A stretch of DNA of 64,000 nucleotides from Bacteroidota bacterium. Lineage in GTDB: Bacteria > Bacteroidota > Bacteroidia > Chitinophagales > Saprospiraceae. The position numbers and the translations under genes were made by a program. Positions 1 to 64,000 of this stretch are shown one piece after another. Positions within the stretch are counted from its first letter, which is position 1; each line of letters starts with the position of its first letter. A model generated the notes under the pieces. That model was given only the letters and a program-made list of their open reading frames with translations, was not told the DNA's origin and did not search any database. Location of the stretch: the NCBI GenBank assembly GCA_017857395.1, contig JAFMDF010000007.1, positions 1 through 64,000 of the forward strand, in the 5' to 3' direction.

Positions 1-39
1 TATTTGTATTTTTATTTGTATTTAATTGATTATCAGTAC

Positions 40-708
40 TTAAAGAATTGCTGCTAAGTCAAAAGCTTGGCGAGCAATAGTTAAGCTTTCTCGAACAGCA
101 ATGGGCGCATTCTCAATAATGGATGTGGCTAATTCGATTGCTCCTGCTAAATGTTCTCCGTTAGGAACAAGTCGATTAATCATACCAAATTGCAAAGCTT
201 GTTCGACAGGAATGTGTTTACCTGTTGCTAAATATTCCATCGCAATTGCTTTAGGCATGACCCTTGGCAACCGAAACATACCACCTGCGGCTGCAATAAT
301 CCCTCTCGTTACTTCGGGTAAGCCAAATTTAGATTTTTCAGACGCCACTATCATATCGCAAGATAAAGCCAATTCTGTTCCACCTGCTAAAGCAAAACCA
401 CCAACTGCCGCAATCCAAGGTTTAGTTCTTTTGGCATAGACCAAGCCACCAAAGCCTTTTTCTGGAACAGATAAACTACGGGCATTTCCTCGACTGATTT
501 CTTTTAGGTCGGCACCTGCACAAAAAGCACGGTCACCTGCGCCTGTTAGAATAACGACCCAAATGTCGGCATCTGCTTCGGTTTTATCTACTAAAGCGGC
601 GATACCTTGAGCGACGTCGCCATTAACGGCATTCATTGCATTTGGTCGATTGATGGTCACTAGACCAATATGTTGATTAATTTTTTCGAATAATACGGCT
701 GAACTCAT
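40..708 (-). CDS. Enoyl-CoA hydratase/isomerase (crotonase), short at the C-terminus
   Basis: Crotonase-fold protein of 222 residues, acting on acyl-CoA thioesters in the cytoplasm (hydration or isomerisation of enoyl-CoA; the exact substrate cannot be read). Family marks are an N-terminal strand block with INRP, the first oxyanion-hole segment AFCAGADL (residues 61-68), the second GGFALAGGTELALSCD (about 103-118) and GLPEV further on, so both usual acidic positions are kept. The family is normally about 255-260 residues. Here the frame stops right after ARQAFDLAAIL, so the last 35 or so residues, which form the C-terminal helices of the trimer, are missing. The remaining 39 bases to the window edge do not restore the frame. 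It may be a naturally short form or a decayed gene. It is transcribed leftward and has no partner gene in view. Confidence 0.85.
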   Translation of the reverse strand: MSSAVLFEKINQHIGLVTINRPNAMNAVNGDVAQGIAALVDKTEADADIWVVILTGAGDRAFCAGADLKEISRGNARSLSVPEKGFGGLVYAKRTKPWIAAVGGFALAGGTELALSCDMIVASEKSKFGLPEVTRGIIAAAGGMFRLPRVMPKAIAMEYLATGKHIPVEQALQFGMINRLVPNGEHLAGAIELATSIIENAPIAVRESLTIARQAFDLAAIL

Positions 709-766
709 ATCGACTGATTTTAGGATGAGGAAGATTTTTAGGTTGGTAAGATACTACGTAAAATTT

Positions 767-848
767 AATTTTCAATTTCAAATTTTCAATTTTCAATTTT
801 CAATCACTTTCGGTGAGTACATTTGAAGTTGAGGTTGAAGTTGAAAAT
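767..848. repeat. Word-type hairpin element
   Basis: The left arm (767-805) is a tandem run of the word CAATTTT and variants. The right arm (822-848) carries TTGAAGTTGAGGTTGAAG-type words complementary to it. The loop contains a small hairpin TCAC/GTGA. The arms use almost only A, T and one of C or G. The words resemble those of the element at 23680-23748. Confidence 0.7.
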
Positions 849-881
849 CATGAATCTACTGCCTACTGCCTACTAATAAAG

Positions 882-915
882 AAGGGTAACTCAAACTTAA
901 TCGAGCTACCCTTTT
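882..915. terminator. Probable terminator hairpin
   Basis: AAGGGTA and CTC on the left pair with GAG and TACCCTT on the right across one mismatch, followed by TTTT on the + strand. It lies between the leftward transglycosylase and crotonase genes, so on the minus strand it could separate their transcripts (the minus-strand run after the stem is CTTTATT). Confidence 0.5.
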
Positions 916-965
916 CCGTACATGAGATTAAAAAATGTTTGGCCAAGACCATTTAACAGTCTTGT

Positions 966-1131
966 ATTTTGGTATAAAAAAATTGGATATTTAATTTTTG
1001 AGTTCCTGTTCTTAGTTGCCTGCGTTAACTAGCAACTCGTAACCCGCAACTCACTATATTTCTTCGAGATTTGTTAATTCCGTTATTGCCTTATAAGTTA
1101 CGGCTGTTTTAAAATCCAATTACCAAAATGA
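966..1131. repeat. Large composite inverted repeat
   Basis: Outer arms TTGGTA...ATTGGAT (from 966) and ATCCAATTACCAAAAT (to 1131) are complementary with small gaps. The inner part carries a word-type hairpin at 999-1053 (TGAGTT..AGTTGC against GCAACTCG..AACTCA). At about 166 bp it is close in size to the palindromic element at 29675-29837, though the sequences differ. Confidence 0.45.
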
Positions 1132-1360
1132 AAACGTTTTTCCACCAAACTAAAAACCAAATGCACTTTTGGTGTCAAATAGATATACTTAAATCGCCTC
1201 AGAAGGTGTCTGAGTTCTTAAAATGTTTAAAAGATATATAATGGTCATGAATATCATTAATTCCAGCATTTTATAAAGGTTTAGTTTTTTCGTTAAGTTA
1301 AGGACTACTGTTTTTGAGTTAAAGTAATGGAGGAGGTTAAACATCCTTCAATCTTTATTA

Positions 1361-2329
1361 TTAGAACCGCATAGCAACTGCATATTTATTAGACCGCTTT
1401 AAGTGACTACTTAATTGGTGGCTGCTAACAGAAGGAAGAATTACATAATTTCCTTTTTTGTTAGTTGGTACATATCCCTTAGCATAAGAAGGATTTAATT
1501 TTTGTACCGTAGCTACAGGCGTATTCGTAATTGTAGAAATTTCTGCAAAAGTCAATTTATCAAAAACCTTAACCGTATTTGTAAACCTTAAAGTATAAGG
1601 TGTATTTGCTGGAATGACGCCATAAGCTGCATAATTCTCAACAGAATAACCTGCTGCTAAAATGGCTGGAATATATTTTTGCGTTTGCTTAGGAAGCAAA
1701 TGTTTGATCTTATTATAGTCATAACTATTAGCTGCTCTAACCGCTTTTCTGACTCTACCTTCACCACAGTTATAAGCGGCAACCGCTAAAGTCCAATCTT
1801 TATTCAACAAATTGTATAAGTAAGATAAGTAGCGAAGTGCTGCTTCAGTCGCCTTTCTAGGGTCTTTACGATCATCTTGGTTAGCATTAACCACTAAACC
1901 ATATCTTCTAGCTGTTTCTGGCATCATTTGCCATAAACCCTTTGCACCACAATGAGAAGTTGCATGCGGATTAGCATGAGACTCAACAATGACAACATGC
2001 TTTAAATCATCTGGCATATTATACATTTTCAAGTATTCCTCAATGACAGGAAAATACATCATCGTTCTTCCTAAAGTCTTAGAAAAACCTTTTCTACCGT
2101 AATATAAATTGTCTTTAACGAAATATTGGACGGAAGCGTCGTAATGGTTGGCTAATACGTGATTACTATTCATCACATTAGACTTAATTTCTGATTCAGC
2201 GTAAGATGCGTAGAATGCTTTTTCAGCGGCATAATCATACGAGAATGCGTCAGAAACATTTGCTGTCATTGTTGTGGATGACAACAGAACCCCTATACTC
2301 AATAGGAGCAATAATTTAACCTTGTTCAT
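1361..2329 (-). CDS. Lytic transglycosylase with SLT domain and LysM
   Basis: Periplasmic murein-cleaving enzyme of the MltD-like type, 322 residues with a signal peptide (residues 1-23, hydrophobic LLLLLSIGVLL). The SLT domain is clear: IVESHANPHATS with catalytic Glu116, then GAKGLWQMMPETARRYG (about 128-144) and AAYNCGEGRV (about 185-194), the usual three family motifs. A LysM-type peptidoglycan-binding repeat follows at about 248-300 (EISTITNTPVATVQKLNPSY). Compared with MltD it has one LysM instead of two or more. It probably trims glycan strands during wall growth. A canonical promoter on the same strand lies at 2698-2729 with a 48-residue ORF in between. Confidence 0.93.
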   Translation of the reverse strand: MNKVKLLLLLSIGVLLSSTTMTANVSDAFSYDYAAEKAFYASYAESEIKSNVMNSNHVLANHYDASVQYFVKDNLYYGRKGFSKTLGRTMMYFPVIEEYLKMYNMPDDLKHVVIVESHANPHATSHCGAKGLWQMMPETARRYGLVVNANQDDRKDPRKATEAALRYLSYLYNLLNKDWTLAVAAYNCGEGRVRKAVRAANSYDYNKIKHLLPKQTQKYIPAILAAGYSVENYAAYGVIPANTPYTLRFTNTVKVFDKLTFAEISTITNTPVATVQKLNPSYAKGYVPTNKKGNYVILPSVSSHQLSSHLKRSNKYAVAMRF

Positions 2330-2411
2330 GTTAATAATTTTGGATACGTTAGTTCACGGAAAAATGTTCATACTGATAAAAACAATTAAGTTTTTATCTA
2401 AATACCCTTAA

Positions 2412-2558
2412 TTAATTGATTTTAAGTAGTTTATCGAAGTATTTAAGAATCGTTGTGGGATTGATTCCGCTGTGGGTCAGCAAAAATACTAATGAAAAAC
2501 ACGTCAAAACCAACGCTTTAAGTTGGGATAATTTTTTGGAAATAATAATAAACGACAT
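2412..2558 (-). CDS. Small hypothetical membrane protein (48 aa)
   Basis: ATG at 2558 opens a 48-residue frame with a basic, Lys-rich start (SKKLSQLKA), one hydrophobic stretch (LVLTCFSLVFLLT) and a short polar tail ending at TAA 2412. It sits between a good minus-strand promoter (2698-2729) and the transglycosylase gene, in the same direction, 82 bases upstream of that gene's start. I do not recognise it. It could be a small inner-membrane protein co-transcribed with the transglycosylase, or a chance frame within a long leader. Support is position and promoter only. Confidence 0.35.
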   Translation of the reverse strand: MSFIIISKKLSQLKALVLTCFSLVFLLTHSGINPTTILKYFDKLLKIN

Positions 2559-2697
2559 TCAAGTACTTTTTATTTTGTACTTAAAAGCATAGATTATACT
2601 TTCCTTTTTTTAATTGGGAAATTATAAGCTTTTTAGTCTGTTAGGATTTTCTTTTGCTTAAATAGTCTGCGAGAGGAATTCATTAAATATGGGACTT

Positions 2698-2729
2698 CAA
2701 AGGTAAGACCTTTCAATATATAAGTCAAA
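2698..2729 (-). promoter_or_regulatory. Bacteroidota-type promoter, leftward
   Basis: On the minus strand TTTG (plus 2726-2729) is followed after 20 bases by TACCTTTG (plus 2698-2705), matching the -33 TTTG and -7 TAnnTTTG consensus of Bacteroidota primary sigma factor. It points at the 48-residue ORF and the lytic transglycosylase, implying a leader of roughly 135 nt to the ORF and 365 nt to the enzyme gene. Confidence 0.6.
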
Positions 2730-3091
2730 TCCTTTGCAATACAAATATTTTTTTCAAATATAAGTAACAAAGCATTTGTAAGATGTGGGAATCTTGGCTT
2801 ATACTATACTTAAATCATTCCAGTTTTTGGTCTATTTAAAATTTATAATTCATAACCTTAAGACAATCAATATGAACTATCAAAAAATTGAATGGCAAAA
2901 GTAGCTAAAAAATATGTTTAGTATGGGAATAAAAAATGTTAAAATTTGACTATATGACAAAAAGTATACATTTTATAAGCATAAAAATAATTTTAAAAAA
3001 AAATATATGAGTTGAAAAATAAATTGATTTTTTTGATATTTTATCTTTTTTAGTATTAATTTAATTCCTTTTTAGCAGTTGTCAGCCCAAA

Positions 3092-3129
3092 AAAAGAAGA
3101 GATAATTTATACAAATTATTTCTTCTTTT
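3092..3129. terminator. Strong bidirectional-looking hairpin
   Basis: A 17-bp stem (3092-3108 with 3113-3129, one G-U pair) around a 4-base loop, A-rich on one side and T-rich on the other, so it can act as an intrinsic terminator in either direction. No gene ends directly beside it, which hints at an unannotated transcript. Confidence 0.55.
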
Positions 3130-3397
3130 AACTATTATATTAGGGCTATAATAGGCATGCATACTACTTAGTTTTTACAACCATCACACTATTATTACCT
3201 CGAACACCATAGAAAGAAGCGAGGATAGATTGATTTCTAGATTTTATTAGCCTTATTATAGGTATATTGAGCCCTTTATTGTAGATATTGAGCCTTTAAA
3301 ATTTTTAAAAAGAAGGAAAGAGATAATTATCATTAGGCATTACAGTTTTAAGATAAATGGAACTTGACACCTAAATAATATCAAAATAAGAAGCCCG

Positions 3398-3490
3398 CCA
3401 TTTAGACATGCCAAATCCGAAAGACTATCGGATTGAAGACACTTTGAACTCTATCAAAGAATTGGTGGAGTTATTTTTCAACTATTACCA
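3398..3490. repeat. Dispersed repeat, copy 1
   Basis: Shares with 33389-33470 the ordered blocks CCAAATCCGA, CTATCG, GAAGACA, a TCAA.GAATTGG-like block and AGTTATTTTTCAAC. The core is a small palindrome (AATCCGA..TCGGATT). It lies immediately upstream of the dehalogenase-like gene. Confidence 0.55.
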
Positions 3491-3520
3491 AGTTCAAAAT
3501 CACTCAAATTTGTTTAACCT

Positions 3521-4696
3521 ATGTTCCATCGAAAGAAAATAGATATTCCTACTAAATCTTATTTAGATCGGTTATTTGAGATTAAACCTGGATTTCAACG
3601 ATTCAATCAGAAGAACGACATTTTTAATCGTTCGATGTGGGATGACAAGGTGAATCCTAAGAACTTTTATGTTAGTTATGATATAACCAATTATAAACCT
3701 AAAAAGTCTAAGGGGTTTGATCATTGGGATTACGCCTTGCGAAATGCAAGTTGGCATTTAACGGATGTAGTGGGCGAGATGACTTTTCCAGAAACGGGTA
3801 GGGTAGAAGGGTTTACGGATTATTATACGACGCAAACCCAAGGACCGACGACTAAAGTCAATTTACCTAGTTTAGAAGAAACGACCCATAGAATTAAAAA
3901 AGCAGCGACAATGCTAGGTGCTGGAATGGTTGGTATTTGTGAATTAGACGACCGATGGGTTTATTCTCATAACTTTAGTAGAAAGACCCAATCCGCCCAA
4001 AAATTAGATTTACCTAAAACCATTAGTCATGCGATATTATTGATTCTACCAATGGATCACGAATTGAGTAAAACGATTCCTTCCGCTTTAGGTGGTTCTA
4101 CTACAGGTTTAGGCTATGCCTCCAGTTTAAATGTAGCTACGGCACTAGCACAATTTATTACGAACTTAGGCTACGAGGCGATAGCCTCTTTAAATGATAC
4201 CGCACAGAGTATACCAATGGCGATTCAAGCAGGATTAGGAGAATATGGTAGAAATGGTTTGTTAATCACGCCAAAGTATGGCCCGAATGTAAGAATAGCT
4301 AAGGTGTTTACAGATTTACCTTTGGTGTCAGACCAACCGATTGAATTTGGGGTAAAGCAATTTTGTGAGACTTGTCGAAAATGTTCGGATGCTTGTCCTG
4401 TAAAGGCAATTGCTAAAGGTGAACCAAAAGAAACACCTCCTAATTTTTCGAGTCACGCTCTGATTAAAAAGTGGACGGTCAATGCGGAGAAATGCTTTAA
4501 GTTTTGGGTAGGGATGAATACGGATTGCGCAATATGTATTCGAGTTTGTCCTTATAATAAGGACTATACTAAATGGTGGAATCGTTTGGGCATACGATTG
4601 GCAAATAGCCCGTTACGAAAAATAATGCTTTGGTTGGATGGTAAATGGGAATTTGGGAAAAGGCAATCTGCTAAATGGTGGTGGGCTAAACAATAG
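3521..4696 (+). CDS. Reductive-dehalogenase-like corrinoid and 4Fe-4S protein
   Basis: 391 residues. Two ferredoxin-type cluster motifs stand near the C-terminus: CETCRKCSDACP (C-x2-C-x2-C-x3-CP) and C-x10-C-x2-C-x3-CP beginning at KCFKFW. Before them come family hallmarks of RdhA proteins: MLGAGMVGICELDDRWVYS in the N-terminal region and the AGLGEYGRNGLLITP block with R.AKVFTDLPL, which contacts the cobalamin. RdhA enzymes remove halogen from organohalides; QueG (epoxyqueuosine reductase) is the other relative but has a different block here. No Tat signal is visible and no rdhB-type membrane anchor gene lies nearby, so this is a cytoplasmic form like those found in aerobic marine bacteria. 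The substrate is unknown. The length fits the soluble shorter subfamily. Confidence 0.82.
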   Translation: MFHRKKIDIPTKSYLDRLFEIKPGFQRFNQKNDIFNRSMWDDKVNPKNFYVSYDITNYKPKKSKGFDHWDYALRNASWHLTDVVGEMTFPETGRVEGFTDYYTTQTQGPTTKVNLPSLEETTHRIKKAATMLGAGMVGICELDDRWVYSHNFSRKTQSAQKLDLPKTISHAILLILPMDHELSKTIPSALGGSTTGLGYASSLNVATALAQFITNLGYEAIASLNDTAQSIPMAIQAGLGEYGRNGLLITPKYGPNVRIAKVFTDLPLVSDQPIEFGVKQFCETCRKCSDACPVKAIAKGEPKETPPNFSSHALIKKWTVNAEKCFKFWVGMNTDCAICIRVCPYNKDYTKWWNRLGIRLANSPLRKIMLWLDGKWEFGKRQSAKWWWAKQ

Positions 4697-5507
4697 CAAA
4701 CGTTTTTAAAAGCCATCTATTTTATTTTATTCCACTATCGGGTACTTTTCTTTTCTGCTATTTACTGACAAAACACCCGTTTTTTGTACTAAACAAGGTT
4801 TTTTCGTAAAAAAAATTGCTTTTCTAAATACTATCTCCTAATTTTACCAAAAATATTCTATATTGTTATAATACTATATCCCAAGTAATTAATAATTTAG
4901 ATATTTTTAGAATCGTCGATTTTATACGCTAAAATAAGTATATTTCGATATTCAATTTTTTTTCCCAGAACAACGACATCCATGAACAGCACAATCTTTA
5001 CCTCGTATTCCCGTTGTAGGAATCCTCTCCCTAGGATTTTGTCTAGCAACTATAATCAACCACCAATCATAGCAGCGCATCAAATTCGTTCTGTCAAAAG
5101 CAGAAAGGAAGTTCCTATTTGGTTTGATACTTTCCGTTTCCTCCAATATTTAGGAATAAACATTACGCATTATAATAAATAATAATATTTATTTGCATCA
5201 ATCTGAGGCGATTGAACGTAAATGTAGAGTGATTTGGCGTAATATTTGCTGAAATCAATTACATTTGCACCAATTGTTACTAATTAACTGATAGTTAAGG
5301 ACTTTTACATTATTATGTGTAATATATATTACCCAGTTACCGATCGATTTAAAACCTACCTGCATGATGTGGCGATGTATCCCTATTGCTCAAGAACAGA
5401 TATTCAATTAAAAATTTAAAGATTATTTCACTCTTCCAATGATAATAGTGAATACCAAAAACCGTAATATGCCGCACCCATTACATAATTTTAAAATTAA
5501 TGGTAAA
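4697..5507. other. Intergenic region, no supported gene
   Basis: AT-rich. Around 4952-5182 both strands have open frames of about 65 codons; neither looks like a known protein. The minus one ends in a Cys-rich tail (CAVHGCRCSGKK) and a neighbouring frame upstream starts MFIPKYWRKRK, so a frameshifted remnant on the minus strand is possible. A small hairpin AATCCT/AGGATT is at about 5021-5038. A weak promoter for the next gene is at 5233-5267. Confidence 0.4.
5233..5267 (+). promoter_or_regulatory. Possible promoter of the HYR protein gene
   Basis: TTTG at 5233-5236 and TACATTTG at 5260-5267, spacing 23, close to the Bacteroidota consensus but at the long end of the spacing range. A leader of about 235 nt to the chosen start would result. 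Confidence 0.35.
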
Positions 5508-8500
5508 ATGAAATATTTTACTGAACCACTTTATAATAAGGTTGTGCCTTTAGCCTTATGCTTTTTCTTAGCCAATTTCCTTTTTATAGAGGCAGTTGTG
5601 GGCCAATGTACCTTTACACCATTGTTAACAGACTCTATTAAAGTGGAAGTTAGCGCAAATGCCGATAGTAGAGTGCTAACTTTCGCAGAATTAGCGTTAA
5701 TACTTGGGCAAGATTGTCCTAGTACACCTTCTAACACCTTACATCTCTGGATGACCTATCCTGTTATGGGCGGAACTAGTCTTCCTGTTTATTTAGGAGA
5801 AGATATTAATGATAATAAAACTGTTACAATTACTTGTGCTCAGGACTTTGATGAGATGCAAGATTTAGGTGGAGATATGGGTATAGATAATTTTAATGTG
5901 CCTTCAGGAAGTCAGGTTACTTTTTATTCTGCGCCACAAGAATCTGTTGGAGGCTATACACCAATAGAAGATGGTGTTGCAGCTTTTGTAAATATTGTTC
6001 TATTTATGAATGATAATGATGGTCCAGTAGTAGATACTAGACCAACTGCTCGCCCATTTCCTGATACAGTAACTATAGATTGTTCTCAGGATACAGCAGC
6101 TTATGTAGCGATTGGAACAACAGGAATGTTTGCGCCTAATTTAGTGGACACATTTCCTAATAATATGAATCCATCAACGGATACTGTTGCACTTGCTCCT
6201 ACCATGTTTGATTGTAGTGGTTCTAGTACTAGAACTCATTTTAGTCAAACCGTAAATAATACCATAGATATAGCTACGAAGCAGATTTTAGAAATTTCTA
6301 GAAAATGGGTCTTTACAGATAATTTAGGTAATGTATCTGACACTATTAGGCAAATAGTTAAAGTGATAGATACAAATGATCCTGTATGGTTAGATCCAAC
6401 GGAAATTGATACTTTTCAAATGGCAGGCAATCCTAGGAGACCTTTGGATAGCATTAGTTTTAGTCCTAACACGCTTAATGTACATCTAGAAAGGAGTGAT
6501 CCAAATTTTCAGACTGCCTTAGATTTTTGGGCAAGGGATTACACACCAATTTTAATTGATTCCTGTTTTGGTGGTATTAAAGATACTATTCGAAATACAC
6601 CTCATATTGTTCAAAGTATTGCTAATGATACGTCAACGCTTAATATTCTGGGCATTATTATTCAAACTATAACTCGGACTTTTATTGGGACGGATAGAGC
6701 TGGAAACCAGTCGACATTTATTTTAAAGATTATTACCCGCGATGTGGAACCACCTAAAGTAATAGATACACCATTTGTCAATGCGACTAGACCATTTGAT
6801 GTAACAATTTTAGATGCGGTAACCTCTGATAATAAGGACACTATTAATGTAACTGTATTTGTAGATAAAAATAGTTGTGCAGCTTCTTTTGACAATGATG
6901 ATATTAATATAATAGTTAGAGATACTATTTCTAAAGCAAATGTTACCTATGAATGGCAGGTAGATTCATTAGATGTTATGTCTGTAGCTCAAACTAGCAT
7001 AAACTATCCAGTTACGGGGAATGATAGCATCGCCTCAACTAGTTATGATGCAGGAAAGTATCGTATAAGATATAAATATCAAGATGAAGGTCTCAATGAA
7101 GGAATATTTACTATCTTCTTAAACGTCCAGACGCATGCACCAGTAGTGTCAGCAGCAAATGGCCCACTTAGCACTGACTTTGACAGATACTTTCCGAGTA
7201 GCGGTAGTGGCAGTGGCCTTGGCGTTTCTGCTAAAATAGATACTTTTGTCTTATTTACTGTTCCTACTGTACTAGGGACTAATTCTTGTCAAACGGTTGT
7301 TTCTGATTCTTTATTTAATATTACGGCAGTAGATACTTTTGATAATGATGCTGTTGAATATCGACTTCTTTTAGAAAGAATCAATCCTGCTACTGGAGCA
7401 CCTATAGGATTGCCTATAATCCAATCAACTGACAGTACTTTTTCAGCTGGTGCGTTACCTGTAGGAATGTATAATATTACTTATACTTTTCAGGATATTT
7501 CTATGTGTCCAACACCAGATAGTATAAGATATGTATTAGTCGTGCAGGACACTTTCTCTGGAAGAGTTGATTATACCAATGCTACCTTTGGAACAAATGA
7601 TTCTTTAACGGTAGTTATTGCAGCTGCGGATGACTGTGAAGCTTCGATTAATTGGGATGAACCTTCTTTCTCTGATTATTCTGACTGTAGTAATGCGGAT
7701 ACAGCGGTTTCTATTATTAGAAAAGTTGTAAGTGGACCGTCTTTAGAAATTTTTGATGGACAACCATCTGCCCAAGCTAATGCAGGTTTAGATATTGATA
7801 TAGATGTTCCTGTTGGAACTACCCTGATTCGGTATGTCTTTACAGATGCTTTTGGCAGTACAGATTCTACGGATTTAGTCGTAATGGTATTAGATACAAT
7901 TGCTCCAGTAGCGGCTTGTCCTTCCTCGATACTTATCGACCGAGACCCCGTGACTTGTATGGGCATAGCTGGTAATTACCGTAACTTTATTACAGATAAT
8001 TGTATACCAAATGCAGATTTAGTCATTACGCAAACACCAGCGCCTAATGATACTGTAATGGACGGTCAAACGATTAGCTTATTCCTAGATGGCGTACTGG
8101 CTTGTAGCTTTACCGCTGAATTGACGGATTTAGCACCGATGCCTTTATTACCACTACCAAGAGATACGGTCGTTAATTGTGGGTTAATAGAATTACCTGC
8201 TCCAAGAGCAACCGTTTGTGGGCAAACAGATACCATATTTGCACTACCTAGAAATAGAGGCCAAATAAATATTAGCACCTCCTCTCTACGAACTTATATT
8301 TTTGATAGCAGAGAAACGACTATCGTTTGGGAATTTTTTGATAGTTCGACCCCCGAGGTTAGACGGATTGTGCAAGAAATTACTTTCTTACCAGATAATA
8401 TCACGCCAGTCGCTGTTTGTTATGATAGTATAACGGTGTATCCTGATACTTTTGGGACGGTAGTTATTTCGCCTAGCGACTTAGATAGTCTTGGATTAAG

Positions 8501-11500
8501 TAGCGATAACTGTACCGCAAAGGCAGATTTAACCATGTCTGTAAGTATAGATACCATTAGGACTTGTGATTCTTTAGGCAAATCTTTCCCTGTATATTTA
8601 TTTGTAACAGATGAGGCGGGTAATAAAGATTCCTGTATGAGTATCGTTACCGTAATAGATAACCTAGGGCCTATTTTTCAAGATGTTCCAAAAGATACCA
8701 TTTTAGATTGTAGTGCGATAGTTCCTGGGCAAGCAGTTTTAGCGGTGATAGAGAATTGTGGCGGAATAGATACAATGTATATGGATACCGTTAATACTCG
8801 AACCGTATTAGACTCTATGGTAACACTAAGACCTGATACAATGTCTGGTTACCACAATTATTCCATTACTTATACTTGGACTGCTAAAGATACTGCTGGC
8901 AATGTAGGTATGGCGACTCAGGTGGTTACGGTGGTAGATACTACAGCGCCAAAAATTGACTATGATTCTATTTTATTAGTGGGGTCGGAAGCGGATGCGA
9001 CTATATGTAGCGCAGATGTAAGTTTAAATTTAAGAGAAAAAGTAAAAGATGCCTGTTATGACACTTTAAAATATTTAGCGATTGCAGACGCTAATAAAGT
9101 GGTTATCCATGATACTTTAGATATCGTGAATATAAGGGTGAGAATGGGAGACACGACGGTATATATCATAGCAGAAGATTTTGCAGGAAATAGAGATACC
9201 CAAAAATTAATTATTAGAGTTGATGACCAAACAGACCCTCGTCCAGTTTGTATCAATGCAGTTGCATTATCTGTCAATGCTTTTGGTTATGTCGCCATTG
9301 ATAGTGCGGATATTAACTTAAATTCTACAGACAATTGTACCGCAGCCAATGATTTAAGATTTGAATTGAGTAGAGATACCTTCCGATGTAGTGATGTAGG
9401 AAGTACTTTTGAGGTAATCATGACGGTAATTGACGAGGCAGACAATCGACATAGTTGTTCCGCACAAGTAACGATTCAAGATTTTACGGGGACGGGTTCT
9501 TTTGCTTGTCCAGATAATGTAACCATAGCCTGTGATGCTTCTATTGATCCAGAAGATACAGGCACGCCAACAATTACGGATGTCTGTGGAGATAATAGTA
9601 ATCTTGCTTTTACGGATAAACTAACAGCAGGAAGTGGTATAGGAAATGTTTGTCAAATAATTGAAAGAACTTGGGCGGTAACGGATACGTCGGGCACTGT
9701 AACTACTTGTGTGCAATTCATTAGTTTAGTGGATAGTATCGCTCCTGTATTAGCTCAAACTTTTAGGGACACAACGGTCGCTTGTATTGCTGACGCTATA
9801 ACAGCAGATTCAATATTGGCAACAGATAATTGTGTAGCAGATGCTTATGCACATGCCAATGAAACAATTACGATTGGTACAAGCAGCATTACTTTACAAA
9901 AGATTTGGACTGCTTCTGATAGCTGTAGCACTTCGGCTGATACGCAGTTAATTACGATTGTCGATGTAATAGCGCCAGTCATTACGCTTCCCTCTGATAC
10001 TTTTGTTTATAATACAGGAGACTTAATACCAGATTCTTGTGGTGTTTTTGTGACGATAGATTTTGCGCAATTTGTTACAGACTGTAATGCTATTTTAGGT
10101 TTAAGGGTTGGATATGACGGACAAGATTCTACGGCAATTTTATCAAGATCTTTCCCAGTTGGCGAACATACCGTAATGATAACAGCAAAAGATACTAGTG
10201 GAAATATAGCGACCAAAAACATTGTGATTGATGTCAATGATACATCTACACCAACCATTATTTGTGTAGAAAATCTAGTCATTTCTTTAGGAACAGGTGG
10301 AACAGGAACTTTGCAAGTAAGTAATGTACTAAGTTCGGTATCAGATAACTGTGGAGACATCTCGTCAATAGATACGATTTTCTTATCTCAGACAGTATTT
10401 AATTGTTCAGATTTAGGGATGCAGCAAGTTACGTTAACGGCAATAGATACTTCAGGGAATATAGGCACCTGTGTTTCCAATATAAATGTAGTAAATCAAG
10501 GGAACACTGATTTTATCTCTATTGAGACATTTAGTAAAGATGAATCTATTACAGGCCTAAAAGATGGAGAAGCATGGGTGAATGTAACGGGCGGTTCTGG
10601 TAATTATACCGTTCAATGGGATAATGCGCCAGACAACTCGACAACCGATACCATTAAAAATTTAGCACCAGCTTTATACACGGTTATAGTAAATGACGCC
10701 ACTACAGGTTGTCGATTAACCGATACTGTTCGAGTGAATGGTGGTAATATGGTTACTTATGAAATTGGGGAAGTAGCTGGAATGCCAGGAACGATTGTGC
10801 AAGTACCCGTAAGCGTTACAAATTTTACGAATGTAACGAGTATAGATATGTCCTTCAATCTTTCAAATTTAGCAGTTGCTCAATTTGTGGCAGGGAATGA
10901 AGCTGGAGGATTTACCGTACCTGGCATTAATTTAACGAGTTTTAATATAGATCCAGATAATTCAAGCCGTTTATTACTTGGCGCTAATTTAAATGTACAA
11001 ACAGGAGAGACCGTAGCTGATGGAACAGTTGTTTTCTATATTAATATTCAATTAGCACCAAATGCAACTATTGGTAGTTCGACTAATATTACAGGTGGCG
11101 GGAATTCTGAAGCAGATTTGAAAACTGGTGTATTGATTAATGATTCACCAGTAGATTTAGTGGCTCAAAGTACAAGTGGTGCGGCTAGCGTTACTAACGT
11201 AGATAATAATGTAGCTTTCGGTGGACAAATTAATTTGATTAATGGCAATCCATTGGCAAACGCTACAGTTGTCTTTAGCGGAGATGTTTCTAGCGAAGAT
11301 TCTACGGGAACAGATGGTGTTTATAATGTAACAGTAGCTTCGGGACAAAATGTGACCATCACACCAACCGAGAATGAAAATGCTAGAAATGGTTTGAGTA
11401 CGTTTGATTTGGTTTTAATTCAAGACCATATTAATAGAAGATTATTAGATTCTCCTTATAAGCGATTGGCAGCGGATGTTAATAAGTCAGGTTCAGTTAC

Positions 11501-12452
11501 GGTGCTTGATATTATCGAAATTCAAGATGTCATTCTTAGAAGGACTCCTACTTTCGCAGACGTACCTTCTTGGGTATTTGTGCCAGCAGACCATATATTT
11601 ACGGATACACTTGATCCATACAATGGAACAGTACCGACTTCTATCACGGTTGCTAGTGCTAGTGCTGCTGATACTGCTATGAATTTTATAGCGGTCAAAA
11701 CAGGTGATGTTAGTTTAGATGCGGAAGCGATTCGATTACAAAGCGGTATTGCAGCAACTGATAGAAATAAAGATTTCAACTTCCAAGTGACCGATCAATT
11801 ATTACAAGCAGGCACTTATGTAGAAATTCCTTTCAAAGCGAACAACTTTAATGACATCAGAGGATATCAAATGACTTTAGATATAGCTAAAGATTGGTTG
11901 ACTTTTGAAAGCGTTAAAGCAGGGGCACTTGCAAATATTACTAAAGACAATTTCAGTTTTACAAATATAGCACAAGGACAGATTGCAACAAACTGGTTTG
12001 ATGCGACTGCTCAAACAGTTGCCGACGACGCTACTTTATTTACTTTGATTTTCAAGGTGAATAAGACAGGGAATCAATTGAGCGAAGTACTCGAAATTAC
12101 TTCTGATATGATTCAAGCAGAAGCGTATACGGATGAACTGTTTTATAAAGGAATAGATTTGGTCTTTGAAGAAAATTCAGCTATAGAAAAAACTTTTGAA
12201 TTGCTTCAAAACAAACCAAATCCGTTTAGACATGAAACGACGATAAGTTTCAATTTACCAGAGAATGCTCCAGTAATGCTCCGATTCTTCGATTTTAGTG
12301 GTCGCTTAGTTCACCGGATTAAAGGAGATTATTCAAGTGGAATGAATCATATTACTATCAGCAAAAATGACCTTTCTGCGAATGGTGTATTGTATTATGA
12401 ATTATCAACATCAGGCTTTACAGGAAGAAAGAAAATGATAGTATTAGACTAA
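5508..12452 (+). CDS. Giant HYR-repeat T9SS cargo protein with dockerin and cohesin-like domains
   Basis: About 2314 residues from ATG 5508, which begins a normal signal peptide (MKYFTEPLYNKVVPLALCFF...VVGQ); ATGs at 5439 and 5469 would only add a polar 23- or 13-residue stretch before it. Residues about 170-1680 are many HYR/Ig-like repeats marked by DNTxP/DTTAPK turns, paired Cys and AxDxxGN motifs. Then come an SprB-like repeat (about 1686-1744), a cohesin-like beta domain (1750-1885), a carboxypeptidase-regulatory-like fold (1902-1954), a duplicated dockerin-type segment (1955-2013, second loop DVNKSGSVTVLD), another cohesin-like domain (about 2090-2220) and a T9SS type A C-terminal domain (from LLQNKPNPF to the end, GRKKMIVLD). 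It is therefore secreted by T9SS and anchored or released at the surface; likely adhesin or scaffold. A word hairpin follows the stop. Confidence 0.87.
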   Translation: MKYFTEPLYNKVVPLALCFFLANFLFIEAVVGQCTFTPLLTDSIKVEVSANADSRVLTFAELALILGQDCPSTPSNTLHLWMTYPVMGGTSLPVYLGEDINDNKTVTITCAQDFDEMQDLGGDMGIDNFNVPSGSQVTFYSAPQESVGGYTPIEDGVAAFVNIVLFMNDNDGPVVDTRPTARPFPDTVTIDCSQDTAAYVAIGTTGMFAPNLVDTFPNNMNPSTDTVALAPTMFDCSGSSTRTHFSQTVNNTIDIATKQILEISRKWVFTDNLGNVSDTIRQIVKVIDTNDPVWLDPTEIDTFQMAGNPRRPLDSISFSPNTLNVHLERSDPNFQTALDFWARDYTPILIDSCFGGIKDTIRNTPHIVQSIANDTSTLNILGIIIQTITRTFIGTDRAGNQSTFILKIITRDVEPPKVIDTPFVNATRPFDVTILDAVTSDNKDTINVTVFVDKNSCAASFDNDDINIIVRDTISKANVTYEWQVDSLDVMSVAQTSINYPVTGNDSIASTSYDAGKYRIRYKYQDEGLNEGIFTIFLNVQTHAPVVSAANGPLSTDFDRYFPSSGSGSGLGVSAKIDTFVLFTVPTVLGTNSCQTVVSDSLFNITAVDTFDNDAVEYRLLLERINPATGAPIGLPIIQSTDSTFSAGALPVGMYNITYTFQDISMCPTPDSIRYVLVVQDTFSGRVDYTNATFGTNDSLTVVIAAADDCEASINWDEPSFSDYSDCSNADTAVSIIRKVVSGPSLEIFDGQPSAQANAGLDIDIDVPVGTTLIRYVFTDAFGSTDSTDLVVMVLDTIAPVAACPSSILIDRDPVTCMGIAGNYRNFITDNCIPNADLVITQTPAPNDTVMDGQTISLFLDGVLACSFTAELTDLAPMPLLPLPRDTVVNCGLIELPAPRATVCGQTDTIFALPRNRGQINISTSSLRTYIFDSRETTIVWEFFDSSTPEVRRIVQEITFLPDNITPVAVCYDSITVYPDTFGTVVISPSDLDSLGLSSDNCTAKADLTMSVSIDTIRTCDSLGKSFPVYLFVTDEAGNKDSCMSIVTVIDNLGPIFQDVPKDTILDCSAIVPGQAVLAVIENCGGIDTMYMDTVNTRTVLDSMVTLRPDTMSGYHNYSITYTWTAKDTAGNVGMATQVVTVVDTTAPKIDYDSILLVGSEADATICSADVSLNLREKVKDACYDTLKYLAIADANKVVIHDTLDIVNIRVRMGDTTVYIIAEDFAGNRDTQKLIIRVDDQTDPRPVCINAVALSVNAFGYVAIDSADINLNSTDNCTAANDLRFELSRDTFRCSDVGSTFEVIMTVIDEADNRHSCSAQVTIQDFTGTGSFACPDNVTIACDASIDPEDTGTPTITDVCGDNSNLAFTDKLTAGSGIGNVCQIIERTWAVTDTSGTVTTCVQFISLVDSIAPVLAQTFRDTTVACIADAITADSILATDNCVADAYAHANETITIGTSSITLQKIWTASDSCSTSADTQLITIVDVIAPVITLPSDTFVYNTGDLIPDSCGVFVTIDFAQFVTDCNAILGLRVGYDGQDSTAILSRSFPVGEHTVMITAKDTSGNIATKNIVIDVNDTSTPTIICVENLVISLGTGGTGTLQVSNVLSSVSDNCGDISSIDTIFLSQTVFNCSDLGMQQVTLTAIDTSGNIGTCVSNINVVNQGNTDFISIETFSKDESITGLKDGEAWVNVTGGSGNYTVQWDNAPDNSTTDTIKNLAPALYTVIVNDATTGCRLTDTVRVNGGNMVTYEIGEVAGMPGTIVQVPVSVTNFTNVTSIDMSFNLSNLAVAQFVAGNEAGGFTVPGINLTSFNIDPDNSSRLLLGANLNVQTGETVADGTVVFYINIQLAPNATIGSSTNITGGGNSEADLKTGVLINDSPVDLVAQSTSGAASVTNVDNNVAFGGQINLINGNPLANATVVFSGDVSSEDSTGTDGVYNVTVASGQNVTITPTENENARNGLSTFDLVLIQDHINRRLLDSPYKRLAADVNKSGSVTVLDIIEIQDVILRRTPTFADVPSWVFVPADHIFTDTLDPYNGTVPTSITVASASAADTAMNFIAVKTGDVSLDAEAIRLQSGIAATDRNKDFNFQVTDQLLQAGTYVEIPFKANNFNDIRGYQMTLDIAKDWLTFESVKAGALANITKDNFSFTNIAQGQIATNWFDATAQTVADDATLFTLIFKVNKTGNQLSEVLEITSDMIQAEAYTDELFYKGIDLVFEENSAIEKTFELLQNKPNPFRHETTISFNLPENAPVMLRFFDFSGRLVHRIKGDYSSGMNHITISKNDLSANGVLYYELSTSGFTGRKKMIVLD

Positions 12453-12453
12453 A

Positions 12454-12533
12454 ACATTTATATCAATTGTCGGTTATCAGTTGTCTCTTTAATTTTATAG
12501 GAGCAATTGATAACTGGCAACCGATATAAATGT
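12454..12533. repeat. Word-type hairpin element after the first HYR gene
   Basis: ACATTTATATC at 12454-12464 pairs with GATATAAATGT at 12523-12533. Inside, TTGTCGGTTATCAGTTGTC on the left faces TGATAACTGGCAACCG on the right. The same words occur in the elements at 34672-34730 and 44221-44288. It may also terminate transcription. Confidence 0.7.
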
Positions 12534-12748
12534 CTATTTTCGGCTGAATACCAGCTTTTTATAGAAGCTCTAAAGACTAATCACTAACTTTGCCAAAAAT
12601 CGATTAAATGAAGTGCCTAGATTTATCCAACATGGATAGAAACCTTTCCTTAGTCATCCACGATGACCAACTACTTCCTCGATTTTTCCAAGCATTATTA
12701 ATAATTTGCCGATAGGTCTATGTCTCTATGGTTTTAATACCAAATTAT

Positions 12749-15700
12749 ATGCATAAGAAAATATACCTGCTCACTACTATGCTTTTTTTAAGTTATCTCA
12801 GCTTACAAGCTCAGATTACTTTAATGTTTCCCAATCAAGACATTCGATGTCAAGAAGCGATCACTTTTCCCGTTGTTGTTGAAAACTATGCAGGGGTTAG
12901 AGGTGGACAGTTTTCTATTAATTGGGATACAACTGCTTTAGATTACCTAGGCAGTACAAACGTAAATATAACGCCTGACCCCAATATCAATATAGATTCC
13001 ATAGCGAATGGGAAATTAGCCCTTTCTTGGTTTAGTGCCGACTTGGATACCTTACAAGATGGGGACACTTTATTTACGCTAGAATTATTTGTCAAAAATG
13101 GTAATTTAAGCAATTTACCGCTTTCTTTATCGGATGATTTTGTACCTAATTTAATAACATTGTTTATTAATGATAGACTACAAGAACTACCAGCAAATAT
13201 AGAAAATGGAACACTTACATTAATAGATGATACCCCTCCAACCATTACCTGTCCTGCAGACCGAACAGTCGTCAATACAGGCGGAAATAGCCCAGTTGTT
13301 ATTACGGGACTAAGCCCTATAGATGTAGCAGATAATTGTGGAATAATAGCTACTTTAACCTACACGTTTTCTGGAGCGACTTCAGGAAGTGGGATGGATG
13401 ATGCCAGTGGAATAGCTTTTGAGGTTGATACGACGGATATAACGTATACCGCTAGGGATGCTAAAGGGAATGAAGCCACATGTACTGCCCAAATAGTTGT
13501 CAATAGCGCAGGTGATGTTAGTACAGTTGGCATAGGATTAAATTCAGTTACGGCAGCTTGCACAGATACCGTTGTAATGCCAATTACGGTAAGTGATTTT
13601 GATAGTATTACCAGTCTAGGATTTTCCGTAGGATGGGATGTCAATACTTTTTCTTTTGCAGGAATAAGCGATTTTGCAATCGCTAGTATGATGCCTGCTG
13701 ATTTTGAGATTACTCAAGGAAGCATTACTTTGGCTTGGACAGATACAACTGCTCAAACACTAACAAATCAAGCGACTTTATTTAACTTACAATTAGTACC
13801 TAAAACAATTGTTAATAATGCGCCTATTACCATTTCAAATGGGAGTGCAGCAAAAAATAATAGCGCAATACCTGTTGGTATTAGTGGACAAGGGACAATA
13901 ACCGTTTCAGCAGATAATTTACAGATTGTTTGTCGAGATAATGTAGTTGCTGAACTTCCAGCAGGACAAACCCAAGCTACCGTTTCCGATATTGGTACAG
14001 GAATGATAACAGGTAATTGTGGAAATACTTCGATTACCTATACTTTATCAGGTGCGACAACAGGTGGAGGAGCAAATGATGCCAGTGGAACCCTGTTTAA
14101 TATAGGAACAACTACGGTAACTTATATAGTAGAGAATGCGACGGATGAAACGACAAGTTGTTCTTTTTTAGTTGAATTAACGAGTCAGGCGCCAACTAAT
14201 TTTACCTTAATTGCAGAAAGTAAAAGTGCAGGATGCGATGAGACAGATATTTCCATTGATATTAATGTGGCTGCTTTTGACAGTATTAGCGGTACAGAAT
14301 TTTCTATTAATTGGGATCCTGCTGTTTTAAGTTATACAACTACAGATAATCAATTGTTCCCCACTGGTAGTTTTGGGCCTATAGATAATACCAATGGTCG
14401 AATCAATTACTCTTGGTTTGATAATTCCAGTGATGGACAAACTTTAGCGGATGGAGCGACCTTATTTACGATGCACTTCACTTCTAGTGGAGGTGGTGTC
14501 TCCCCTATTGAATTTTCTGATATACCCAATGCCATTGAAATAACCCAAAGGGATAATGGTGTTCCTGTCAGAATAGCTAGAGATTCTATTATTTTAATGG
14601 CAGGAACGGTAACGATTATTGATACCATTCCACCAACCATTTCTTGTTTTAATGATGTAGAATTAAGTCTTCCTTTAGGAACAGACAATACCGTTATTAA
14701 TGGGATTGATTTTAGTAATCCAATGGATAATTGTGGAGTAGATTCCATTTTTTATACAATAAGTGGGACTACTTTAGGAAGTGGGCAAGGTTCAGCTAGT
14801 GGTGTAACTTTCCAAGCTGGCGTATCAACGGTTACTTATACCATAGTAGATAATGCGGGCTTAACAGGAACTTGCCAATTCCAAGTAACGCTTAATGCGC
14901 CAAATGCTATCAATGTTACCCCAACAGTAACGGATGCGGAATGTGGAGCTGAGTTATATCGAGTGGATATGATTGTTGATAGTTTTACGAATACAGCAGG
15001 TTTACAATTTACTTTTGAATGGGATAATACCATTTTAGAATATGCAAGTCGAGGCAATTTAGGATTACCTGAATTGGATGATAGTGATTTTAATGAAACG
15101 TTAGTGCAAGATGGACGCATTGGATTTGCTTGGGCAGATGATGGGTCTGTAGGAGAAACCTTACCTTCAGGAGCTATTCTTTTTAGTTTATTCTTTAAAG
15201 TAAATGGAACAGCAGGTAATACCTCGAATTTCACCTTTACAGATGCCATAGCAGAACGAGAAGCGAGTATTAGATTGAATGGTACACCTATTAGAGTACC
15301 GTTCATTGGGAATAATAATCAAATCACAGTAGTAGATAACCAAGCACCGATGTTGATGGTTGGTTTACCTGATACATTATTCAGATTTGTAGCAGATACT
15401 TGTGGGGTCACAAGAGATTGGGAAATACCAACTTTTGCGGATCAATGTACCAGTAATTTAACCTTGACCGTAAGCCCTCCAGAAGGAACTTTTTACGAGG
15501 TAGGTGACCATACAATTGTTTATACCGCAAGTGATGAATCTGGGAATAGTACGACGGAAAGTACTTTATTAATAGTAAGAGATACAACAGCGCCTACTTT
15601 AATAGACTGCCCAGCAGATATGACGATAATGGCAAATGCCAATTGTCAAGCGATTGCTACTTGGACAGAACCAACGGCGATAGATAACTGCTCAGATGCA

Positions 15701-18220
15701 ATTATCATTGTTTCTAGTACGCATAGCCCAGGAGATGAATTGACAGGAACAACCACCGTTACTTATACGGCAGAAGATGGTTTTGGTAATCAAGCTACCT
15801 GTTCTTTTGTCGTAACTGTTGAAGGATTAACCCCTTTAACTTTTAATAATTTCCCTGGCAATATTACCTCCAACGAGACAGCAGGACAATGTGGAGTAGT
15901 CTTGGGATGGTTAGAACCTACCGTTTCAGGAGGATGTAATAGCAATAGCACAGATTCCATTACGGTAACTAGTACGCATCAACCAAGTGACTTTTTCCCT
16001 GTAGGTACAACTACGGTGGTTTATACTGCAACAAATCATACAACGGGACAAATGGTTGAACAATCATTTGTTATTCTAGTAAATAGAGTACTCGACCCAT
16101 TATCACTGTGTCCTCAAGACATTGAAATACAAGCAGATGGAACGGTTATGAATGATTTTCTTGGTTTTATTAATGATGTTAGAACGGATACTTGTGGAAG
16201 TTATATTATTACTTTCAACGATATTCAAGTACAAAATGATTGTGGTATCATCAGACAACAAGTAGGAGGACCAACTAGTGGTAGTGAATTTACTTTTGGC
16301 ACGGAGATGATGGAATTTATGGTCATTGATACAATTGGGCAAGATACAACTACTTGTATGTTCCAAATAAAAGTCAATGAAACAAGTGATTTAGAAGCGA
16401 CTACTTTAGATGACCCAACTTGTGCAGGTTCGGATTTACGCTTATCTGTTAATGAATTGATAGGGGGAACTTACCAATGGTCTGGCCCAGGTGGTTTTAT
16501 TGCCAATATCCAATCACCGACCATTCCAAATGCCATGACTCAAAACTCAGGAGAATACATCGTTAAGGTGATTTCTACGAATGGTTGTACCATCAAGGAT
16601 TCTATTATGGTCGGAATTTTATCAGGACCAGAAGTATCCGCTATGGGAGATGGATTAAGTTGTTCAGGAGAAGCGGATACACTTCGATTATTTGTAAGCC
16701 CAGTAGGCGCTATTCCAGTGCAAAACTATTTTTGGAGATTTCCTAATGGAGATAGTACAGATTTTCAAAATCCAATAATTCCTGATGCAACGATTTCAGA
16801 TGCTGGATTATATATTGTCACGGGTACTTCTAGTAACGGTTGTTTCGATATGGATACCGTGGTCATAGAGCCCGCAGGAATGGTGGTGCCTACCATAATG
16901 AGTGATGCAACTATGGATACGCTTTGTGCCAATTCATCAGTAATTTTAACAGGGACAGCTTATGAAGGAGCTGTGATTTATAATTGGATGGCTTCTTCGG
17001 AGGCAGGTTTACCAACTAATGTAGATGCCAATGTGATTACCGTAACACCAACAGCACCGGGAACTTATACCTATGCTTACACGGCTAATTTGGATGGTAA
17101 TTGTATATCCGATACCGCTAGGATTACATTAGTAGTAGGGGATGGGACAGGCGCAATTACGCTAGGAAGCAATGGCCCGTTTGAATGTGCTGATCCTAAT
17201 GGAACGATTAACCTTACGGCAATAGGAGGCACGAATGTCCAAACTTATGCATGGACAGGGCCAAACAATTTTGTTTCCAGCGAACAAAATCCGATTCTGC
17301 CAATCAGCAATGAAGCAGCAGGAACGTATACGTTAACTGCCACTTCTTCTGAAGGCTGTACTTTCACAGATAGTATAGCGGTTACGATAATGACCCAAGA
17401 AACAGAACCTATCATAACGGCTTCGACGGGAATAATAAATGCAGGCAATTTAAATGCTTGTGAAGCGGATGCCTTGATTTTATCAGGAGAAGCGATTACT
17501 GATGCCATTTATGTTTGGACTGGGCCAAATGGTTTTGCGTCTACTGACCAAGCGATAACTATTCCTAATGTGATGGAGAGTGATGCTGGAATTTACCAAT
17601 TAAGGATTACCGTCAATGGTTGTACATCGCTTCCTGCTTCTGTATTATTAAATATTTTGACAGAGCCTACGGCGAATAACGATAGTATTAATGTTATCCG
17701 AAATCAGTCCTTGACTTTCAGTGTTACAGATAATGATGACTTGCTTCCAGGAACTGCATTTACCGTAACTCAGATTCTAGATGCAGATAATGGGACGTTA
17801 GTAAATAATAATGATGGCACCTTTACTTACACACCAGATAATAATTTTGTAGGAATGGATCAAATAGCTTATGATGTATGCTATGAAGATTGTCCTAATC
17901 TGTGTGATATGGGAGTAATGACTATCCGAACAGAATTTCCTTCAGAACCTTGTGTCATACCGACTTTCATCTCTCCTAATGATGACGGTTTCAATGATGC
18001 TTTAATCATTTCTTGTGTGGCTAATCCGCCTAAGGTTGGTAGTGAATTAATTGTATTCAATGAGTGGGGTTCAGAAGTATTTCGAGAATCTCCCTACCAA
18101 AATAATTGGCAAGGCACCTATAATGGACAAGACTTGCCTGATGGCACTTATTATTACATTTTTAAAGAAGATAATGATGATAATGACCCCAAAAAGGGAT
18201 ATGTCACCATATTTAGATAA
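12749..18220 (+). CDS. Giant cohesin/HYR surface protein with CHU_C (gliding-motility type) C-terminus
   Basis: About 1823 residues from ATG 12749, where a clean signal peptide starts (MHKKIYLLTTMLFLSYLSLQAQ); ATG 12728 adds only seven residues. Four cohesin-like domains (about 25-160, 260-385, 480-625, 715-860) share the pattern FSINWD..L.Y and ITxAWxD...LADGATLFxLxF. They alternate with HYR domains (TCPAD/ISCFND, GTTTVTYTA), then two or three more HYR units (860-1120), Ig/PKD-like units with GPGGF, GPNNF or GPNGF (about 1215-1640), a cadherin-like unit (1640-1735; NNNDGTFTYTPDNNFVG) and the type B-like CHU_C sorting domain (ISPNDDGFNDAL... to DLPDGTYYYIFK). It is predicted to be exported by T9SS and held at the cell surface. 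The PorP/SprF gene directly downstream is the usual partner of CHU_C proteins. Its cohesins could bind the dockerin of the preceding gene product. Confidence 0.87.
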   Translation: MHKKIYLLTTMLFLSYLSLQAQITLMFPNQDIRCQEAITFPVVVENYAGVRGGQFSINWDTTALDYLGSTNVNITPDPNINIDSIANGKLALSWFSADLDTLQDGDTLFTLELFVKNGNLSNLPLSLSDDFVPNLITLFINDRLQELPANIENGTLTLIDDTPPTITCPADRTVVNTGGNSPVVITGLSPIDVADNCGIIATLTYTFSGATSGSGMDDASGIAFEVDTTDITYTARDAKGNEATCTAQIVVNSAGDVSTVGIGLNSVTAACTDTVVMPITVSDFDSITSLGFSVGWDVNTFSFAGISDFAIASMMPADFEITQGSITLAWTDTTAQTLTNQATLFNLQLVPKTIVNNAPITISNGSAAKNNSAIPVGISGQGTITVSADNLQIVCRDNVVAELPAGQTQATVSDIGTGMITGNCGNTSITYTLSGATTGGGANDASGTLFNIGTTTVTYIVENATDETTSCSFLVELTSQAPTNFTLIAESKSAGCDETDISIDINVAAFDSISGTEFSINWDPAVLSYTTTDNQLFPTGSFGPIDNTNGRINYSWFDNSSDGQTLADGATLFTMHFTSSGGGVSPIEFSDIPNAIEITQRDNGVPVRIARDSIILMAGTVTIIDTIPPTISCFNDVELSLPLGTDNTVINGIDFSNPMDNCGVDSIFYTISGTTLGSGQGSASGVTFQAGVSTVTYTIVDNAGLTGTCQFQVTLNAPNAINVTPTVTDAECGAELYRVDMIVDSFTNTAGLQFTFEWDNTILEYASRGNLGLPELDDSDFNETLVQDGRIGFAWADDGSVGETLPSGAILFSLFFKVNGTAGNTSNFTFTDAIAEREASIRLNGTPIRVPFIGNNNQITVVDNQAPMLMVGLPDTLFRFVADTCGVTRDWEIPTFADQCTSNLTLTVSPPEGTFYEVGDHTIVYTASDESGNSTTESTLLIVRDTTAPTLIDCPADMTIMANANCQAIATWTEPTAIDNCSDAIIIVSSTHSPGDELTGTTTVTYTAEDGFGNQATCSFVVTVEGLTPLTFNNFPGNITSNETAGQCGVVLGWLEPTVSGGCNSNSTDSITVTSTHQPSDFFPVGTTTVVYTATNHTTGQMVEQSFVILVNRVLDPLSLCPQDIEIQADGTVMNDFLGFINDVRTDTCGSYIITFNDIQVQNDCGIIRQQVGGPTSGSEFTFGTEMMEFMVIDTIGQDTTTCMFQIKVNETSDLEATTLDDPTCAGSDLRLSVNELIGGTYQWSGPGGFIANIQSPTIPNAMTQNSGEYIVKVISTNGCTIKDSIMVGILSGPEVSAMGDGLSCSGEADTLRLFVSPVGAIPVQNYFWRFPNGDSTDFQNPIIPDATISDAGLYIVTGTSSNGCFDMDTVVIEPAGMVVPTIMSDATMDTLCANSSVILTGTAYEGAVIYNWMASSEAGLPTNVDANVITVTPTAPGTYTYAYTANLDGNCISDTARITLVVGDGTGAITLGSNGPFECADPNGTINLTAIGGTNVQTYAWTGPNNFVSSEQNPILPISNEAAGTYTLTATSSEGCTFTDSIAVTIMTQETEPIITASTGIINAGNLNACEADALILSGEAITDAIYVWTGPNGFASTDQAITIPNVMESDAGIYQLRITVNGCTSLPASVLLNILTEPTANNDSINVIRNQSLTFSVTDNDDLLPGTAFTVTQILDADNGTLVNNNDGTFTYTPDNNFVGMDQIAYDVCYEDCPNLCDMGVMTIRTEFPSEPCVIPTFISPNDDGFNDALIISCVANPPKVGSELIVFNEWGSEVFRESPYQNNWQGTYNGQDLPDGTYYYIFKEDNDDNDPKKGYVTIFR

Positions 18221-18299
18221 TTAGTGATTGGTGATTAGTGATTAGTGAGGGGCTTAATTCCTCACCAATCACCAACCACCAGTTATCAATCACCAATAA
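18221..18299. repeat. Word-type hairpin element
   Basis: Left arm: tandem TTAGTGATTGGTGATTAGTG words without C (18221-18250). Right arm: CCAATCACCAACCACC words nearly without G (18260-18299). It fills the gap between the CHU_C protein gene and porP/sprF and starts one base after the stop codon. Confidence 0.75.
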
Positions 18300-18302
18300 G
18301 TT

Positions 18303-19256
18303 ATGAAAAGATTTTTGTACCTTTTCTTATTTGTATCCTTTGTTTGGACGACGGGGAATGCGCAACATGAAGCACATTATACCCACTTTATGTATACCAA
18401 GCAATTGATTAATCCTGCTTATGTAGGATCTAGTGGAATGCCTAGTTTTTTAGGATTATATAGAAAGCAGTGGATTGGTTTTAATGGCGCACCAGAATCT
18501 CAGTTACTGAGCTTTAATACACCGTTTTTTGACCCAAGAGTCGGGTTTGGTGTAGCGGTTTCTCGTCAAGTAACAGGTGATTTTGAAGAATTTTTTGGTA
18601 ATCTATCTTATAGTTATGATATGATCAACCAAGATGATTTAAATTTGCGTTTTGGGATAATGGGAACTTTGAAGCATGTTGGACTAACGATTGATGGGCA
18701 AAATTCCGTTATTCGAAATCCCTCAGATCCTGTAGTTGGATTTATAGGAGGAGATGATTTTTCTAAAATTGGCGGAAATGTAGGAGCGGGTTTATATTTG
18801 AATATTAAAGATGCCTATATCGGTGTTTCTGTACCTAATATTTTAAGCAGACAATTAGGATCAGATGTAAGTCAGAGACCAGCGGATGAACAGCCGCACT
18901 TCTATGGAATGGCAGGAGCGATTATCCCCGTACCAGAATCTCAATTTAGTATTTATCCCAACGTACTATTTAAGTACACGGAGAATGCACCCTTTTCACT
19001 AGACATAAATTTAAGTGCCATTTATAATAATGTTTTTACATTTGGAGCGTCTTATAGATATGGAGAAGTGAATGGAGATTCTATCGATTTTTTAGCACGC
19101 TACCAAATTTCTCCAGCATTTGGATTGGGTGTTGCTTATGATTTGCCTATTTCGGATATTAGAGATTATAATAGTGGAAGTATTGAATTCATGATGTCCT
19201 ATAACCTAGGAGGGAGTAAGAACCCTGATATGACAAATCCAAGATTTTACTTTTAG
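18303..19256 (+). CDS. PorP/SprF family type IX secretion outer-membrane protein
   Basis: 317 residues with a signal peptide (MKRFLYLFLFVSFVWTTGNAQ). The family signature is the N-terminal HYTHFMYTKQLINPAYVGSSG and RKQWIGFNGAP, followed by a beta-barrel with alternating hydrophobic strands. SprF-type proteins sit in the outer membrane and help attach or export CHU_C-tailed partners such as SprB. The gene follows exactly such a partner, separated only by an 80-bp hairpin, and precedes an OmpA-family gene. This three-gene order is common in Bacteroidota. Length is normal for the family. Confidence 0.93.
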   Translation: MKRFLYLFLFVSFVWTTGNAQHEAHYTHFMYTKQLINPAYVGSSGMPSFLGLYRKQWIGFNGAPESQLLSFNTPFFDPRVGFGVAVSRQVTGDFEEFFGNLSYSYDMINQDDLNLRFGIMGTLKHVGLTIDGQNSVIRNPSDPVVGFIGGDDFSKIGGNVGAGLYLNIKDAYIGVSVPNILSRQLGSDVSQRPADEQPHFYGMAGAIIPVPESQFSIYPNVLFKYTENAPFSLDINLSAIYNNVFTFGASYRYGEVNGDSIDFLARYQISPAFGLGVAYDLPISDIRDYNSGSIEFMMSYNLGGSKNPDMTNPRFYF

Positions 19257-19290
19257 TAACGGTTAAAAATAACTTTCGCATTTTATATAC

Positions 19291-19325
19291 GAACCCCAAC
19301 TTTTTTTAAAACCTTGGAGTGTCTA
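19291..19325. repeat. 35-bp dispersed palindrome-like repeat, diverged copy
   Basis: Aligns base for base in length with the copies at 28796-28830 and 39441-39475; the right half ACCTTGGAGTGTCTA is identical to the copy at 39441. Similarity to the 28796 copy continues for some 15-20 bases (GAACTTATT). Confidence 0.6.
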
Positions 19326-19449
19326 AATGCCGAACTTATTATTTTGCTGTTATTTCGTATATTAGTTAATAATCATTAGATACAGCCGAAAATTTGGCTA
19401 ATGGAATCGTGAAGAGTGAACCATTTTTCTCGTAAAAATTGAACTATCC

Positions 19450-21828
19450 ATGAAAAAAATAATTTTACTTTTTAACTTATGTTGGTTAGCAGCAAACTGC
19501 TTAGTCGCTCAAAGTGCCTTGAGTCCAGACGTAAAAGTAGAAGTTAAAAATGAACAAACAGTTAATACTGGGGCATTAGAATTTAGTCCTGCTTTTTATG
19601 AGAATGGAATTGTTTTTATCTCTGATAATAAGGTAGGGCAAGACGACAATCGGTATACCGATGAAGATATTGCCAGAAAAACGGTGTCTATTTTTTTAGC
19701 GAGAAGAAATGAGGATGGCGCATTGAATGCAGCTGTCCCATTTGCGGAAGAATTAACGACACAATGGCACGAAGGCCCACTTACTTTTAATAAAACAAAT
19801 GATAAAATATTCTTTAGCAGAAATGATTTTTTGGATGGGAATGTAGATAAGGCAAGTGACGGTGTCGTGAAGCAAATGATAATATCTGCGGATATGGCAG
19901 GCGGTAAATGGAGCAATCAACAGCGTTTGCCCTTCAATGATAAAGAATATGATTTTGTCCATCCTTCTATTAATGTCGATGATAATGTCTTATATTTTTC
20001 TTCTGACCGACCTGGAGGTTTTGGTGGTATGGACATCTGGAAAGTTGAAAAGAATGGAACAACTTGGGGCGTACCCGTCAATTTAGGCGCTGGTATTAAT
20101 ACGTCTAGCAACGAAGTATTTCCTTTTATTCATGCAGATGGCACTTTATTTTTTTCCTCGAATGGGCACGGCAGTATGGGAGGTGGAGATATTTTCTTCA
20201 GCAAACCATTTAATGGAGAATATGTCAATCCCGTCAACTTAGGTGCTAAGTTTAATACCAATTCAGATGACTTTGGTTTCATTATAGACCGAGACAAAAA
20301 AAATGGCTACTTCTCGTCTAATCGAGATGGTGGCAATGGACAAGATGATATTTATAGCTTTTTTATAGACGAAACCTTAGGCGAAGATATTTTTCAATAT
20401 CCAGAGAACCATCCTGCTTACTTAGCATCTAATGGAGCAATCAATCAGCCTGGTGGAGGTAGTGGTGGGAATATTAATGGACAAAATCCTAATGCCTCAG
20501 GAGATGGTTTCGGAGATAAGGTGTTGACGCTATTTGTAGCTGACCGTTTAACAGGTACAGAATTAGGAGATGCCGTAATAGAATACGTAGATTTAGCGCA
20601 ATTGACAAATACAGAAATTGTTACCGATCAAGACGGTAATGTGGTACAATTAATTTCTTCGGATGATGGTTCAGTTGTTACGTTATCCACTGTGGATAAT
20701 GCTGTCAAAGGCACAACAAATGCAGAAGGTGCTTACGACTTAAAATTAGGTGATGGTAATTATTTGGTGAATATTACTAAACCAGGTTATAAACCCAAAC
20801 AAATATTGGTGACGGCTAATAACCAAGAAGAAATATTGACTTTAATGGATAAAGCAGGTGATTGTAGCACTATCAATGGAATGGTAGCTAATGCAAGTAA
20901 TAACCCTGTACCTGGAGCTAAAATTGCGATACAAGAAGAAGGGGATTTAACGGCATTAGATGTAACGACCGATGCAAGCGGTAATTTCTCTGTTTGTTTG
21001 GAATGTGGAAAAACTTATATTATTACGGTCTCTAAAAACGGTAAAAGTACCTCAGACAATATAACCGTAAGTGCCGATTGTAATGGTGGACAAGCGCAAT
21101 CCATAAACTTTAACTTAGATGCTGGTGGCTTAGTAGGTGGAACAACTATTCGTTTGGAAAGAATTTATTATAATTTTAATGATGCTTCCATTCGACCTGA
21201 CGCTAGAGACGAGTTAAACGCTTTAGTAGCTATCTTAAAGAACTATCCAACTTTAGAAATTGAAATAGCTTCTCATACAGATTCGAGAGGTGGCAATTCT
21301 TATAATAGGCAACTTTCTCAAAGACGAGCGGATAAAGTAGTCGCTTACTTGGTACAACAAGGTATTAGCGCAGGAAGGTTAACTCCAATGGGTTATGGAG
21401 AATCTAAATTACTCAACCAATGTAGTGACGATGTACAATGTAGTGAATTAGATCATCAATATAATAGAAGAACAGAAATAAGTGTTAGAGAATTCGATGA
21501 TCCTATTGGCGTAGAATATGTATCTAATGCACCAGAAACAGTGGATAATGCACCAAGTTCTGTTACGAGTGGAGGCGGTAATTATGGGAGTAGTGATGGT
21601 GGTCGTTACCAAGTAGTTGCAGGTTCTTTTTCTAGTCGAACTAATGCAGATAATAGATTATCAAGGGTACAGCAATTAGGTTTTGATAATGCTAAAGTAA
21701 TTAGAGGTAGTGGTGTTGCTAGGAATATTGTTTTAGTTAAATCTTTCTCCAATTATAATCAAGCAAGAGAACTAGCGGATGAAATAGAAAATGTCCATAA
21801 TATTAATACTTATGTGAAGCGGAATTAG
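19450..21828 (+). CDS. OmpA-family protein with PD40 propeller, regulatory-like domains and SPOR domain
   Basis: 792 residues with signal peptide (MKKIILLFNLCWLAANCLVAQ). Residues about 40-310 hold PD40/WD40-like propeller blades (FSSDRPGGFGGMDIWK, FFSSNGHGSMGGGDI, YFSSNRDGGNGQDDIY). Two carboxypeptidase-regulatory-like domains follow (about 400-465 and 470-555), then an OmpA C-terminal peptidoglycan-binding domain (about 567-685; IASHTDSRGGNSYNRQLSQ), and last a SPOR domain (about 718-792). The first four parts resemble PorE-like and other T9SS-associated OmpA proteins, which tie outer-membrane machinery to peptidoglycan. SPOR binds denuded glycan strands at division sites and is an unusual extra here. 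It closes the HYR/PorP block; a strong terminator stands 29 bases after the stop. Confidence 0.9.
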   Translation: MKKIILLFNLCWLAANCLVAQSALSPDVKVEVKNEQTVNTGALEFSPAFYENGIVFISDNKVGQDDNRYTDEDIARKTVSIFLARRNEDGALNAAVPFAEELTTQWHEGPLTFNKTNDKIFFSRNDFLDGNVDKASDGVVKQMIISADMAGGKWSNQQRLPFNDKEYDFVHPSINVDDNVLYFSSDRPGGFGGMDIWKVEKNGTTWGVPVNLGAGINTSSNEVFPFIHADGTLFFSSNGHGSMGGGDIFFSKPFNGEYVNPVNLGAKFNTNSDDFGFIIDRDKKNGYFSSNRDGGNGQDDIYSFFIDETLGEDIFQYPENHPAYLASNGAINQPGGGSGGNINGQNPNASGDGFGDKVLTLFVADRLTGTELGDAVIEYVDLAQLTNTEIVTDQDGNVVQLISSDDGSVVTLSTVDNAVKGTTNAEGAYDLKLGDGNYLVNITKPGYKPKQILVTANNQEEILTLMDKAGDCSTINGMVANASNNPVPGAKIAIQEEGDLTALDVTTDASGNFSVCLECGKTYIITVSKNGKSTSDNITVSADCNGGQAQSINFNLDAGGLVGGTTIRLERIYYNFNDASIRPDARDELNALVAILKNYPTLEIEIASHTDSRGGNSYNRQLSQRRADKVVAYLVQQGISAGRLTPMGYGESKLLNQCSDDVQCSELDHQYNRRTEISVREFDDPIGVEYVSNAPETVDNAPSSVTSGGGNYGSSDGGRYQVVAGSFSSRTNADNRLSRVQQLGFDNAKVIRGSGVARNIVLVKSFSNYNQARELADEIENVHNINTYVKRN

Positions 21829-21856
21829 GAGTCGCTTGTTGATGGTAAAATAATAG

Positions 21857-21891
21857 AAAAGCCTTTGAGATGGAATGTCTCAAGGGCTTTT
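21857..21891 (+). terminator. Intrinsic terminator of the T9SS block
   Basis: 14-bp stem (21857-21870 with 21878-21891, one G-U pair), 7-base loop and a TTTTTTATTT tail on the + strand. Confidence 0.85.
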
Positions 21892-21909
21892 TTATTTGAT
21901 AAAAAGTTC

Positions 21910-22140
21910 ATGCAATTTAAGTTGCGAACTGGTAGCGCAGGATTTATCCTGTCCCGTTCCAAGCTAGCTGAAATCGTATCAAAAAACAAAAATAGTTTCT
22001 CCATTAATGACCAATCTCCTGATTGGATTGAAATACATAATCCTTCAGAAGCAGTTATCAATTTGACTGGATACTTTTTGAGCGATGAAGAGCAAAATCC
22101 TGGCGGTAACCTTTATGAGGTGACAATAAATGGTCTTTAA
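21910..22140 (+). pseudogene. Lamin-tail (LTD) domain remnant
   Basis: The open frame reads LAEIVSKNKNSFSINDQ then SPDWIEIHNPSEAVINLTGY and FLSDEEQNP. This is the opening of a lamin-tail domain as found at the start of CotH-type and other large secreted Bacteroidota proteins (family pattern: NEI..N...D..G...DWIEIYN...VDLSGYYLTD). There is no signal peptide, no plausible start, and the frame closes 91 codons after opening inside the preceding terminator. It is therefore most likely the relic of a deleted gene. Confidence 0.6.
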
Positions 22141-22161
22141 GGAATGTAGTTATTGCCATAA

Positions 22162-22275
22162 TTAACGCTTTTGCCAAGGAACTGCACCAGATTGTCGTAT
22201 ATGTTCCTGTAGCATCATCCGTAGCTTTTTAAAATCCTCATCATTATTAGATGAAAGTGGTGTTGTTTCCAACAT
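22162..22275 (-). CDS. Possible small protein (37 aa) or gene relic
   Basis: ATG at 22275 to TAA at 22162 gives a polar, charged peptide beginning MLETTPLSSNNDEDFKKL and ending SGAVPWQKR, with an in-frame stop just upstream. I do not recognise it. It lies 22 bases after the lamin-tail remnant on the other strand, so it could be a second fragment from the same deletion event. Codon composition looks protein-like, but the length gives little support. Confidence 0.25.
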   Translation of the reverse strand: MLETTPLSSNNDEDFKKLRMMLQEHIRQSGAVPWQKR

Positions 22276-22396
22276 ATCCGTTTAAGAAGTAGTAGGTTCG
22301 ATTCATTTTAAATAGTTGAGTTTTTATGTGCTGCTTAAGAAATGGTTTTAATATTCCGTGTTTTCGCATTCAATAAAAAAAGTATCGGGTTTTCGA

Positions 22397-23356
22397 TTAC
22401 TGTAACAACTCTGCTAGAAAATCTGGGGAAATATTTCCTCCACTAATCACCGCAACTGTTAAAGCATGCTTTGGTAAACTAGCTTGTTTAAATAGAAATG
22501 CTGCCGTAGAAACAGCACCACTTGGTTCGCTCACTAATCGGTTATTGAATAGCATCACCCGCATCGATTTTCTGATTTCTTCTTCACTTACCGTAATAAT
22601 ATCATCCACAAAAGCCTGTATATGCGCAAAGGTGATATCGCCAATTTGAGTTGCCCGCATTCCATCGGCAATAGTCTGTTTTGTTTGACTTAAAGGAAGT
22701 TTTTGGATTTTACCTTGTCGGAAACTTTGTTGTGCATCGTTAGCTATTTCTGGTTCTACACCAATTATTTTGGTCGCTTTTCCACTTAGTTTTAAGGCAG
22801 CTGCAATGCCACTAATCAGCCCGCCTCCTCCAATTGGTACGAGCACTACACCAACCTCTGGTAGATCTTCAATAATTTCCATTCCAACAGTAGCCTGTCC
22901 TGCAATAATGGTTTCATCATTGAAAGGAGGAATCATCACATAATTGTGTTTAGTCGCTAATGCTTCTGCTGCGGCTCGCCATTCTTCTTCACCGCCACTT
23001 TTAAGTAGCACGACTTCTGCACCCATTGCTTTTGTATTGGCAATCTTTATTTCTGGAGCGATAGCAGGCATCACAATCGTCGCTTTTATATTTAGTTTTT
23101 GTGCCGCATAAGCCACCCCTTGTGCATGATTACCACTTGAAAAGGCAATAATACCCTGTTTTTTTTGTGCTTCTGATAGCGAAACTATTTTATTATAAGC
23201 TCCTCTCAATTTGAAGGCACCTACCGTCTGTAGATTTTCGGGTTTAAAGAATAATTGTCTATTAGGCGCACAATTGAGGGATTGGATTAACGGGGTACGA
23301 ATGATTACGCCATTCAATCTTTTTTGAGCTGCATTAATATCGTTTAATGTTATCAT
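22397..23356 (-). CDS. PLP-dependent threonine dehydratase / serine racemase family enzyme
   Basis: 319 residues from ATG 23356 (MITLNDINAAQKRLNG); the ATG at 23374 would add six hydrophobic residues not typical for the family. It is a fold-type II PLP enzyme. Lys49 in GAFKLRGAYNK is the Schiff-base lysine, FSSGNHAQGVAYAA binds the cofactor phosphate side, VPIGGGGLISG is the phosphate loop, and ISGGNISPDF is near the end. It lacks the ACT-like regulatory domain of biosynthetic IlvA, so it is the short catabolic (TdcB-like) or serine-racemase-like form that deaminates threonine/serine to 2-oxo acids. It stands alone; no branched-chain synthesis genes are near. Confidence 0.88.
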   Translation of the reverse strand: MITLNDINAAQKRLNGVIIRTPLIQSLNCAPNRQLFFKPENLQTVGAFKLRGAYNKIVSLSEAQKKQGIIAFSSGNHAQGVAYAAQKLNIKATIVMPAIAPEIKIANTKAMGAEVVLLKSGGEEEWRAAAEALATKHNYVMIPPFNDETIIAGQATVGMEIIEDLPEVGVVLVPIGGGGLISGIAAALKLSGKATKIIGVEPEIANDAQQSFRQGKIQKLPLSQTKQTIADGMRATQIGDITFAHIQAFVDDIITVSEEEIRKSMRVMLFNNRLVSEPSGAVSTAAFLFKQASLPKHALTVAVISGGNISPDFLAELLQ

Positions 23357-23374
23357 GAGTGTATAGGATATCAT

Positions 23375-23752
23375 TTATAGTTCATCGTTTAAATATTGGG
23401 ATTTAAAATTGAAAGCTAAACAAAAGAATTAAAATAAAAAAAAAATGGAGCATCTTTATTTGGCGACTAACTCCCTTGTCGAAAAAATGCCTGCTTCATC
23501 TCGCAATTGAGAGATGTACTTACCTGTTGGCAGATTAATTATGTATTTAATTTTTTTAGAGAGACTTATGGAGTGAAGAAGAAGTTATTAGTTCAGGTAA
23601 AAAAAGGAGGAATGGTGGTAGTTTATAGGAAGTGGAGATAGAAGGGTTTTAGTAGAAACGATTGATTATAGAGCCTAAGCTCAATCTCAATTTCAAAACA
23701 TCCTTTATTGAATTTTTGAAATTGAGACTGAGATTGAAGTTGAAATAGTATT
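23375..23752. other. Intergenic region with word-type hairpin
   Basis: No gene. It holds the hairpin at 23680-23748 directly after the subtilase stop codon; the remainder shows only A/T-rich sequence. Confidence 0.5.
23680..23748. repeat. Word-type hairpin element
   Basis: Left arm CTCAATCTCAATTTCAAAA (from 23680), right arm TTTTGAAATTGAGACTGAG and on to 23748. Each arm is a tandem of C-only or G-only words. The words match those at 767-848 (TTGAAGTTGAAA). It starts 4 bases from the end of the subtilase gene and may serve as its terminator. Confidence 0.7.
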
Positions 23753-25357
23753 TTATTGCGAAACAGGCACCAATTTCACCGCCTCCCCAGGTTGAATAAA
23801 TCGCCCAGTTTCAGAAGTCGAATTAGTTCCAACGCCACTACCTTGCAAAATTTCGTAAACTTCAGTGGTAGTTAAAGTAGGATTAATACTTTTTAGGACA
23901 CCAACCAAGCCCGCCACATAAGGCGTTGCCATAGAAGTTCCATTAAACGTTTTATACTCGTTTTTAGGAAAAGTAGAATAAATATTCACACCCGGTGCAG
24001 CTACGCCCATTGCTATATCATTGACATAATTAGAAAAAGTAGCTCGTTTTAGTTGCTCATCAATTGCACTTACTGTAATTACACCTTTCACATTAGCAGG
24101 GGCATAATTTTTAGCATTATCATTAGAATTTCCAGCCGCTACAATCACGATCGCTCCTGCATCATTGGCATATTTAATCGCCTTTTCATAAGACTTTTGT
24201 TTAGCAGGATTAGACCGACCGCCTAAAGACATAGAAATAACATCCACTTGATTATCTGCTGCTTCGATAATACCATCAATAATACTTTTTTGTGTTCCCA
24301 TCCCAAAATTATTTAAGACAGGAATGCTACTGATTTGTACAAATTCATTATTCTGAGAAAAGGAAGCGACACCAGTTGCATTATTAGAAACCGAACCTGC
24401 AATACCTGCACAATGCGTTCCATGCCCTTGCACATCTCTATCATATTTGCTTTTGATAGATTTATAATTGCCTGCTATATCTTCGTGTTTGGCATCTACG
24501 CCTGTATCTAAAATGGCAATCGTGGCCTTTCGTTGTGGTTGGATATTGCCTTCTGCAATACTTTTATAAAATTGGTCAATGCCCATCGCATCAAAACCCC
24601 ACATTTGTTCTAAACCTGGGTCATTAATTCCAAATCTTTTTTCAATTGGCTTCGGTAATTTAGTCACTTCAATCGGCGAAATTGTAATCACTTCATTTTC
24701 TTCTACCCAATCCACCATAATGGTTTTGTATAATTGCTGTTCAATTTCCGCTAAATTACCTAATTGGTTATCCGGAACATTCAAAACATAAAAATCGTCT
24801 AAATCAGTCAAGTCAGCTTTATTGGGATGAAAAGCTCGTTTATAAGTAATATTGTATCGGTCTAGCGTTGAGGCAATGTCTTCAATGGTGTTTCCTTCAT
24901 AAATCTCAATCAAGAGCTCACCATCTTCATCTAACTTGGGCGTATTATTATTTTTGGTTGGAACAGTAGTTTCGATTGCACCTGTTGGCATCTCTGCTTC
25001 CGCTGCATTATTAGTACTTGCTTTTTCTGGAAAAGTAGCTTGAAGAATATCCATTCCTTTTGTGCCAATCATTCCGTAAAGCGCAAATAGCATCCCAAAA
25101 AACAGCACTTTATATTTTCTGAAAAAGCTGAAAAATTGAGAGACTACCCCTAAAACGACTAAATCTCTAAATAGAATAAATAGCTTATAAGGTAACTCAC
25201 CTTGTGCCATGCCAAGGGAAATTAAGTAGGCAAAAAAGCCACCTAAAAATAGCTTGCTCATTTGGCGACTACGGCGCTTATTATCTTGGAGGTAAAACCA
25301 GCCAATCAAACCACTTAGGCTCACAAGGTAACTCACAGGATATAATAAATCTAACAT
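23753..25357 (-). CDS. Membrane-anchored subtilisin-like serine protease (S8)
   Basis: 534 residues. The first about 100 residues contain three to four membrane segments (VSYLVSLSGLIGWFYL, LFLGGFFAYLISLGMA, LFRDLVVLGVVSQFF, VLFFGMLFALYGMIG) instead of a plain signal peptide. Residues 100-240 are an acidic propeptide-like part. The protease domain has the full triad: Asp284 (AILDTGVD), His312 (GHGTHCAG), Ser475 (NGTSMATPY), plus oxyanion Asn410 (VAAGNSND). It is predicted to sit in the inner membrane with the protease outside. Substrates are unknown. The multi-span N-terminus on a subtilase is uncommon. No linked inhibitor gene is seen. Confidence 0.9.
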   Translation of the reverse strand: MLDLLYPVSYLVSLSGLIGWFYLQDNKRRSRQMSKLFLGGFFAYLISLGMAQGELPYKLFILFRDLVVLGVVSQFFSFFRKYKVLFFGMLFALYGMIGTKGMDILQATFPEKASTNNAAEAEMPTGAIETTVPTKNNNTPKLDEDGELLIEIYEGNTIEDIASTLDRYNITYKRAFHPNKADLTDLDDFYVLNVPDNQLGNLAEIEQQLYKTIMVDWVEENEVITISPIEVTKLPKPIEKRFGINDPGLEQMWGFDAMGIDQFYKSIAEGNIQPQRKATIAILDTGVDAKHEDIAGNYKSIKSKYDRDVQGHGTHCAGIAGSVSNNATGVASFSQNNEFVQISSIPVLNNFGMGTQKSIIDGIIEAADNQVDVISMSLGGRSNPAKQKSYEKAIKYANDAGAIVIVAAGNSNDNAKNYAPANVKGVITVSAIDEQLKRATFSNYVNDIAMGVAAPGVNIYSTFPKNEYKTFNGTSMATPYVAGLVGVLKSINPTLTTTEVYEILQGSGVGTNSTSETGRFIQPGEAVKLVPVSQ

Positions 25358-25472
25358 ATATTTTACTTTTTCAAGACTCAGGAAATAAATTTCCGAGCTT
25401 ATTTAATTACTGAGTTTTTGGTTATTCAGTAATGTTACTAATGCTGTTTACAAAGAAACGCAATTTCCGCTA

Positions 25473-25503
25473 TTGTAAATTACCTTTTTCCAGTTTACCT
25501 TCG
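25473..25503 (+). promoter_or_regulatory. Possible promoter of the lipoprotein gene
   Basis: TTG at 25473-25475, then 20 bases, then TACCTTCG (25496-25503), one base off TAnnTTTG. The leader to the ATG at 25595 would be about 85 nt. Confidence 0.4.
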
Positions 25504-25594
25504 TAAAATATCGGACGAATGGGGCAAAAAAATAGGCGAAATTAAGCTTAGATTCCCTTTTTGACTTAAATCAAAAACTCAATTACTTGTTACA

Positions 25595-26089
25595 ATGTTT
25601 AAAAATATCAATTTTCTGCTATTAATAATTTGTTTTATGGCGGTATCTAATTGCACAAATCCTACTACAAATCAACCAACTATTGACCCAACGTCTTTTC
25701 ACTTAGGCGTCATTAGTGCCTTTTCAGAAGTCGTCAATGCAGAGTTGAAACCATTGGCTTTGAGTCATCCATTAAGTAGCGAAGAAATGGCGTTATTTTT
25801 ACCTGAAGCGACTAAAATAGCTGCTAAATATAACGTACAATTATACCTAGAAAAAGACTTAATTATTACTGAATTATTCCCTGCGGACGTCGCCAAAGAC
25901 AAAGAAGTTTTGCTCTTATACCAAGGGCGCACTTTAGACCGATACTTAGCTATCAAAAGAGATAAATCAGACCTAACACATCATGGCATTTATAATAAAC
26001 AAGAAGCTTTAGATGTTGCTGTTAGGTTTGGCAAATTGTTGGGTTATTCCTCAAAAGGTATTCAGAAATTAATTCAGGAAAATAGGTAA
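25595..26089 (+). CDS. Hypothetical lipoprotein (164 aa)
   Basis: Starts with a lipoprotein signal (MFKNINFLLLIICFMAVSNC, lipobox AVSNC, Cys20), followed by a Thr/Pro/Gln linker and a compact mixed alpha/beta domain. It contains EVVNAELKPLALSHPLSS and a strand-rich centre (YNVQLYLEKDLIITELFP...VLLLYQGRTLDRYL), and ends in a helix (VRFGKLLGYSSKGIQKLIQ). I do not recognise the family. It probably resides in the outer or inner membrane facing the periplasm. It is followed by a word-type hairpin and then by a CoA transferase gene that is probably unrelated. Confidence 0.7.
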   Translation: MFKNINFLLLIICFMAVSNCTNPTTNQPTIDPTSFHLGVISAFSEVVNAELKPLALSHPLSSEEMALFLPEATKIAAKYNVQLYLEKDLIITELFPADVAKDKEVLLLYQGRTLDRYLAIKRDKSDLTHHGIYNKQEALDVAVRFGKLLGYSSKGIQKLIQENR

Positions 26090-26090
26090 A

Positions 26091-26186
26091 TGAGGTTACG
26101 AGGTAACAAGGTAATGAGGTCATGAGTTGAGCGTCCTCATAAACTTATTACCTCATTATCTCACGACCTTGTCACCTCGTAACCTC
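26091..26186. repeat. Word-type hairpin element
   Basis: Left arm (26091-26126) is built of GAGGTTAC/GAGGTAAC/AAGGTAAT words. Right arm (26136-26186) is built of TTACCTC/TTATCTC/ACCTTGTC/ACCTCGTAACCTC words. The right arm nearly repeats that of 37293-37392. It spans the whole gap up to the CoA transferase start. Confidence 0.8.
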
Positions 26187-26193
26187 CACATTC

Positions 26194-27270
26194 ATGAAAA
26201 AACTATTCAAAGATTTAAAAATAGTAGAACTAGCAAGTGTCTTAGCAGGTCCAGCAGTAGGACAGTTTTTTGCAGAATTAGGTGCAACCGTCATCAAAAT
26301 AGAAAACAAAAAAACGGGCGGTGATGTCACTCGAAAATGGCGCTTGCCAAAAGAGGATAAGTTAAAAACCGAATCTGCTTACTTTCATAGTGTAAATTGG
26401 GGAAAGGAATCTATTTTTTTAGATTTAAAAGCAGCCGAAGACCATCAACTAGCGATAGAATATATCCAAACAGCAGACATCGTAATCGCTAATTTTAAAA
26501 TGGGTTCTGCCAAGCCTTTAGGAATGGATTATGACAGTTTAAGTGCTTTAAATCCAAGATTAATTTATGCCAATTTAACTGCCTACGGAGAAGATAATCC
26601 TAGTCCTGGATTTGATGTGTTACTGCAAGCCGAAACAGGTTTTTTATATATGAATGGAGCACCGAATCAGCCACCAGTAAAAATGCCAGTTGCTCTAATA
26701 GATTTATTGGCAGCGCATCAATTAAAAGAAGCGATTTTGATTGCCTTATGGCAAAGAGCGCAAACGGGTAAAGGAGATTTTATTACCGTCTCCTTAGCAG
26801 AGGCAGCCATTGCGTCTTTAGCCAATCAAGCTTCCAACTGGCTCAATGAAGGCTATATTCCACAAAGAATGGGCACTCAACACCCAAATATTGCCCCTTA
26901 TGGAGAAATATTTAAGACCAAGGATGGCAAAGAAATTATCTTAGCCATTGGAACAGAAAAGCAATTTGTGGAATTGTGTAATTGTTTGAATGCGAGTGAA
27001 TTAGTGGAGGACGAACAATTTGCTACGAATGCCCAAAGAGTCGTTCATCGAACTGTTTTGCAGACTATTTTAACGCCTTTATTTTTACAATTTGACCAAG
27101 CAACTTTATTAGCTCGTTTTCAAGCCGCTAAAGTACCCGCAGGTGTCATCCGAAATATGCAAGAAGTTTTTGAATGGTCGATTGCGCAAGGAATGGTATT
27201 GGAGGAAATGAAAAATGGGGCAATTAGTAAACGAGTGAAGACAATAGCGTTCAGTTTTCCTAGAAGGTAA
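26194..27270 (+). CDS. Family III (CaiB/BaiF) CoA transferase
   Basis: 358 residues, cytoplasmic. It transfers CoA between carboxylic acids. Family marks: start KDLKIVELASVLAGPAVGQFFAELGATVIKIE, NLTAYGED and the catalytic Asp141 in GFDVLLQAETGF, then a second-domain block (RMGTQHPNIAPYGEIFKTKDG). It is slightly shorter than the usual 390-400 residues, mainly near the C-terminus. Substrate is not deducible: there are no acyl-CoA genes beside it, and a second, only distantly similar CoA transferase sits at 40032. Confidence 0.9.
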   Translation: MKKLFKDLKIVELASVLAGPAVGQFFAELGATVIKIENKKTGGDVTRKWRLPKEDKLKTESAYFHSVNWGKESIFLDLKAAEDHQLAIEYIQTADIVIANFKMGSAKPLGMDYDSLSALNPRLIYANLTAYGEDNPSPGFDVLLQAETGFLYMNGAPNQPPVKMPVALIDLLAAHQLKEAILIALWQRAQTGKGDFITVSLAEAAIASLANQASNWLNEGYIPQRMGTQHPNIAPYGEIFKTKDGKEIILAIGTEKQFVELCNCLNASELVEDEQFATNAQRVVHRTVLQTILTPLFLQFDQATLLARFQAAKVPAGVIRNMQEVFEWSIAQGMVLEEMKNGAISKRVKTIAFSFPRR

Positions 27271-27331
27271 AACATAAAAATCATAATAATCAGCGAAATC
27301 AGCGTTAAAAAAAAATACGCAAACATAGACG

Positions 27332-28681
27332 CTATAGCGTTTCATAAATCCAAGCCAAAACCCGTTCCATCTCTTCCGTCCAAGGTTGAGAACTCCCTGG
27401 AATATGATTATTCATAAAACTGAAAATTAAAGGTTGCCCACTACGAGTAAATATGAAACCACTCAAACAACGGACATTCCGCATTGAACCCGTTTTTGCA
27501 TAAATATAAGGTTCTGTAGCACTACCAAAATGATTTTTTATCGTACCAGAAACACCACCTACTGGAAAGATAGCCTGCCACCGTTTTTTAGGTAATTCCG
27601 CATAAATTTTTTCTAAAACATAGACCATTGAACGAGGCGTAAACTGATTATACCGAGTCAAACCAGAACCATCATACCAACCTAAATTATCAGGCGCATC
27701 TTTCAATAAAGAATCTTTAGCGAACTGAATGCCTTTGGCAATATTCATAGTATCAAAAATAGCATTGGACGCAAGTAGCATCAGTTGTTCTGCTAAAAAA
27801 TTATCACTTACCTGCATCATTCGTTGTAAGACACTATCGGTTGGAATGCTATAAATAGTTGAACTATTGGCAGTAGAAGTACCAAAATTTTGCAGTAATT
27901 GGAGAGGACGATTAAGCGAATCCTGCAATATTTGCACAGCTAAAGAATCTGAGTAAATAAAAGGCAGTTTTTTATCTAAATCTTGTTGACCAACGGGTTG
28001 CTGGTTATAATCAATTAAGTTGTATTTTTCTTGTCTATAAAACCGAGCGGTGCTATCCCCTAAATCGGGATTGCCCTTAATTTTTGTGGTAAAAAAACTA
28101 GGCGTAATTTTAAAATTGCTACTTTCTTTTGCGCCTTGGATTTGAATGAAATTCCCATGAATCGGTAAACCTGCCAATTCAGGCTGAAAATAATAGGGAT
28201 AATCATCCCACATCCAACCAGCACCATAACGAGCATCCATAAAATTATCAGGGCAGTAAAATAACTGCTCGGTTCGACTATTTAAAAAGTCAATAACTGT
28301 ATGACTAGCAGGTAATAGCGGATTGAAAAGCGACGGGTCACCCGTTCCCCAAAAAATGAGCGAATCGCCTTGAATTTGGTATTTAATCGCAGGAATAGAA
28401 TCGCCTAAAATTTTAGCAGTCGTATAAAAAGTGAAGATTTTAGTATTGGAAGCAGGGGTGAAATATTTATCGGCAAATTGTTCATACAACACCGTTTTTG
28501 AATTCGGGTCATATATTTGGAAACCCGTAAAGCCTTTATTAAAAACAGGAGAATTGGCGATTTGTTGATGTAGGTTTTTTTGTTCTTTTTTTGTAATTAA
28601 TTTGGTGGTCGTACAAGCAGAAATGCAAAAGAAGAGACCTATAAAATAAAGGGGATAGACAAGATTCAGTAGGTTTTTCAT
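27332..28681 (-). CDS. dacB: PBP4-type D-alanyl-D-alanine carboxypeptidase/endopeptidase (S13), lipoprotein
   Basis: 449 residues. It has a lipoprotein signal (lipobox CISAC, Cys23) instead of a cleaved signal peptide, so it is membrane-tethered in the periplasm. All three penicillin-binding motifs are visible: SNTK at 78-81 (SxxK), SDN near 293 in MQVSDNFLAEQ, and KTG near 398 in YAKTGSMRNV. Family S13 enzymes trim or cut peptide cross-links of peptidoglycan. LNLV-type membrane start and 449-residue length agree with Bacteroidota members. Neighbours do not suggest an operon. The symbol is assigned by family only. Confidence 0.88.
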   Translation of the reverse strand: MKNLLNLVYPLYFIGLFFCISACTTTKLITKKEQKNLHQQIANSPVFNKGFTGFQIYDPNSKTVLYEQFADKYFTPASNTKIFTFYTTAKILGDSIPAIKYQIQGDSLIFWGTGDPSLFNPLLPASHTVIDFLNSRTEQLFYCPDNFMDARYGAGWMWDDYPYYFQPELAGLPIHGNFIQIQGAKESSNFKITPSFFTTKIKGNPDLGDSTARFYRQEKYNLIDYNQQPVGQQDLDKKLPFIYSDSLAVQILQDSLNRPLQLLQNFGTSTANSSTIYSIPTDSVLQRMMQVSDNFLAEQLMLLASNAIFDTMNIAKGIQFAKDSLLKDAPDNLGWYDGSGLTRYNQFTPRSMVYVLEKIYAELPKKRWQAIFPVGGVSGTIKNHFGSATEPYIYAKTGSMRNVRCLSGFIFTRSGQPLIFSFMNNHIPGSSQPWTEEMERVLAWIYETL

Positions 28682-29065
28682 GGAAAGGAATGAGACCTAA
28701 AAGATAGTATCAAAAGGAATTTTAATAATTACCACTTAGTCAATTAAGTTCATATAGAAAAAGCACTAAGGAATAACTTCTGCATTCTAATTGTTGACCT
28801 CCAAGCGTCTTTAAGACCTTGGTGCGTCTAGATGAGGAACTTATTTTTTCAACATTACTAAATAGATTTGTTACCCTTTAATAAATACTCCATTAAAAAC
28901 GTCTTTTTCCGCTATTTTAACCTAAAAAATGAGTCCGTAACTGGGCTATGCACTAATTTTTTAAGCCAAACTATCGAAAAAATACGAATTTTACTATAGC
29001 ACTTCTCAAAGGGTAACAAGTCTAATGAACTTAAATGACTAAGTCGTAGAAAAATGGAGGGTTAC
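28682..29065. other. Intergenic region with a dispersed repeat
   Basis: It holds the 35-bp repeat at 28796-28830 and a widely spaced 12-bp inverted pair, TTGTTACCCTTT (about 28869-28880) and AAAGGGTAACAA (about 29009-29020). No gene is seen. Confidence 0.5.
28796..28830. repeat. 35-bp dispersed palindrome-like repeat
   Basis: Begins GACCTCCAAGCGTCTTTAAG and continues ACCTTGG.GCGTCTA. The halves are inverted copies of each other. The first 28 bases are identical to the copy at 39441-39475. Confidence 0.7.
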
Positions 29066-29638
29066 TTATAGTTTATTCATCAACTTACAAAGTCGTCGAA
29101 AAACAGCCAAAAGTGTACCGACACCATTTACTTTAACAGATTTACCTGTTTTTTCATAATAATCAAAAACAGGAGTTGTTTCATTATAATAAACTTTTAG
29201 TCGATTTCTGATAATAGATTCATCAGAATCATCTTTTCGACCAGAAGTTTTACCTCTTTCTAATAATCGCTTGACCAATTCTTCATCATCAACATCTAAA
29301 GAAATCAAAGCAGATACTGCTGACCCTTTACTTTTTAACAAAGCATCCAAAGCTTCTGACTGATGTACATTTCTAGGAAAACCATCAAAAATAAAGCCTT
29401 TAGCATCGGGATGTTCATTGACTTTCTCCGTCAACATATTAATCGTCACAGCATCTGGTACTAACTCTCCTTTATCAATATATTTTTTAGCCTCCAAACC
29501 AAGCGGCGTATTATTTTTTAAATTGAAGCGAAATAAATCCCCAGTTGAGATATGAATTAATTTATATTTCTTCAATAATTTTGCAGCTTGTGTTCCTTTT
29601 CCTGAGCCAGGAGGGCCAAAAAGTATTAGGTTAATCAT
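29066..29638 (-). CDS. adk: Adenylate kinase
   Basis: 190 residues, cytoplasmic; interconverts ATP + AMP and 2 ADP. It shows the P-loop GPPGSGKGTQ (8-17), the AMP-binding HISTGDLFR and FDGFPRN, then the short lid RGKTSGRKDDSDESIIRNRL typical of the short, zinc-free form. The C-terminus is slightly divergent (VNGVGTLLAVFRRLCKLMNK). A 163-bp palindromic element lies directly upstream of its start. Single-gene transcription leftward seems likely. Confidence 0.95.
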   Translation of the reverse strand: MINLILFGPPGSGKGTQAAKLLKKYKLIHISTGDLFRFNLKNNTPLGLEAKKYIDKGELVPDAVTINMLTEKVNEHPDAKGFIFDGFPRNVHQSEALDALLKSKGSAVSALISLDVDDEELVKRLLERGKTSGRKDDSDESIIRNRLKVYYNETTPVFDYYEKTGKSVKVNGVGTLLAVFRRLCKLMNKL

Positions 29639-29674
29639 ATTTGAAACGATTATGTATTTATTGTTTTTGATAAT

Positions 29675-29837
29675 TAAGTACCTAGTGTTAAATAATCGCC
29701 ATTTTTGATGAGGCTATTTTTTCGTTATGCAAGGCAAAATTCTTTGCATAGCACCGATACGGTGATAATTTTTAACGTAGCAGAGCGGAAAAAGAGTCCA
29801 TCACAAAATGTGTTGATTATTTGAGAGTAGGTACTTA
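29675..29837. repeat. 163-bp MITE-like palindromic element
   Basis: Terminal inverted repeats TAAGTACCTA (29675-29684) and TAGGTACTTA (29828-29837) continue inward as a long imperfect stem (AATAATC with GATTATT; ATTTTTGATGAGG with the matching right side). A central hairpin TATGCAA..TTTGCATA forms the tip. No coding capacity. It stands between adk and the next gene. Confidence 0.6.
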
Positions 29838-29868
29838 TAGTGGGCAAAAGTAAGTAAAATGGTTAAAC

Positions 29869-31179
29869 TTAAGAAATACTTTCCAACATATCAACGTAAA
29901 CATTTTCCCATTCGTTCCAGCCTTCCAATTCTGAAAAAGAACTATTATGCCATAAACTACAGAAAACACCATTGACCGATTTAACGCTATGGATAAGTTC
30001 TTGAATAACGAAGGTAGCTTCTTCTGGACTTAATTTTAAGTATTCTTTTAAAGTAACTTCCATAACTTGGAAGGGATGAATTAATAATTCAGTACTGGTT
30101 TCTGCGGCCAAATCATACCAATAAAAGGGCAGGGAAGTACCTGCTCTAAATCCAATATCCATGGCATAACCCATTGAATAATCGGCTTTAATGCCAACTT
30201 GAATTAATTGTCGATACGTTTGTGGGAATTGTAATTTTAGATAATGCTGTCTACTCCGTTGAATTGTTTGTTGGGTGATTTGAGCCAGTCGCTCTTTTTC
30301 TTTATCAATAATTAATGGATGACCAGCAGCTTGATAAGAAGGATGAATGCCTATTTTATATAAACTAGCAATAGTCTGAATTAAGGTTTGAAAAGGTTTA
30401 GCAGTTACTAAATTATTTTTATCATACACCCCATAATCTCCCAAAAGGAAAAAATAAGTTGGTTGTAAATTAAATTTTCGGTGGAGACCGTCTAACCAAT
30501 CGAAAATTTGAAAAGGGTCTTGTTGAAAAAGGAAATGGGTTTTAAATCTATTTTTTAAGGAAGTAAATTGTCCTTGTATCAGGTCATTAAAATAACCACC
30601 AATAGTTCTTTTCCAGCCCTTATGTCGAAAAGCCCAAGCCATATCTATATCATAAGTCGGTGAAAATTGAAATTGTTGTTGTTTGAAAATAATATTTGGG
30701 AATTTTTTTTGTAAGGCTAACTTTAATTCAGCGACCAATAAATCAACGATAGGTATTTGCAAACAACCATTTTGATAGGCCCAGCTTTCAGAAGCAGGGA
30801 AGCGTCCATGTGTATCGGTTTGAAAAGGCAGATATTCTTCATATCGGGTTAAATGAAAGAAAATAGTAGCCAATAAGTCAAAAGGAAATACTGCATTGGG
30901 TACTGACACAGCGAAAAGGGCAGGAATTTTGTTATACCAAACAGGAAAGATGGGGTTATTTTTTAAGTTATTTTCAAATAATAACGTACTTTTAGGGAGT
31001 AAAAAGTCATTTGTTTCAAGCGAATTATTACTATAATTGAATTTGAAACCAGTATGATTTTTATATTGTTCGATATTTTTTGTCCATTCAATTTGTAGCC
31101 CTAGCCAATGTTCAAAGACTTGTTGACAAACATACTGCAGCCTAGGGGAATAAGCGATAGTATATAGTAGAACCTTCAT
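29869..31179 (-). CDS. Polysaccharide deacetylase family protein (DUF7033-type N-terminus)
   Basis: 436 residues. The N-terminal region (SPRLQYVCQQVFEHWLGL...) matches the DUF7033-like part seen in Bacteroidota deacetylase-like proteins. The C-terminal half has the NodB-like elements FSPTYDIDMAW (Asp-Ile-Asp, the metal/catalytic Asp position), GIHPSYQA with a His, and a late LLIHPFQVMEVTL. No signal peptide or membrane span is seen. The presumed role is carbohydrate N-deacetylation or sugar-chain modification, but catalytic residues are only partly as in NodB, so the activity is uncertain. Confidence 0.75.
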   Translation of the reverse strand: MKVLLYTIAYSPRLQYVCQQVFEHWLGLQIEWTKNIEQYKNHTGFKFNYSNNSLETNDFLLPKSTLLFENNLKNNPIFPVWYNKIPALFAVSVPNAVFPFDLLATIFFHLTRYEEYLPFQTDTHGRFPASESWAYQNGCLQIPIVDLLVAELKLALQKKFPNIIFKQQQFQFSPTYDIDMAWAFRHKGWKRTIGGYFNDLIQGQFTSLKNRFKTHFLFQQDPFQIFDWLDGLHRKFNLQPTYFFLLGDYGVYDKNNLVTAKPFQTLIQTIASLYKIGIHPSYQAAGHPLIIDKEKERLAQITQQTIQRSRQHYLKLQFPQTYRQLIQVGIKADYSMGYAMDIGFRAGTSLPFYWYDLAAETSTELLIHPFQVMEVTLKEYLKLSPEEATFVIQELIHSVKSVNGVFCSLWHNSSFSELEGWNEWENVYVDMLESIS

Positions 31180-31347
31180 TATCAGTAATTTAAGTTTGGC
31201 AACAACTAGAATTAATTGTTATTATTGTTTTTAATTTATATCTTGCCCAATACTAGTTATTATCCAAAATTAAGTAATCATAAAACATAAGTAGCGAACT
31301 ATAAAACTTAAAAGTAAGCACTTATTTTTTATTAGCACGAATTAATC

Positions 31348-31698
31348 ATGGCGAATAAAGAACAGAAAAATACCATTAACCCTGGAGAAATTACTACGAT
31401 TCGTAATATTCTGATGGGGCAACAAATGCAAGAATATGATGGCCGTTTTGAAACGGTTCAAGAAAATATGCATGCATTAGAAGCAGCTTTAAGTGAGAAA
31501 TTGAATGAATTGGAAAAGCAGACGGAGGTTAGGTTTCAAGAGTTGCAAAATGATATTTCAGAGCGATTTGATAAACTAGAACGCCTATTGATTGGTAATA
31601 TTGAGGATTTACACCAGAAAGTAGATAAAGTAACAGGGGATGATAGACAGAAAATGGGGGAGTTATTTGCAGAGATGAGTAAACGTTTATTAGGATAA
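31348..31698 (+). CDS. Small coiled-coil protein of the GTPase locus
   Basis: 116 residues, soluble. Nearly the whole length after residue 35 is helical with heptad periodicity (FETVQENMHALEAALSEKL, NELEKQTEVRFQELQNDI, ERFDKLERLL, DLHQKVDKV), so a coiled coil is expected. Starts MANKEQKNTINPGEI. I do not know a named family. It is the first of three or four rightward genes ending in a Rab-like GTPase, and 81 bases separate it from the next start; that gap is filled by a word-type element. A scaffold or adaptor role for the next two products is an inference from position. Confidence 0.72.
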   Translation: MANKEQKNTINPGEITTIRNILMGQQMQEYDGRFETVQENMHALEAALSEKLNELEKQTEVRFQELQNDISERFDKLERLLIGNIEDLHQKVDKVTGDDRQKMGELFAEMSKRLLG

Positions 31699-31779
31699 AG
31701 TAAAAGTATAGAGGTTTTCCCTATGCGTCTTTGAACCTTTGAACCTTTGTACCTTTACACCTCTATACCTTTATATATA
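31696..31779. repeat. Word-type element with short left arm
   Basis: Right part is a tandem of the word CTTTGAAC/CTTTGTAC/CTTTACAC/CTCTATAC (31730-31775). The left arm AAAAGTATAGAGGT (31703-31716) pairs with its end ACCTCTATACCTTT. It is similar in words to 58251-58301. Confidence 0.65.
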
Positions 31780-32604
31780 ATGGTCGCAACTTCACATAAT
31801 AAGCAAGATGAAGAATTGCTTCATCAACTTCAAAATATACTTTTGAAAGATGATAGAGTAGCAATTGAACGCCTCCAAGAGACGATAGACGACCCCACGC
31901 TGCTATCGGAAAAAATTAGTCCTATTATAGAGGAAAGAATGATGTTCTTCAAAGAGGCTTTTCCAAAAGAATTTAAAGCGACGGTAGATAAGATGATAGA
32001 GGTTAAACTGAAAGCCTCTCAAGAAGAAATTTTAGATGTGATTTATCCAGTAATGGGTAAAATGATAAAAAAATATGTGAATCACCAGATTCAAATGTTG
32101 AAAGATAGTATTGATGAAAGCATTAAAAAAACCTTTTTTAGCAAAGGGATTTTGTGGCGGATAAAAAATTCCCTTTTTGGTATTAAGGTGAGTGACCAAG
32201 TTATCCATGACTTAAAAGACTATCAAATTGAAGAAATATATGTGATTCAACGGAATTCGGGTTTATTATTTGGTAGTGCCTCGACGGAAAATACGATAGA
32301 CCAAGATGTGATTGCAGGGATGCTGACAGCTATTAAATCTTTTGTGGAAGATGCGTTTAAGAGAGAGCGAGAAGATTTAGAAATGATTCAGTATGGAACG
32401 TATAAAATTTTATTGCAGAATTTTTATTCGTATTATGTCGCCATAGCGATTAGCGGGACAATGACTTCTACCGAACGAGAAGATTTGGCCAATGAATTAT
32501 TAACCTTTGCGGAAGAACATTTAAATAATATGCCCCCAGAGCCAGATGGTCAAATTTTTAAGACGATTTCAAGTGCTTTAGGGCAAGAATTTATAAAGAA
32601 ATAG
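31780..32604 (+). CDS. Coiled-coil / longin-roadblock-like partner protein of the small GTPase
   Basis: 274 residues from ATG 31780; an upstream ATG at 31747 would only translate repeat words. Residues 1-130 are helical and charged (LLHQLQNILLKDD, ISPIIEERMMFFKE, IDESIKKTFF). Residues about 150-250 form an alpha/beta domain starting IEEIYVIQRNSGLLFGSASTEN, followed by VIAGMLTAIKSFVEDAFK and YKILLQNFYSYYVAIAISGT. The pattern of a first strand (response to stored information), a long helix and paired strands resembles the roadblock/longin folds that bind small GTPases, as MglB does for MglA. That resemblance is by eye, not a search. The next gene encodes a Rab-like GTPase, which supports the idea of a dedicated regulator or effector. 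Confidence 0.6.
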   Translation: MVATSHNKQDEELLHQLQNILLKDDRVAIERLQETIDDPTLLSEKISPIIEERMMFFKEAFPKEFKATVDKMIEVKLKASQEEILDVIYPVMGKMIKKYVNHQIQMLKDSIDESIKKTFFSKGILWRIKNSLFGIKVSDQVIHDLKDYQIEEIYVIQRNSGLLFGSASTENTIDQDVIAGMLTAIKSFVEDAFKREREDLEMIQYGTYKILLQNFYSYYVAIAISGTMTSTEREDLANELLTFAEEHLNNMPPEPDGQIFKTISSALGQEFIKK

Positions 32605-32640
32605 AAACATTGCAGTCAGAAAAAATAGATTATTGTTTAT

Positions 32641-32737
32641 ACTATTCAGAAGAGTAGAGATTAGAGACAATTTCATTGGGAGAATAGAGATAAAGACGGC
32701 TAAAATCAGCACATTAATCTCTGCTCTTCGGAATAGT
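32641..32737. repeat. Word-type hairpin element
   Basis: ACTATTCAGAAGAGTAGAG (32641 on) pairs with CTCTGCTCTTCGGAATAGT (to 32737), 23 of 26 positions matching in all. The loop repeats AGAGACAA/AGAATAGAGA words. It lies between the partner gene and the GTPase gene. Confidence 0.7.
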
Positions 32738-32872
32738 CACTATTGTTTTTATTAAAGGTTTTATATGGTAGGATTAACCTGCTGTAAACAGTAAACTGAA
32801 AGTATATTTAACCACTTATGACAAGTAACTATTGGTGATTTCATCAATAGTTCAATGAAATTTAACAATCTA

Positions 32873-33361
32873 ATGATTAGCAGAAAAGTAATTCTGACAG
32901 GAAGTTTTGGTGTTGGTAAAACTTCACTCTTTCGACGATTTATTAAGGGCAGTTTTAGTGAAAAATACATTACGACTATTGGCGTAAAAGTCGATAAAAA
33001 AGTAGTGGAAGTAAGAGGAGAAGAAGTCTCTATTTTACTTTGGGATATTGCAGGAGAGGTGAAACAAGACAAAGTACCAAAATCTTTCTTCTTAGGAGCG
33101 AGTGCCATTATTTATGTCTTTGATTTGACGAGACCCTCAACCTATAAAAACATAGGGGTTGATTTGAATATCTTGGATGAAATTTTACCAGATACTATTC
33201 TAAAAGTTGTGGGAAATAAAGAAGACTTAATAGAAGATAAGGATAAACTAGCTAAAATTAAAGCAGAAGTAAATGCTACGATTGATGTTGTGACTAGTGC
33301 TAAATCAGGTCATAATGTAGAACAGTTATTCTTCGATTTAGCAGCCAATTTTGTTGATTAG
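32873..33361 (+). CDS. Bacterial Rab/Ras-like small GTPase
   Basis: 162 residues from ATG 32873 (MISRKVILTG), which places the P-loop normally; ATG 32855 adds six residues. G1 is GSFGVGKTS (10-18), G2 Thr35 in TTIGVKV, G3 WDIAGE (57-62), G4 NKED (115-118) and G5 TSAK (141-144). All are in order and at Rab-like spacing. At the place of the Rab/Ras catalytic Gln (DTAGQ) there is Glu62. No C-terminal cysteines are present for lipid attachment. Prokaryotic Ras-superfamily GTPases of this kind are described in broad surveys but mostly lack function. The locus context suggests a switch with the preceding protein as partner. Confidence 0.88.
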   Translation: MISRKVILTGSFGVGKTSLFRRFIKGSFSEKYITTIGVKVDKKVVEVRGEEVSILLWDIAGEVKQDKVPKSFFLGASAIIYVFDLTRPSTYKNIGVDLNILDEILPDTILKVVGNKEDLIEDKDKLAKIKAEVNATIDVVTSAKSGHNVEQLFFDLAANFVD

Positions 33362-33388
33362 TAACGGATAAAAAACAAGTTCGTTACT

Positions 33389-33470
33389 AAGGATTCCAAA
33401 TCCGATAGCTATCGAATGGAAGACATTTGGAGGTCTGTCAACAAGTTGGCAAAGTTATTTTTCAACCATT
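33389..33470. repeat. Dispersed repeat, copy 2
   Basis: Shares ordered blocks with 3398-3490: CCAAATCCGA, CTATCG, GAAGACA, a TCAAC.AGTTGG block and AGTTATTTTTCAAC. It also contains TTTGGAGGTCT, resembling one half of the 35-bp repeat family. Confidence 0.55.
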
Positions 33471-33503
33471 CATTTAGCATAAATATGCTTAAGGTTAGCT
33501 GGA

Positions 33504-33549
33504 TAATATAATTCTAGTTTAGTTTAGGTATTAAACTAGAATTATATTA
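33504..33549 (+). terminator. Hairpin after the GTPase gene
   Basis: Perfect 18-bp stem (33504-33521 with 33532-33549) around a 10-base loop, A/T-rich, about 140 bases after the GTPase stop. A real U-tract is lacking, so it is either a terminator or another palindromic repeat. Confidence 0.5.
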
Positions 33550-33640
33550 ATTTAAATTTAACTAATTATGTTTTTTTTTGTTTTACAGTAGACTCTTTAG
33601 AAGACAAGAACCTCATTTAAATAACACTCGATAGCTAGAA

Positions 33641-34018
33641 ATGATATTAATCAAACAAACTTTACTAATCAATAAAAATGCGGTGCTCTTGCATAGTTGT
33701 GATAGTTTGTTTGCGACCGATAATCTAAGAAATAGAAATATCATTCCTTATTTTCCTTTCCTAGAAAGTGTTTTTGATGACTTATTTAATCGCCTAAAAG
33801 TTGATGGTAGAGTAATGTTTACTGGAGTTGAAACGAAGCATTCTTTTTTGCCAGGGTATTATGATTATATTTTTAATTTAATTCGTAAGAATAAAAAGGA
33901 AGTGATAGAATGGCAAATTCTAGATAGCACGAATACTTATAATGAATTGAAAATAGTCCAACAAAACCATCATGAACAAAAGGCTTTTCCGAATCGAAAT
34001 ATTTCCGATTCTTATTAA
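33641..34018 (+). CDS. Hypothetical small protein, possibly sensory (PAS-like) module
   Basis: 125 residues, soluble. It reads ILIKQTLLINKNAVLLHSCDSLF, then IIPYFPFLESVFDDLF, GRVMFTGVETKHSFLPGYYDYIF and EWQILDSTNTYNELKIVQQNHHEQ. Strand-helix-strand order, an aromatic core and a closing linker of the kind that leads into a coiled coil recall the PAS-like N-terminal module of Bacteroidota signalling proteins, but here it stands alone and I have no firm family match. It lies 280 bases after the GTPase gene, behind a strong hairpin, in the same direction, so a link with the GTPase is possible but not shown. Confidence 0.5.
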   Translation: MILIKQTLLINKNAVLLHSCDSLFATDNLRNRNIIPYFPFLESVFDDLFNRLKVDGRVMFTGVETKHSFLPGYYDYIFNLIRKNKKEVIEWQILDSTNTYNELKIVQQNHHEQKAFPNRNISDSY

Positions 34019-34330
34019 GTGATTATAGCGTTCTTCTTACCAAATACTCCGTTTTTTATATTCTCCTTTTAACAAAAAAATTACTACTCGTTTTATGGGA
34101 TTCAATGCAGTTTATTGTACTTTCGCAATTACTATAAACGAAATATATATAGTAGCAATGCTCAATTTGACTTTATCTATTATCCAGTAGCTTCCCATTA
34201 CTAGATGATTTGACTAAAAATTACCTTAAAATTAACTAGTAACAGGAAGTTACTGGTTAATAGGGTTTTTCGATAATTTCAGTTTAAGCATTGCTAAGAT
34301 ATTAGTATTAATAATTATAAATAACTGAAG
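34019..34330. other. Intergenic region
   Basis: No gene. One hairpin, TTAACTAGTAAC (34232-34243) with GTTACTGGTTAA (34249-34260), 70 bases before the cytochrome gene. TACTTTCG near 34118, one base off the -7 consensus, has no matching upstream box. Confidence 0.5.
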
Positions 34331-34669
34331 ATGAGATTTTTAGCATTTATTGCCATTTTAGCTTTTACTGTTTTCGCTTGTGGAGCTGAGTCACCAAAAG
34401 AACAAAATTCAACAAAAAAACCAGCTGCCAAGAAAAAGAAGAAAGTGGATGGCGAAAAGGTTTATAAGCAATACTGTGTTACCTGCCATGGAGTATATGG
34501 AGATATGGGCGCAAGTGGAGCATTCAACTTAACAGAATCAAAGTTGACTGTGGATGAAAAAATAAATGTGGTGACTAATGGAAGAAATACCATGACGCCT
34601 TTTAAAGGTTTATTAAGCGATGCGAAGATTAAAGCGGTCGTAGAATATACGGAAAAATTGAAGAAATAA
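34331..34669 (+). CDS. Monohaem cytochrome c lipoprotein
   Basis: 112 residues. Lipobox VFAC (Cys17) tethers it to a membrane on the periplasmic side; a Lys-rich linker (KKPAAKKKKKVD) follows. One haem c site: Cys49, Cys52, His53 (CVTCHG), with likely axial Met88 in NGRNTMTPF. The size fits a small class I electron-transfer cytochrome. No oxidase or dehydrogenase gene is adjacent, although a PQQ-type sugar dehydrogenase at 37434 could use such a carrier (inference). Confidence 0.88.
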   Translation: MRFLAFIAILAFTVFACGAESPKEQNSTKKPAAKKKKKVDGEKVYKQYCVTCHGVYGDMGASGAFNLTESKLTVDEKINVVTNGRNTMTPFKGLLSDAKIKAVVEYTEKLKK

Positions 34670-34671
34670 AT

Positions 34672-34730
34672 TTCAGTTATCTGTTATCGGTTGTCTGTTG
34701 CTCAAATGGATAACCGATAATTGATACTAA
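34672..34730. repeat. Word-type hairpin element
   Basis: CAGTTATCTGTTATCGGTT on the left pairs with AACCGATAATTGATA on the right. It shares words with 12454-12533 and 44221-44288. Its right arm ends inside the earliest possible start region of the next gene. Confidence 0.65.
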
Positions 34731-34747
34731 ATAATAAACGCTATACT

Positions 34748-35881
34748 GTGTCCAGGAAAACCTATAAAGCGCTAGGCTTAATGTCGGGAAGTTCGTTAGA
34801 CGGATTAGATGTCGCTTATTGTGCTTTTAAGGTAGAAAAAAATGCAATGGACCAATTAGTCGTGCATGACTGGCAAATCCTAGAAGCAGAGACCATTGCT
34901 TTTTCGGAAGCATGGCAAGCTAGATTGAAGGAATTACCTACCCAAAGTGCGCTTATTCTCGCCAAAACGCATACTTATCTCGGTCATTATTTAGGAGATA
35001 TGGTGGCTGATTTTATCGAACGTTATAAAATCAAACCCCACTTTATTGCATCTCATGGGCATACTATCTTTCATGACCCGCAAGGTCGGATGACTTTACA
35101 AATCGGCGATGGAGCAGCAATGGCAGCGATTACTGGTTATCCAGTCATTTCCAATTTTAGAAATCAAGATATTGCCATTGATGGAGAAGGCGCCCCAGTT
35201 GCACCAATCGTTGATAAATATTTACTGTCAGGACATGATTTTTACTTAAATCTTGGTGGTATAGCTAATATGACAGCGGTTTTACCTGATAAAGTATTGG
35301 CCTTTGATATTTGTCCTGCCAACCAGCTATTAAATTTTTTAGCCAATCAAGTAAATTTGGAATATGATGAAGGTGGGCAAATTGCTGCTTCTGGAGCAAT
35401 CCTACCAGATTTACTAAAAACAATTAATCGAGCTGATTTTTATAGAAAATCCTATCCTAAATCCTTGGACAATGCATGGAGTAAAACAGCCATTTTAAGC
35501 CAATTGGAAGACGATAAAAAATTGATTCCTAATCAATTATGTACTTTGGTAGAGCATATTGCCTATCAAATTGCTTTTGCTATCAAACAGGTGATTCGGA
35601 AAGAAAACATTCAAAAAGAAAAATTATCTTTATTAGCGACAGGAGGCGGTGCATTTAATGTTTATTTGATGGAGCGTTTACAAGCAAAATGTAGGGAAGT
35701 TGCTGATCTAGAAGTCATTATTCCAAATCCAGATATTATTCAATTCAAAGAAGCGGCTTTAATGGCTTGGATGGGCGTGATGCGAGTAGAGAATGTGCCG
35801 AATGTTTTGAAAACGGTAACGGGTGCTAAACGAGATACTATTAATGGGGCAATTCATCAGGGATGGAAGCAGCTGATTTAA
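34748..35881 (+). CDS. anmK: Anhydro-N-acetylmuramic acid kinase
   Basis: 377 residues if started at GTG 34748 (MSRKTYKALGLMSGSSLDGLD). TTG 34721 is in frame but lies in a hairpin repeat, and the first ATG (34781) is inside the conserved GLMSGSSLDG motif and thus too late. AnmK phosphorylates and opens 1,6-anhydro-MurNAc released by lytic transglycosylases, feeding it back to MurNAc-6-P. Family marks are the N-terminal ATP-site motif, FISNFRNQDIAIDGEGAPVAP (about residues 130-150), NLGGIANMT, and ATGGGAFNVYLM near the end. A non-ATG start in this genome is unusual. The MltD-like transglycosylase at 1361 makes its kind of substrate. Confidence 0.9.
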   Translation: MSRKTYKALGLMSGSSLDGLDVAYCAFKVEKNAMDQLVVHDWQILEAETIAFSEAWQARLKELPTQSALILAKTHTYLGHYLGDMVADFIERYKIKPHFIASHGHTIFHDPQGRMTLQIGDGAAMAAITGYPVISNFRNQDIAIDGEGAPVAPIVDKYLLSGHDFYLNLGGIANMTAVLPDKVLAFDICPANQLLNFLANQVNLEYDEGGQIAASGAILPDLLKTINRADFYRKSYPKSLDNAWSKTAILSQLEDDKKLIPNQLCTLVEHIAYQIAFAIKQVIRKENIQKEKLSLLATGGGAFNVYLMERLQAKCREVADLEVIIPNPDIIQFKEAALMAWMGVMRVENVPNVLKTVTGAKRDTINGAIHQGWKQLI

Positions 35882-36030
35882 GTAATTCCCCACGAATTTA
35901 GACTTAAAAGAATCATAAAAACCGATATTTCAAGTCTCCAGACTAGGAATCATTATCTCGTCGTCTTCTGATGACTCTTGCTTAGAGAATATAAATGAAT
36001 CTAATAATTAGCAAAAATAGCATTAGAAAA

Positions 36031-37236
36031 TTACAACTCTGACGGATTATAAGCAGGTAACTCCGCCAACAAATCCACTCCATTTCTACCTAAAGAAGTA
36101 ACTATTCGTTTAGCTTTTACAAAAGAATCCAGCCGTTTTTGATTAAAATTAGTAGCGCCAGCAATCAGGCTCTCGATTTTAACCCCAGCATCTCCAGAGG
36201 AATGAATAAATTCTCCTTTGCCCATATATATGCCCACATGCGTAATACGTTCTTTTTTGTCGGCAGTCGCTTTTCGACCAAAAAATAATAAATCTCCCGG
36301 TACAAGATTTTTAAGCGTTTCGTCTGTCTCTATTAAATTGCCTGTATGGACTTGTTGAGAAGCATCTCTCGCCAATTGCACCCCATTTAGATAAAAAACG
36401 GTTTTGGTAAAACCACTACAATCCATGCCTTTACCAGAAGTGCCACCCCATAAATAAGGTCGCCCTAAATATTCTTGCGCAGTTGCTAAAATATTGGTGG
36501 CATTCGGTGTTCTTGAAGCCAACCAAGTATCGTAATTAACCACCGCAATTGCTGGAACAAAAGCAGTTCGACCATCAGGATAGGCTACTTTTATAAATCC
36601 CTTTTCTTGACCAATCGACTTTAAAATATTACCAGCTACAAGGTCTGTAATTTTTTGTGCTTGCAGATTAGGTGTTTCATAACTAAAGCCAAAATCATTA
36701 ATATATATAACTTTTGGCGCACTGATCCATTCTTTATAGGTTGATTCATCCACTTGGACAAAACCACCATGGTCAAGCCAAGCAATGTATTTATCAGGCG
36801 TCTGAATCAAGAACCAATTGTCTTTTTGTTGTAGAACTTTTATAGGTGTACCTAATAAAGATTGGGTGGCTAATTCCTGTGAATGTCCATTTTTAGAACG
36901 AATATTAGAGACAGAAACATTGACGATGCCAAAGGTTTTTGTACCTAAATTCTGAGCGGGTAAAACTTCCAAGCTATCTACAATGACTATATTTTTAGCA
37001 GCTAATTGTTGGAGGAAGTCAGCTTTGGCAGCAGGTAAATTGGTCTGCCCTTTAAGGACTACCTTATTTCCTAATGGACTTAATTCAATATTCCACAGAG
37101 CAACCCTTTTATCAGGGGCATAGCTGTTTTTAATAGCTGCCGAAATCGTATTAGCATCCTTTAATGCTGCTTGGTTATTGCAAGCAACCGTCAAAATGCC
37201 GATAAAAGATATAAAAAGAAACAATCTAGCAAACAT
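36031..37236 (-). CDS. NlpC/P60 (C40) cell-wall hydrolase with SH3-type domains, lipoprotein
   Basis: 401 residues. Lipobox TVAC (Cys19) makes it a membrane-bound periplasmic protein. SH3-like beta domains fill about 110-245 (ATQSLLGTPIKVLQQKDNW..., ITDLVAGNILKSIGQEKGF...). The NlpC/P60 domain begins near 248 (ILATAQEYLGRPYLWGG) with catalytic Cys in GKGMDCSGFTK and His in RITHVGIYMGKG; a third polar residue lies in the FIHSSG segment. Such enzymes cut peptidoglycan stem peptides, often between D-Glu and the diamino acid. A BON-like N-terminal part (LSPLGNKVVLKGQTN) is suggested by pattern only. Single leftward gene. Confidence 0.9.
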   Translation of the reverse strand: MFARLFLFISFIGILTVACNNQAALKDANTISAAIKNSYAPDKRVALWNIELSPLGNKVVLKGQTNLPAAKADFLQQLAAKNIVIVDSLEVLPAQNLGTKTFGIVNVSVSNIRSKNGHSQELATQSLLGTPIKVLQQKDNWFLIQTPDKYIAWLDHGGFVQVDESTYKEWISAPKVIYINDFGFSYETPNLQAQKITDLVAGNILKSIGQEKGFIKVAYPDGRTAFVPAIAVVNYDTWLASRTPNATNILATAQEYLGRPYLWGGTSGKGMDCSGFTKTVFYLNGVQLARDASQQVHTGNLIETDETLKNLVPGDLLFFGRKATADKKERITHVGIYMGKGEFIHSSGDAGVKIESLIAGATNFNQKRLDSFVKAKRIVTSLGRNGVDLLAELPAYNPSEL

Positions 37237-37292
37237 ATTTTTGGTAATTTAGCTTTTAATTAGCACGAAGGTAATCATTTTTTGAATTGTAG

Positions 37293-37392
37293 GGTGATGA
37301 GATTTGTGAGCTAATGAGTCAATGAGGGGTCTCATAACCTCAGCTCCTTGTTACCTTGTTACCTTGTTACCTCGTAAACCTCATGACCTCAT
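37293..37392. repeat. Word-type hairpin element
   Basis: Left arm GTGATGAG, GTGAGCTAATGAG, CAATGAGG words (37293-37329). Right arm CTCATAACCTCAG followed by three tandem CTTGTTAC words and ACCTCGTAAACCTCATGACC (to 37392). It is the closest relative of the element at 26091-26186. Confidence 0.75.
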
Positions 37393-37433
37393 AAAGCATA
37401 TAAACTCGAAAATTTCACAAAAAATTAAACAAC

Positions 37434-38558
37434 ATGAAATCCAAACTATTATCCATTGGTATTTTGTTAGCCGTTATCCTTTTAACGAGCTTTATGATGG
37501 AAAAAACGAAAATTAAGCCAAACGTTGAACTCGATAAGATAACCTTACCAGATGGGTTTAAAATTGACATTTTTGCAGAGAATGTAAAGAATGCTCGGAC
37601 AATGGTTCGTTCGCCAAAGGGAATTATTTTTGTGGGAACAAGAGGAGAAGGAAAGGTCTATGCCTTAAGGGATAACGATGGCGATAATAAAGCGGATGAA
37701 CAATTTTTGATTGATAAAAAATTAGACATGCCCAATGGCGTTGCCTTTCGAGATGGCGCATTATATGTAGCAGAATATAACCGAATTTTGCGCTACGATA
37801 ATATTGAGGACAACCTCGCTAATCCACCAGAACCAGTTGTGATTAATGATACGTATCCTTCTAAAAAGCATCATGGCTGGAAATACATTGAATTCGGACC
37901 TGATGGAAAATTATATGTCCCAGTAGGAGCACCTTGTAATATTTGTGAGTCAGAAGACGAGATATTTAATACGATTACTCGAATTGACCCTGATGGTAAA
38001 AATAGAGAAATTGTGCATAAAGGGATTCGAAATACCGTCGGTTTTACTTGGCATCCAGATACGAAAGAATTATGGTTTACGGATAATGGTAGAGATTGGT
38101 TTGGGGATGATTTACCTGCTTGTGAATTGAATCATGCGCCTAAAGATGGGATGCATTTTGGCTATCCGTATTGCCATCAAGGAGATACGCCAGATGATAA
38201 ATTGGCAGGCAATCATACTTGTGATGAATTTACCCCACCTGCTGTTAAAATGGGCGCACATACGGCACCACTTGGATTGCGTTTTTATACAGGCAATCAA
38301 TTTCCAGCAAGCTATAAAAATCGCTTAATCATTGCCGAACATGGTTCTTGGAATCGAAGTTCCCCCGTTGGGTATCAATTGTCTATGGTAAATGTAGATG
38401 GAGGCGCAACGACCAAAGAAATATTTGCGAGTGGTTGGTTGGATGAAGATGGAGAAGCTTGGGGAAGACCCGTGGATATTGAACCAATGCCAGATGGTTC
38501 TATTTTAGTTTCCGATGATTTTGCGGATGTGATTTATCGGATTTCTTATGGCGAGTAG
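37434..38558 (+). CDS. PQQ-dependent sugar (sorbosone-type) dehydrogenase family protein
   Basis: 374 residues with a signal or signal-anchor at the start (LLSIGILLAVILLTSFMM). Six-bladed propeller protein. Family marks: LPDGFKIDIFAENVKNARTM, FVGTRGEGKVYALRD, MPNGVAFRDGALYVAEY, then KYIEFGPDGKLYVPVGAPCN and LWFTDNGRDWFGDDLPACEL in the second half, and HGSWNRSSPVGYQ. The family oxidises sugars or aldoses at the periplasmic side with PQQ as cofactor; many environmental members have no tested substrate. No PQQ synthesis genes are in this window, so the cofactor would come from elsewhere in the genome or outside. Confidence 0.88.
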   Translation: MKSKLLSIGILLAVILLTSFMMEKTKIKPNVELDKITLPDGFKIDIFAENVKNARTMVRSPKGIIFVGTRGEGKVYALRDNDGDNKADEQFLIDKKLDMPNGVAFRDGALYVAEYNRILRYDNIEDNLANPPEPVVINDTYPSKKHHGWKYIEFGPDGKLYVPVGAPCNICESEDEIFNTITRIDPDGKNREIVHKGIRNTVGFTWHPDTKELWFTDNGRDWFGDDLPACELNHAPKDGMHFGYPYCHQGDTPDDKLAGNHTCDEFTPPAVKMGAHTAPLGLRFYTGNQFPASYKNRLIIAEHGSWNRSSPVGYQLSMVNVDGGATTKEIFASGWLDEDGEAWGRPVDIEPMPDGSILVSDDFADVIYRISYGE

Positions 38559-38563
38559 TGCGA

Positions 38564-38676
38564 TTTAACACATAGTCACATAGCGTGGTCACATAGTTCA
38601 TATAGTTTTAACGAGTATGACGTACTTAAAAAACTATATGAACTATGTGCTTTTAACTATGTGACTATGTGTTAAA
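38564..38676. repeat. Word-type hairpin element, strongest example
   Basis: Left arm (38564-38609) repeats the word CACATAGT/TCACATAG; right arm (38630-38676) repeats CTATGTGA/ACTATGTG. TTTAACACATAGTCACATAG opens the left arm and its complement closes the right arm exactly. It lies between two converging genes and should stop transcription from either side. Confidence 0.85.
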
Positions 38677-38679
38677 AAA

Positions 38680-39231
38680 CTAAGCAAAAGCAGGCACACG
38701 TCGTTTCACCAATTCATACCCACCAAATAAAACGGCAGTAAATAATAGGTTACTAAGAATCGTACTTAAAAAGAAAGGCAATCCAGCAGTATAAGCCGCT
38801 ATAATACCCACCAAATCTTTTGAATAAGCAGGAATCGCCCACCAACTTCCTAAATTAGTAATTAAAAAGAAAACTAGAGAAGTTAATAAACTGGCTATAA
38901 ATAAATTTTTGACTTTTATTTTCTTCAATAATTTAGTCCCCATTAAAGCAATAACAATAATACTTAAATAAACAACAGGTACGCCAAACCAAGAAAAGCC
39001 TTCATAATAAGCGGCATAAATTGTATTGTTTAAAGCCACATCACTTATCCATAAAGCTAATAATGGAATCAGCACCGCTAAATAACGTTTGGAGAAATAA
39101 GCCCCACCAAATAATGCCATTGCACCAAGTGGCGAAAAATTAGGGATTTCCGTTAATGCTAAACGACTTAAAGCAGCAACTACAACAATGGTAGAAATAA
39201 TGCCGAAACGAAGGTTCATTTTATCTTTCAT
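38680..39231 (-). CDS. DUF6580 family integral membrane protein
   Basis: 183 residues, five to six membrane segments (IISTIVVVAALSRLAL, YLAVLIPLLALWISDVAL, VVYLSIIVIALMG, LFIASLLTSLVFFLI, STILSNLLFTAVLFGGY). The conserved entry NFSPLGAMALFGGAYF identifies DUF6580, a family predicted to act in transport with an ECF-transporter-like fold. ATG 39231 is used; ATG 39219 (MNLRFG) is equally possible. No ATPase partner genes are adjacent and no riboswitch is recognised in the 266-base upstream gap, so the substrate is open. Confidence 0.82.
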   Translation of the reverse strand: MKDKMNLRFGIISTIVVVAALSRLALTEIPNFSPLGAMALFGGAYFSKRYLAVLIPLLALWISDVALNNTIYAAYYEGFSWFGVPVVYLSIIVIALMGTKLLKKIKVKNLFIASLLTSLVFFLITNLGSWWAIPAYSKDLVGIIAAYTAGLPFFLSTILSNLLFTAVLFGGYELVKRRVPAFA

Positions 39232-39440
39232 ACTATATTTTTAAGAGGTTAAAAAATGATAGTTAATCATTTTGTGGAGTTTTGTTATCAGTACCGCTTG
39301 ACCTATAATTTACGCTTATAAAACAAGAAAGGTTTTACCTGATACTACAAAGGTAAGGAGAAAACTAATTGAATGGTAAAAATGAAAATGAAATATTTGA
39401 ATTTCGGGAAGATTAAATATAAGGTTTGCTTTTGCTCACA

Positions 39441-39475
39441 GACCTCCAAGCGTCTTTAAGACCTTGGAGTGTCTA
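39441..39475. repeat. 35-bp dispersed palindrome-like repeat
   Basis: Same first 28 bases as 28796-28830 (begins GACCTCCAAGCGTCTTTAAG), ending GAGTGTCTA like the copy at 19291-19325. It stands 23 bases downstream of the 39498 gene's end. Confidence 0.7.
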
Positions 39476-39497
39476 ACGAAGTATTTATGGAGAGCCA

Positions 39498-39860
39498 TTA
39501 ATAACTTGCTCGCTTTCCTTCCAGATAATCTACATAATCCACACTTCCCAAGCGAAATTTGATGGGTAATTTAACCGCTTTCTCTAACTTTACTTCTATT
39601 TTACAGAAAAAAGCCAAGTCTTTGTAGGCGTAGGCAGCAGGCATTTGTTGCTGTTCTTTTTGCATTAAATTAAAGACATTTTTACGGCTTTCTTGAAAGG
39701 TAAACTGCTGAATTTGTTCAGAGAAATTAGTTTCAATAGATTGTGCCCTCAATTGTGTTTTTAACTGATGATAGCTTTGCAATTTATTGGCTGTTGTAAT
39801 TTGTGCTAAAAGCAATTGGGTTAACAAACAGCAAAAAATAAGACCTGATAATTTTTTCAT
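39498..39860 (-). CDS. Hypothetical exported protein (about 120 aa)
   Basis: From ATG 39860 it begins with a signal peptide (MKKLSGLIFCCLLTQLLLAQ). The ATG at 39887 would add nine residues before it. The mature part is helical and Gln-rich (QLKTQLRAQSIETNFSEQIQQ, NVFNLMQKEQQQMP), then a short strand part KIEVKLEKAVKLPIKFRLGSVDYVDYLEGK. I do not recognise a family; periplasmic or outer-membrane location is expected. Confidence 0.65.
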   Translation of the reverse strand: MKKLSGLIFCCLLTQLLLAQITTANKLQSYHQLKTQLRAQSIETNFSEQIQQFTFQESRKNVFNLMQKEQQQMPAAYAYKDLAFFCKIEVKLEKAVKLPIKFRLGSVDYVDYLEGKRASY

Positions 39861-40031
39861 ATAAAAAAGCAGCATTAAGGAACACAAGGAATCTAGTACT
39901 CAATGGTCAAGATACATAAAAAATAACTGAAATTGACTAACTTTGAGCGAATAGTAACGATATGTCAAGGCTAGAACGAACTTTACATATAAGATACTTA
40001 AAGCAAGACTAATATAATCAAAGCAAAACAC

Positions 40032-41216
40032 ATGGAACAACTGTTAAAAGGCTATAAAGTACTAGATTTTGGACGGTACATCGCCGCACCCTATTGTGCC
40101 TCTTTACTCGGACAAATGGGCGCAGAAGTCATTCGTATCGAACGACCAGGCGGGAGTGAAGACCGTTTTTTAGCACCCGTCACCGAACAAGGAGATGGGG
40201 CAATGTATATGCAAATGAATGCCCATAAAAAAGGTATCACTTTAGATATTGCCAAACCAGCAGGCAAAGCGGTTGTTCGAAAATTGATTGCGACGGCGGA
40301 TATAGTCATTGCCAATTTACCACCCAAAACATTGAAATATTTGGAATTGGACTATGCTAGTTTAACGGCTATCCAAGCAGACATTATTCTAGTAACCAAT
40401 ACTGCTTTTGGAAATACAGGCCCTTTTGCCGATTATACTGGTTTTGATGGCATGGCACAAGCTATTACGGGTGGTAATTATTATTCAGGTTTTCCCAACC
40501 AACCGATTAGATGCACCGTAAATTTTGTGGACTTTTCGACTGCCTTAGCAGCTACTTTAGGTACGGTGGCAGCGATTATGCATCGAGAACGAGGCGGAGA
40601 TGGACAAATTGTAGAGACTTCTTTGTTGAGCACGGCTTTGACTTTGAATAATTCTATGTTATTGGAACAGGCAGCAACGAATATTAATCGACCACCAAAA
40701 GGCAATAGAGGACAATTGGCTGGCCCAGCAGATTTGTTTAAAACAAAAGATGGACATATTGTAATGTCTGTAGTCGGTCCGTATATGTATAAACGTTGGA
40801 TTCGATTAATTGGCAAGCCAGAATGGTTAACCGATGAACGTTTCAAAGACGATATGGCTAGAGGCGATAATAATGATATTTTATGTGCAGCAATGGGCAA
40901 GTGGTGTTTAGCCAGAACAACTGCCGAAGCATTAGCAGATTTAAAGGAAGCTAAATTGCCAGCAGGCCCAGTTTTATCTTTTCAAGGAGCGTTGGATAAT
41001 CCAATGGTACAATCCATTAATCACCTAAATCCTTTGCCTTTTCCTGGGGCAGTCAAAGACCCTTTGGTGACGAATGCGCCTTTTAAATTATCAAAAACAC
41101 CTTTGGAGAAATTGCGGCGTGCGCCTTTATTGGGCGAACATAATGAAGAGGTTTATAGCGAATTAGGATACTCTGCTAAAGATATAGTGGAATTAAAAGC
41201 AACAGCAATTATTTAA
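40032..41216 (+). CDS. Family III (CaiB/BaiF) CoA transferase
   Basis: 394 residues, the standard family length. N-terminal LDFGRYIAAPYCASLLGQMGAEVIRIERP binds CoA; catalytic Asp139 lies in YTGFDGMAQAITGG; then GNRGQLAGPADLFKTKDGH. The C-terminal part closes with LGEHNEEVYSELGY, a typical family ending. It transfers CoA between acids in the cytoplasm; the substrate is unknown. It is distinct from the shorter enzyme at 26194. A 60-residue membrane protein gene starts one base after its stop, so the two are probably co-transcribed. Confidence 0.92.
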   Translation: MEQLLKGYKVLDFGRYIAAPYCASLLGQMGAEVIRIERPGGSEDRFLAPVTEQGDGAMYMQMNAHKKGITLDIAKPAGKAVVRKLIATADIVIANLPPKTLKYLELDYASLTAIQADIILVTNTAFGNTGPFADYTGFDGMAQAITGGNYYSGFPNQPIRCTVNFVDFSTALAATLGTVAAIMHRERGGDGQIVETSLLSTALTLNNSMLLEQAATNINRPPKGNRGQLAGPADLFKTKDGHIVMSVVGPYMYKRWIRLIGKPEWLTDERFKDDMARGDNNDILCAAMGKWCLARTTAEALADLKEAKLPAGPVLSFQGALDNPMVQSINHLNPLPFPGAVKDPLVTNAPFKLSKTPLEKLRRAPLLGEHNEEVYSELGYSAKDIVELKATAII

Positions 41217-41217
41217 T

Positions 41218-41400
41218 ATGGAAAATATAGATTGGCAGAAGGTGGCTAAAATTTTTATGGCATTTGCTTTGGCAAATCTCACTTACGATTATTTGAGTGC
41301 AGGAATCGTTGATATTTATAAGACGCTTGGGATTCCGTTTATTGCGCTTGTATTGATTTATTTGGTGGATCGGCAGCGGTTGATGAAGGAGGAAGGGTGA
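41218..41400 (+). CDS. Small membrane protein (60 aa)
   Basis: Begins MENIDWQKVAKIFMAFALAN and contains a second hydrophobic stretch LGIPFIALVLIYLVD, ending RQRLMKEEG. One to two membrane segments with a positively charged end, inside by the positive-inside rule. It starts one base after the CoA transferase stop, which suggests translational coupling. No family recognised. Confidence 0.6.
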   Translation: MENIDWQKVAKIFMAFALANLTYDYLSAGIVDIYKTLGIPFIALVLIYLVDRQRLMKEEG

Positions 41401-41503
41401 ATAGAATGTTAGTTTGTGTTTTTTTACTGCTTTAGAGCGTAGAAATAAAGTGCTACGTTTGATAGCGTTATGAAGAAGTTTTGCATCATTAGAAAAAGAA
41501 AAA

Positions 41504-43201
41504 ATGAAACCAAGAATCTGGGTAAAAGAAATAAAATTTAGCGAAGGTCTTTCAATTGAATTAGAAAAAGACGAAATCATTTTATTTGTAGGTCCTAATA
41601 ACGTTGGTAAAAGCGTATCACTTAAAGAAATCAATGGCAAAATTTCGAATAGAAAAATGAAATCTATCATTGTATCTGATGTGGAACTGAATAAAGAAGG
41701 AGAAGAAAAAGACTTATTGGAACATATAAAATCATCGGCAATAGTAAATGACCAAAGTAATCCCACAAATCCAACTTTACAAACATTTAAATTAAGTAAT
41801 CAACAAAGTCAGATAAGTAATAGTTGGACAAATCATAAAAATGGAATATCAATTTTACAGGGGTACTTTTCAAATTTCCTGACAACTACTGGAAGACTTG
41901 TCGCAGTTAACCCTCCAAATAGTATTTCTTTTATTGGACAAGCACCTACACATCCAATTCATTTTCTTCAAAGAGATGATAAATTAGAAATTCAGTTTAG
42001 TAAATATTTTAATCAAGCATTTGAAACCGACTTGATAGTAAATAGAGGTGCTGGTTCGCGAGTCCCAATCCATATTGGTAAACGACCAACTCCTTCTGGT
42101 GATGAAGATAGGATTTCTTTGAGCTATGTTAAAAAAATAGAAGAACTCCCAAAATTACATGAACAAGGTGATGGAATGAAAAGCTTTGTTGGAGTGCTAT
42201 TGAATTCATTTATTTCTCAATATTCAATAGTTTTAGTTGATGAACCAGAAGCGTTTTTACATCCTCCTCAAGCAAGATTACTTGGTAAAATGATAGGTAA
42301 AGAATTGCCTTACGATAGACAATTGTTTTTAGCATCTCATAGTGGAGATTTTTTAAGAGGTATTTTGGATTCGGGTTCTCAAAAAGTTAGAATAATAAGA
42401 ATTGATAGAATTGCAGATAGAAATAAAATTTGTGAATTGAAACCGACCGAGATAAATGAACTATGGAAAGACCCTCTTTTAAGGCATTCCAATGTACTTG
42501 ATGGAATTTTTCATAAAAAAGTAATTATCTGCGAGAGTGATTCAGATTGTCGCTTTTATTCAGCTATTCTACAAGCAGTAGTAGAAAAAAATAGTTTAAG
42601 TAGTCCTGACTTTATGTTCATTCATTGTGGAGGAAAACATCGGATTCCTCAAGTAGTAGGTGCATTGAAAAAATTAAATGTGGATATATCTGTAATTTGT
42701 GATTTTGACGTTTTGAACAATGTAAATCCCCTTGGTAAAATAGTAGAGAACCTTGGAGGAAATTGGAATGCTTTAAAACCTCAATGGAAAATTGTTAAAA
42801 ATGCTATAGATAAAAAGAGACCTGAACTTGAAACTGAAGATGTGAAAAAAGAAATAAATGAAATTCTTAACAATATTTCTGACAGAATCTTTCCAAAAGC
42901 AGAAGCAAAAAAAATCAATTCAGCATTAAAGAAAATTTCAGCATGGAATTATGCTAAACAAGTTGGTAGTTCTTTTATCCCTTCTGGAGACCCAACATCT
43001 AATTTTCAAAATATAAATAAAGAATTTAAGAAAATTAACTTATTTATTGTTGAGGTGGGAGAATTAGAAGGTTTTTGCAGAAGTATTGGAAACCATGGAC
43101 CGAAATGGGTAAACGAAGTTTTAGAAAAAGAATTAAAAAATGAAACCGAGTTGCAAAACGCAAGGAACTTCATTAAAGAAATAATAGAAAATAATGCATA
43201 A
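41504..43201 (+). CDS. OLD-like AAA ATPase with TOPRIM domain
   Basis: 565 residues. The ATPase part has Walker A GPNNVGKS (30-37), a long insertion, and Walker B VLVDEPEAFLHPPQ followed by FLASHSGDFLRG (His switch). The C-terminal part carries TOPRIM marks: IICESDSDCRFY (Glu near 342) and VICDFDVLN (Asp-x-Asp near 398-400). This ABC-ATPase plus TOPRIM nuclease layout is that of class 1 OLD proteins and Gabija GajA; many members act in phage defence. No partner helicase (gajB) or reverse transcriptase lies next to it, so it would be a stand-alone OLD protein. The flanking 41401-41503 and 43202-43260 are distinct from the surroundings in being free of the word elements, and acquisition by transfer is plausible but unproven. 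Confidence 0.82.
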   Translation: MKPRIWVKEIKFSEGLSIELEKDEIILFVGPNNVGKSVSLKEINGKISNRKMKSIIVSDVELNKEGEEKDLLEHIKSSAIVNDQSNPTNPTLQTFKLSNQQSQISNSWTNHKNGISILQGYFSNFLTTTGRLVAVNPPNSISFIGQAPTHPIHFLQRDDKLEIQFSKYFNQAFETDLIVNRGAGSRVPIHIGKRPTPSGDEDRISLSYVKKIEELPKLHEQGDGMKSFVGVLLNSFISQYSIVLVDEPEAFLHPPQARLLGKMIGKELPYDRQLFLASHSGDFLRGILDSGSQKVRIIRIDRIADRNKICELKPTEINELWKDPLLRHSNVLDGIFHKKVIICESDSDCRFYSAILQAVVEKNSLSSPDFMFIHCGGKHRIPQVVGALKKLNVDISVICDFDVLNNVNPLGKIVENLGGNWNALKPQWKIVKNAIDKKRPELETEDVKKEINEILNNISDRIFPKAEAKKINSALKKISAWNYAKQVGSSFIPSGDPTSNFQNINKEFKKINLFIVEVGELEGFCRSIGNHGPKWVNEVLEKELKNETELQNARNFIKEIIENNA

Positions 43202-43280
43202 CAAAGCATGGGGGTTAGCTGCCTTATGCGGGCTGCCAAACATCCATTTGGAACGTTATTTTATAAAAAAATACCAATAT

Positions 43281-44195
43281 TCAGCCAAGAACCTCCAAAC
43301 TCCGCCGCCAATAAAAATAATACCCCAACCCGAAAGCCCCAACCAAACTAAGCCCGACTAACCAAATCGGCACCGTCTCCACTTCATTCAAATCAACACC
43401 CAAAACACCCTGCTGATGCCCATATTGCAATAAAATCTGACCGCCATTATAAGCCAAATGCGCAATAATCGGTATCCATAAATTCCGAGTCCAGACATAT
43501 AAATAGCCTAAGCCTGCGCCTAAAAAGACCCTAGGAAAAAAACCTTGAAATTGAAAGTGAATAAAGCTAAAAATCAAGGCGGTTAGCCAAATAGCGATAT
43601 GCGAATTTTTAGTCCCTTTTTCTATATTTTGTTGGACAATCCCTCTAAACAACAATTCTTCACCGATGGCTGGTAATAAAGCAATCGTAAATAAATTAAA
43701 GAATAATTCGGAAGGCGCATTCACAAAAAGAAGTTGTTGAATGGTATTATTAATGAGGTTTTCTTGGTCGATTGCCCATTGTGGAATCGGTAATTGTTTA
43801 TTGATAGAAAAAATGAATTGCACTAAAGGAAAAGCCATTAATAATAAGGCAGCACTTGCTAGGCTAGGCATTAACTTTGGCGCTTGTTCCAAGTTGATAG
43901 CTTGTCGCCAATCTTTTTTATAAGTCATCCAAAGGAAAGCTAGAGAAGGTAAGATGAAGGTGCAAAAATGGCTAATACATAAAGCAGTTTTGAGGAAATT
44001 TTTCTCTTTAGTTGTTGTGTTTTTTGTTAGTCCTTGTACCGTTTCCATATAATCCATACCCATGATTTGCCCTAAAAATTGTACGAGTAAACCAGCAATA
44101 AAAGTACCTAAGAATGCTAAAAAGAGGATTAAAACCAAGCGCATAAAAATGGCATGACTAGAATTATCGTTAGGAGCTATTTGGAAAGTATCCAT
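43281..44195 (-). CDS. CPBP-family intramembrane glutamic endopeptidase
   Basis: 304 residues from ATG 44195 (MDTFQIAPNDNSSHAIFMRL). The frame runs up to ATG 44264, but that extra 23 residues are translated from a hairpin repeat and carry no conserved pattern. About eight membrane segments. The ABI/CPBP signature: GEELLFRG (Glu-Glu..Arg), FSFIHFQ (Phe..His) and IAHLAYNGGQ (His..Asn). Bacterial members cleave within membranes and serve in bacteriocin immunity, maturation or unknown roles. An N-terminal extra domain with two helices precedes the core. Not linked to any bacteriocin gene here. Confidence 0.88.
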   Translation of the reverse strand: MDTFQIAPNDNSSHAIFMRLVLILFLAFLGTFIAGLLVQFLGQIMGMDYMETVQGLTKNTTTKEKNFLKTALCISHFCTFILPSLAFLWMTYKKDWRQAINLEQAPKLMPSLASAALLLMAFPLVQFIFSINKQLPIPQWAIDQENLINNTIQQLLFVNAPSELFFNLFTIALLPAIGEELLFRGIVQQNIEKGTKNSHIAIWLTALIFSFIHFQFQGFFPRVFLGAGLGYLYVWTRNLWIPIIAHLAYNGGQILLQYGHQQGVLGVDLNEVETVPIWLVGLSLVGAFGLGYYFYWRRSLEVLG

Positions 44196-44220
44196 TAAGG
44201 AATGGTTGTATATTGAAGTA

Positions 44221-44288
44221 TTAGTGGTGGTTAGTTTGTTGCTAGTTGTTAGAAAAACGGACAACTAATAACCGACAACTGACAACCG
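44221..44288. repeat. Word-type hairpin element
   Basis: Left arm words TTAGTGGTGGTTAGTTTGTTG; right arm ACAACTAATAACCGACAACT then GACAACCG. It shares CCGACAACTGA with other elements, chiefly 12454-12533 (in complement) and 34672-34730. Confidence 0.65.
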
Positions 44289-44433
44289 TTTATGTTTTGA
44301 CCTTAAAAGTATAATATTTCTAGTATAATCAAGACATTTCTTTAATGTTTGATTAGCATTTACGCCTATTATTCTTTAAATTTGTAGGGTCTGGGTAAAC
44401 CCAAATTCTATTGACACTTACAAGGCCAATACT

Positions 44434-44868
44434 GTGAATAAAAAACACGAGTCCTTAGAAAACTATTTAGAGCGTTTAGAGCAAGAGGCTACTAATGAAC
44501 TGCAAGAATTTGTGGAATTACACCCGTCATATTATTCAACAGACCACTTATTAGATTTGCGTCGTCAATGGTTGAGCGAAATGCAATTATTTCGACAGAT
44601 GCAAAAAATGAATTTGACTATTGGAGCTTGTGCGCCAATATGGTTATGTGTAGGTATTTTATTTGCCACTTTAGACATGGAAATCTTAACCGTTATCTCC
44701 TTCTGTTTATTCTCCGTATTTTTATTTACTTTCCTAGTTGCTTCCTTTGTCGTAAAAAAGAAATTCAAAAGTCGAGGTTACTTAGAATATATTGGCGATT
44801 TATTAAAAGATGAATTGCAATTAAGAGGTATTCGAGTACAAAAATTTGACTACAAAAAGAATGGATAA
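44434..44868 (+). CDS. Hypothetical two-span membrane protein (144 aa)
   Basis: Start is GTG at 44434, the only in-frame candidate that keeps the charged N-terminus (MNKKHESLENYLERLEQEATNEL). Two adjacent membrane segments (LTIGACAPIWLCVGILFATL and VISFCLFSVFLFTFLVASF), then a helical tail. No family recognised. It overlaps the following acetyltransferase start by 8 bases (ATG at 44861 inside the sequence ending TAA at 44868), so the two genes are probably translated from one message. Confidence 0.7.
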   Translation: MNKKHESLENYLERLEQEATNELQEFVELHPSYYSTDHLLDLRRQWLSEMQLFRQMQKMNLTIGACAPIWLCVGILFATLDMEILTVISFCLFSVFLFTFLVASFVVKKKFKSRGYLEYIGDLLKDELQLRGIRVQKFDYKKNG

Positions 44869-45349
44869 GCCTTTTCTTATTCGAAATTTAGACCCATTAG
44901 AATACCCTTTCCTTAGAGAAATGTTTTATGCCGCACTTCATGTTCGGGAAGGTGACCCACCTTTTCCAAAATCCATTATTGATACACCAGAACTAGCAAA
45001 ATATATTGCCAATTGGGGACGGGCGGATGATATTGCTTTAGTGGCAACACAAGCCGGACAATTAGTTGGTGCGGTTTGGTGTCGATTATTAAAAGTAGCA
45101 GAGAAGGGATATGGATATATTGACGATAGCACACCCGAATTAAGTTTAGCCATTCAACCTGATTTTAGAAACAAAGGATTGGGGACGCAATTGATGGAAA
45201 AAGCTTTTGAAGCATTAAAATCAAAGGGTTTTACTCAAGTTTCCCTAAGTGTAGACCAAGACAATCAAGCCGTTAATTTATATTATCGGTTGGGTTTTGA
45301 ACTAGTAGCCGAAGTAGAAACAGCCTTTACCATGAAGAAAATACTCTAA
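44861..45349 (+). CDS. GNAT family N-acetyltransferase
   Basis: 162 residues from ATG 44861; a TTG at 44846 is also in frame but less likely. It transfers acetyl from acetyl-CoA to an amine. The GNAT core is clear: PELSLAIQPDFRNKGLGTQL (motif A with R-x-x-G-x-G), helix LMEKAFEALKSKG, then VSLSVDQDNQAVNLYYRLGFE (motif B). The N-terminal half (FREMFYAALHVREGDPPFPK) holds the substrate side and is not specific. Substrate is unknown. Overlaps the upstream membrane protein gene. Confidence 0.87.
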   Translation: MDKPFLIRNLDPLEYPFLREMFYAALHVREGDPPFPKSIIDTPELAKYIANWGRADDIALVATQAGQLVGAVWCRLLKVAEKGYGYIDDSTPELSLAIQPDFRNKGLGTQLMEKAFEALKSKGFTQVSLSVDQDNQAVNLYYRLGFELVAEVETAFTMKKIL

Positions 45350-45777
45350 AACAGCAATAACTTACCCATTTTCCTTTTAGTTTCCCTTTTTGACCCTATT
45401 TTTGTGAAAAGCTATTATTTTTTTGGAAGTATTCCTTAAAGTTAATGTACTAAACTATTTCATGGTGAGCATTAGATTTTTAGCTTAAAAAATTGTTTTA
45501 TTGATATATTGTTGGATGACAGTAACTTAAGTTAAGTTGTACTCAACCTAACTTACTACCTTAATAAAATAGATTTGGACACAGAGTACACGGAGAAGAC
45601 ACAAAGGTCACTAAGTTATAATATTCAGAAAACCAATACTTTGTGTTCTCTGTGTTTCCTTTGTGTTCTCTGTGTCCTAAAAAATGTCCAGTAGTGAGTC
45701 CACCTAAACAATGAACCATATAGCAATATAACAATGAAACAATATATACTACACCTACACAAAACTATCAATAGGCA
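45350..45777. other. Intergenic region with a word-type hairpin
   Basis: No gene. It holds the hairpin at 45577-45677; the first 220 bases are AT-rich without clear signals. Confidence 0.5.
45577..45677. repeat. Word-type hairpin element
   Basis: Left arm GGACACAGAGTACACGGAG to AAAGG (45577-45607). Right arm is a tandem of TTTGTGTTCTCTGTGT words (45639-45677) ending GTGTCC. The arms are complementary from the outside inward. Confidence 0.8.
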
Positions 45778-47358
45778 ATGAGTCAAAAACAATTTTTACA
45801 AGACATCGAAAAAGGGTATACTTTTAAAGGGAAGTCTATCACCTTAGGCGCAGCCATGCTCAATGGAGAAACACAGGCGAATGCCTTAGTGAAATTACCT
45901 TTGCGCACGTTAAATCGGCATGGATTAATTGCAGGGGCAACAGGTTCTGGAAAAACAAAAACTTTACAAATTATAGCAGAGCAATTATCTGCGAATAGTG
46001 TGCCTGTTTTATTGATGGATGTGAAAGGAGATTTAAGTGGAATTGGCGTGCCAAGTGATGGACATCCAAAAATTGACGAAAGACATGAAGCGATAGGCAT
46101 TCCTTTTAAGGCCGGTAGTAGTCCGATTGAGTTTTTATCGCTCTCTGATGAACCTGGTGCTAAATTAAGAGGGACGGTTTCTGAATTTGGTCCTGTTTTA
46201 TTTTCCAAAATCTTAGCATTAAATGAGACCCAAAGTAGTATCGTCTCCGTTATCTTTAAATATTGTGATGACAAAAGTTTGCCCTTATTGGATTTAAAGG
46301 ATATGAAAAAGACCTTGAGTTTTGTGATGGACGAAGGGAAGGACGAATTTCAAAAATTATATGGTAGAATGTCTTCGGCTTCTATCGGTGCGATTATGCG
46401 AAAGATTATAGAATTGGAACAACAAGGGGCGGAACAATTCTTTGGAGAGCGTTCTTTTGAAGTAGATGATTTATGTCGCTTGGACGAAAATGGAAAAGGA
46501 ATGGTATCGATTATTAGATTGACCGATATACAGGATAGACCAAAGTTGTTTTCTACTTTTATGCTACAAATATTAGCAGAAATTTATGCGACTTTCCCAG
46601 AAGAAGGAGATATAGAACAACCGAAGTTAGCTATTTTCATAGATGAAGCGCATTTAGTTTTTAAAAAAGCTTCTGATGCATTATTGGAACAGATTGAGTC
46701 GATTATTAAATTAATTCGGTCTAAAGGTGTTGGGATTTTCTTTGTTACCCAAAATCCAACGGATGTACCTGATGCCGTATTAGGGCAATTGGGTTTGAAA
46801 ATTCAGCATGCTTTAAGAGCGTTCACCGCAAAGGACAGAAAAGCGATTAAATTAGCCGCACAAAATTACCCACTTACGGAGTACTATAATGTCGAAAAGT
46901 TATTAACAAAACTAGGAATTGGAGAAGCTTTAGTAACGGTCTTGAACGAAAAAGGGATTCCAACGCCATTAGCACATACGATGCTAAGAGCGCCACAATC
47001 TCGGATGGATGTATTGACGGAAATGGAAATTAGTGCCATTTTGGGCAAATCCAAATTGATTAAAAAGTATAATGAAGTGATTGATAGAGAAAGTGCTTAT
47101 GAAATGTTGACTGAAAAAATTGAGGAATTTCATAAAGAGGAGCATCAAGCAGAATTGAAAAAGCAGCAAGAAAAAGCGAAAAAATCTAGGTCTAGAGGTC
47201 GAGGTCGAGCAGAAAAATCTACCTTTGAAAAGATAGTAAATAGTACAACGACTCGTCAAATTGGTCGAACGGTGGCAAGAGAATTAACTAGAGGATTATT
47301 GGGCGTTTTAGGAATTAAAACAACTCGCCGAAGAAGTAGAAAATCTAGTTGGTTTTAA
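45778..47358 (+). CDS. HerA-like ATPase of the DUF853/YjgR family
   Basis: 526 residues, cytoplasmic. Walker A GATGSGKT (53-60), Walker B LAIFIDEAHLVF (near 282) and a sensor-like FFVTQNPTDVPDAVLGQLG. The family forms HerA/FtsK-like hexamers; the biological role of YjgR-type proteins is poorly known. The C-terminal 90 residues are helical and then very basic (KKSRSRGRGR, TTRRRSRKSSWF), which could bind nucleic acid. No nuclease partner (NurA-like) lies next to it, so defence function is not indicated. Confidence 0.9.
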   Translation: MSQKQFLQDIEKGYTFKGKSITLGAAMLNGETQANALVKLPLRTLNRHGLIAGATGSGKTKTLQIIAEQLSANSVPVLLMDVKGDLSGIGVPSDGHPKIDERHEAIGIPFKAGSSPIEFLSLSDEPGAKLRGTVSEFGPVLFSKILALNETQSSIVSVIFKYCDDKSLPLLDLKDMKKTLSFVMDEGKDEFQKLYGRMSSASIGAIMRKIIELEQQGAEQFFGERSFEVDDLCRLDENGKGMVSIIRLTDIQDRPKLFSTFMLQILAEIYATFPEEGDIEQPKLAIFIDEAHLVFKKASDALLEQIESIIKLIRSKGVGIFFVTQNPTDVPDAVLGQLGLKIQHALRAFTAKDRKAIKLAAQNYPLTEYYNVEKLLTKLGIGEALVTVLNEKGIPTPLAHTMLRAPQSRMDVLTEMEISAILGKSKLIKKYNEVIDRESAYEMLTEKIEEFHKEEHQAELKKQQEKAKKSRSRGRGRAEKSTFEKIVNSTTTRQIGRTVARELTRGLLGVLGIKTTRRRSRKSSWF

Positions 47359-47543
47359 TCGTTTTTTTTCTGCTTGTAGGCATAAAATAGCATTAATGCG
47401 CCAAGAATGAGTAATAAAATATTTCCCCAAATATATCCTTTCCCATAGTTGGTTAGTTGATTATAATCAATGATGTAAAGTGATATTCTAGATAAAGAAG
47501 CAAGACAAAAAAGAGAACCAATAATAATTAGGAAGTACTTCAT
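47355..47543 (-). CDS. Small membrane protein (62 aa)
   Basis: Two membrane segments (YFLIIIGSLFCLASLSRISL and WGNILLLILGALMLFYAYK) with a basic tail KQKKND. No family recognised. It converges on the HerA-like gene and their ends overlap by four bases, so transcription from both sides meets here. Confidence 0.6.
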   Translation of the reverse strand: MKYFLIIIGSLFCLASLSRISLYIIDYNQLTNYGKGYIWGNILLLILGALMLFYAYKQKKND

Positions 47544-47557
47544 TAAGGAAAAGTATT

Positions 47558-47595
47558 AAAAGCCAGATAAGTTTTTCATTGACTTATCTGGCTTT
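47558..47595 (-). terminator. Hairpin terminator after the Bor-like gene
   Basis: 14-15-bp stem AAAGCCAGATAAGT with ACTTATCTGGCTTT around a 9-base loop. On the minus strand it is followed by TTTTAATACTTTT. It lies just past the lipoprotein gene's end. Confidence 0.75.
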
Positions 47596-47608
47596 CTCAT
47601 AATAAGAG

Positions 47609-47902
47609 TTATTTTCTTACAACCGTAGTAGTTGGCGTATAGATACCAAAAGTGATGGCATTCAATAAACCATCAACAAAGGTATGCTCAATAGTTACTT
47701 GATAATTTTCGGCATCTCCGGCCATTTTAACAGGATCGGATACATTTAATGGAGCTAAACCATAAATTAAGTAATGATTTTTTTCTTTTACTTCTACGCC
47801 AGTTTGAGGACCACTACCCATAGTGTAGGTATAAGTAAAACAAGAGGACATGGAAACAACAAGCAAGCTAACTAGTAATACGTTAGAAATTAATTTTTTC
47901 AT
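47609..47902 (-). CDS. Bor-family-like lipoprotein (97 aa)
   Basis: Lipoprotein signal with lipobox SMSSC (Cys21). The mature part has the pattern NHYLIYGLAPLN..DP.KMAGDAENYQVTIEHTFVDGL and LNAITFGIYTPTTTVV, the layout of Bor/Lom-like small outer-membrane lipoproteins common in Bacteroidota. Phage lambda Bor gives serum resistance; no such role can be inferred here. A clean terminator follows. Confidence 0.82.
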   Translation of the reverse strand: MKKLISNVLLVSLLVVSMSSCFTYTYTMGSGPQTGVEVKEKNHYLIYGLAPLNVSDPVKMAGDAENYQVTIEHTFVDGLLNAITFGIYTPTTTVVRK

Positions 47903-48042
47903 TTTTTAAGGTTTAAATTTTTCCTACTCGTAAGGCTTTTCGGATTCGCCTCCCTTAAGTGGTTTCTAAATTCCACTCCATTTAAGGAGAGGCAAAAGTA
48001 TATGAAAAATTACTTTATTGCTATTAATAAGTAGTTTAAAAT

Positions 48043-48861
48043 CTAATAAGATTCCTTCTCATTTGGAAACTTACCAGCCTTCACATCTTTGATATAATCT
48101 TCCGTTGCGCCTTTAATTACATCAAACAATTCCACGTATCTTCTTAAAAAACGAGGTTTAAATTCTTTGGTAATACCCAACATATCGTGGGTTACTAAGA
48201 CTTGTCCATTTGTTCCCTGACCAGCACCAATACCAATAGTTGGAATTTGAATACTTTGAGAAACTTCAGTTGCTAAATGAGCAGGAATTTTTTCCAAAAC
48301 CAACCCAAAACAACCTAACTCCTGCAATAATAGCGCATCTGATTTTAGTCGAGCAGCTTCCTCTTCCTTTTTGGCTCGCACCGTATAAGTACCAAATTTA
48401 TAGATAGATTGCGGCGTCAACCCTAAATGTCCCATAACAGGCACACCAGCAGATAGAATTCGTTTAATAGACTCTGCAATTTCTTCTCCACCTTCCAATT
48501 TAACGGCATGTGCACCAGATTCTTTCATAATGCGAATGGCAGAATCCAAGGCTTTCATAGAATTTCCTTGATAAGAACCAAAGGGTAAATCTACCACAAT
48601 TAAGGCTCTTTTGACCGCACGTACTACAGATTGTGCATGATATATCATTTGGTCAAGGGTAATTGGCAAAGTCGTTTCGTGACCAGCCATCACATTAGAA
48701 GCGGAATCACCAACCAAGAGGACATCTATGCCACCTTCATCTAATATTTTAGCGGAAGAATAATCATAAGCCGTTAGCATGGCAATTTTTTCGCCTTGTT
48801 CTTTCATAGACCGCAAAACGTGGGTCGTAATTCTTTTAACATCTTTTTTGTGTATGGACAT
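48043..48861 (-). CDS. panB: 3-methyl-2-oxobutanoate hydroxymethyltransferase
   Basis: 272 residues from ATG 48861 ([15 protein letters not shown]), the normal start of the family. The open frame continues to 48927, but the extra 22 residues ([11 protein letters not shown]...) are translated from a tandem-word repeat. PanB adds a hydroxymethyl group from 5,10-methylene-THF to 2-oxoisovalerate, the first step to pantothenate and CoA. Marks: [30 protein letters not shown], the metal-site Asp in [20 protein letters not shown], and [17 protein letters not shown]. No other pan genes are adjacent. Confidence 0.95.
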
Positions 48862-48867
48862 ATTTTT

Positions 48868-48897
48868 GAGTTGCGAGTTGCAAGTTGCGAGTTGTAC
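48868..48897. repeat. Tandem-word repeat before panB
   Basis: Tandem GAGTTGC/GAGTTGC/AAGTTGC/GAGTTGT words; a short complementary ACAACT lies at about 48924. Its words match the element at 999-1053 in complement. In the panB frame it would encode a false N-terminal extension. Confidence 0.65.
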
Positions 48898-49163
48898 TAG
48901 ATATAATATAAAAAGTAGAACATACAACTAGAAACTTTAATGAGTGATTTAAAAGTTTTGCGGGAGTTATTCAAAATAAGGACGAAAGTAGGAAAAGAAA
49001 GTGACTCTGTAATAACATAAAAATGAAAATAAAATAGAAAAGGAGGATAAAAAGCGTAAACCGCCTTAACTGTCGGGAAAGCATTCTACCTTTTTGTAAA
49101 TTTGTGGACGAAGATAGGTAACTATTTTTGGATACTTTAGACAATAATTAGCGAATTTCGTGG

Positions 49164-49227
49164 TTGGATTGTTGACTTTAGTCAACGAGTATTTAAGCTA
49201 ATACATTGACTAAAGTCAACAATCCAA
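49164..49227. repeat. Perfect 22-bp inverted repeat with internal palindrome
   Basis: TTGGATTGTTGACTTTAGTC AA at 49164-49185 pairs without mismatch with 49206-49227. Inside each arm GTTGACT and AGTCAAC are again inverted around TT. It lies 34 bases before the DUF4249-like gene start. Confidence 0.75.
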
Positions 49228-49260
49228 TATAGCCCAATAAAGTAATTATCAATAATTTTT

Positions 49261-50256
49261 ATGAAATATAGCTTAATCACCTGTTGCCTATTTTTTCTTT
49301 TCTCCTGTTCTAACGAATTTGAATTAAATGCACCTGCCAAAGAAATCCCGATTGTCTATGGCTTATTGTCAAGGTCAGACGAGGTGCATTATATTCGAGT
49401 AGAAAAGGCATTTATTGAGGAAAACACTTCTGCTTTGGAATTAGCACAAGACCCCAATGCTTTATATTTTGAGGATGTCCAAGTAGAATTAGTTAGAGAA
49501 AGTAGTGGAACATCTTTTTTATTAGATAGAGTAGATGCGAGTCAATTAGGGGTAGAAAGAGAAACGGGGATTTTTGCAACAACGCCAAACATCCTCTATA
49601 AAATTGACGCCAATGAGTTGAATTTGCAAGAAGAAGAAATTTACCGATTAAATATTCGCAGAGCAGCAGATGAATTATTGACAACTGCGATTACCCCAAT
49701 TGTAGGAGATATACGGCTTAATCGACCGATTCCTGGCGACCAAAAACCACCATTACGAATTATAGTAGATGATGAATTAACGATTGTTTGGGCAGCAGAT
49801 GAAACAGCCAAGCTATTTGATGTGACGATGATTATCAATTATGAAGAATTTAATCCAAATGAACCTAATTCTGTGATACAAAAGTCTTTAGAATGGGCGT
49901 TAGCTAAAAGTGTGGAAGGAATAGATGGCCCGAATCGTGCAGAACCAGAAGGCATTGAATTCTATCAATTTCTAAATGGACATATAGCCGTTGACCCAAA
50001 TTTACAAAGAGTCTTAAAAACAATTGATATCAGTATTGATGCAGGAGGGGCAGAATTATTTAATTATATTAATGTAGGGCAGGCTAATACAGGCATCACT
50101 AGTGCCCAAGTAATTCCCAATTACACGAATTTGTCAAGTGGCTTAGGAATTTTTGCCTCTAGAAATACACTTTTAGAAACAGGCTTCGTTGTAGATGCAC
50201 AGACGAAACAGGAGTTGCGGAATAATGATTTGACGAAAGACTTGAACTTTAGATGA
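49261..50256 (+). CDS. DUF4249-like lipoprotein
   Basis: 331 residues. Lipobox LFSC (Cys16) and then ELNAPAKEIPIVYGLLSRSDEVHYIRVEKAF, the entry of DUF4249-type proteins of Bacteroidota, followed by repeated beta strands (VELVRES, YRLNIRRA, LTIVWAAD). The family often sits beside a TonB-dependent receptor and is thought to be an outer-membrane lipoprotein for uptake of an unknown ligand. No such receptor gene is found here, so this is a solo copy. The assignment rests on the N-terminal pattern and the overall layout. Confidence 0.75.
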   Translation: MKYSLITCCLFFLFSCSNEFELNAPAKEIPIVYGLLSRSDEVHYIRVEKAFIEENTSALELAQDPNALYFEDVQVELVRESSGTSFLLDRVDASQLGVERETGIFATTPNILYKIDANELNLQEEEIYRLNIRRAADELLTTAITPIVGDIRLNRPIPGDQKPPLRIIVDDELTIVWAADETAKLFDVTMIINYEEFNPNEPNSVIQKSLEWALAKSVEGIDGPNRAEPEGIEFYQFLNGHIAVDPNLQRVLKTIDISIDAGGAELFNYINVGQANTGITSAQVIPNYTNLSSGLGIFASRNTLLETGFVVDAQTKQELRNNDLTKDLNFR

Positions 50257-50317
50257 TGCGAACGGTTTGAGCAATTGTATTGTCTGTTTATGTAGAACGT
50301 CAGCAAATAAATTAATA

Positions 50318-50384
50318 AATCCGTTGTCCTTTAATTATCCGTTGTATTAATTTTCTACAGCGGATAATTAAAGGACAAGGGATT
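50318..50384. repeat. Word-type hairpin element
   Basis: 29-base arms at 50318-50346 and 50356-50384 with two mismatches. Each arm has the internal words CCGTTGT and TCCTTTAATTATCCGTTG in direct repetition. Confidence 0.75.
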
Positions 50385-50619
50385 ATATTTTTTTTATTTA
50401 CAAAATACATAGTAGTTATCTATTCTATTCTTAGCTGATTATCTATTGGTCTTTAGACGAGGGATAATCGACCGACAACTGATTTTACCCAATAATAACC
50501 TGCTTACATCTAGAAATAGCCTAAAAAAGGTATTTCTATGATAACCAGTTGGTTAATTTGTTTTAAATATATATATTCGTCGCATTTATTTGGCGAAATT
50601 TAAATAAAAGATAGGCTAT

Positions 50620-50649
50620 TTTGTTTTCTAAATATACTTGCTATATTTG
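50620..50649 (+). promoter_or_regulatory. Promoter of the symporter gene
   Basis: TTTG at 50620-50623, 18 bases, TATATTTG at 50642-50649: full match to the Bacteroidota -33/-7 consensus. The leader to ATG 50707 is about 50 nt. Confidence 0.75.
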
Positions 50650-50706
50650 CGCCCCTTTAGAAAACAGGATACACAAAAATAATTCTTTAGGGAATTAAAA
50701 CTGAGA

Positions 50707-52203
50707 ATGAACAATCAATTAACACCAGAAATAATAATCGGGATTATTACAGCCTATTTTGTGCTGTTAATGATCATCTCTTATTTCACGGGTAGGAATT
50801 CAGATAATGCAGACTTTTTTGTTGCTGGACGCCAGTCGCCTTGGTATTTAGTAGCATTTGGTATGGTCGGTGCTTCCTTATCGGGGGTCACCTTTATTTC
50901 CGTTCCAGGCTGGGTGGAGGCGAGTCAGTTTTCCTATATGCAAATGGTTTTTGGCTATTTGTTAGGGTATGTAGTGATTGCTACGGTGTTGATGCCGATG
51001 TATTATCGGATGAATTTAACCTCCATTTACACTTATCTAGAAGACAGATTTGGGGTGTCTGCCTATAAAACAGGCGCTGGTTTCTTCTTACTTTCCCGAA
51101 CGATACAAGCTTCTTTTCGATTATACTTAGTGGCGATTGTTTTGCAGCAATTTGTCATGTCTGCCTTTGGAATTCCGTTTTGGGGAACGGTAATGATAAC
51201 GATTGTTCTTATCTGGATATATACTTTTCAAGGAGGTATCAAGACGATTGTGGTGACGGATACGCTACAGACTTTCTGTATGTTAGCTGCGGTAGGATTG
51301 ACTGTGTGGGCAATTAGTGACAAATTAAGTCTTTCTTTTGGCGAGGTTTTTAATACAGTTAGCGACAGTCAATATGGACAATTATTCTTTTTTGAAGGTG
51401 GTTGGAGTGACCCTAAAAACTTCTTCAAACAATTTTTAGCGGGTGCATCCATAGCGATTGTGATGACGGGTTTAGACCAAGATATGATGCAAAAAAACCT
51501 GAGTTGTAAAAACATTGGGGATGCACAAAAAAATATGTTTTGGTTTAGTGTAATCTTAGTTTTAGCTAATTTGCTCTTCTTAACTTTAGGGGTATTATTA
51601 TTCACTTATGCCAACCAAGTAGGAATAGATATTCCTGAAAAGAAAGATTTATTATATCCAACGATAGCACTACACCATTTATCTCCTACCATAGGCATCG
51701 TCTTTATTTTAGGTTTAATCGCAGCAGCTTATTCTAGTGCGGATTCTGCTTTAACTGCTTTGACGACTTCTTTCTGTGTGGATTTCCTAGGTTTTGAAAA
51801 AAGTGAGGAAGCAGAAGCGGATAAGAAAAAAACGCGTTTTAAAGTACATATTGGTTTTTCTGTAGTCCTCTTTTTTGTTATTCTTGCCTTTTGGTTTATT
51901 AATGACGATTCCGTTATTTCTGCCATCTTTACTGCAGCGGGTTATACTTATGGCCCCTTATTAGGTTTATATGCTTTTGGTTTCTTTACGGGACGTAAGA
52001 TTGTGGATAGATTTGCGCCTGCGGTTTGTATTGCTGCACCCATCTTAACCTATATCATTAACGCTAATTCAGAATTACTTTTATTTGGGTATAAATTTGG
52101 ATTTGAATTATTGATTTTGAATGGCTTATTGACATTTTTAGGCTTGTTGGGTATTTCTTATGCTACTGTTCCTAATCCAGAAGATACTCAAATTACAGAA
52201 TAG
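50707..52203 (+). CDS. Sodium:solute symporter (SSS family)
   Basis: 498 residues with about 13 membrane segments. SSS marks: DNADFFVAGRQSPWYLVAFGMVGASLSG near the start and GLIAAAYSSADSALTAL (about residues 338-354), the conserved Na+-site helix segment with Ser residues. Substrate is not deducible; the SYFTGRNSDNADFF class includes sugar, proline and iodide-like carriers. The C-terminus overlaps the end of the converging ABC ATPase gene by 11 bases. The good promoter upstream and lack of neighbours in the same direction suggest a single-gene transcript. Confidence 0.92.
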   Translation: MNNQLTPEIIIGIITAYFVLLMIISYFTGRNSDNADFFVAGRQSPWYLVAFGMVGASLSGVTFISVPGWVEASQFSYMQMVFGYLLGYVVIATVLMPMYYRMNLTSIYTYLEDRFGVSAYKTGAGFFLLSRTIQASFRLYLVAIVLQQFVMSAFGIPFWGTVMITIVLIWIYTFQGGIKTIVVTDTLQTFCMLAAVGLTVWAISDKLSLSFGEVFNTVSDSQYGQLFFFEGGWSDPKNFFKQFLAGASIAIVMTGLDQDMMQKNLSCKNIGDAQKNMFWFSVILVLANLLFLTLGVLLFTYANQVGIDIPEKKDLLYPTIALHHLSPTIGIVFILGLIAAAYSSADSALTALTTSFCVDFLGFEKSEEAEADKKKTRFKVHIGFSVVLFFVILAFWFINDDSVISAIFTAAGYTYGPLLGLYAFGFFTGRKIVDRFAPAVCIAAPILTYIINANSELLLFGYKFGFELLILNGLLTFLGLLGISYATVPNPEDTQITE

Positions 52204-53902
52204 CACTTATCAATTCTTTCGTATAATCCGACTGAGGATTTTCATAAATTTTATCAGCATCCCCAATTTCCACCATCTTCCCATCCTTCATCACCATAAT
52301 TCGGTCACTAATAAACTGCACAACCGAAAGGTCGTGTGAAATAAAAATATAAGTCAACTCAAATTTTTCCCGCAAATCAATTAATAAATTTAAAATTTGT
52401 GCTTGGATAGAGACATCCAAAGAAGAGACACATTCATCGCAGATAATAAATTCAGGTTGCAAGGCTAAAGCACGAGCAATACAAATTCGTTGTCGTTGCC
52501 CACCAGAAAATTCATGAGGAAAGCGCATAAATTGGTCGGCACTTAAACCAACCGTTTCTAATAATTCAATCGTTTTTTCTTTATACTGTTTTTCATTCTT
52601 CCAAAGTCGATGGACTTGCATCGGTTCCATAATCGCTAAGCCAATAGGTTGCGTAGGATTGAGGGAGCTATAAGGATCTTGAAAAATGATTTGCATCTTT
52701 TTACGGAGTGTTTTCCAAGCATCCTCGGCTGCGGTTAATAAATTCTGTTGATTATAAATAATTTGACCAGCGCGTGCTTTTTCTAAACCTAAGATAGTCC
52801 GCCCCAAAGTAGACTTACCACAACCAGATTCACCGACTAGACCAAAAGTTTCCCCTTTAAAAACGTCAAAACTCACATCGTCAACTGCTTTGACAAAACT
52901 GGTTGTTTTACCCCAAAAGTTCTTTTTTGCGGGATACCAAGTAGCTAAATTTTGTACGGTTAGAATAGGCTTTCCAGTATATATCTTTTCTTTTCTAGCG
53001 GCAATACTTTGGGCATCGACTAGCGCAGGCGTTTCGATTTTTCCTGTTTCAAATCCTTCAACCGTTGGTAGTCGTTTTAAATGCTGATTAAGAGAAGGAC
53101 GACAAGCCAATAAGCCTTGTGTATAAGGATGTTGTGGATGATTAAAGATAGTATCGACTGTTCCATTTTCTACTATCTTTCCCTTTTTCATCACTAAGAC
53201 TCGGTCAGCTATAGATTTTATAACCCCTAAATCATGAGAAATAAATAGAATGGATAGTTGATAAATGGCTTTTAATTCATTCAATAATTCTAAAATACCT
53301 TTTTGTACCGTTACATCCAAAGCCGTAGTTGGTTCGTCTGCAATCAATAGGGTAGGGCGACAAGAAAGCGCCATGGCAATCATAATCCGTTGCTTCTGTC
53401 CACCCGAAAGTTGATGCGGATAAGCCGAAAAAATTCGCTCTACATCAGGTAATTTTACTTGCTCAAATAATTCTAAGGTTGTCTTTTTAGCAACCGAAAA
53501 AGTCGTTTTTTGATGTAATTGAATGGCTTCTATCACTTGTTGTCCGCAGGTCATCACAGGGTTTAAAGAAGTCATGGGTTCTTGAAAAATCATGGCAATT
53601 TGACTACCTCTAATTTGTTCAATTGTTCCTTTTGGTAATTGCGTGAGGTCAATAGGTTGACCATCGTTAGCCGTATGATTTGAATCGAATTGTATCTCCC
53701 CGTATGGGACATCCGCTATTTTAGGCAATAACTGCATAATAGACAAAGCCGTAATACTTTTACCAGAACCAGATTCGCCTACGATACCAATGGTTTCGCC
53801 TTTTTTTAGCGTAAAACTATTATTATCGACTGCTTTTAAAATGCCACTTTCCGTTGGGAAATGGATGGAAAGGTTATTAACTGCTAGAAGGGTGTCGTTC
53901 AC
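52193..53902 (-). CDS. Fused oligopeptide-type ABC transporter ATPase (two ATP-binding domains)
   Basis: 569 residues with two complete nucleotide-binding domains. First: Walker A GESGSGKS (near 40), signature LSGGQKQR and Walker B LLIADEPT. Second (from about 310): GESGCGKS, signature FSGGQRQR and [12 protein letters not shown], in which the usual Pro after DE is Cys. Each ends in the oligopeptide/dipeptide-type extension ([22 protein letters not shown]) for the DppD/DppF-like pair, so it is a fusion of both. It powers peptide or nickel-type import or drug-type export at the inner membrane. The permease genes are not in this window. Start codon overlaps the previous gene's stop by 4 bases. 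Confidence 0.93.
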
Positions 53903-54162
53903 GTTAGGATGTCTTTTAAACTAAGAGAAAGATGAGGTAATACCGTTGAGGGGATGAGTTCTGTTTCGGAAACTTTCTTAGTTAATTTAAGCTTTCCTTT
54001 TTTATTATCAATATGCGTAATTACGGGTTGCCCTTTTTTATTTCTAAATAGAAGTTGCCCTTTAATAAGTAGGAAGGGATCCTTACCTAAAATACGGTCA
54101 AAATCCGCATCATAAGTGGGTAAGGAAAAAGGAATATTTTGTTGTTCAACAAATTTGGTCAT
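53899..54162 (-). CDS. Small hypothetical protein in the decarboxylase-ABC operon (87 aa)
   Basis: Soluble, mixed strands: PFSLPTYDADFDRILGKDPFLLIKGQLLFRNKKGQPVITHIDN, then KLKLTKKVSETELIPSTVLPHL. Its stop overlaps the ABC ATPase start by 4 bases and its start is 36 bases after the decarboxylase stop, so the three are probably one operon. No family recognised. Confidence 0.6.
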   Translation of the reverse strand: MTKFVEQQNIPFSLPTYDADFDRILGKDPFLLIKGQLLFRNKKGQPVITHIDNKKGKLKLTKKVSETELIPSTVLPHLSLSLKDILT

Positions 54163-54198
54163 AATTTGACTTTTTTCAAAGTTACTATTTTTTTCAAA

Positions 54199-55650
54199 CT
54201 ATTTCTTTTGTAAATCAACCGCCACTTCAATTATTTCCTCCATTAAATCCCGAATATGCGACGCAGCAGTTAAAGGATTAATAACCGTTAAGCGTAAATA
54301 ACGAACGCCTTTTACCTCCGAAGAAGTGATATAAAAATTACCTCTTTGTACAATTTCGTTACGCAAAGTCAATTGAAATTCATTTCCCGTTCCAAATTTG
54401 ATATATTGAAAGCAAAGAATATTAGACTCTGGAACATAAGGGCAATTAAAATCAGCATGCTCGTTAATAATTTGCCGAAATTGTCGGGTATTTTGATATT
54501 GATTGTCAATGAAATTAGCCATGCCTTGTTCGCCTTCTGCGGCTAAGACCCAAAATAATTTAGTACCAATGCCTGCTTTGGTACATTCCAGAGAATGGGT
54601 AATGGTATCTCGACCAATGGCTTCTTTATCGTGAAAAAGGTAGCTGCCTTTTTGTTGAAAAGTAGTATTTAAGGTCTGGTAATCTTTAAATAAAACGGCA
54701 GCACAAAGGGTAGAAGTTTGCATCATTTTATGGGTGTCCCAAACTAAGGAATTCGCTCTTTTTACCCCTTTTAAGAAATGTCGCTCTGTGGGAGAAACTA
54801 AAGCACTTGCCCCATGTGCACCATCCACATGAAACCACAAGTCATTTTCTTTACAAAAATGACCAATTTCATCTATCGGGTCATATAGTCCCGTGGATGT
54901 TGCACAAGCATTGGCAACCACCGCCATAACTCTTTTGCCGGCTTCTTTGGCACGCTGATAGACGGGCATTAAGTCTTCTGGTTTTAAAACTTCCCAATCA
55001 TTGACTGCAACAGGTAGCATTGCTTTTTTACCCATGCCCATAATAGAAATAGCCCTAGCAATGGAATAATGTGCGACTTCCGACCCTAAAACAACCAAAT
55101 CATTTGGTGCACCTTCCACCCAAGCATCGGGCGAAATAGCTGCTCTTGCAGCCAACAAAGCCGTTAAATTAGCAGCCGAACCACCATGGGTTAAAATACC
55201 GCCGCCATTTCCTGCGATTGTTTCCATATCCGATAATTTCATTCCTTTAAACCAGCCTACTTTTGCTAGCATCCAATTTACAATCACTTGTTCTATAGCA
55301 ATAGTGGAAGGGCTCATTTCGTACATAGAGGCTGGACTATTAATCACTCCATGAATGAAGTCTGCCATTCCAGAAGCTACATGCGGAACGGCTACTTGAT
55401 GTCCTATATAATGTGGGTGATGCAAGTGTTGCGTATTGGGTAAGTAAGCGTCTAAAAAACCACCAGCAGCTTGTGGTGTAAATCCACCCGTTTGAATCCA
55501 TTTTTCTAGCTGCATTAATTCTGCTAATTCAGCGATTGGTTTTTGTACCAAAACTTTACCTTGACCAGCTTGGCTTTTTGATAAATAGTCTGCTAATTTT
55601 TCGACGACAACATTAGCGACCGCTTTAAACGCTTTTGGATTATTCTTCAT
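54199..55650 (-). CDS. PLP-dependent group II amino-acid decarboxylase
   Basis: 483 residues. Family marks: HPHYIGHQVAVPHVASGMADFIHGVINSP, GGILTHGGSAANLTALLAAR, WFHVDGAHGASALVSP (cofactor Asp) and the Schiff-base Lys in VWDTHKMMQTS (near 307). Group II includes aromatic-amino-acid, glutamate, histidine and 2,4-diaminobutyrate decarboxylases; the specificity cannot be read. Products would be amines plus CO2. First gene of a likely leftward operon with an 87-residue protein and a fused ABC ATPase, which hints at a role with a transported amine or peptide (inference). Confidence 0.9.
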   Translation of the reverse strand: MKNNPKAFKAVANVVVEKLADYLSKSQAGQGKVLVQKPIAELAELMQLEKWIQTGGFTPQAAGGFLDAYLPNTQHLHHPHYIGHQVAVPHVASGMADFIHGVINSPASMYEMSPSTIAIEQVIVNWMLAKVGWFKGMKLSDMETIAGNGGGILTHGGSAANLTALLAARAAISPDAWVEGAPNDLVVLGSEVAHYSIARAISIMGMGKKAMLPVAVNDWEVLKPEDLMPVYQRAKEAGKRVMAVVANACATSTGLYDPIDEIGHFCKENDLWFHVDGAHGASALVSPTERHFLKGVKRANSLVWDTHKMMQTSTLCAAVLFKDYQTLNTTFQQKGSYLFHDKEAIGRDTITHSLECTKAGIGTKLFWVLAAEGEQGMANFIDNQYQNTRQFRQIINEHADFNCPYVPESNILCFQYIKFGTGNEFQLTLRNEIVQRGNFYITSSEVKGVRYLRLTVINPLTAASHIRDLMEEIIEVAVDLQKK

Positions 55651-55834
55651 TGATTGTAAGTATAGAGGATTAGATAGTCCCTAAATGAAAAGAATATTTT
55701 CTCGATTAAAAATACCAACACAAAAGTAAAAAATTAGCCAACTTTGAAGTACTAATTTACAAGCTATTTCCTCGTTTAAATACTCCAGAATTATTTAACA
55801 ATCAAACTTATTTAGTTTTAACGATCTATACATT

Positions 55835-55864
55835 TTTGAATACGCCATCTTTTTCCTACCTTTA
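55835..55864 (+). promoter_or_regulatory. Possible promoter of the coiled-coil protein gene
   Basis: TTTG at 55835-55838, 18 bases, TACCTTTA at 55857-55864 (one base off TAnnTTTG). The leader to ATG 55955 is about 90 nt. Confidence 0.45.
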
Positions 55865-55954
55865 GTTATCATAAAACAAAAATACCTCCCTTTCCCTTAA
55901 TTTCCCTCCAATTAAGTGACCTATTTTACAATCACAGCAAACACACTACACAAC

Positions 55955-56938
55955 ATGAGAAAACTAAACATTTTGTCAATCCTATTTATAGGGTTGATTA
56001 TCGCCGTTTTTTTACTAACAAATTGGGGGTTTAAACTCACCGAAGAAAAGAATCAATTCTACGAAGAAAATCAGGTCTTAACCCAACAAATTTCCGCTTT
56101 AGATGAATTAAAGAACGATCTCAAAGAAGAAGTAGATACTTTGATGAATACCTATAATCAAGCAACTAAAGAAAAGGAAGTATTAGAAAAATTATTGCGA
56201 AAGACGAAGCGTAAATTAGCAAGTACGAATAATGAATTTCAGCAATTTAGAATGGAGTCCGCAACTGCTATCCAATCTTTAAAAGAGAGTATTCATCGTT
56301 TAGTCAAAGCAAAATCCACTTTAGAAAAAACGATTCAAGCCACAGAAAAAGCAAATAATACCTTATTAGACCAAGCTGGAATAGACCGAATGGTTTTTAA
56401 GAAAATAATGTATGGTTCGGGAGATCAAACAGTTGCCTTTAAAGCTTTGCAGCGAGAATTTGCAGCGGTTCAGGAAAAAAGAGAAGAAGCTGCCAGAGAA
56501 AGAGCGGTTAGAAAGATAAAATCAAATCAGCGACCTAAAAGTATTGATAGAAAAGTATTAAGGGCAACTGCTTTTAGAACAGAAACAGAAATGAGAAGCG
56601 GTAAGATTACCGCTAAGGCTAAAAGGGTCAAACGAATAGTCGTAAGTTTTGATTTTCAAGATATACCAACTGACCAGTTAGGAGAACAAGAATTATATTT
56701 AGTGATAAAAGATGGTAAAAAGAAATTATTAGATAAAAATGCACCAACGGTAAAAGTGCGAATAAAAGGATTGCTGCAAGAACTAAGAGTCATTAAAACT
56801 AAAAAAGTGGACTTGCAAACAGCAAAAAGAATCTTTTTTAAATTTGATGTATTAGAGCGTTTGGAAGCGGGATACCACAAAGTGGAAGTCTATGCAAAAA
56901 GTGGGTTGTTGGGTAAGACTAGTTTTCGAGTAGAGTAG
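55955..56938 (+). CDS. Hypothetical membrane-anchored coiled-coil protein
   Basis: About 327 residues from ATG 55955 (MRKLNILSILFIGLIIAVFLL), which starts the single N-terminal membrane segment; ATG 55916 only adds 13 polar residues. After it a long coiled coil runs to about 125 (ENQVLTQQISALDELKNDL, NQATKEKEVLEKLLRKTKR, SIHRLVKAKSTLEKTI). Then a basic region, and from about 215 a beta-type domain (RVKRIVVSFDFQDIPTDQLGEQELYLVIKDGKK) to the end. Periplasmic display from the inner membrane is the likely layout. No named family; similar proteins may exist in related genomes. Confidence 0.65.
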   Translation: MRKLNILSILFIGLIIAVFLLTNWGFKLTEEKNQFYEENQVLTQQISALDELKNDLKEEVDTLMNTYNQATKEKEVLEKLLRKTKRKLASTNNEFQQFRMESATAIQSLKESIHRLVKAKSTLEKTIQATEKANNTLLDQAGIDRMVFKKIMYGSGDQTVAFKALQREFAAVQEKREEAARERAVRKIKSNQRPKSIDRKVLRATAFRTETEMRSGKITAKAKRVKRIVVSFDFQDIPTDQLGEQELYLVIKDGKKKLLDKNAPTVKVRIKGLLQELRVIKTKKVDLQTAKRIFFKFDVLERLEAGYHKVEVYAKSGLLGKTSFRVE

Positions 56939-56949
56939 AGAGAAATTAG

Positions 56950-57053
56950 AGGTTAAGGGAAGTTATTAGAAGTTATTTGATAGAGCGACTAAAATGGGGA
57001 GCAGTCATAATAACTTCTAATAACACAAAGTAATAATCTCAATAACTTCTTAT
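56950..57053. repeat. Word-type hairpin element
   Basis: Left arm words AGTTATTAGAAGTTATTTG; right arm AATAACTTCTAATAACAC and a second ATAACTTCTTATT. It separates two converging genes and abuts the PorV/PorQ stop codon. Confidence 0.7.
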
Positions 57054-58133
57054 TTACCGCTTCAAACTAAAAATAAGCGAAATAACATGAGAGTAAGTTT
57101 GATTGCGCTGTTCGCCAACATCGGTGAAAGCGTAATCAATGCTAAACTGCTGGATTTTTAGACCAACACCTAAATTAGGCTGAATGGTTAAGAAATTTTG
57201 TGTATCAAAATTGCTTTCCTTTTGAAAATTATTGACGCCTAATCTAAAGAAGACTAAATCTTTAAAATCTAATTCTGCTCCAATAGCTAGGTCTAAACTG
57301 ACTGGGTCGGCACTAATTAAGGTATTCCTTTTTCCATCAGTTGTTGCAATCCAGTCCATTTCTACTAATAAGTTCCAATTATCATTCAGTTCAAAAGGAC
57401 GAGCTACGCCAAGCGTTATTTGAGGACTTGTTTTTTCTACGGAATTAATGGGTAAATCATTACCAGAAAAAGATAAAACGGCTTTTTCGGCATCAGATAA
57501 ACTAAAAGACCAAGCATTAAAGGTATTTGTTGCATCTTTTACGACTAAACCCAACCGCCATTTTTTACCAACATATAATACAGCAGCATCTAGGCCAAAC
57601 CCCCAAGAAGTCGCAAAAGAGCCAATTTGCCGATAAACAATTTTAGCATTTCCGCCGACATATAAATTTCCTTTTTTTGTAGTTATTTTTTGCGCATAAC
57701 TCCCTAAGAAAGCATAGTCAGCAGCAGAGAAAGGAACAATATTATCATAATTGATGGTGCCATCGGCTTCAAAAAGACTTAAGGTATTTGGAATATCGTC
57801 GATACCAAAACGAATAAGGGATAAGCCAAATTTTCTATCTTTTTTAGATAATGGTAATACTGCTCCTAAATAATCGAATTTGGCTACACCCGCAAATTGC
57901 TCGGTGTGCATGGCACCAAATTGAGGACCATCTAATTCTAGCGCACCTAAAGCAGCAGGATTCCAGTAACTGGCAAAAACTGAATTAGTACTAGCTATAT
58001 TAGCATTGCCCATTCCTCTAGCTCTAGCGCCAATACCTATAGATAAAAATTCGTTAGAATACTTTTGACTAAAAAGATCAGTTAAACCGGTAAAGGTAAT
58101 AAGTAGGAAGAAACTATATTTGATAAAATTCAT
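57054..58133 (-). CDS. PorV/PorQ family outer-membrane protein
   Basis: 359 residues with signal peptide (MNFIKYSFFLLITFTGLTDLFSQ). Entry FLSIGIGARARGMGNANIASTNSVFASYWNPAALG is the PorV/PorQ (UPF0164-like) signature; the rest is a beta barrel with alternating strands ending ...SHVISLIFSLKR (the terminal aromatic-strand position is VISLIFSLK). In T9SS, PorV shuttles cargo and PorQ aids attachment; which one this is cannot be told from sequence alone. It is the third T9SS-related locus in the window and stands apart from the 5.5-21.9 kb block. Confidence 0.88.
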   Translation of the reverse strand: MNFIKYSFFLLITFTGLTDLFSQKYSNEFLSIGIGARARGMGNANIASTNSVFASYWNPAALGALELDGPQFGAMHTEQFAGVAKFDYLGAVLPLSKKDRKFGLSLIRFGIDDIPNTLSLFEADGTINYDNIVPFSAADYAFLGSYAQKITTKKGNLYVGGNAKIVYRQIGSFATSWGFGLDAAVLYVGKKWRLGLVVKDATNTFNAWSFSLSDAEKAVLSFSGNDLPINSVEKTSPQITLGVARPFELNDNWNLLVEMDWIATTDGKRNTLISADPVSLDLAIGAELDFKDLVFFRLGVNNFQKESNFDTQNFLTIQPNLGVGLKIQQFSIDYAFTDVGEQRNQTYSHVISLIFSLKR

Positions 58134-58250
58134 TAAATGCAGTAAGGTTTGTATAGTATATATTTACTCTAAAAACGGAAAACCCATTAGGTTATTCTCA
58201 AAAGATTGTCTTTAACAGCACAAATAAAAGAAAAAAATTACAGGATGACC

Positions 58251-58301
58251 TACTTTCCTACCTTTTTGCCCTTTTACCTCTAAACCTTGCTACCTTACTA
58301 A
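58251..58301. repeat. Tandem-word repeat, one arm only
   Basis: Words CCTACTTTCCTACCTTTTTG, CCTTTTACC, TCTAAACCTTGCTACCTTAC in tandem, with no matching left arm. It abuts the end of the saccharopine-dehydrogenase-like gene at 58298 and resembles the right arm at 31696-31779. Confidence 0.5.
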
Positions 58302-59629
58302 ACATGCCTATCCTTAAAAACAATTCCATGTGCTTCTAATTCTTGTAATAGAGGTTCATAAACCGCTTTTTGCATAGGCGCTTCCATCCCCAATTCTTTA
58401 ACTTCGCCAGTCATTACTTTTTTGAGCATAATTGCCATTGGTAAACCGACCACCTTAGACAAAGCCGTATTTTCGCCATTTTCTCCTGTTAATTGCAAAG
58501 TAGAAATTAAAGTCTTTCGTTCGCCCTCTAAGATATAGTCATATTCATGCTGCATGATAATAACATCTTTTTCGGTAGGTTTGAGCGACCATTTATCTAA
58601 TAAAACGGTTTCTAGTAATAAGGCAGGCGTAGCTCTTGAAAATTTAATTCTTCTTTTACTAAATAGACCAAGCCATTCCAACTGTTTCATAACTTTAGAA
58701 AAGGGAGTTACACCTAACTTATTCGACATTCTCTCTTTGACAGATCCTCCAGGTTCATCCTGTAAATAAGCTTCCATCCATTCATGGAAAGACATTTTTT
58801 CAGAATCTAAAATAGGGTAAGAACCATCGGTCAATCCAATTTGGATTAAGGCATTCCAGCCATCACAAAATCCAGGATAGCGCAAAGTTGCTCTATAAAT
58901 ATTGGGCACATCGTTTAAACCATATGTTTTTTTATACAATAAAGAATCTCGATTGGCATAAGCTTCCAATTCTCCAAAGCCATCAATATTGACCGTTTTG
59001 TAAGTTTGAAAGAGTCGATGATAAGGAATATATTTTTTCTTGCCTTTTTCTAAATATTGAGCAGTTCCTTGGCCCATTAAAACCAAGTTTCTAGGATTCC
59101 AGGTAAATTTGAATTTCCAAGGATTGTCTTTTAAGTATTGAGGAGCGACTAAGCCTCCACCATAAGAACGGAAATTGACGACTTTTCCTCCTTTTGCTCG
59201 AATATCATCTAATCTTTTTTTAGCGGCAATATGTTCTAATCCAGGATCTAATCCTCGGTTTCCTGTAAACACCAATTCTCTATCTCTTGCTTCATCCCCA
59301 AGTCGATACATCTCTCTAGAAATATAGGAAGAAGTAATAAAAGGTTTTTGAAATTTAATGCAATCGTGCGCTACTTCCAAATGCAAATGAGCGGGTAATA
59401 AAGAGATGACGGCATCTGTTCGTGCTAAATGGTCTTTTCTGTCATTATTTTTAGAAACATCTAGCCAGATAGCTCTGGCATTTGGATGATTTTTTACTTT
59501 TGCTTTTGCTAATTCAAGATTAGCATCTGCTACGGTAATAAACCAATTATGAGTAGCTGCTGCTTTACACAAATAATTGATTAAAGCAGAGGAAGAACGA
59601 CCAGCACCTATGACAAGAATATTATTCAT
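58298..59629 (-). CDS. Saccharopine-dehydrogenase family protein
   Basis: 443 residues. NAD(P)-binding Rossmann start ILVIGAGRSSSALINYLCKAA (glycine motif G-x-G-x-x-x-x), then DAVISLLPAHLHLEVAHDCIK and TSSYIS. The second half GVTPFSKVMKQLEWLGLF and an acidic end complete the family layout of the glutamate-forming Lys9-like type (about 440-450 residues). It catalyses saccharopine cleavage or synthesis in lysine metabolism, or a related reaction; no partner lysine gene is near, so the substrate is inferred from family only. Confidence 0.87.
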   Translation of the reverse strand: MNNILVIGAGRSSSALINYLCKAAATHNWFITVADANLELAKAKVKNHPNARAIWLDVSKNNDRKDHLARTDAVISLLPAHLHLEVAHDCIKFQKPFITSSYISREMYRLGDEARDRELVFTGNRGLDPGLEHIAAKKRLDDIRAKGGKVVNFRSYGGGLVAPQYLKDNPWKFKFTWNPRNLVLMGQGTAQYLEKGKKKYIPYHRLFQTYKTVNIDGFGELEAYANRDSLLYKKTYGLNDVPNIYRATLRYPGFCDGWNALIQIGLTDGSYPILDSEKMSFHEWMEAYLQDEPGGSVKERMSNKLGVTPFSKVMKQLEWLGLFSKRRIKFSRATPALLLETVLLDKWSLKPTEKDVIIMQHEYDYILEGERKTLISTLQLTGENGENTALSKVVGLPMAIMLKKVMTGEVKELGMEAPMQKAVYEPLLQELEAHGIVFKDRHV

Positions 59630-59807
59630 TTTCTTTAATTTAGCACTATATTAACTTAAAATTTAACTAGATTGATTTAGAATAAGGAATTCGTTCTACA
59701 AAGGCTCAATATAAAGACAAATAGTTAAGAATAGCAAAGTTTTGTTTGGTACTTTTACATTAATTTCACGCATTTTAGTTCGGTAGATAGAAAAATAATC
59801 ATTAAAC

Positions 59808-60290
59808 ATGAAGCAAAAAAAATTAGTATTGACATGGGAAGAAGTTCAGGAATTGGCAGATTTAGTTCCTGTAGAGGCCGCACTTTTAAACTTGGCGACC
59901 GCCAGCTTAAAACACGCTTATGCACCTTACTCTAATTTTCATGTTGGTGCAGCTATTTTATTAGAAAGTGGTGAAATGCTTGGCGGTAGTAATCAAGAAA
60001 ATGCGGCTTATCCAATGTGCCTTTGTGCAGAGCGAGTAGCCTTATCAGCGGCGGCATCCCAGCATCCAAATATAGTTATTAAAACAATGGCGATTACAGT
60101 AAAAGCACCCAATCAAGTTATTGGACAACCTGCCATGCCTTGTGGTTCTTGTAGACAAGCATTATGCGAAAAAGAATACCAACAAAAACAGGCAATTCGA
60201 TTAGTAGTTAGAGGAGAAAAAGGAAGCATATATTGCTTCAAATCAGCCAAGGATATTTTACCTTTTTCTTTTGATGCTAGTTTTCTCTAA
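59808..60290 (+). CDS. cdd: Cytidine deaminase
   Basis: 160 residues, cytoplasmic; deaminates cytidine and deoxycytidine to uridines for salvage. The zinc site is complete: CAE at 73-75 and PCGSC at 110-114. NFHVGAA and GGSNQENAAYP are the substrate-binding parts. Length and layout correspond to the homotetrameric type with a slightly longer C-terminus. Single gene rightward. Confidence 0.95.
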   Translation: MKQKKLVLTWEEVQELADLVPVEAALLNLATASLKHAYAPYSNFHVGAAILLESGEMLGGSNQENAAYPMCLCAERVALSAAASQHPNIVIKTMAITVKAPNQVIGQPAMPCGSCRQALCEKEYQQKQAIRLVVRGEKGSIYCFKSAKDILPFSFDASFL

Positions 60291-60599
60291 AAAAAATGAA
60301 CATCCTAGTTGCAATTCTCGTTACTATTTTGCAAACTTAGCGTCATAAAAAAGCGTTTTACAGATAAGATAAGCTTTGCTTACTCAGTTATATTAAAAAA
60401 AACAGCAAACATCACCGTAAATATTAATTAATATTGAAAATTATTACTTCCCAATTTTTTATTACCCTTATATTTGCAATTCTTTTTATCACTAGACTTG
60501 ATGACTTCCACAAGTTGTCTCAAAACAAACGAATAACTTATCTAAGTATTCCCTTAATTATCATGTCATTAAGTCACATCAAAAAATCTTTAAAAATTT
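60291..60599. other. Leader region of the cold-shock gene
   Basis: No gene of its own. It carries TATATTTG at 60469-60476, a perfect -7 box without a clear -33 partner, which would give a 120-nt leader, typical for cold-shock genes that are regulated by mRNA structure. Confidence 0.45.
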
Positions 60600-60821
60600 A
60601 TGTTAGAAGGTACTGTTAAATGGTTTAGCCTAGAGAAAGGCTATGGATTCATCAAGCGCAAAGGCGGCGGAAAAGATGTATTTGTGCATATCAATGAAGT
60701 ATTAGAATCAGGCTACAAAACACTTTATGAAAAAGAAGAAGTAGAGTTTGAAATAGTAGAAAATGAGAGAGGACAGATTTGTGCGAGAAATATTGATGCG
60801 TATGAATATGTCGATGAATAA
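60600..60821 (+). CDS. Cold-shock domain protein (CspA family)
   Basis: 73 residues. RNP1 motif KGYGFI (12-17) and RNP2 VFVHI (about 27-31) with the conserved EGTVKWF start. Binds single-stranded RNA/DNA. Like many Csp genes it has a long leader (about 120 nt from the likely promoter at 60469) and a hairpin shortly after the stop. Slightly acidic at the C-terminus (DAYEYVDE). Confidence 0.93.
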   Translation: MLEGTVKWFSLEKGYGFIKRKGGGKDVFVHINEVLESGYKTLYEKEEVEFEIVENERGQICARNIDAYEYVDE

Positions 60822-61304
60822 ATAATTGTTTGGTTATCAACCAAGACAAAGAAAGACCGTACGGAAAGCGTAAGGAGTACCAAATAATGATATTGTTAAA
60901 TTGTTGATTTAACTAGATAAAGAGTTACAACAATTTAACACTATTGTTTAATGTATACTAGTAGTAAATCGAATCTGGTACGACCGATTTTTATCACACC
61001 TTCCCTATCTTCTATAGCATTAACATCTGATTAACAAAAATTCAAACTTCATAAGATACACTACGAATGTCTTGGTATTACCTTTGTAATAGATAATACA
61101 AAAACAACGTTTTAATTCCGATTATTTTCGGAATAAAAAATGTTATTTTTGCATTTTTTGCAAATGTATTCTTTGAGACAAATATGGTAAATAAAAGAAC
61201 AGAAGTCACTTGATTCCGTTAATACAATTGAATTGACTCCTGCTTCTAATTTATCTTATTACTTAAGGAATCAATATTTTATAATCACACAAATTAAAGT
61301 TAAA
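60822..61304. other. Intergenic region with inverted repeat
   Basis: No gene. Hairpin at 60894-60940 serves the cold-shock gene. TACCTTTG at 61081-61088 and TATTTTTG at 61144-61151 match the -7 consensus but lack clear -33 boxes; either may start the DUF1573 message, giving leaders of about 215 or 150 nt. Confidence 0.45.
60894..60940 (+). terminator. Inverted repeat after the cold-shock gene
   Basis: Perfect 13-bp arms TGTTAAATTGTTG (60894-60906) and CAACAATTTAACA (60928-60940), 21-base loop, no strong U-tract. It may belong to the word-type family. Confidence 0.5.
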
Positions 61305-61811
61305 ATGAAATTAAGAATTGCTATTTTAAGCCTTATGGCAGCAAGTTTATTCATGGTTGCTTGTGGTGGCGGTGACGCTTCTGTAAGAGAGGAAGCTAAG
61401 AGAGCTATCCAAGCTAATCCAACACCAGCTGCACCAGCTACTCCAACAGCAACACCAGCAACACCAGCTGCACCAGCAGGCCCAACAACTACTATGTCTT
61501 TTGACAACTTAGAGTATGATTATGGTACAATCACTTCTGGTGAGAAAGTACAATATGCTTATAAGTTTAAGAATACAGGTTCTGAGCCATTAATCATTAG
61601 CAACGCTAAAGGTAGCTGTGGATGTACTGTTCCTGAGTGGCCAAAAGAGCCAATTGCTCCAGGTGCAACTAGTGAAATTTTAGTTCAATTTGATTCTAGT
61701 AACAAGAGCGGTAACCAATCTAAGCGAGTTACATTGACTTCTAACACTAATCCTGCTCAAACATTTTTGACTATCAAAGGTGTGGTAAATAAGGCAGAAG
61801 AAGCAAAGTAA
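61305..61811 (+). CDS. DUF1573 domain lipoprotein
   Basis: 168 residues from ATG 61305, which starts a lipoprotein signal (MKLRIAILSLMAASLFMVAC, lipobox MVAC, Cys20). A frame continues upstream to 61233 but is not signal-like. A Pro/Ala/Thr linker (about 45-65) leads to the DUF1573 Ig-like domain: FDNLEYDYGTITSGEKVQY, FKNTGSEPLIISNAKGSCGC, TVPEWPKEPIAPG and FDSSNKSGNQSKRVTLTSN. Function unknown; surface or periplasmic. Strong terminator follows at 61874. Confidence 0.9.
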   Translation: MKLRIAILSLMAASLFMVACGGGDASVREEAKRAIQANPTPAAPATPTATPATPAAPAGPTTTMSFDNLEYDYGTITSGEKVQYAYKFKNTGSEPLIISNAKGSCGCTVPEWPKEPIAPGATSEILVQFDSSNKSGNQSKRVTLTSNTNPAQTFLTIKGVVNKAEEAK

Positions 61812-61873
61812 TTACTTGATTTTAGCAAATAGTATTTATAGGATAATACTATTCTCAAAACAAGTTTACTATG

Positions 61874-61911
61874 AAAAATACCGTATTCAATTTATTGAAT
61901 ACGGTATTTTT
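61874..61911 (+). terminator. Intrinsic terminator
   Basis: 17-bp perfect stem (61874-61890 with 61895-61911), TTTA loop and a run of T at the end. Confidence 0.92.
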
Positions 61912-62068
61912 TTGTCAAAAACGACCGAATCCTAAAAGAAATAGCGAGCATACTAAATAGAGACCCAACAATTTTTCGTTATTTTGCATCTTTAAGCCAT
62001 AATAGCGGACAAGTAATTTATTAAAAGTGATGAATAGCTTGACCGGATTAAAAAAGTAGCCAATAGAA

Positions 62069-62872
62069 ATGCAACTAATAGATACGCATACACACTTATA
62101 TGTGCAGCAGTTTGAAAACGATCGAGCTGCTACTTTTGAAAGAGCGATAGCCGCAGGGGTAGAAAAATTTTATTTACCAGCCATTGATAGTGAAACGCAT
62201 GAAGCAATGTTGGCACTTGAAGCAGAATATCCTGAGCGTTGTTTGGCGATGATGGGCTTACACCCATGTTCTGTAAAAGCAGATTATGAAAAGGAGTTAA
62301 AAATAGTAGAGGATTGGATTGGTAAACGACATTTTTGTGCAATTGGAGAAATCGGCATTGATTTGCATTGGGATACTACTTTTTTTGAAGAACAAAAAGA
62401 AGCATTCATCAGACAAATTAATTGGGCCAAAGATTTAGATGTGCCAATTGTCATTCATTCCAGAAAATCTACTTGGGAAGTCATAGAAATATTGCGAGCA
62501 GAAAAAAGTGCTAAGCTACGAGGTATTTTTCATTGCTTTGGCGGAACAGTAGAAGAGGCGCAAGCAATTATTGATTGTGGTTTCCATTTAGGAATAGGAG
62601 GTGTCTTGACCTTTAAAAAATCGGGGCTTGATAAAACGATGGAAGCAATTGATTTAGAATACATTGTCTTAGAAACAGATTCGCCTTATTTAGCACCATC
62701 CCCATATCGGGGAAAACGTAATGAAAGTGCTTATGTGAAATTGGTTGCAGAAAAATTAGCGTGTATAAAAAAAATGGATATATCCGAAATTGCAAGGATT
62801 ACGAGTGAAAATGCGCAAAAAATATTTGTAGATTCAACAAAAGAAGCACTTTTATTTGGTAAGGCTAGGTGA
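62069..62872 (+). CDS. tatD: TatD-family metal-dependent DNase
   Basis: 267 residues, cytoplasmic. Metal ligands: His7 and His9 (DTHTHLY), a central Glu (CAIGEIGID), His in VIVIHSR and IFHCFGG, and Asp in LETDSPYLAP; all in order. The family hydrolyses DNA ends and may act in DNA repair or protein quality control. Length is standard. The symbol reflects family membership (ycfH/tatD group), not proven orthology. Confidence 0.9.
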   Translation: MQLIDTHTHLYVQQFENDRAATFERAIAAGVEKFYLPAIDSETHEAMLALEAEYPERCLAMMGLHPCSVKADYEKELKIVEDWIGKRHFCAIGEIGIDLHWDTTFFEEQKEAFIRQINWAKDLDVPIVIHSRKSTWEVIEILRAEKSAKLRGIFHCFGGTVEEAQAIIDCGFHLGIGGVLTFKKSGLDKTMEAIDLEYIVLETDSPYLAPSPYRGKRNESAYVKLVAEKLACIKKMDISEIARITSENAQKIFVDSTKEALLFGKAR

Positions 62873-63202
62873 TTTAAAACAGAATTACTACTTTAGTGCC
62901 GATTTTGAAGGAAATCACTCAATTTTAAGCAGGTAAAATTAAATAGGTAAATTTATTTTTTCCTATTACTTAAGCGATAAATAATTGAAAAACCGCTAAT
63001 TATATAGCTCAAATAAAACTAAGCAATTAAGTTTTTCAAATTTATTTTGTTTTATAATATTATTTTGCAATATTTACGCCCTGAAAAAATAGTATTTTAT
63101 ATTTTTATATTTAAATCAGTTTCAATAAGTATAATTGGAAGAAAGATTTAATTTATTGAAATAGCCTAAATACTTAAAGTGAAAAGCGGCTAATAAGTCA
63201 AC
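62873..63202. other. AT-rich intergenic region before the tRNA gene
   Basis: No gene or clear promoter recognised. The stretch is strongly A/T-rich with several short runs. Confidence 0.4.
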
Positions 63203-63290
63203 GGAGAGGTGTCCGAGTGGCTTAAGGAGCACGCTTGGAAAGCGTGTGTATGTCAAAAGCGTACCGAGGGTTCGAATCCCTCTCTCTCCG
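63203..63290 (+). tRNA. tRNA-Ser (anticodon GGA)
   Basis: 88 nt class II tRNA. GGAGAGG acceptor pairs with TCTCTCC at the 3' side (one G-U), discriminator G; D-arm TCCGAGTGGCTTAAGGA; anticodon loop TTGGAAA with GGA; long variable arm GTGTATGTCAAAAGCGTAC; T-arm GAGGGTTCGAATCCCTC. CCA is not encoded. It reads UCC and UCU codons. Confidence 0.97.
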
Positions 63291-63292
63291 CT

Positions 63293-63314
63293 AAAGAATA
63301 GAATCTATTCTTTT
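63293..63314 (+). terminator. Small terminator after tRNA-Ser
   Basis: AAAGAATA and TATTCTTT around a 5-base loop with a closing T-run. Confidence 0.6.
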
Positions 63315-63491
63315 GTGGTCAAAAGCTGAAAAGTCAGCATAAATCTGAAAATAAAAGATAAACACATAACCAAAACATAGTAGCAAGCACTACCATCATT
63401 TAGGTTTTAGTCTTTAGATTTTATTTTCACACTAAACTGGAAATCTGAAAGATGATGATATAGGTCGAAATTAGTATAGTTTTTTGTAAAA

Positions 63492-63563
63492 GAATGTGTA
63501 AAATATTGAAATGTAAAATATAGTAAATCTGCTATTTTTACATTTACAATTTTACATTTTAAG
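63492..63563. repeat. Word-type hairpin element
   Basis: Left arm words AATGTGTAAAATATTG and AAATGTAAAATATAG; right arm TTTTTACATTTACAATTTTA and CATTTTAAG. The left arm has G and the right arm C as the only non-A/T base. Confidence 0.7.
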
Positions 63564-63603
63564 TTTTGCATTTCCTTACCTTCCTTTAATTTATCTTTCT
63601 TTT

Positions 63604-63635
63604 TTTGAATAAATCATTAACAAAATTTAACTTTA
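63604..63635 (+). promoter_or_regulatory. Possible promoter of the exbB-like gene
   Basis: TTTG at 63604-63607, 20 bases, TAACTTTA at 63628-63635 (one base off the -7 consensus), leader about 25 nt. Confidence 0.4.
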
Positions 63636-63659
63636 AACTTTAGCAAAATCTTACTGACT

Positions 63660-64000
63660 ATGCGAAAATTTATTGCTCTTCTGCTGGTATTCGGTCTGTT
63701 TACAATTGATGCGATGGCACAAGCAGAACCAACTGGTTTTCAGATCCTAAAGGAAAAATTCATTGAAGGAGACTGGAGATTTATGAGTTTAGTATTAGTA
63801 TGTTTAATCTTAGGATTAGCATTCTGTATTGAGCGTATTATTACATTGAATGTTGCAACAACAAATACAGATGCGTTGTTAGCAAAAATCGATGAAAACC
63901 TTAAGGAAGGTAACTTAGAAGGTGCTAAGGAAGTGTGTAAATCAACTCCTGGCCCAACTGCAAGTATCCTTTATGAAGGTCTTAAGAACGCAGGCGATGG
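63660..64000 (+). CDS. ExbB/TolQ/MotA-family proton channel protein, partial
   Basis: The gene starts at ATG 63660 and runs past the window end; 113 residues are visible. It begins with a signal-like hydrophobic stretch (MRKFIALLLVFGLFTIDAMAQ), then a second membrane segment (MSLVLVCLILGLAFCIERII) and the cytoplasmic beginning (ALLAKIDENLKEGNLEGAKEVCKSTPGPTASILYEGLKNAGDG), the layout and motif of ExbB/TolQ proteins, which with ExbD/TolR use the proton gradient to energise TonB receptors or envelope constriction. The rest and any exbD genes lie beyond the window. Confidence 0.9.
   Translation, partial: MRKFIALLLVFGLFTIDAMAQAEPTGFQILKEKFIEGDWRFMSLVLVCLILGLAFCIERIITLNVATTNTDALLAKIDENLKEGNLEGAKEVCKSTPGPTASILYEGLKNAGD

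Follow-up and report, generated by a model that had tools for sequence, protein, structure and literature searches.

Cohesin and dockerin modules in neighbouring giant T9SS cargo proteins of a Saprospiraceae genome: a possible non-cellulosomal surface assembly

The gene set and its modules

The window analysed, a stretch of 64,000 nucleotides from a Saprospiraceae contig, contains two neighbouring genes for giant surface proteins, P0001 and P0002, followed by the gene for a membrane protein, P0004 (Table 1). The open reading frame of P0001 opens at 5439 (5439-12452), and the start at 5508 given in the initial annotation, which corresponds to Met24 of this frame, is likely the true one. Both giant proteins had been taken for T9SS cargo, in agreement with the sorting domains found at their ends. 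Thus, P0001 ends in a type A domain (TIGR04183 23.2 bits, cut-off 23; Pfam Por_Secre_tail 20.2 bits, below the cut-off of 27), the model of which aligned with residues 1055-1157 of PorU chain 6za2_A (VIA Z 10.0, rmsd 2.5, 87 aligned residues), and P0002 ends in a type B domain (CHU_C 79.9 bits, TIGR04131 45.6 bits); an SprA_N match of 445 bits was noted in the same genome. In SprB/SprF-type T9SS adhesins, a giant protein with a type B C-terminal domain (CTD) is followed by a PorP/SprF gene. The same layout was seen for P0002 and P0004, but this set, unlike those adhesins, has cohesins and a dockerin-cassette gene upstream.

Table 1. Features of the gene set, in window positions
Feature	Position	Strand	Evidence or description
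Conserved leader around P0001 start codon	5415..5522	+	nucleotide identity to L051
P0001	5508..12452	+	giant T9SS type A cargo; HYR-type repeats; end Coh1-X(Doc)-Coh2-CTD
Coh1 of P0001, divergent, upstream of cassette	10761..11093	+	A3 profile 37.0 bits; iterated profile 52.3 bits
X module of P0001, transthyretin-like/CarboxypepD_reg-like sandwich with dockerin inserted (predicted)	11205..11720	+	AF2, VIA, paralogues
Dockerin of P0001	11373..11540	+	loop 1 NENARNGLSTFD; loop 2 DVNKSGSVTVLD at 11475-11510; three helices
Coh2 of P0001, cassette cohesin	11763..12170	+	Pfam Cohesin 41.1 bits at 11784-12122
T9SS type A C-terminal sorting domain of P0001	12186..12449	+	TIGR04183; model
P0002	12728..18220	+	four cohesins among six HYR stretches; Ig/Big_9 domains; T9SS type B tail
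P0002 cohesin 1	12815..13174	+	A3 profile 101.6 bits
P0002 cohesin 2	13532..13855	+	A3 profile 100.3 bits
P0002 cohesin 3	14204..14566	+	A3 profile 115.7 bits
P0002 cohesin 4	14915..15295	+	A3 profile 121.3 bits
T9SS type B (CHU_C) sorting domain of P0002	17957..18211	+	CHU_C, TIGR04131
P0004, PorP/SprF-family T9SS membrane protein	18303..19256	+	TIGR03519 215.2 bits; third gene of conserved set

Cohesin and dockerin are the socket and plug that build cellulosomes, and assembly by this pair is known mainly from the cellulosomes of anaerobic Clostridia. An iterated cohesin profile, started from contig C250 and refined with proteins of the same genome including P0002, placed the cohesins of P0001 at residues about 1783-1885 and 2123-2231, and a Pfam scan of the whole protein gave Cohesin at 34.1 bits over two stretches. 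The model of Coh2 was closest to 3ul4_A (VIA Z 13.5, rmsd 2.5, 125 aligned residues), and rows 1-25 of this comparison were cohesins or cohesin-bearing chains (Z 13.5-10.6; best rows 3ul4_A, 4dh2_C and 4ums). The fold was modelled for Coh2, which by this prediction is a cohesin; Coh1 and the cohesins of P0002 were identified by profile. The concern that the cohesin-like domains might be unrelated Ig folds was accordingly dismissed for Coh2 from the predicted fold and for the scaffold-type cohesins from the profile.

The picture of P0002 as four cohesin-like domains among HYR units was borne out by four profile-detected cohesins and six HYR stretches. Scores of these cohesins with the A3 profile were 100-121 bits, for a profile that contains the same four domains as rows, and with the iterated profile 66-90 bits. 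The best twelve matches of A3 among solved structures were all cellulosomal chains, the first being 5nrm_A (9e-8). Recognition by the Pfam Cohesin family, as envisaged in the initial annotation, succeeded for P0001 and was poor for P0002. Thus, no Cohesin was listed in the Pfam scan of whole P0002 and, domain by domain, two cohesins exceeded the cut-off, one fell just under it (23.3 vs 24.1) and one was unlisted. Similarly, Pfam missed all eight cohesins of a protein on contig C179, which our own profiles detected.

The duplicated dockerin-type segment described between the cohesins of P0001 was seen as two loops between Coh1 and Coh2 (residues 1979-1990 and 2013-2024), of which loop 2 is canonical and loop 1 has no acidic residue at position 5. 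Across 94 rows, ligands of loop 2 were almost invariant (D1 in 94, N3 in 93, D12 in 94) and position 5 of loop 1 was Leu in 45 and Arg in 11, P0001 being among the latter. With Pfam Dockerin_1 (PF00404), the P0001 segment scored 15.4 bits and would be missed by Pfam alone since the cut-off is 22.9, whereas 31 matches in the genome were all above cut-off, contrary to the possibility that the genome might hold no other dockerins. The segment aligned over its full length with paralogues that pass Pfam (340 bits with the A1 profile, which contains the segment itself), and this profile matched the ScaB dockerin 4uyp_B (3.2e-8) and the type II cohesin 3l8q_A (1.6e-6) among solved structures. The segment is thus assigned as a dockerin on the strength of the sequence profile.

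Three dockerin helices were present in the predicted structure (84-95, 102-108 and 118-128). In the AF2 model of X-Doc (pLDDT 92.4, pTM 0.85), the dockerin appears to be inserted inside a transthyretin-like (TTR-like) domain. Because TTR-like chains aligned over model positions 19-184 (about 80 residues; VIA Z 6-7.6, under the value of 8 from which the tool is advised to be trusted), the sandwich is predicted to close after the dockerin, with a strand before GDVS. A CarboxypepD_reg domain was found by Pfam in cassette paralogues. Dockerin rows were absent from the VIA lists, which the larger sandwich fills, and in a Foldseek search with the same model the type II cohesin-dockerin complex 5k39_B appeared at rank 30 (rmsd 11).

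Distribution of the cassette and gene order

A profile search of the genome returned 30 near-complete copies of the cassette (i.e., X-Doc-Coh, then the sorting domain), all with the Doc-Coh order retained, and by sequence about thirty proteins of the genome end in such a plug-socket cassette. Many of the dockerin and cohesin matches were on T9SS cargo, in keeping with the expectation that several dockerin-bearing cargo proteins would be found. Cohesin matches in the genome numbered 62 with the A3 profile and 26 with Pfam, and multi-cohesin proteins counted with the iterated profile had seven (C250), eight (C179), five to six (C145) and four (P0002) cohesins. Three further proteins (on C435, C62 and C466) end in X-Doc; lacking both a cohesin and a sorting domain, they would depend on a partner in trans. 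A strong cassette match was present in 89 of 100 genomes of the family. In 79 related loci, 104 cassette matches exceeded 150 bits; 96 of these ended 70-130 residues before the stop and the remaining eight ran past the end of the fetched DNA. One genome (G070) had a P0002-like four-cohesin gene and no strong cassette match.

The P0001/P0002 gene pair is more than a chance arrangement, since it persists elsewhere at about 30-48% identity, and the conserved order is cassette gene, multi-cohesin gene, SprF. Thus, in 20 P0002-like loci that were hand-picked from strong rows (leaving out, e.g., G062:C520, G078:C36, G400:C25 and G403:C134), the next same-strand upstream gene was a cassette gene in 14, a fifteenth had an upstream cassette gene at 82 bits and in the other five the contig ended first (i.e., 15 of 15 testable loci vs 0 of 20 control loci). 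Of these 20 loci, 19 had an SprF-family gene after the P0002-like one. Proteins with cohesin arrays carry up to 10 cohesins, and a cassette gene was noted in 12 of 20 array loci, which is not an unbiased rate because these loci were picked after some arrays were already known to lie near cassettes; a thirteenth (L223) holds the cut end of a cassette gene and seven had no visible cassette, some being cut by contig ends. One control locus (L249) encodes a protein with five cohesins and has no cassette gene in its vicinity.

Co-variation between dockerin and cohesin

Co-variation was examined in 275 rows kept from 308 that were aligned (gaps under 25%, duplicates removed; 19 from extra loci). Among the top 50 couplings, Doc-Coh pairs as a class were below expectation (3 vs 8.6), X-Coh and extension-Coh pairs were not represented (0 and 0 vs 8.3 each) and X-extension pairs numbered 4 vs 3.8 expected. 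Mean scores of the top five and top 20 Doc-Coh pairs were higher than in every shuffle, whether within clusters (24) or full (13), and the single top score was surpassed by at least one of the 24 within-cluster shuffles. The co-varying positions sit on canonical dockerin-cohesin contact positions, represented by the five residues of the CipA contact list that could be placed by eye. These columns scored higher than sets matched for entropy, the mean being attained in 0 of 20000 draws and the top five having p 0.0003; the columns were chosen once the couplings were known. When branches were tested with residue classes that were likewise chosen with the couplings known, 119/271 changed together on 7 branches vs 1.1 expected and 77/269 on 4 vs 0.4 expected; without chosen classes, 119-271 ranked 165 of 8190 on the tree and 77-311 ranked 1 of 8190 (p 1.6e-5; 0.13 after Bonferroni).

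This co-variation largely separates the P0001 type (17 of 275 rows) from the rest; overall, residues of the predicted Doc-Coh face show moderate co-variation within the chain, mainly between subfamilies. In the 258 rows of generic cassettes, T77 occurred in 243, R119 in 228, K, R or Q at position 120 in 250, G231 in 239 and S269 in 234; corresponding counts in the 31 rows from the same genome were T77 28, R119 26, G231 27 and S269 24. The P0001 dockerin has Q119 and D120 and may, because these depart from the generic recognition residues, be re-tuned or weakened. Cohesin Q233, presumably the counterpart of D39 of CipA with which it was aligned by eye, was kept in all 17 P0001-type rows.

A possible surface assembly and its alternatives

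The surface scaffold suggested in the initial annotation is partly supported, gaining from the linkage of cassette and multi-cohesin genes and from the dockerin-ended proteins that have no cohesin. We consider the chances about even that P0001 and P0002 represent, at this locus, a cohesin-dockerin surface assembly of non-cellulosomal type that is carried by the T9SS and found widely in Saprospiraceae. P0001 would be the type A cargo, with a plug (the dockerin in X) beside a socket (Coh2) immediately ahead of its sorting domain, and P0002 an SprF-linked type B adhesin presenting four further sockets. After secretion, dockerins would dock into cohesins in a calcium-dependent manner, through the usual helix-1/helix-3 face of the dockerin and the cohesin sheet. 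Docking would join cassette proteins to the multi-cohesin adhesin, P0001 and P0002 presumably attaching to each other, and possibly also cassette proteins among themselves; the outcome would be a proteinaceous coat or fibre at the cell surface and not an enzyme complex. The analysis shows the modules by sequence, the fold of Coh2 by prediction, the copy number, the gene order and the absence of glycosidases in the scanned proteins; binding, its calcium dependence, the identity of the partner cohesins and an adhesive role are inferred.

Attachment within one polypeptide, which had also been suggested, stays alive because the dockerin adjoins a cohesin and the co-variation within the chain involves predicted contact residues; given this adjacency, the dockerin may be occupied in cis. 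In this main rival to the assembly, which we find somewhat doubtful, the dockerin binds the following cohesin of its own chain to form a rigid, calcium-stapled stalk before the sorting domain, a device for long T9SS cargo that builds no scaffold between proteins. The invariable Doc-Coh order agrees with such a clasp, as do a model of all four modules (pTM 0.81), which suggests a defined arrangement, the Doc-Coh means that exceeded all shuffles (the single top score did not), the post hoc contact columns and the first rank of pair 77-311 before correction. Left unexplained are multi-cohesin genes beside cassette genes, the long cohesin arrays and the X-Doc proteins without a cohesin, and co-variation that mostly sets the P0001 type against the rest fits head-to-tail binding between copies equally well. 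It is improbable, in our view, that the domains of P0001 and P0002 are relics, i.e., cohesin and dockerin descendants that lost mutual binding and have become mere spacers within giant adhesins. The sub-threshold Pfam score of the window dockerin, its loop 1 without the acidic position and the joint alteration of both interface sides in the P0001 type, as joint loss of constraint would yield, are in line with decay, but the near invariance of loop 2, which includes P0001 and its relatives L051 and L078, the retention of Q233 and the conserved gene order argue against it.

A cellulosome-like complex with overlooked enzymes is very improbable. The statement that neither protein has glycosidase modules was confirmed, none being found in the Pfam scan of P0001 and P0002, and no glycoside hydrolase (GH) family was found on 34 cassette or dockerin proteins (P0001, 19 giant cassette proteins and 14 others; the scan did not extend to C297, the C225 remnant or two dockerin proteins of C423). 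The 19 giant cassette proteins matched 24 Pfam families in all at 1e-5. Carbohydrate-binding modules (CBMs) were likewise absent by Pfam from P0002 and the C179 scaffold, the two scaffolds scanned (those of C250 and C145 were outside the scan), and the cellulosome reading was rejected on these two results. Enzyme or sugar-related matches on a few cassette or dockerin proteins speak for it: animal-type haem peroxidase and redoxin (Pfam), Laminin_G_3 on one protein (L022), the Pfam description of which names the lectin/glucanase superfamily, an NPCBM_assoc domain on another and the C435 protein, which is serine-protease-like by motif alone, with no Pfam score.

Like clostridial cellulosomes, the set described here has the cohesin fold, a duplicated dockerin with calcium loops, multi-cohesin proteins and an X module tied to the dockerin. 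It differs from them in that no glycoside hydrolases were found on the 34 scanned proteins, anchoring is by T9SS sorting domains instead of SLH or sortase anchors, the dockerin is predicted to be inserted in X rather than to follow it as in the cellulosomal X-dockerin dyad, and most dockerin proteins bear their own cohesin. Peer et al. reportedly found cohesin and dockerin modules outside cellulosomes in 2009. A similar arrangement is that of the monovalent Doc-Coh adaptors of Paenibacillus guangzhouensis, in which 28 proteins have one dockerin-cohesin pair and nearly all dockerins are on cohesin proteins (PMC11557425). Those adaptors, unlike the present ones, are Gram-positive, SLH-anchored and in many cases joined to GH enzymes; the survey demanded a GH-dockerin gene, and its main text does not mention Saprospiraceae (PMC11557425). 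The cellulosome-like complex of Ca. Stygibacter (Cloacimonadota) resembles the present case in having a multi-cohesin scaffoldin with a CTD proposed for cell-surface attachment and differs in its docked GH18, GH57 and peptidases, CBMs in the scaffoldin and phylum (PMC8542988).

The recurrence of cohesin-dockerin modules across a family of Bacteroidota, for which no description of such an assembly was found in the open-licence literature searched, points to a little-noticed route of cell-surface protein assembly, distinctive in being T9SS-borne, in the predicted placement of the dockerin inside a transthyretin-like domain next to a cohesin and in the lack of glycosidases among the proteins scanned. 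If binding were confirmed, it would provide a mechanism for surface organisation of giant T9SS adhesins in Saprospiraceae and would supply protein engineers with new plug-socket pairs. A further, unlikely extension of the proposed assembly is that the X-Doc-Coh-CTD cassette serves as a general docking code of Saprospiraceae, with P0001/P0002 as a second channel that has its own matched interface. The generic interface is largely unchanged, so some thirty different cargo proteins of one cell could be swapped on SprF-linked adhesins with several cohesins or could form chains by plug-to-socket contacts, and docking would bring along those dockerin-ended proteins that have no sorting domain. For annotation, a dockerin label on a protein of Bacteroidota should not be read as a sign of cellulose degradation.

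An Rfam element in the conserved leader of P0001 was rejected, as matches at gathering score were limited to DUF805 RNA and tRNA in the window, with none in L051, and a permissive search of 4700-5700 gave a snoRNA (E 0.85) as sole match. The leader is 92.7% identical to that of L051 over 109 nt, while the protein encoded there is only 38% identical to P0001.

Modules of P0001 and P0002 and the recurring cassette

P0001 and P0002, neighbouring giant T9SS cargo proteins of the window, are encoded head to tail. P0001 has HYR-type repeats and, at its end, a cohesin (Coh1), an X module with a dockerin, a second cohesin (Coh2) and a type A sorting domain. P0002 has six HYR stretches with four cohesins among them; Ig-type domains come next, and a type B sorting domain last. 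In Pfam scans the dockerin of P0001 scored 15.4 bits, under the cut-off of 22.9, no Cohesin was listed for P0002 scanned as a whole protein, and two of its four cohesins scanned by domain were over the cut-off, with one just under. Because of these poor scores, both were tested through relatives.

Features of the window and of other loci examined
Feature	Sequence	Coordinates	Strand	Remarks
Block around P0001 start	window	5415-5522		92.7% identity over 109 nt to L051
P0001	window	5439-12452		open reading frame, 2337 aa
P0002	window	12728-18220		1830 aa
PorP/SprF-family gene	window	18303-19256		next after P0002
OmpA/PorE-like gene	window	19450-21828		after PorP/SprF-family gene
OLD-like protein	window	41504-43201		AAA_21 ATPase and OLD-type TOPRIM domain
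DUF805 RNA (RF03081)	window	47917-47981	minus	57.4 bits, gathering score 51.1
Proteins ending right after X-dockerin	L133	242-865
	L134	599-2497
	L037	69-1103
Second kind of dockerin protein, with Por_Secre_tail	L032	7736-8827
	L031	9783-10874 and 5516-6622
	L042	7469-10003

Pfam matches in the genome to which the window belongs (10.15 Mb in 631 contigs) numbered 31 for dockerin and 26 for cohesin, and alignment of these regions gave one recurring C-terminal unit of about 330 residues (i.e., X, dockerin, extension and cohesin), here called the cassette, with a sorting domain next in most. A profile of 26 aligned cassettes gave 59 matches in this genome, of which 30 spanned dockerin and cohesin (in 29 reading frames, one with two), including the window copy at 340 bits, while 4 were X-dockerin only and 25 cohesin-only or X-only.

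Compared with solved structures, the cassette profile matched dockerin 4uyp_B (3.2e-8 over profile columns 72-130) and type II cohesin 3l8q_A (1.6e-6). A profile of 26 scaffold-type cohesins, four from P0002 among them, matched 5nrm_A (9e-8) and 1g1k (2.4e-7), and 17 of its 19 listed structure matches were cellulosomal or cohesin chains, the other two being designed Ig-like proteins. Across 94 dockerin rows, loop 2 carried D1 in 94, N3 in 93, S5 in 76 and D12 in 94, and loop 1 carried D12 in 94, D or N at position 1 in 82 and at position 3 in 71, and Leu (45) or Arg (11) at position 5.

An AlphaFold2 model of P0001 residues 1905-2337 (alignment of 93 relatives; pLDDT 92.5, pTM 0.81) had three helices at the places expected of a dockerin. 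For model residues 205-340, the first 25 structure rows were cohesins or cohesin-bearing chains (Z 13.5 to 10.6); for the domain at the end of the model, the C-terminal part of a PorU chain matched (Z 10.0). In a separate X-dockerin model (pLDDT 92.4, pTM 0.85), transthyretin-like and carboxypeptidase-regulatory-like domains, some 80 residues long, aligned across residues 19-184 (Z up to 7.6), which suggests, from a predicted model and at Z below 8, that the dockerin is an insertion in the X sandwich, the closing strand of which would come after the dockerin. Detection of CarboxypepD_reg by Pfam in cassette paralogues agrees with this reading, as do three natural X-dockerin-only proteins (C435, C62 and C466) that end just past the X closing strand.

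Distribution and gene order

In the family sample, own genome counted, a cassette match of some kind was present in 95 of 100 genomes, and 89 had a strong match, with a best E no higher than 5e-50 as read off the results table; a larger draw gave some match in 383 of 398. Among 296 genomes drawn from the phylum, matches above 100 bits were noted in 5 of 6 family members (own included) and 2 of 290 others. A scan of named genomes indicated at least 79 loci from the best 80 matches, 59 titled Saprospiraceae or Saprospirales and the others, among the matches listed, Bacteroidota, Chitinophagales, Phaeodactylibacter or Lewinella; judged by these titles, the window probably comes from Saprospiraceae. 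At least 104 cassette matches over 150 bits occurred in the 79 loci listed; 96 lay 70-130 residues ahead of a stop codon and 8 reached the end of the fetched DNA. With the scaffold-type profile, cohesins were found in 91 of the 100 family genomes, and the 9 without them all belong to the 11 that lack a strong cassette match, in searches that are not independent since the cohesin profile also scores cassette cohesins. Genome G070 had cohesins without a strong cassette match. In another Bacteroidota family (e.g., loci L172, L173 and L175), X-dockerin matches of up to 51 bits, without a cohesin match, were noted in long frames, some of them interrupted.

At one locus (L051) a full-length P0001 orthologue (38%) was followed by a P0002 orthologue (48%), and at another (L078) P0001-like, P0002-like and SprF genes lay in a row. 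Searching the family with P0002 gave matches in 101 of 150 genomes, many through its tail alone, and 20 P0002-like loci were hand-picked from strong rows extending past the tail (barely so for L213). The next same-strand gene upstream was a cassette gene in 14 of these, 13 of which have, as P0001 does, an additional cohesin; at a fifteenth locus (L208) the gene in that place was a cassette gene of 82 bits, under the 100-bit cut, and in the other five the P0002-like frame began at the contig end or within about 100 bases of it. Of the 20 proteins 17 had cohesins, and L195, L202 and L213, where none was found, are cut by contig ends; SprF followed in 19 loci. Another 20 loci, not chosen blind, have arrays of 2-10 cohesins; 14 of them showed a single-cohesin gene of 252-327 codons directly upstream of the array. 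A cassette gene was present somewhere in the stretch in 12, and the cut end of one in a thirteenth (L223). The same parts made up a cluster in the own genome (C250), i.e., a 263-aa single-cohesin protein, a 7-cohesin protein, SprF and four cassette proteins. No cassette gene, sub-threshold ones included, was found in 20 control loci matched by P0002 through the Ig/type B tail only, four of which had no upstream gene and one (L249) five cohesins; loci within each of these sets share descent and thus are not independent trials.

In the own genome, an eight-cohesin scaffold (L130, contig C179) passed, where its contig ends, into MopE-type metal-binding repeats, and another contig (L131, C384) opened in such repeats, with one further cohesin and a type A sorting domain; the two are possibly one gene split by assembly. 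The second kind of dockerin protein in the table has a Por_Secre_tail (Pfam scan of L032 and L042) and, between dockerin and tail, an extra domain that is perhaps cohesin-like by eye.

Associated domains and candidate modes of binding

The 24 Pfam families found at 1e-5 in the 19 largest cassette proteins included Por_Secre_tail, CarboxypepD_reg, SdrD_B, SprB, PKD, DUF11, HYR and, in one protein, NPCBM_assoc, and none was a glycoside hydrolase. None was seen either in 17 further proteins (14 with cassette or dockerin, three cohesin-only), among which were an animal-type haem peroxidase, a redoxin and a Laminin_G_3 domain. No glycoside hydrolase was thus found in 34 cassette or dockerin proteins (19, 14 and P0001), all 29 cassette frames included, in a scan in which a few proteins were cut by contig or fetch ends and which left out C297, the C225 remnant and two C423 dockerin proteins. 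For C435 the X module alone was scored by Pfam; by motif this protein resembles a serine endopeptidase. The proteins in the table that end right after X-dockerin, without cohesin or sorting domain, might, as one possibility, reach the surface by docking onto other cargo.

Co-variation was analysed in 275 cassettes (Neff about 239). Among dockerin-cohesin couplings, those between alignment columns 119-271, 77-269, 119-269, 77-311 and 120-257 were strongest, and such pairs as a class fell under expectation (3 of the top 50 versus 8.6). Columns 77, 119 and 120 are dockerin-repeat positions 10, 17 and 18, and columns 231, 269 and 271 match, aligned by eye, N37, L83 and A85 of the CipA cohesin, all of which we take to be contact positions. 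These columns, fixed after the couplings had been seen, outscored entropy-matched random columns (mean, 0/20000; top five, p 0.0003). Means of the top five and top 20 dockerin-cohesin scores exceeded those of all 24 within-cluster and all 13 full shuffles, which was not so for the top score taken singly. In tree tests with residue classes chosen by the author, co-change was noted on 7 branches versus 1.1 expected for 119/271 and on 4 versus 0.4 for 77/269. Without chosen classes, 77-311 came top among 8190 pairs, at a p of 1.6e-5 that loses significance on Bonferroni correction, and 119-271 ranked only 165th, the best X-cohesin pair having p 0.006. The signal was largely a contrast of P0001-type cassettes (17 rows, both sides altered together) with the 258 other rows, which mostly retain T77, R119, G231, S269 and E311.

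The reading considered most likely, with about even confidence, is a T9SS-borne plug-and-socket assembly. The main rival, a clasp in which the dockerin is bound by the cohesin of its own chain, is possible but somewhat doubtful. The co-variation would fit equally well with cis binding, with copies binding one another or with a joint loss of constraint. Assembly is favoured by gene order and by the dockerin-only proteins, which call for partners in trans, and by the interface of cassettes other than the P0001 type, which is fairly uniform among paralogues. Among known systems, Paenibacillus guangzhouensis adaptors with one dockerin-cohesin pair (PMC11557425) and a Ca. Stygibacter scaffoldin bearing a CTD (PMC8542988) are close in part. 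No published description of the cassette system in this family was found among the papers listed from open-licence PubMed Central.

Other features of the window

Strong conservation of the block around the P0001 start, as opposed to 38% identity of the proteins, suggests that the open frame probably begins with 23 codons of leader. This leader, which had no Rfam match at gathering score, may be regulatory. DUF805 RNA is a cis-regulatory RNA family, and the OLD-like protein is a possible defence gene.
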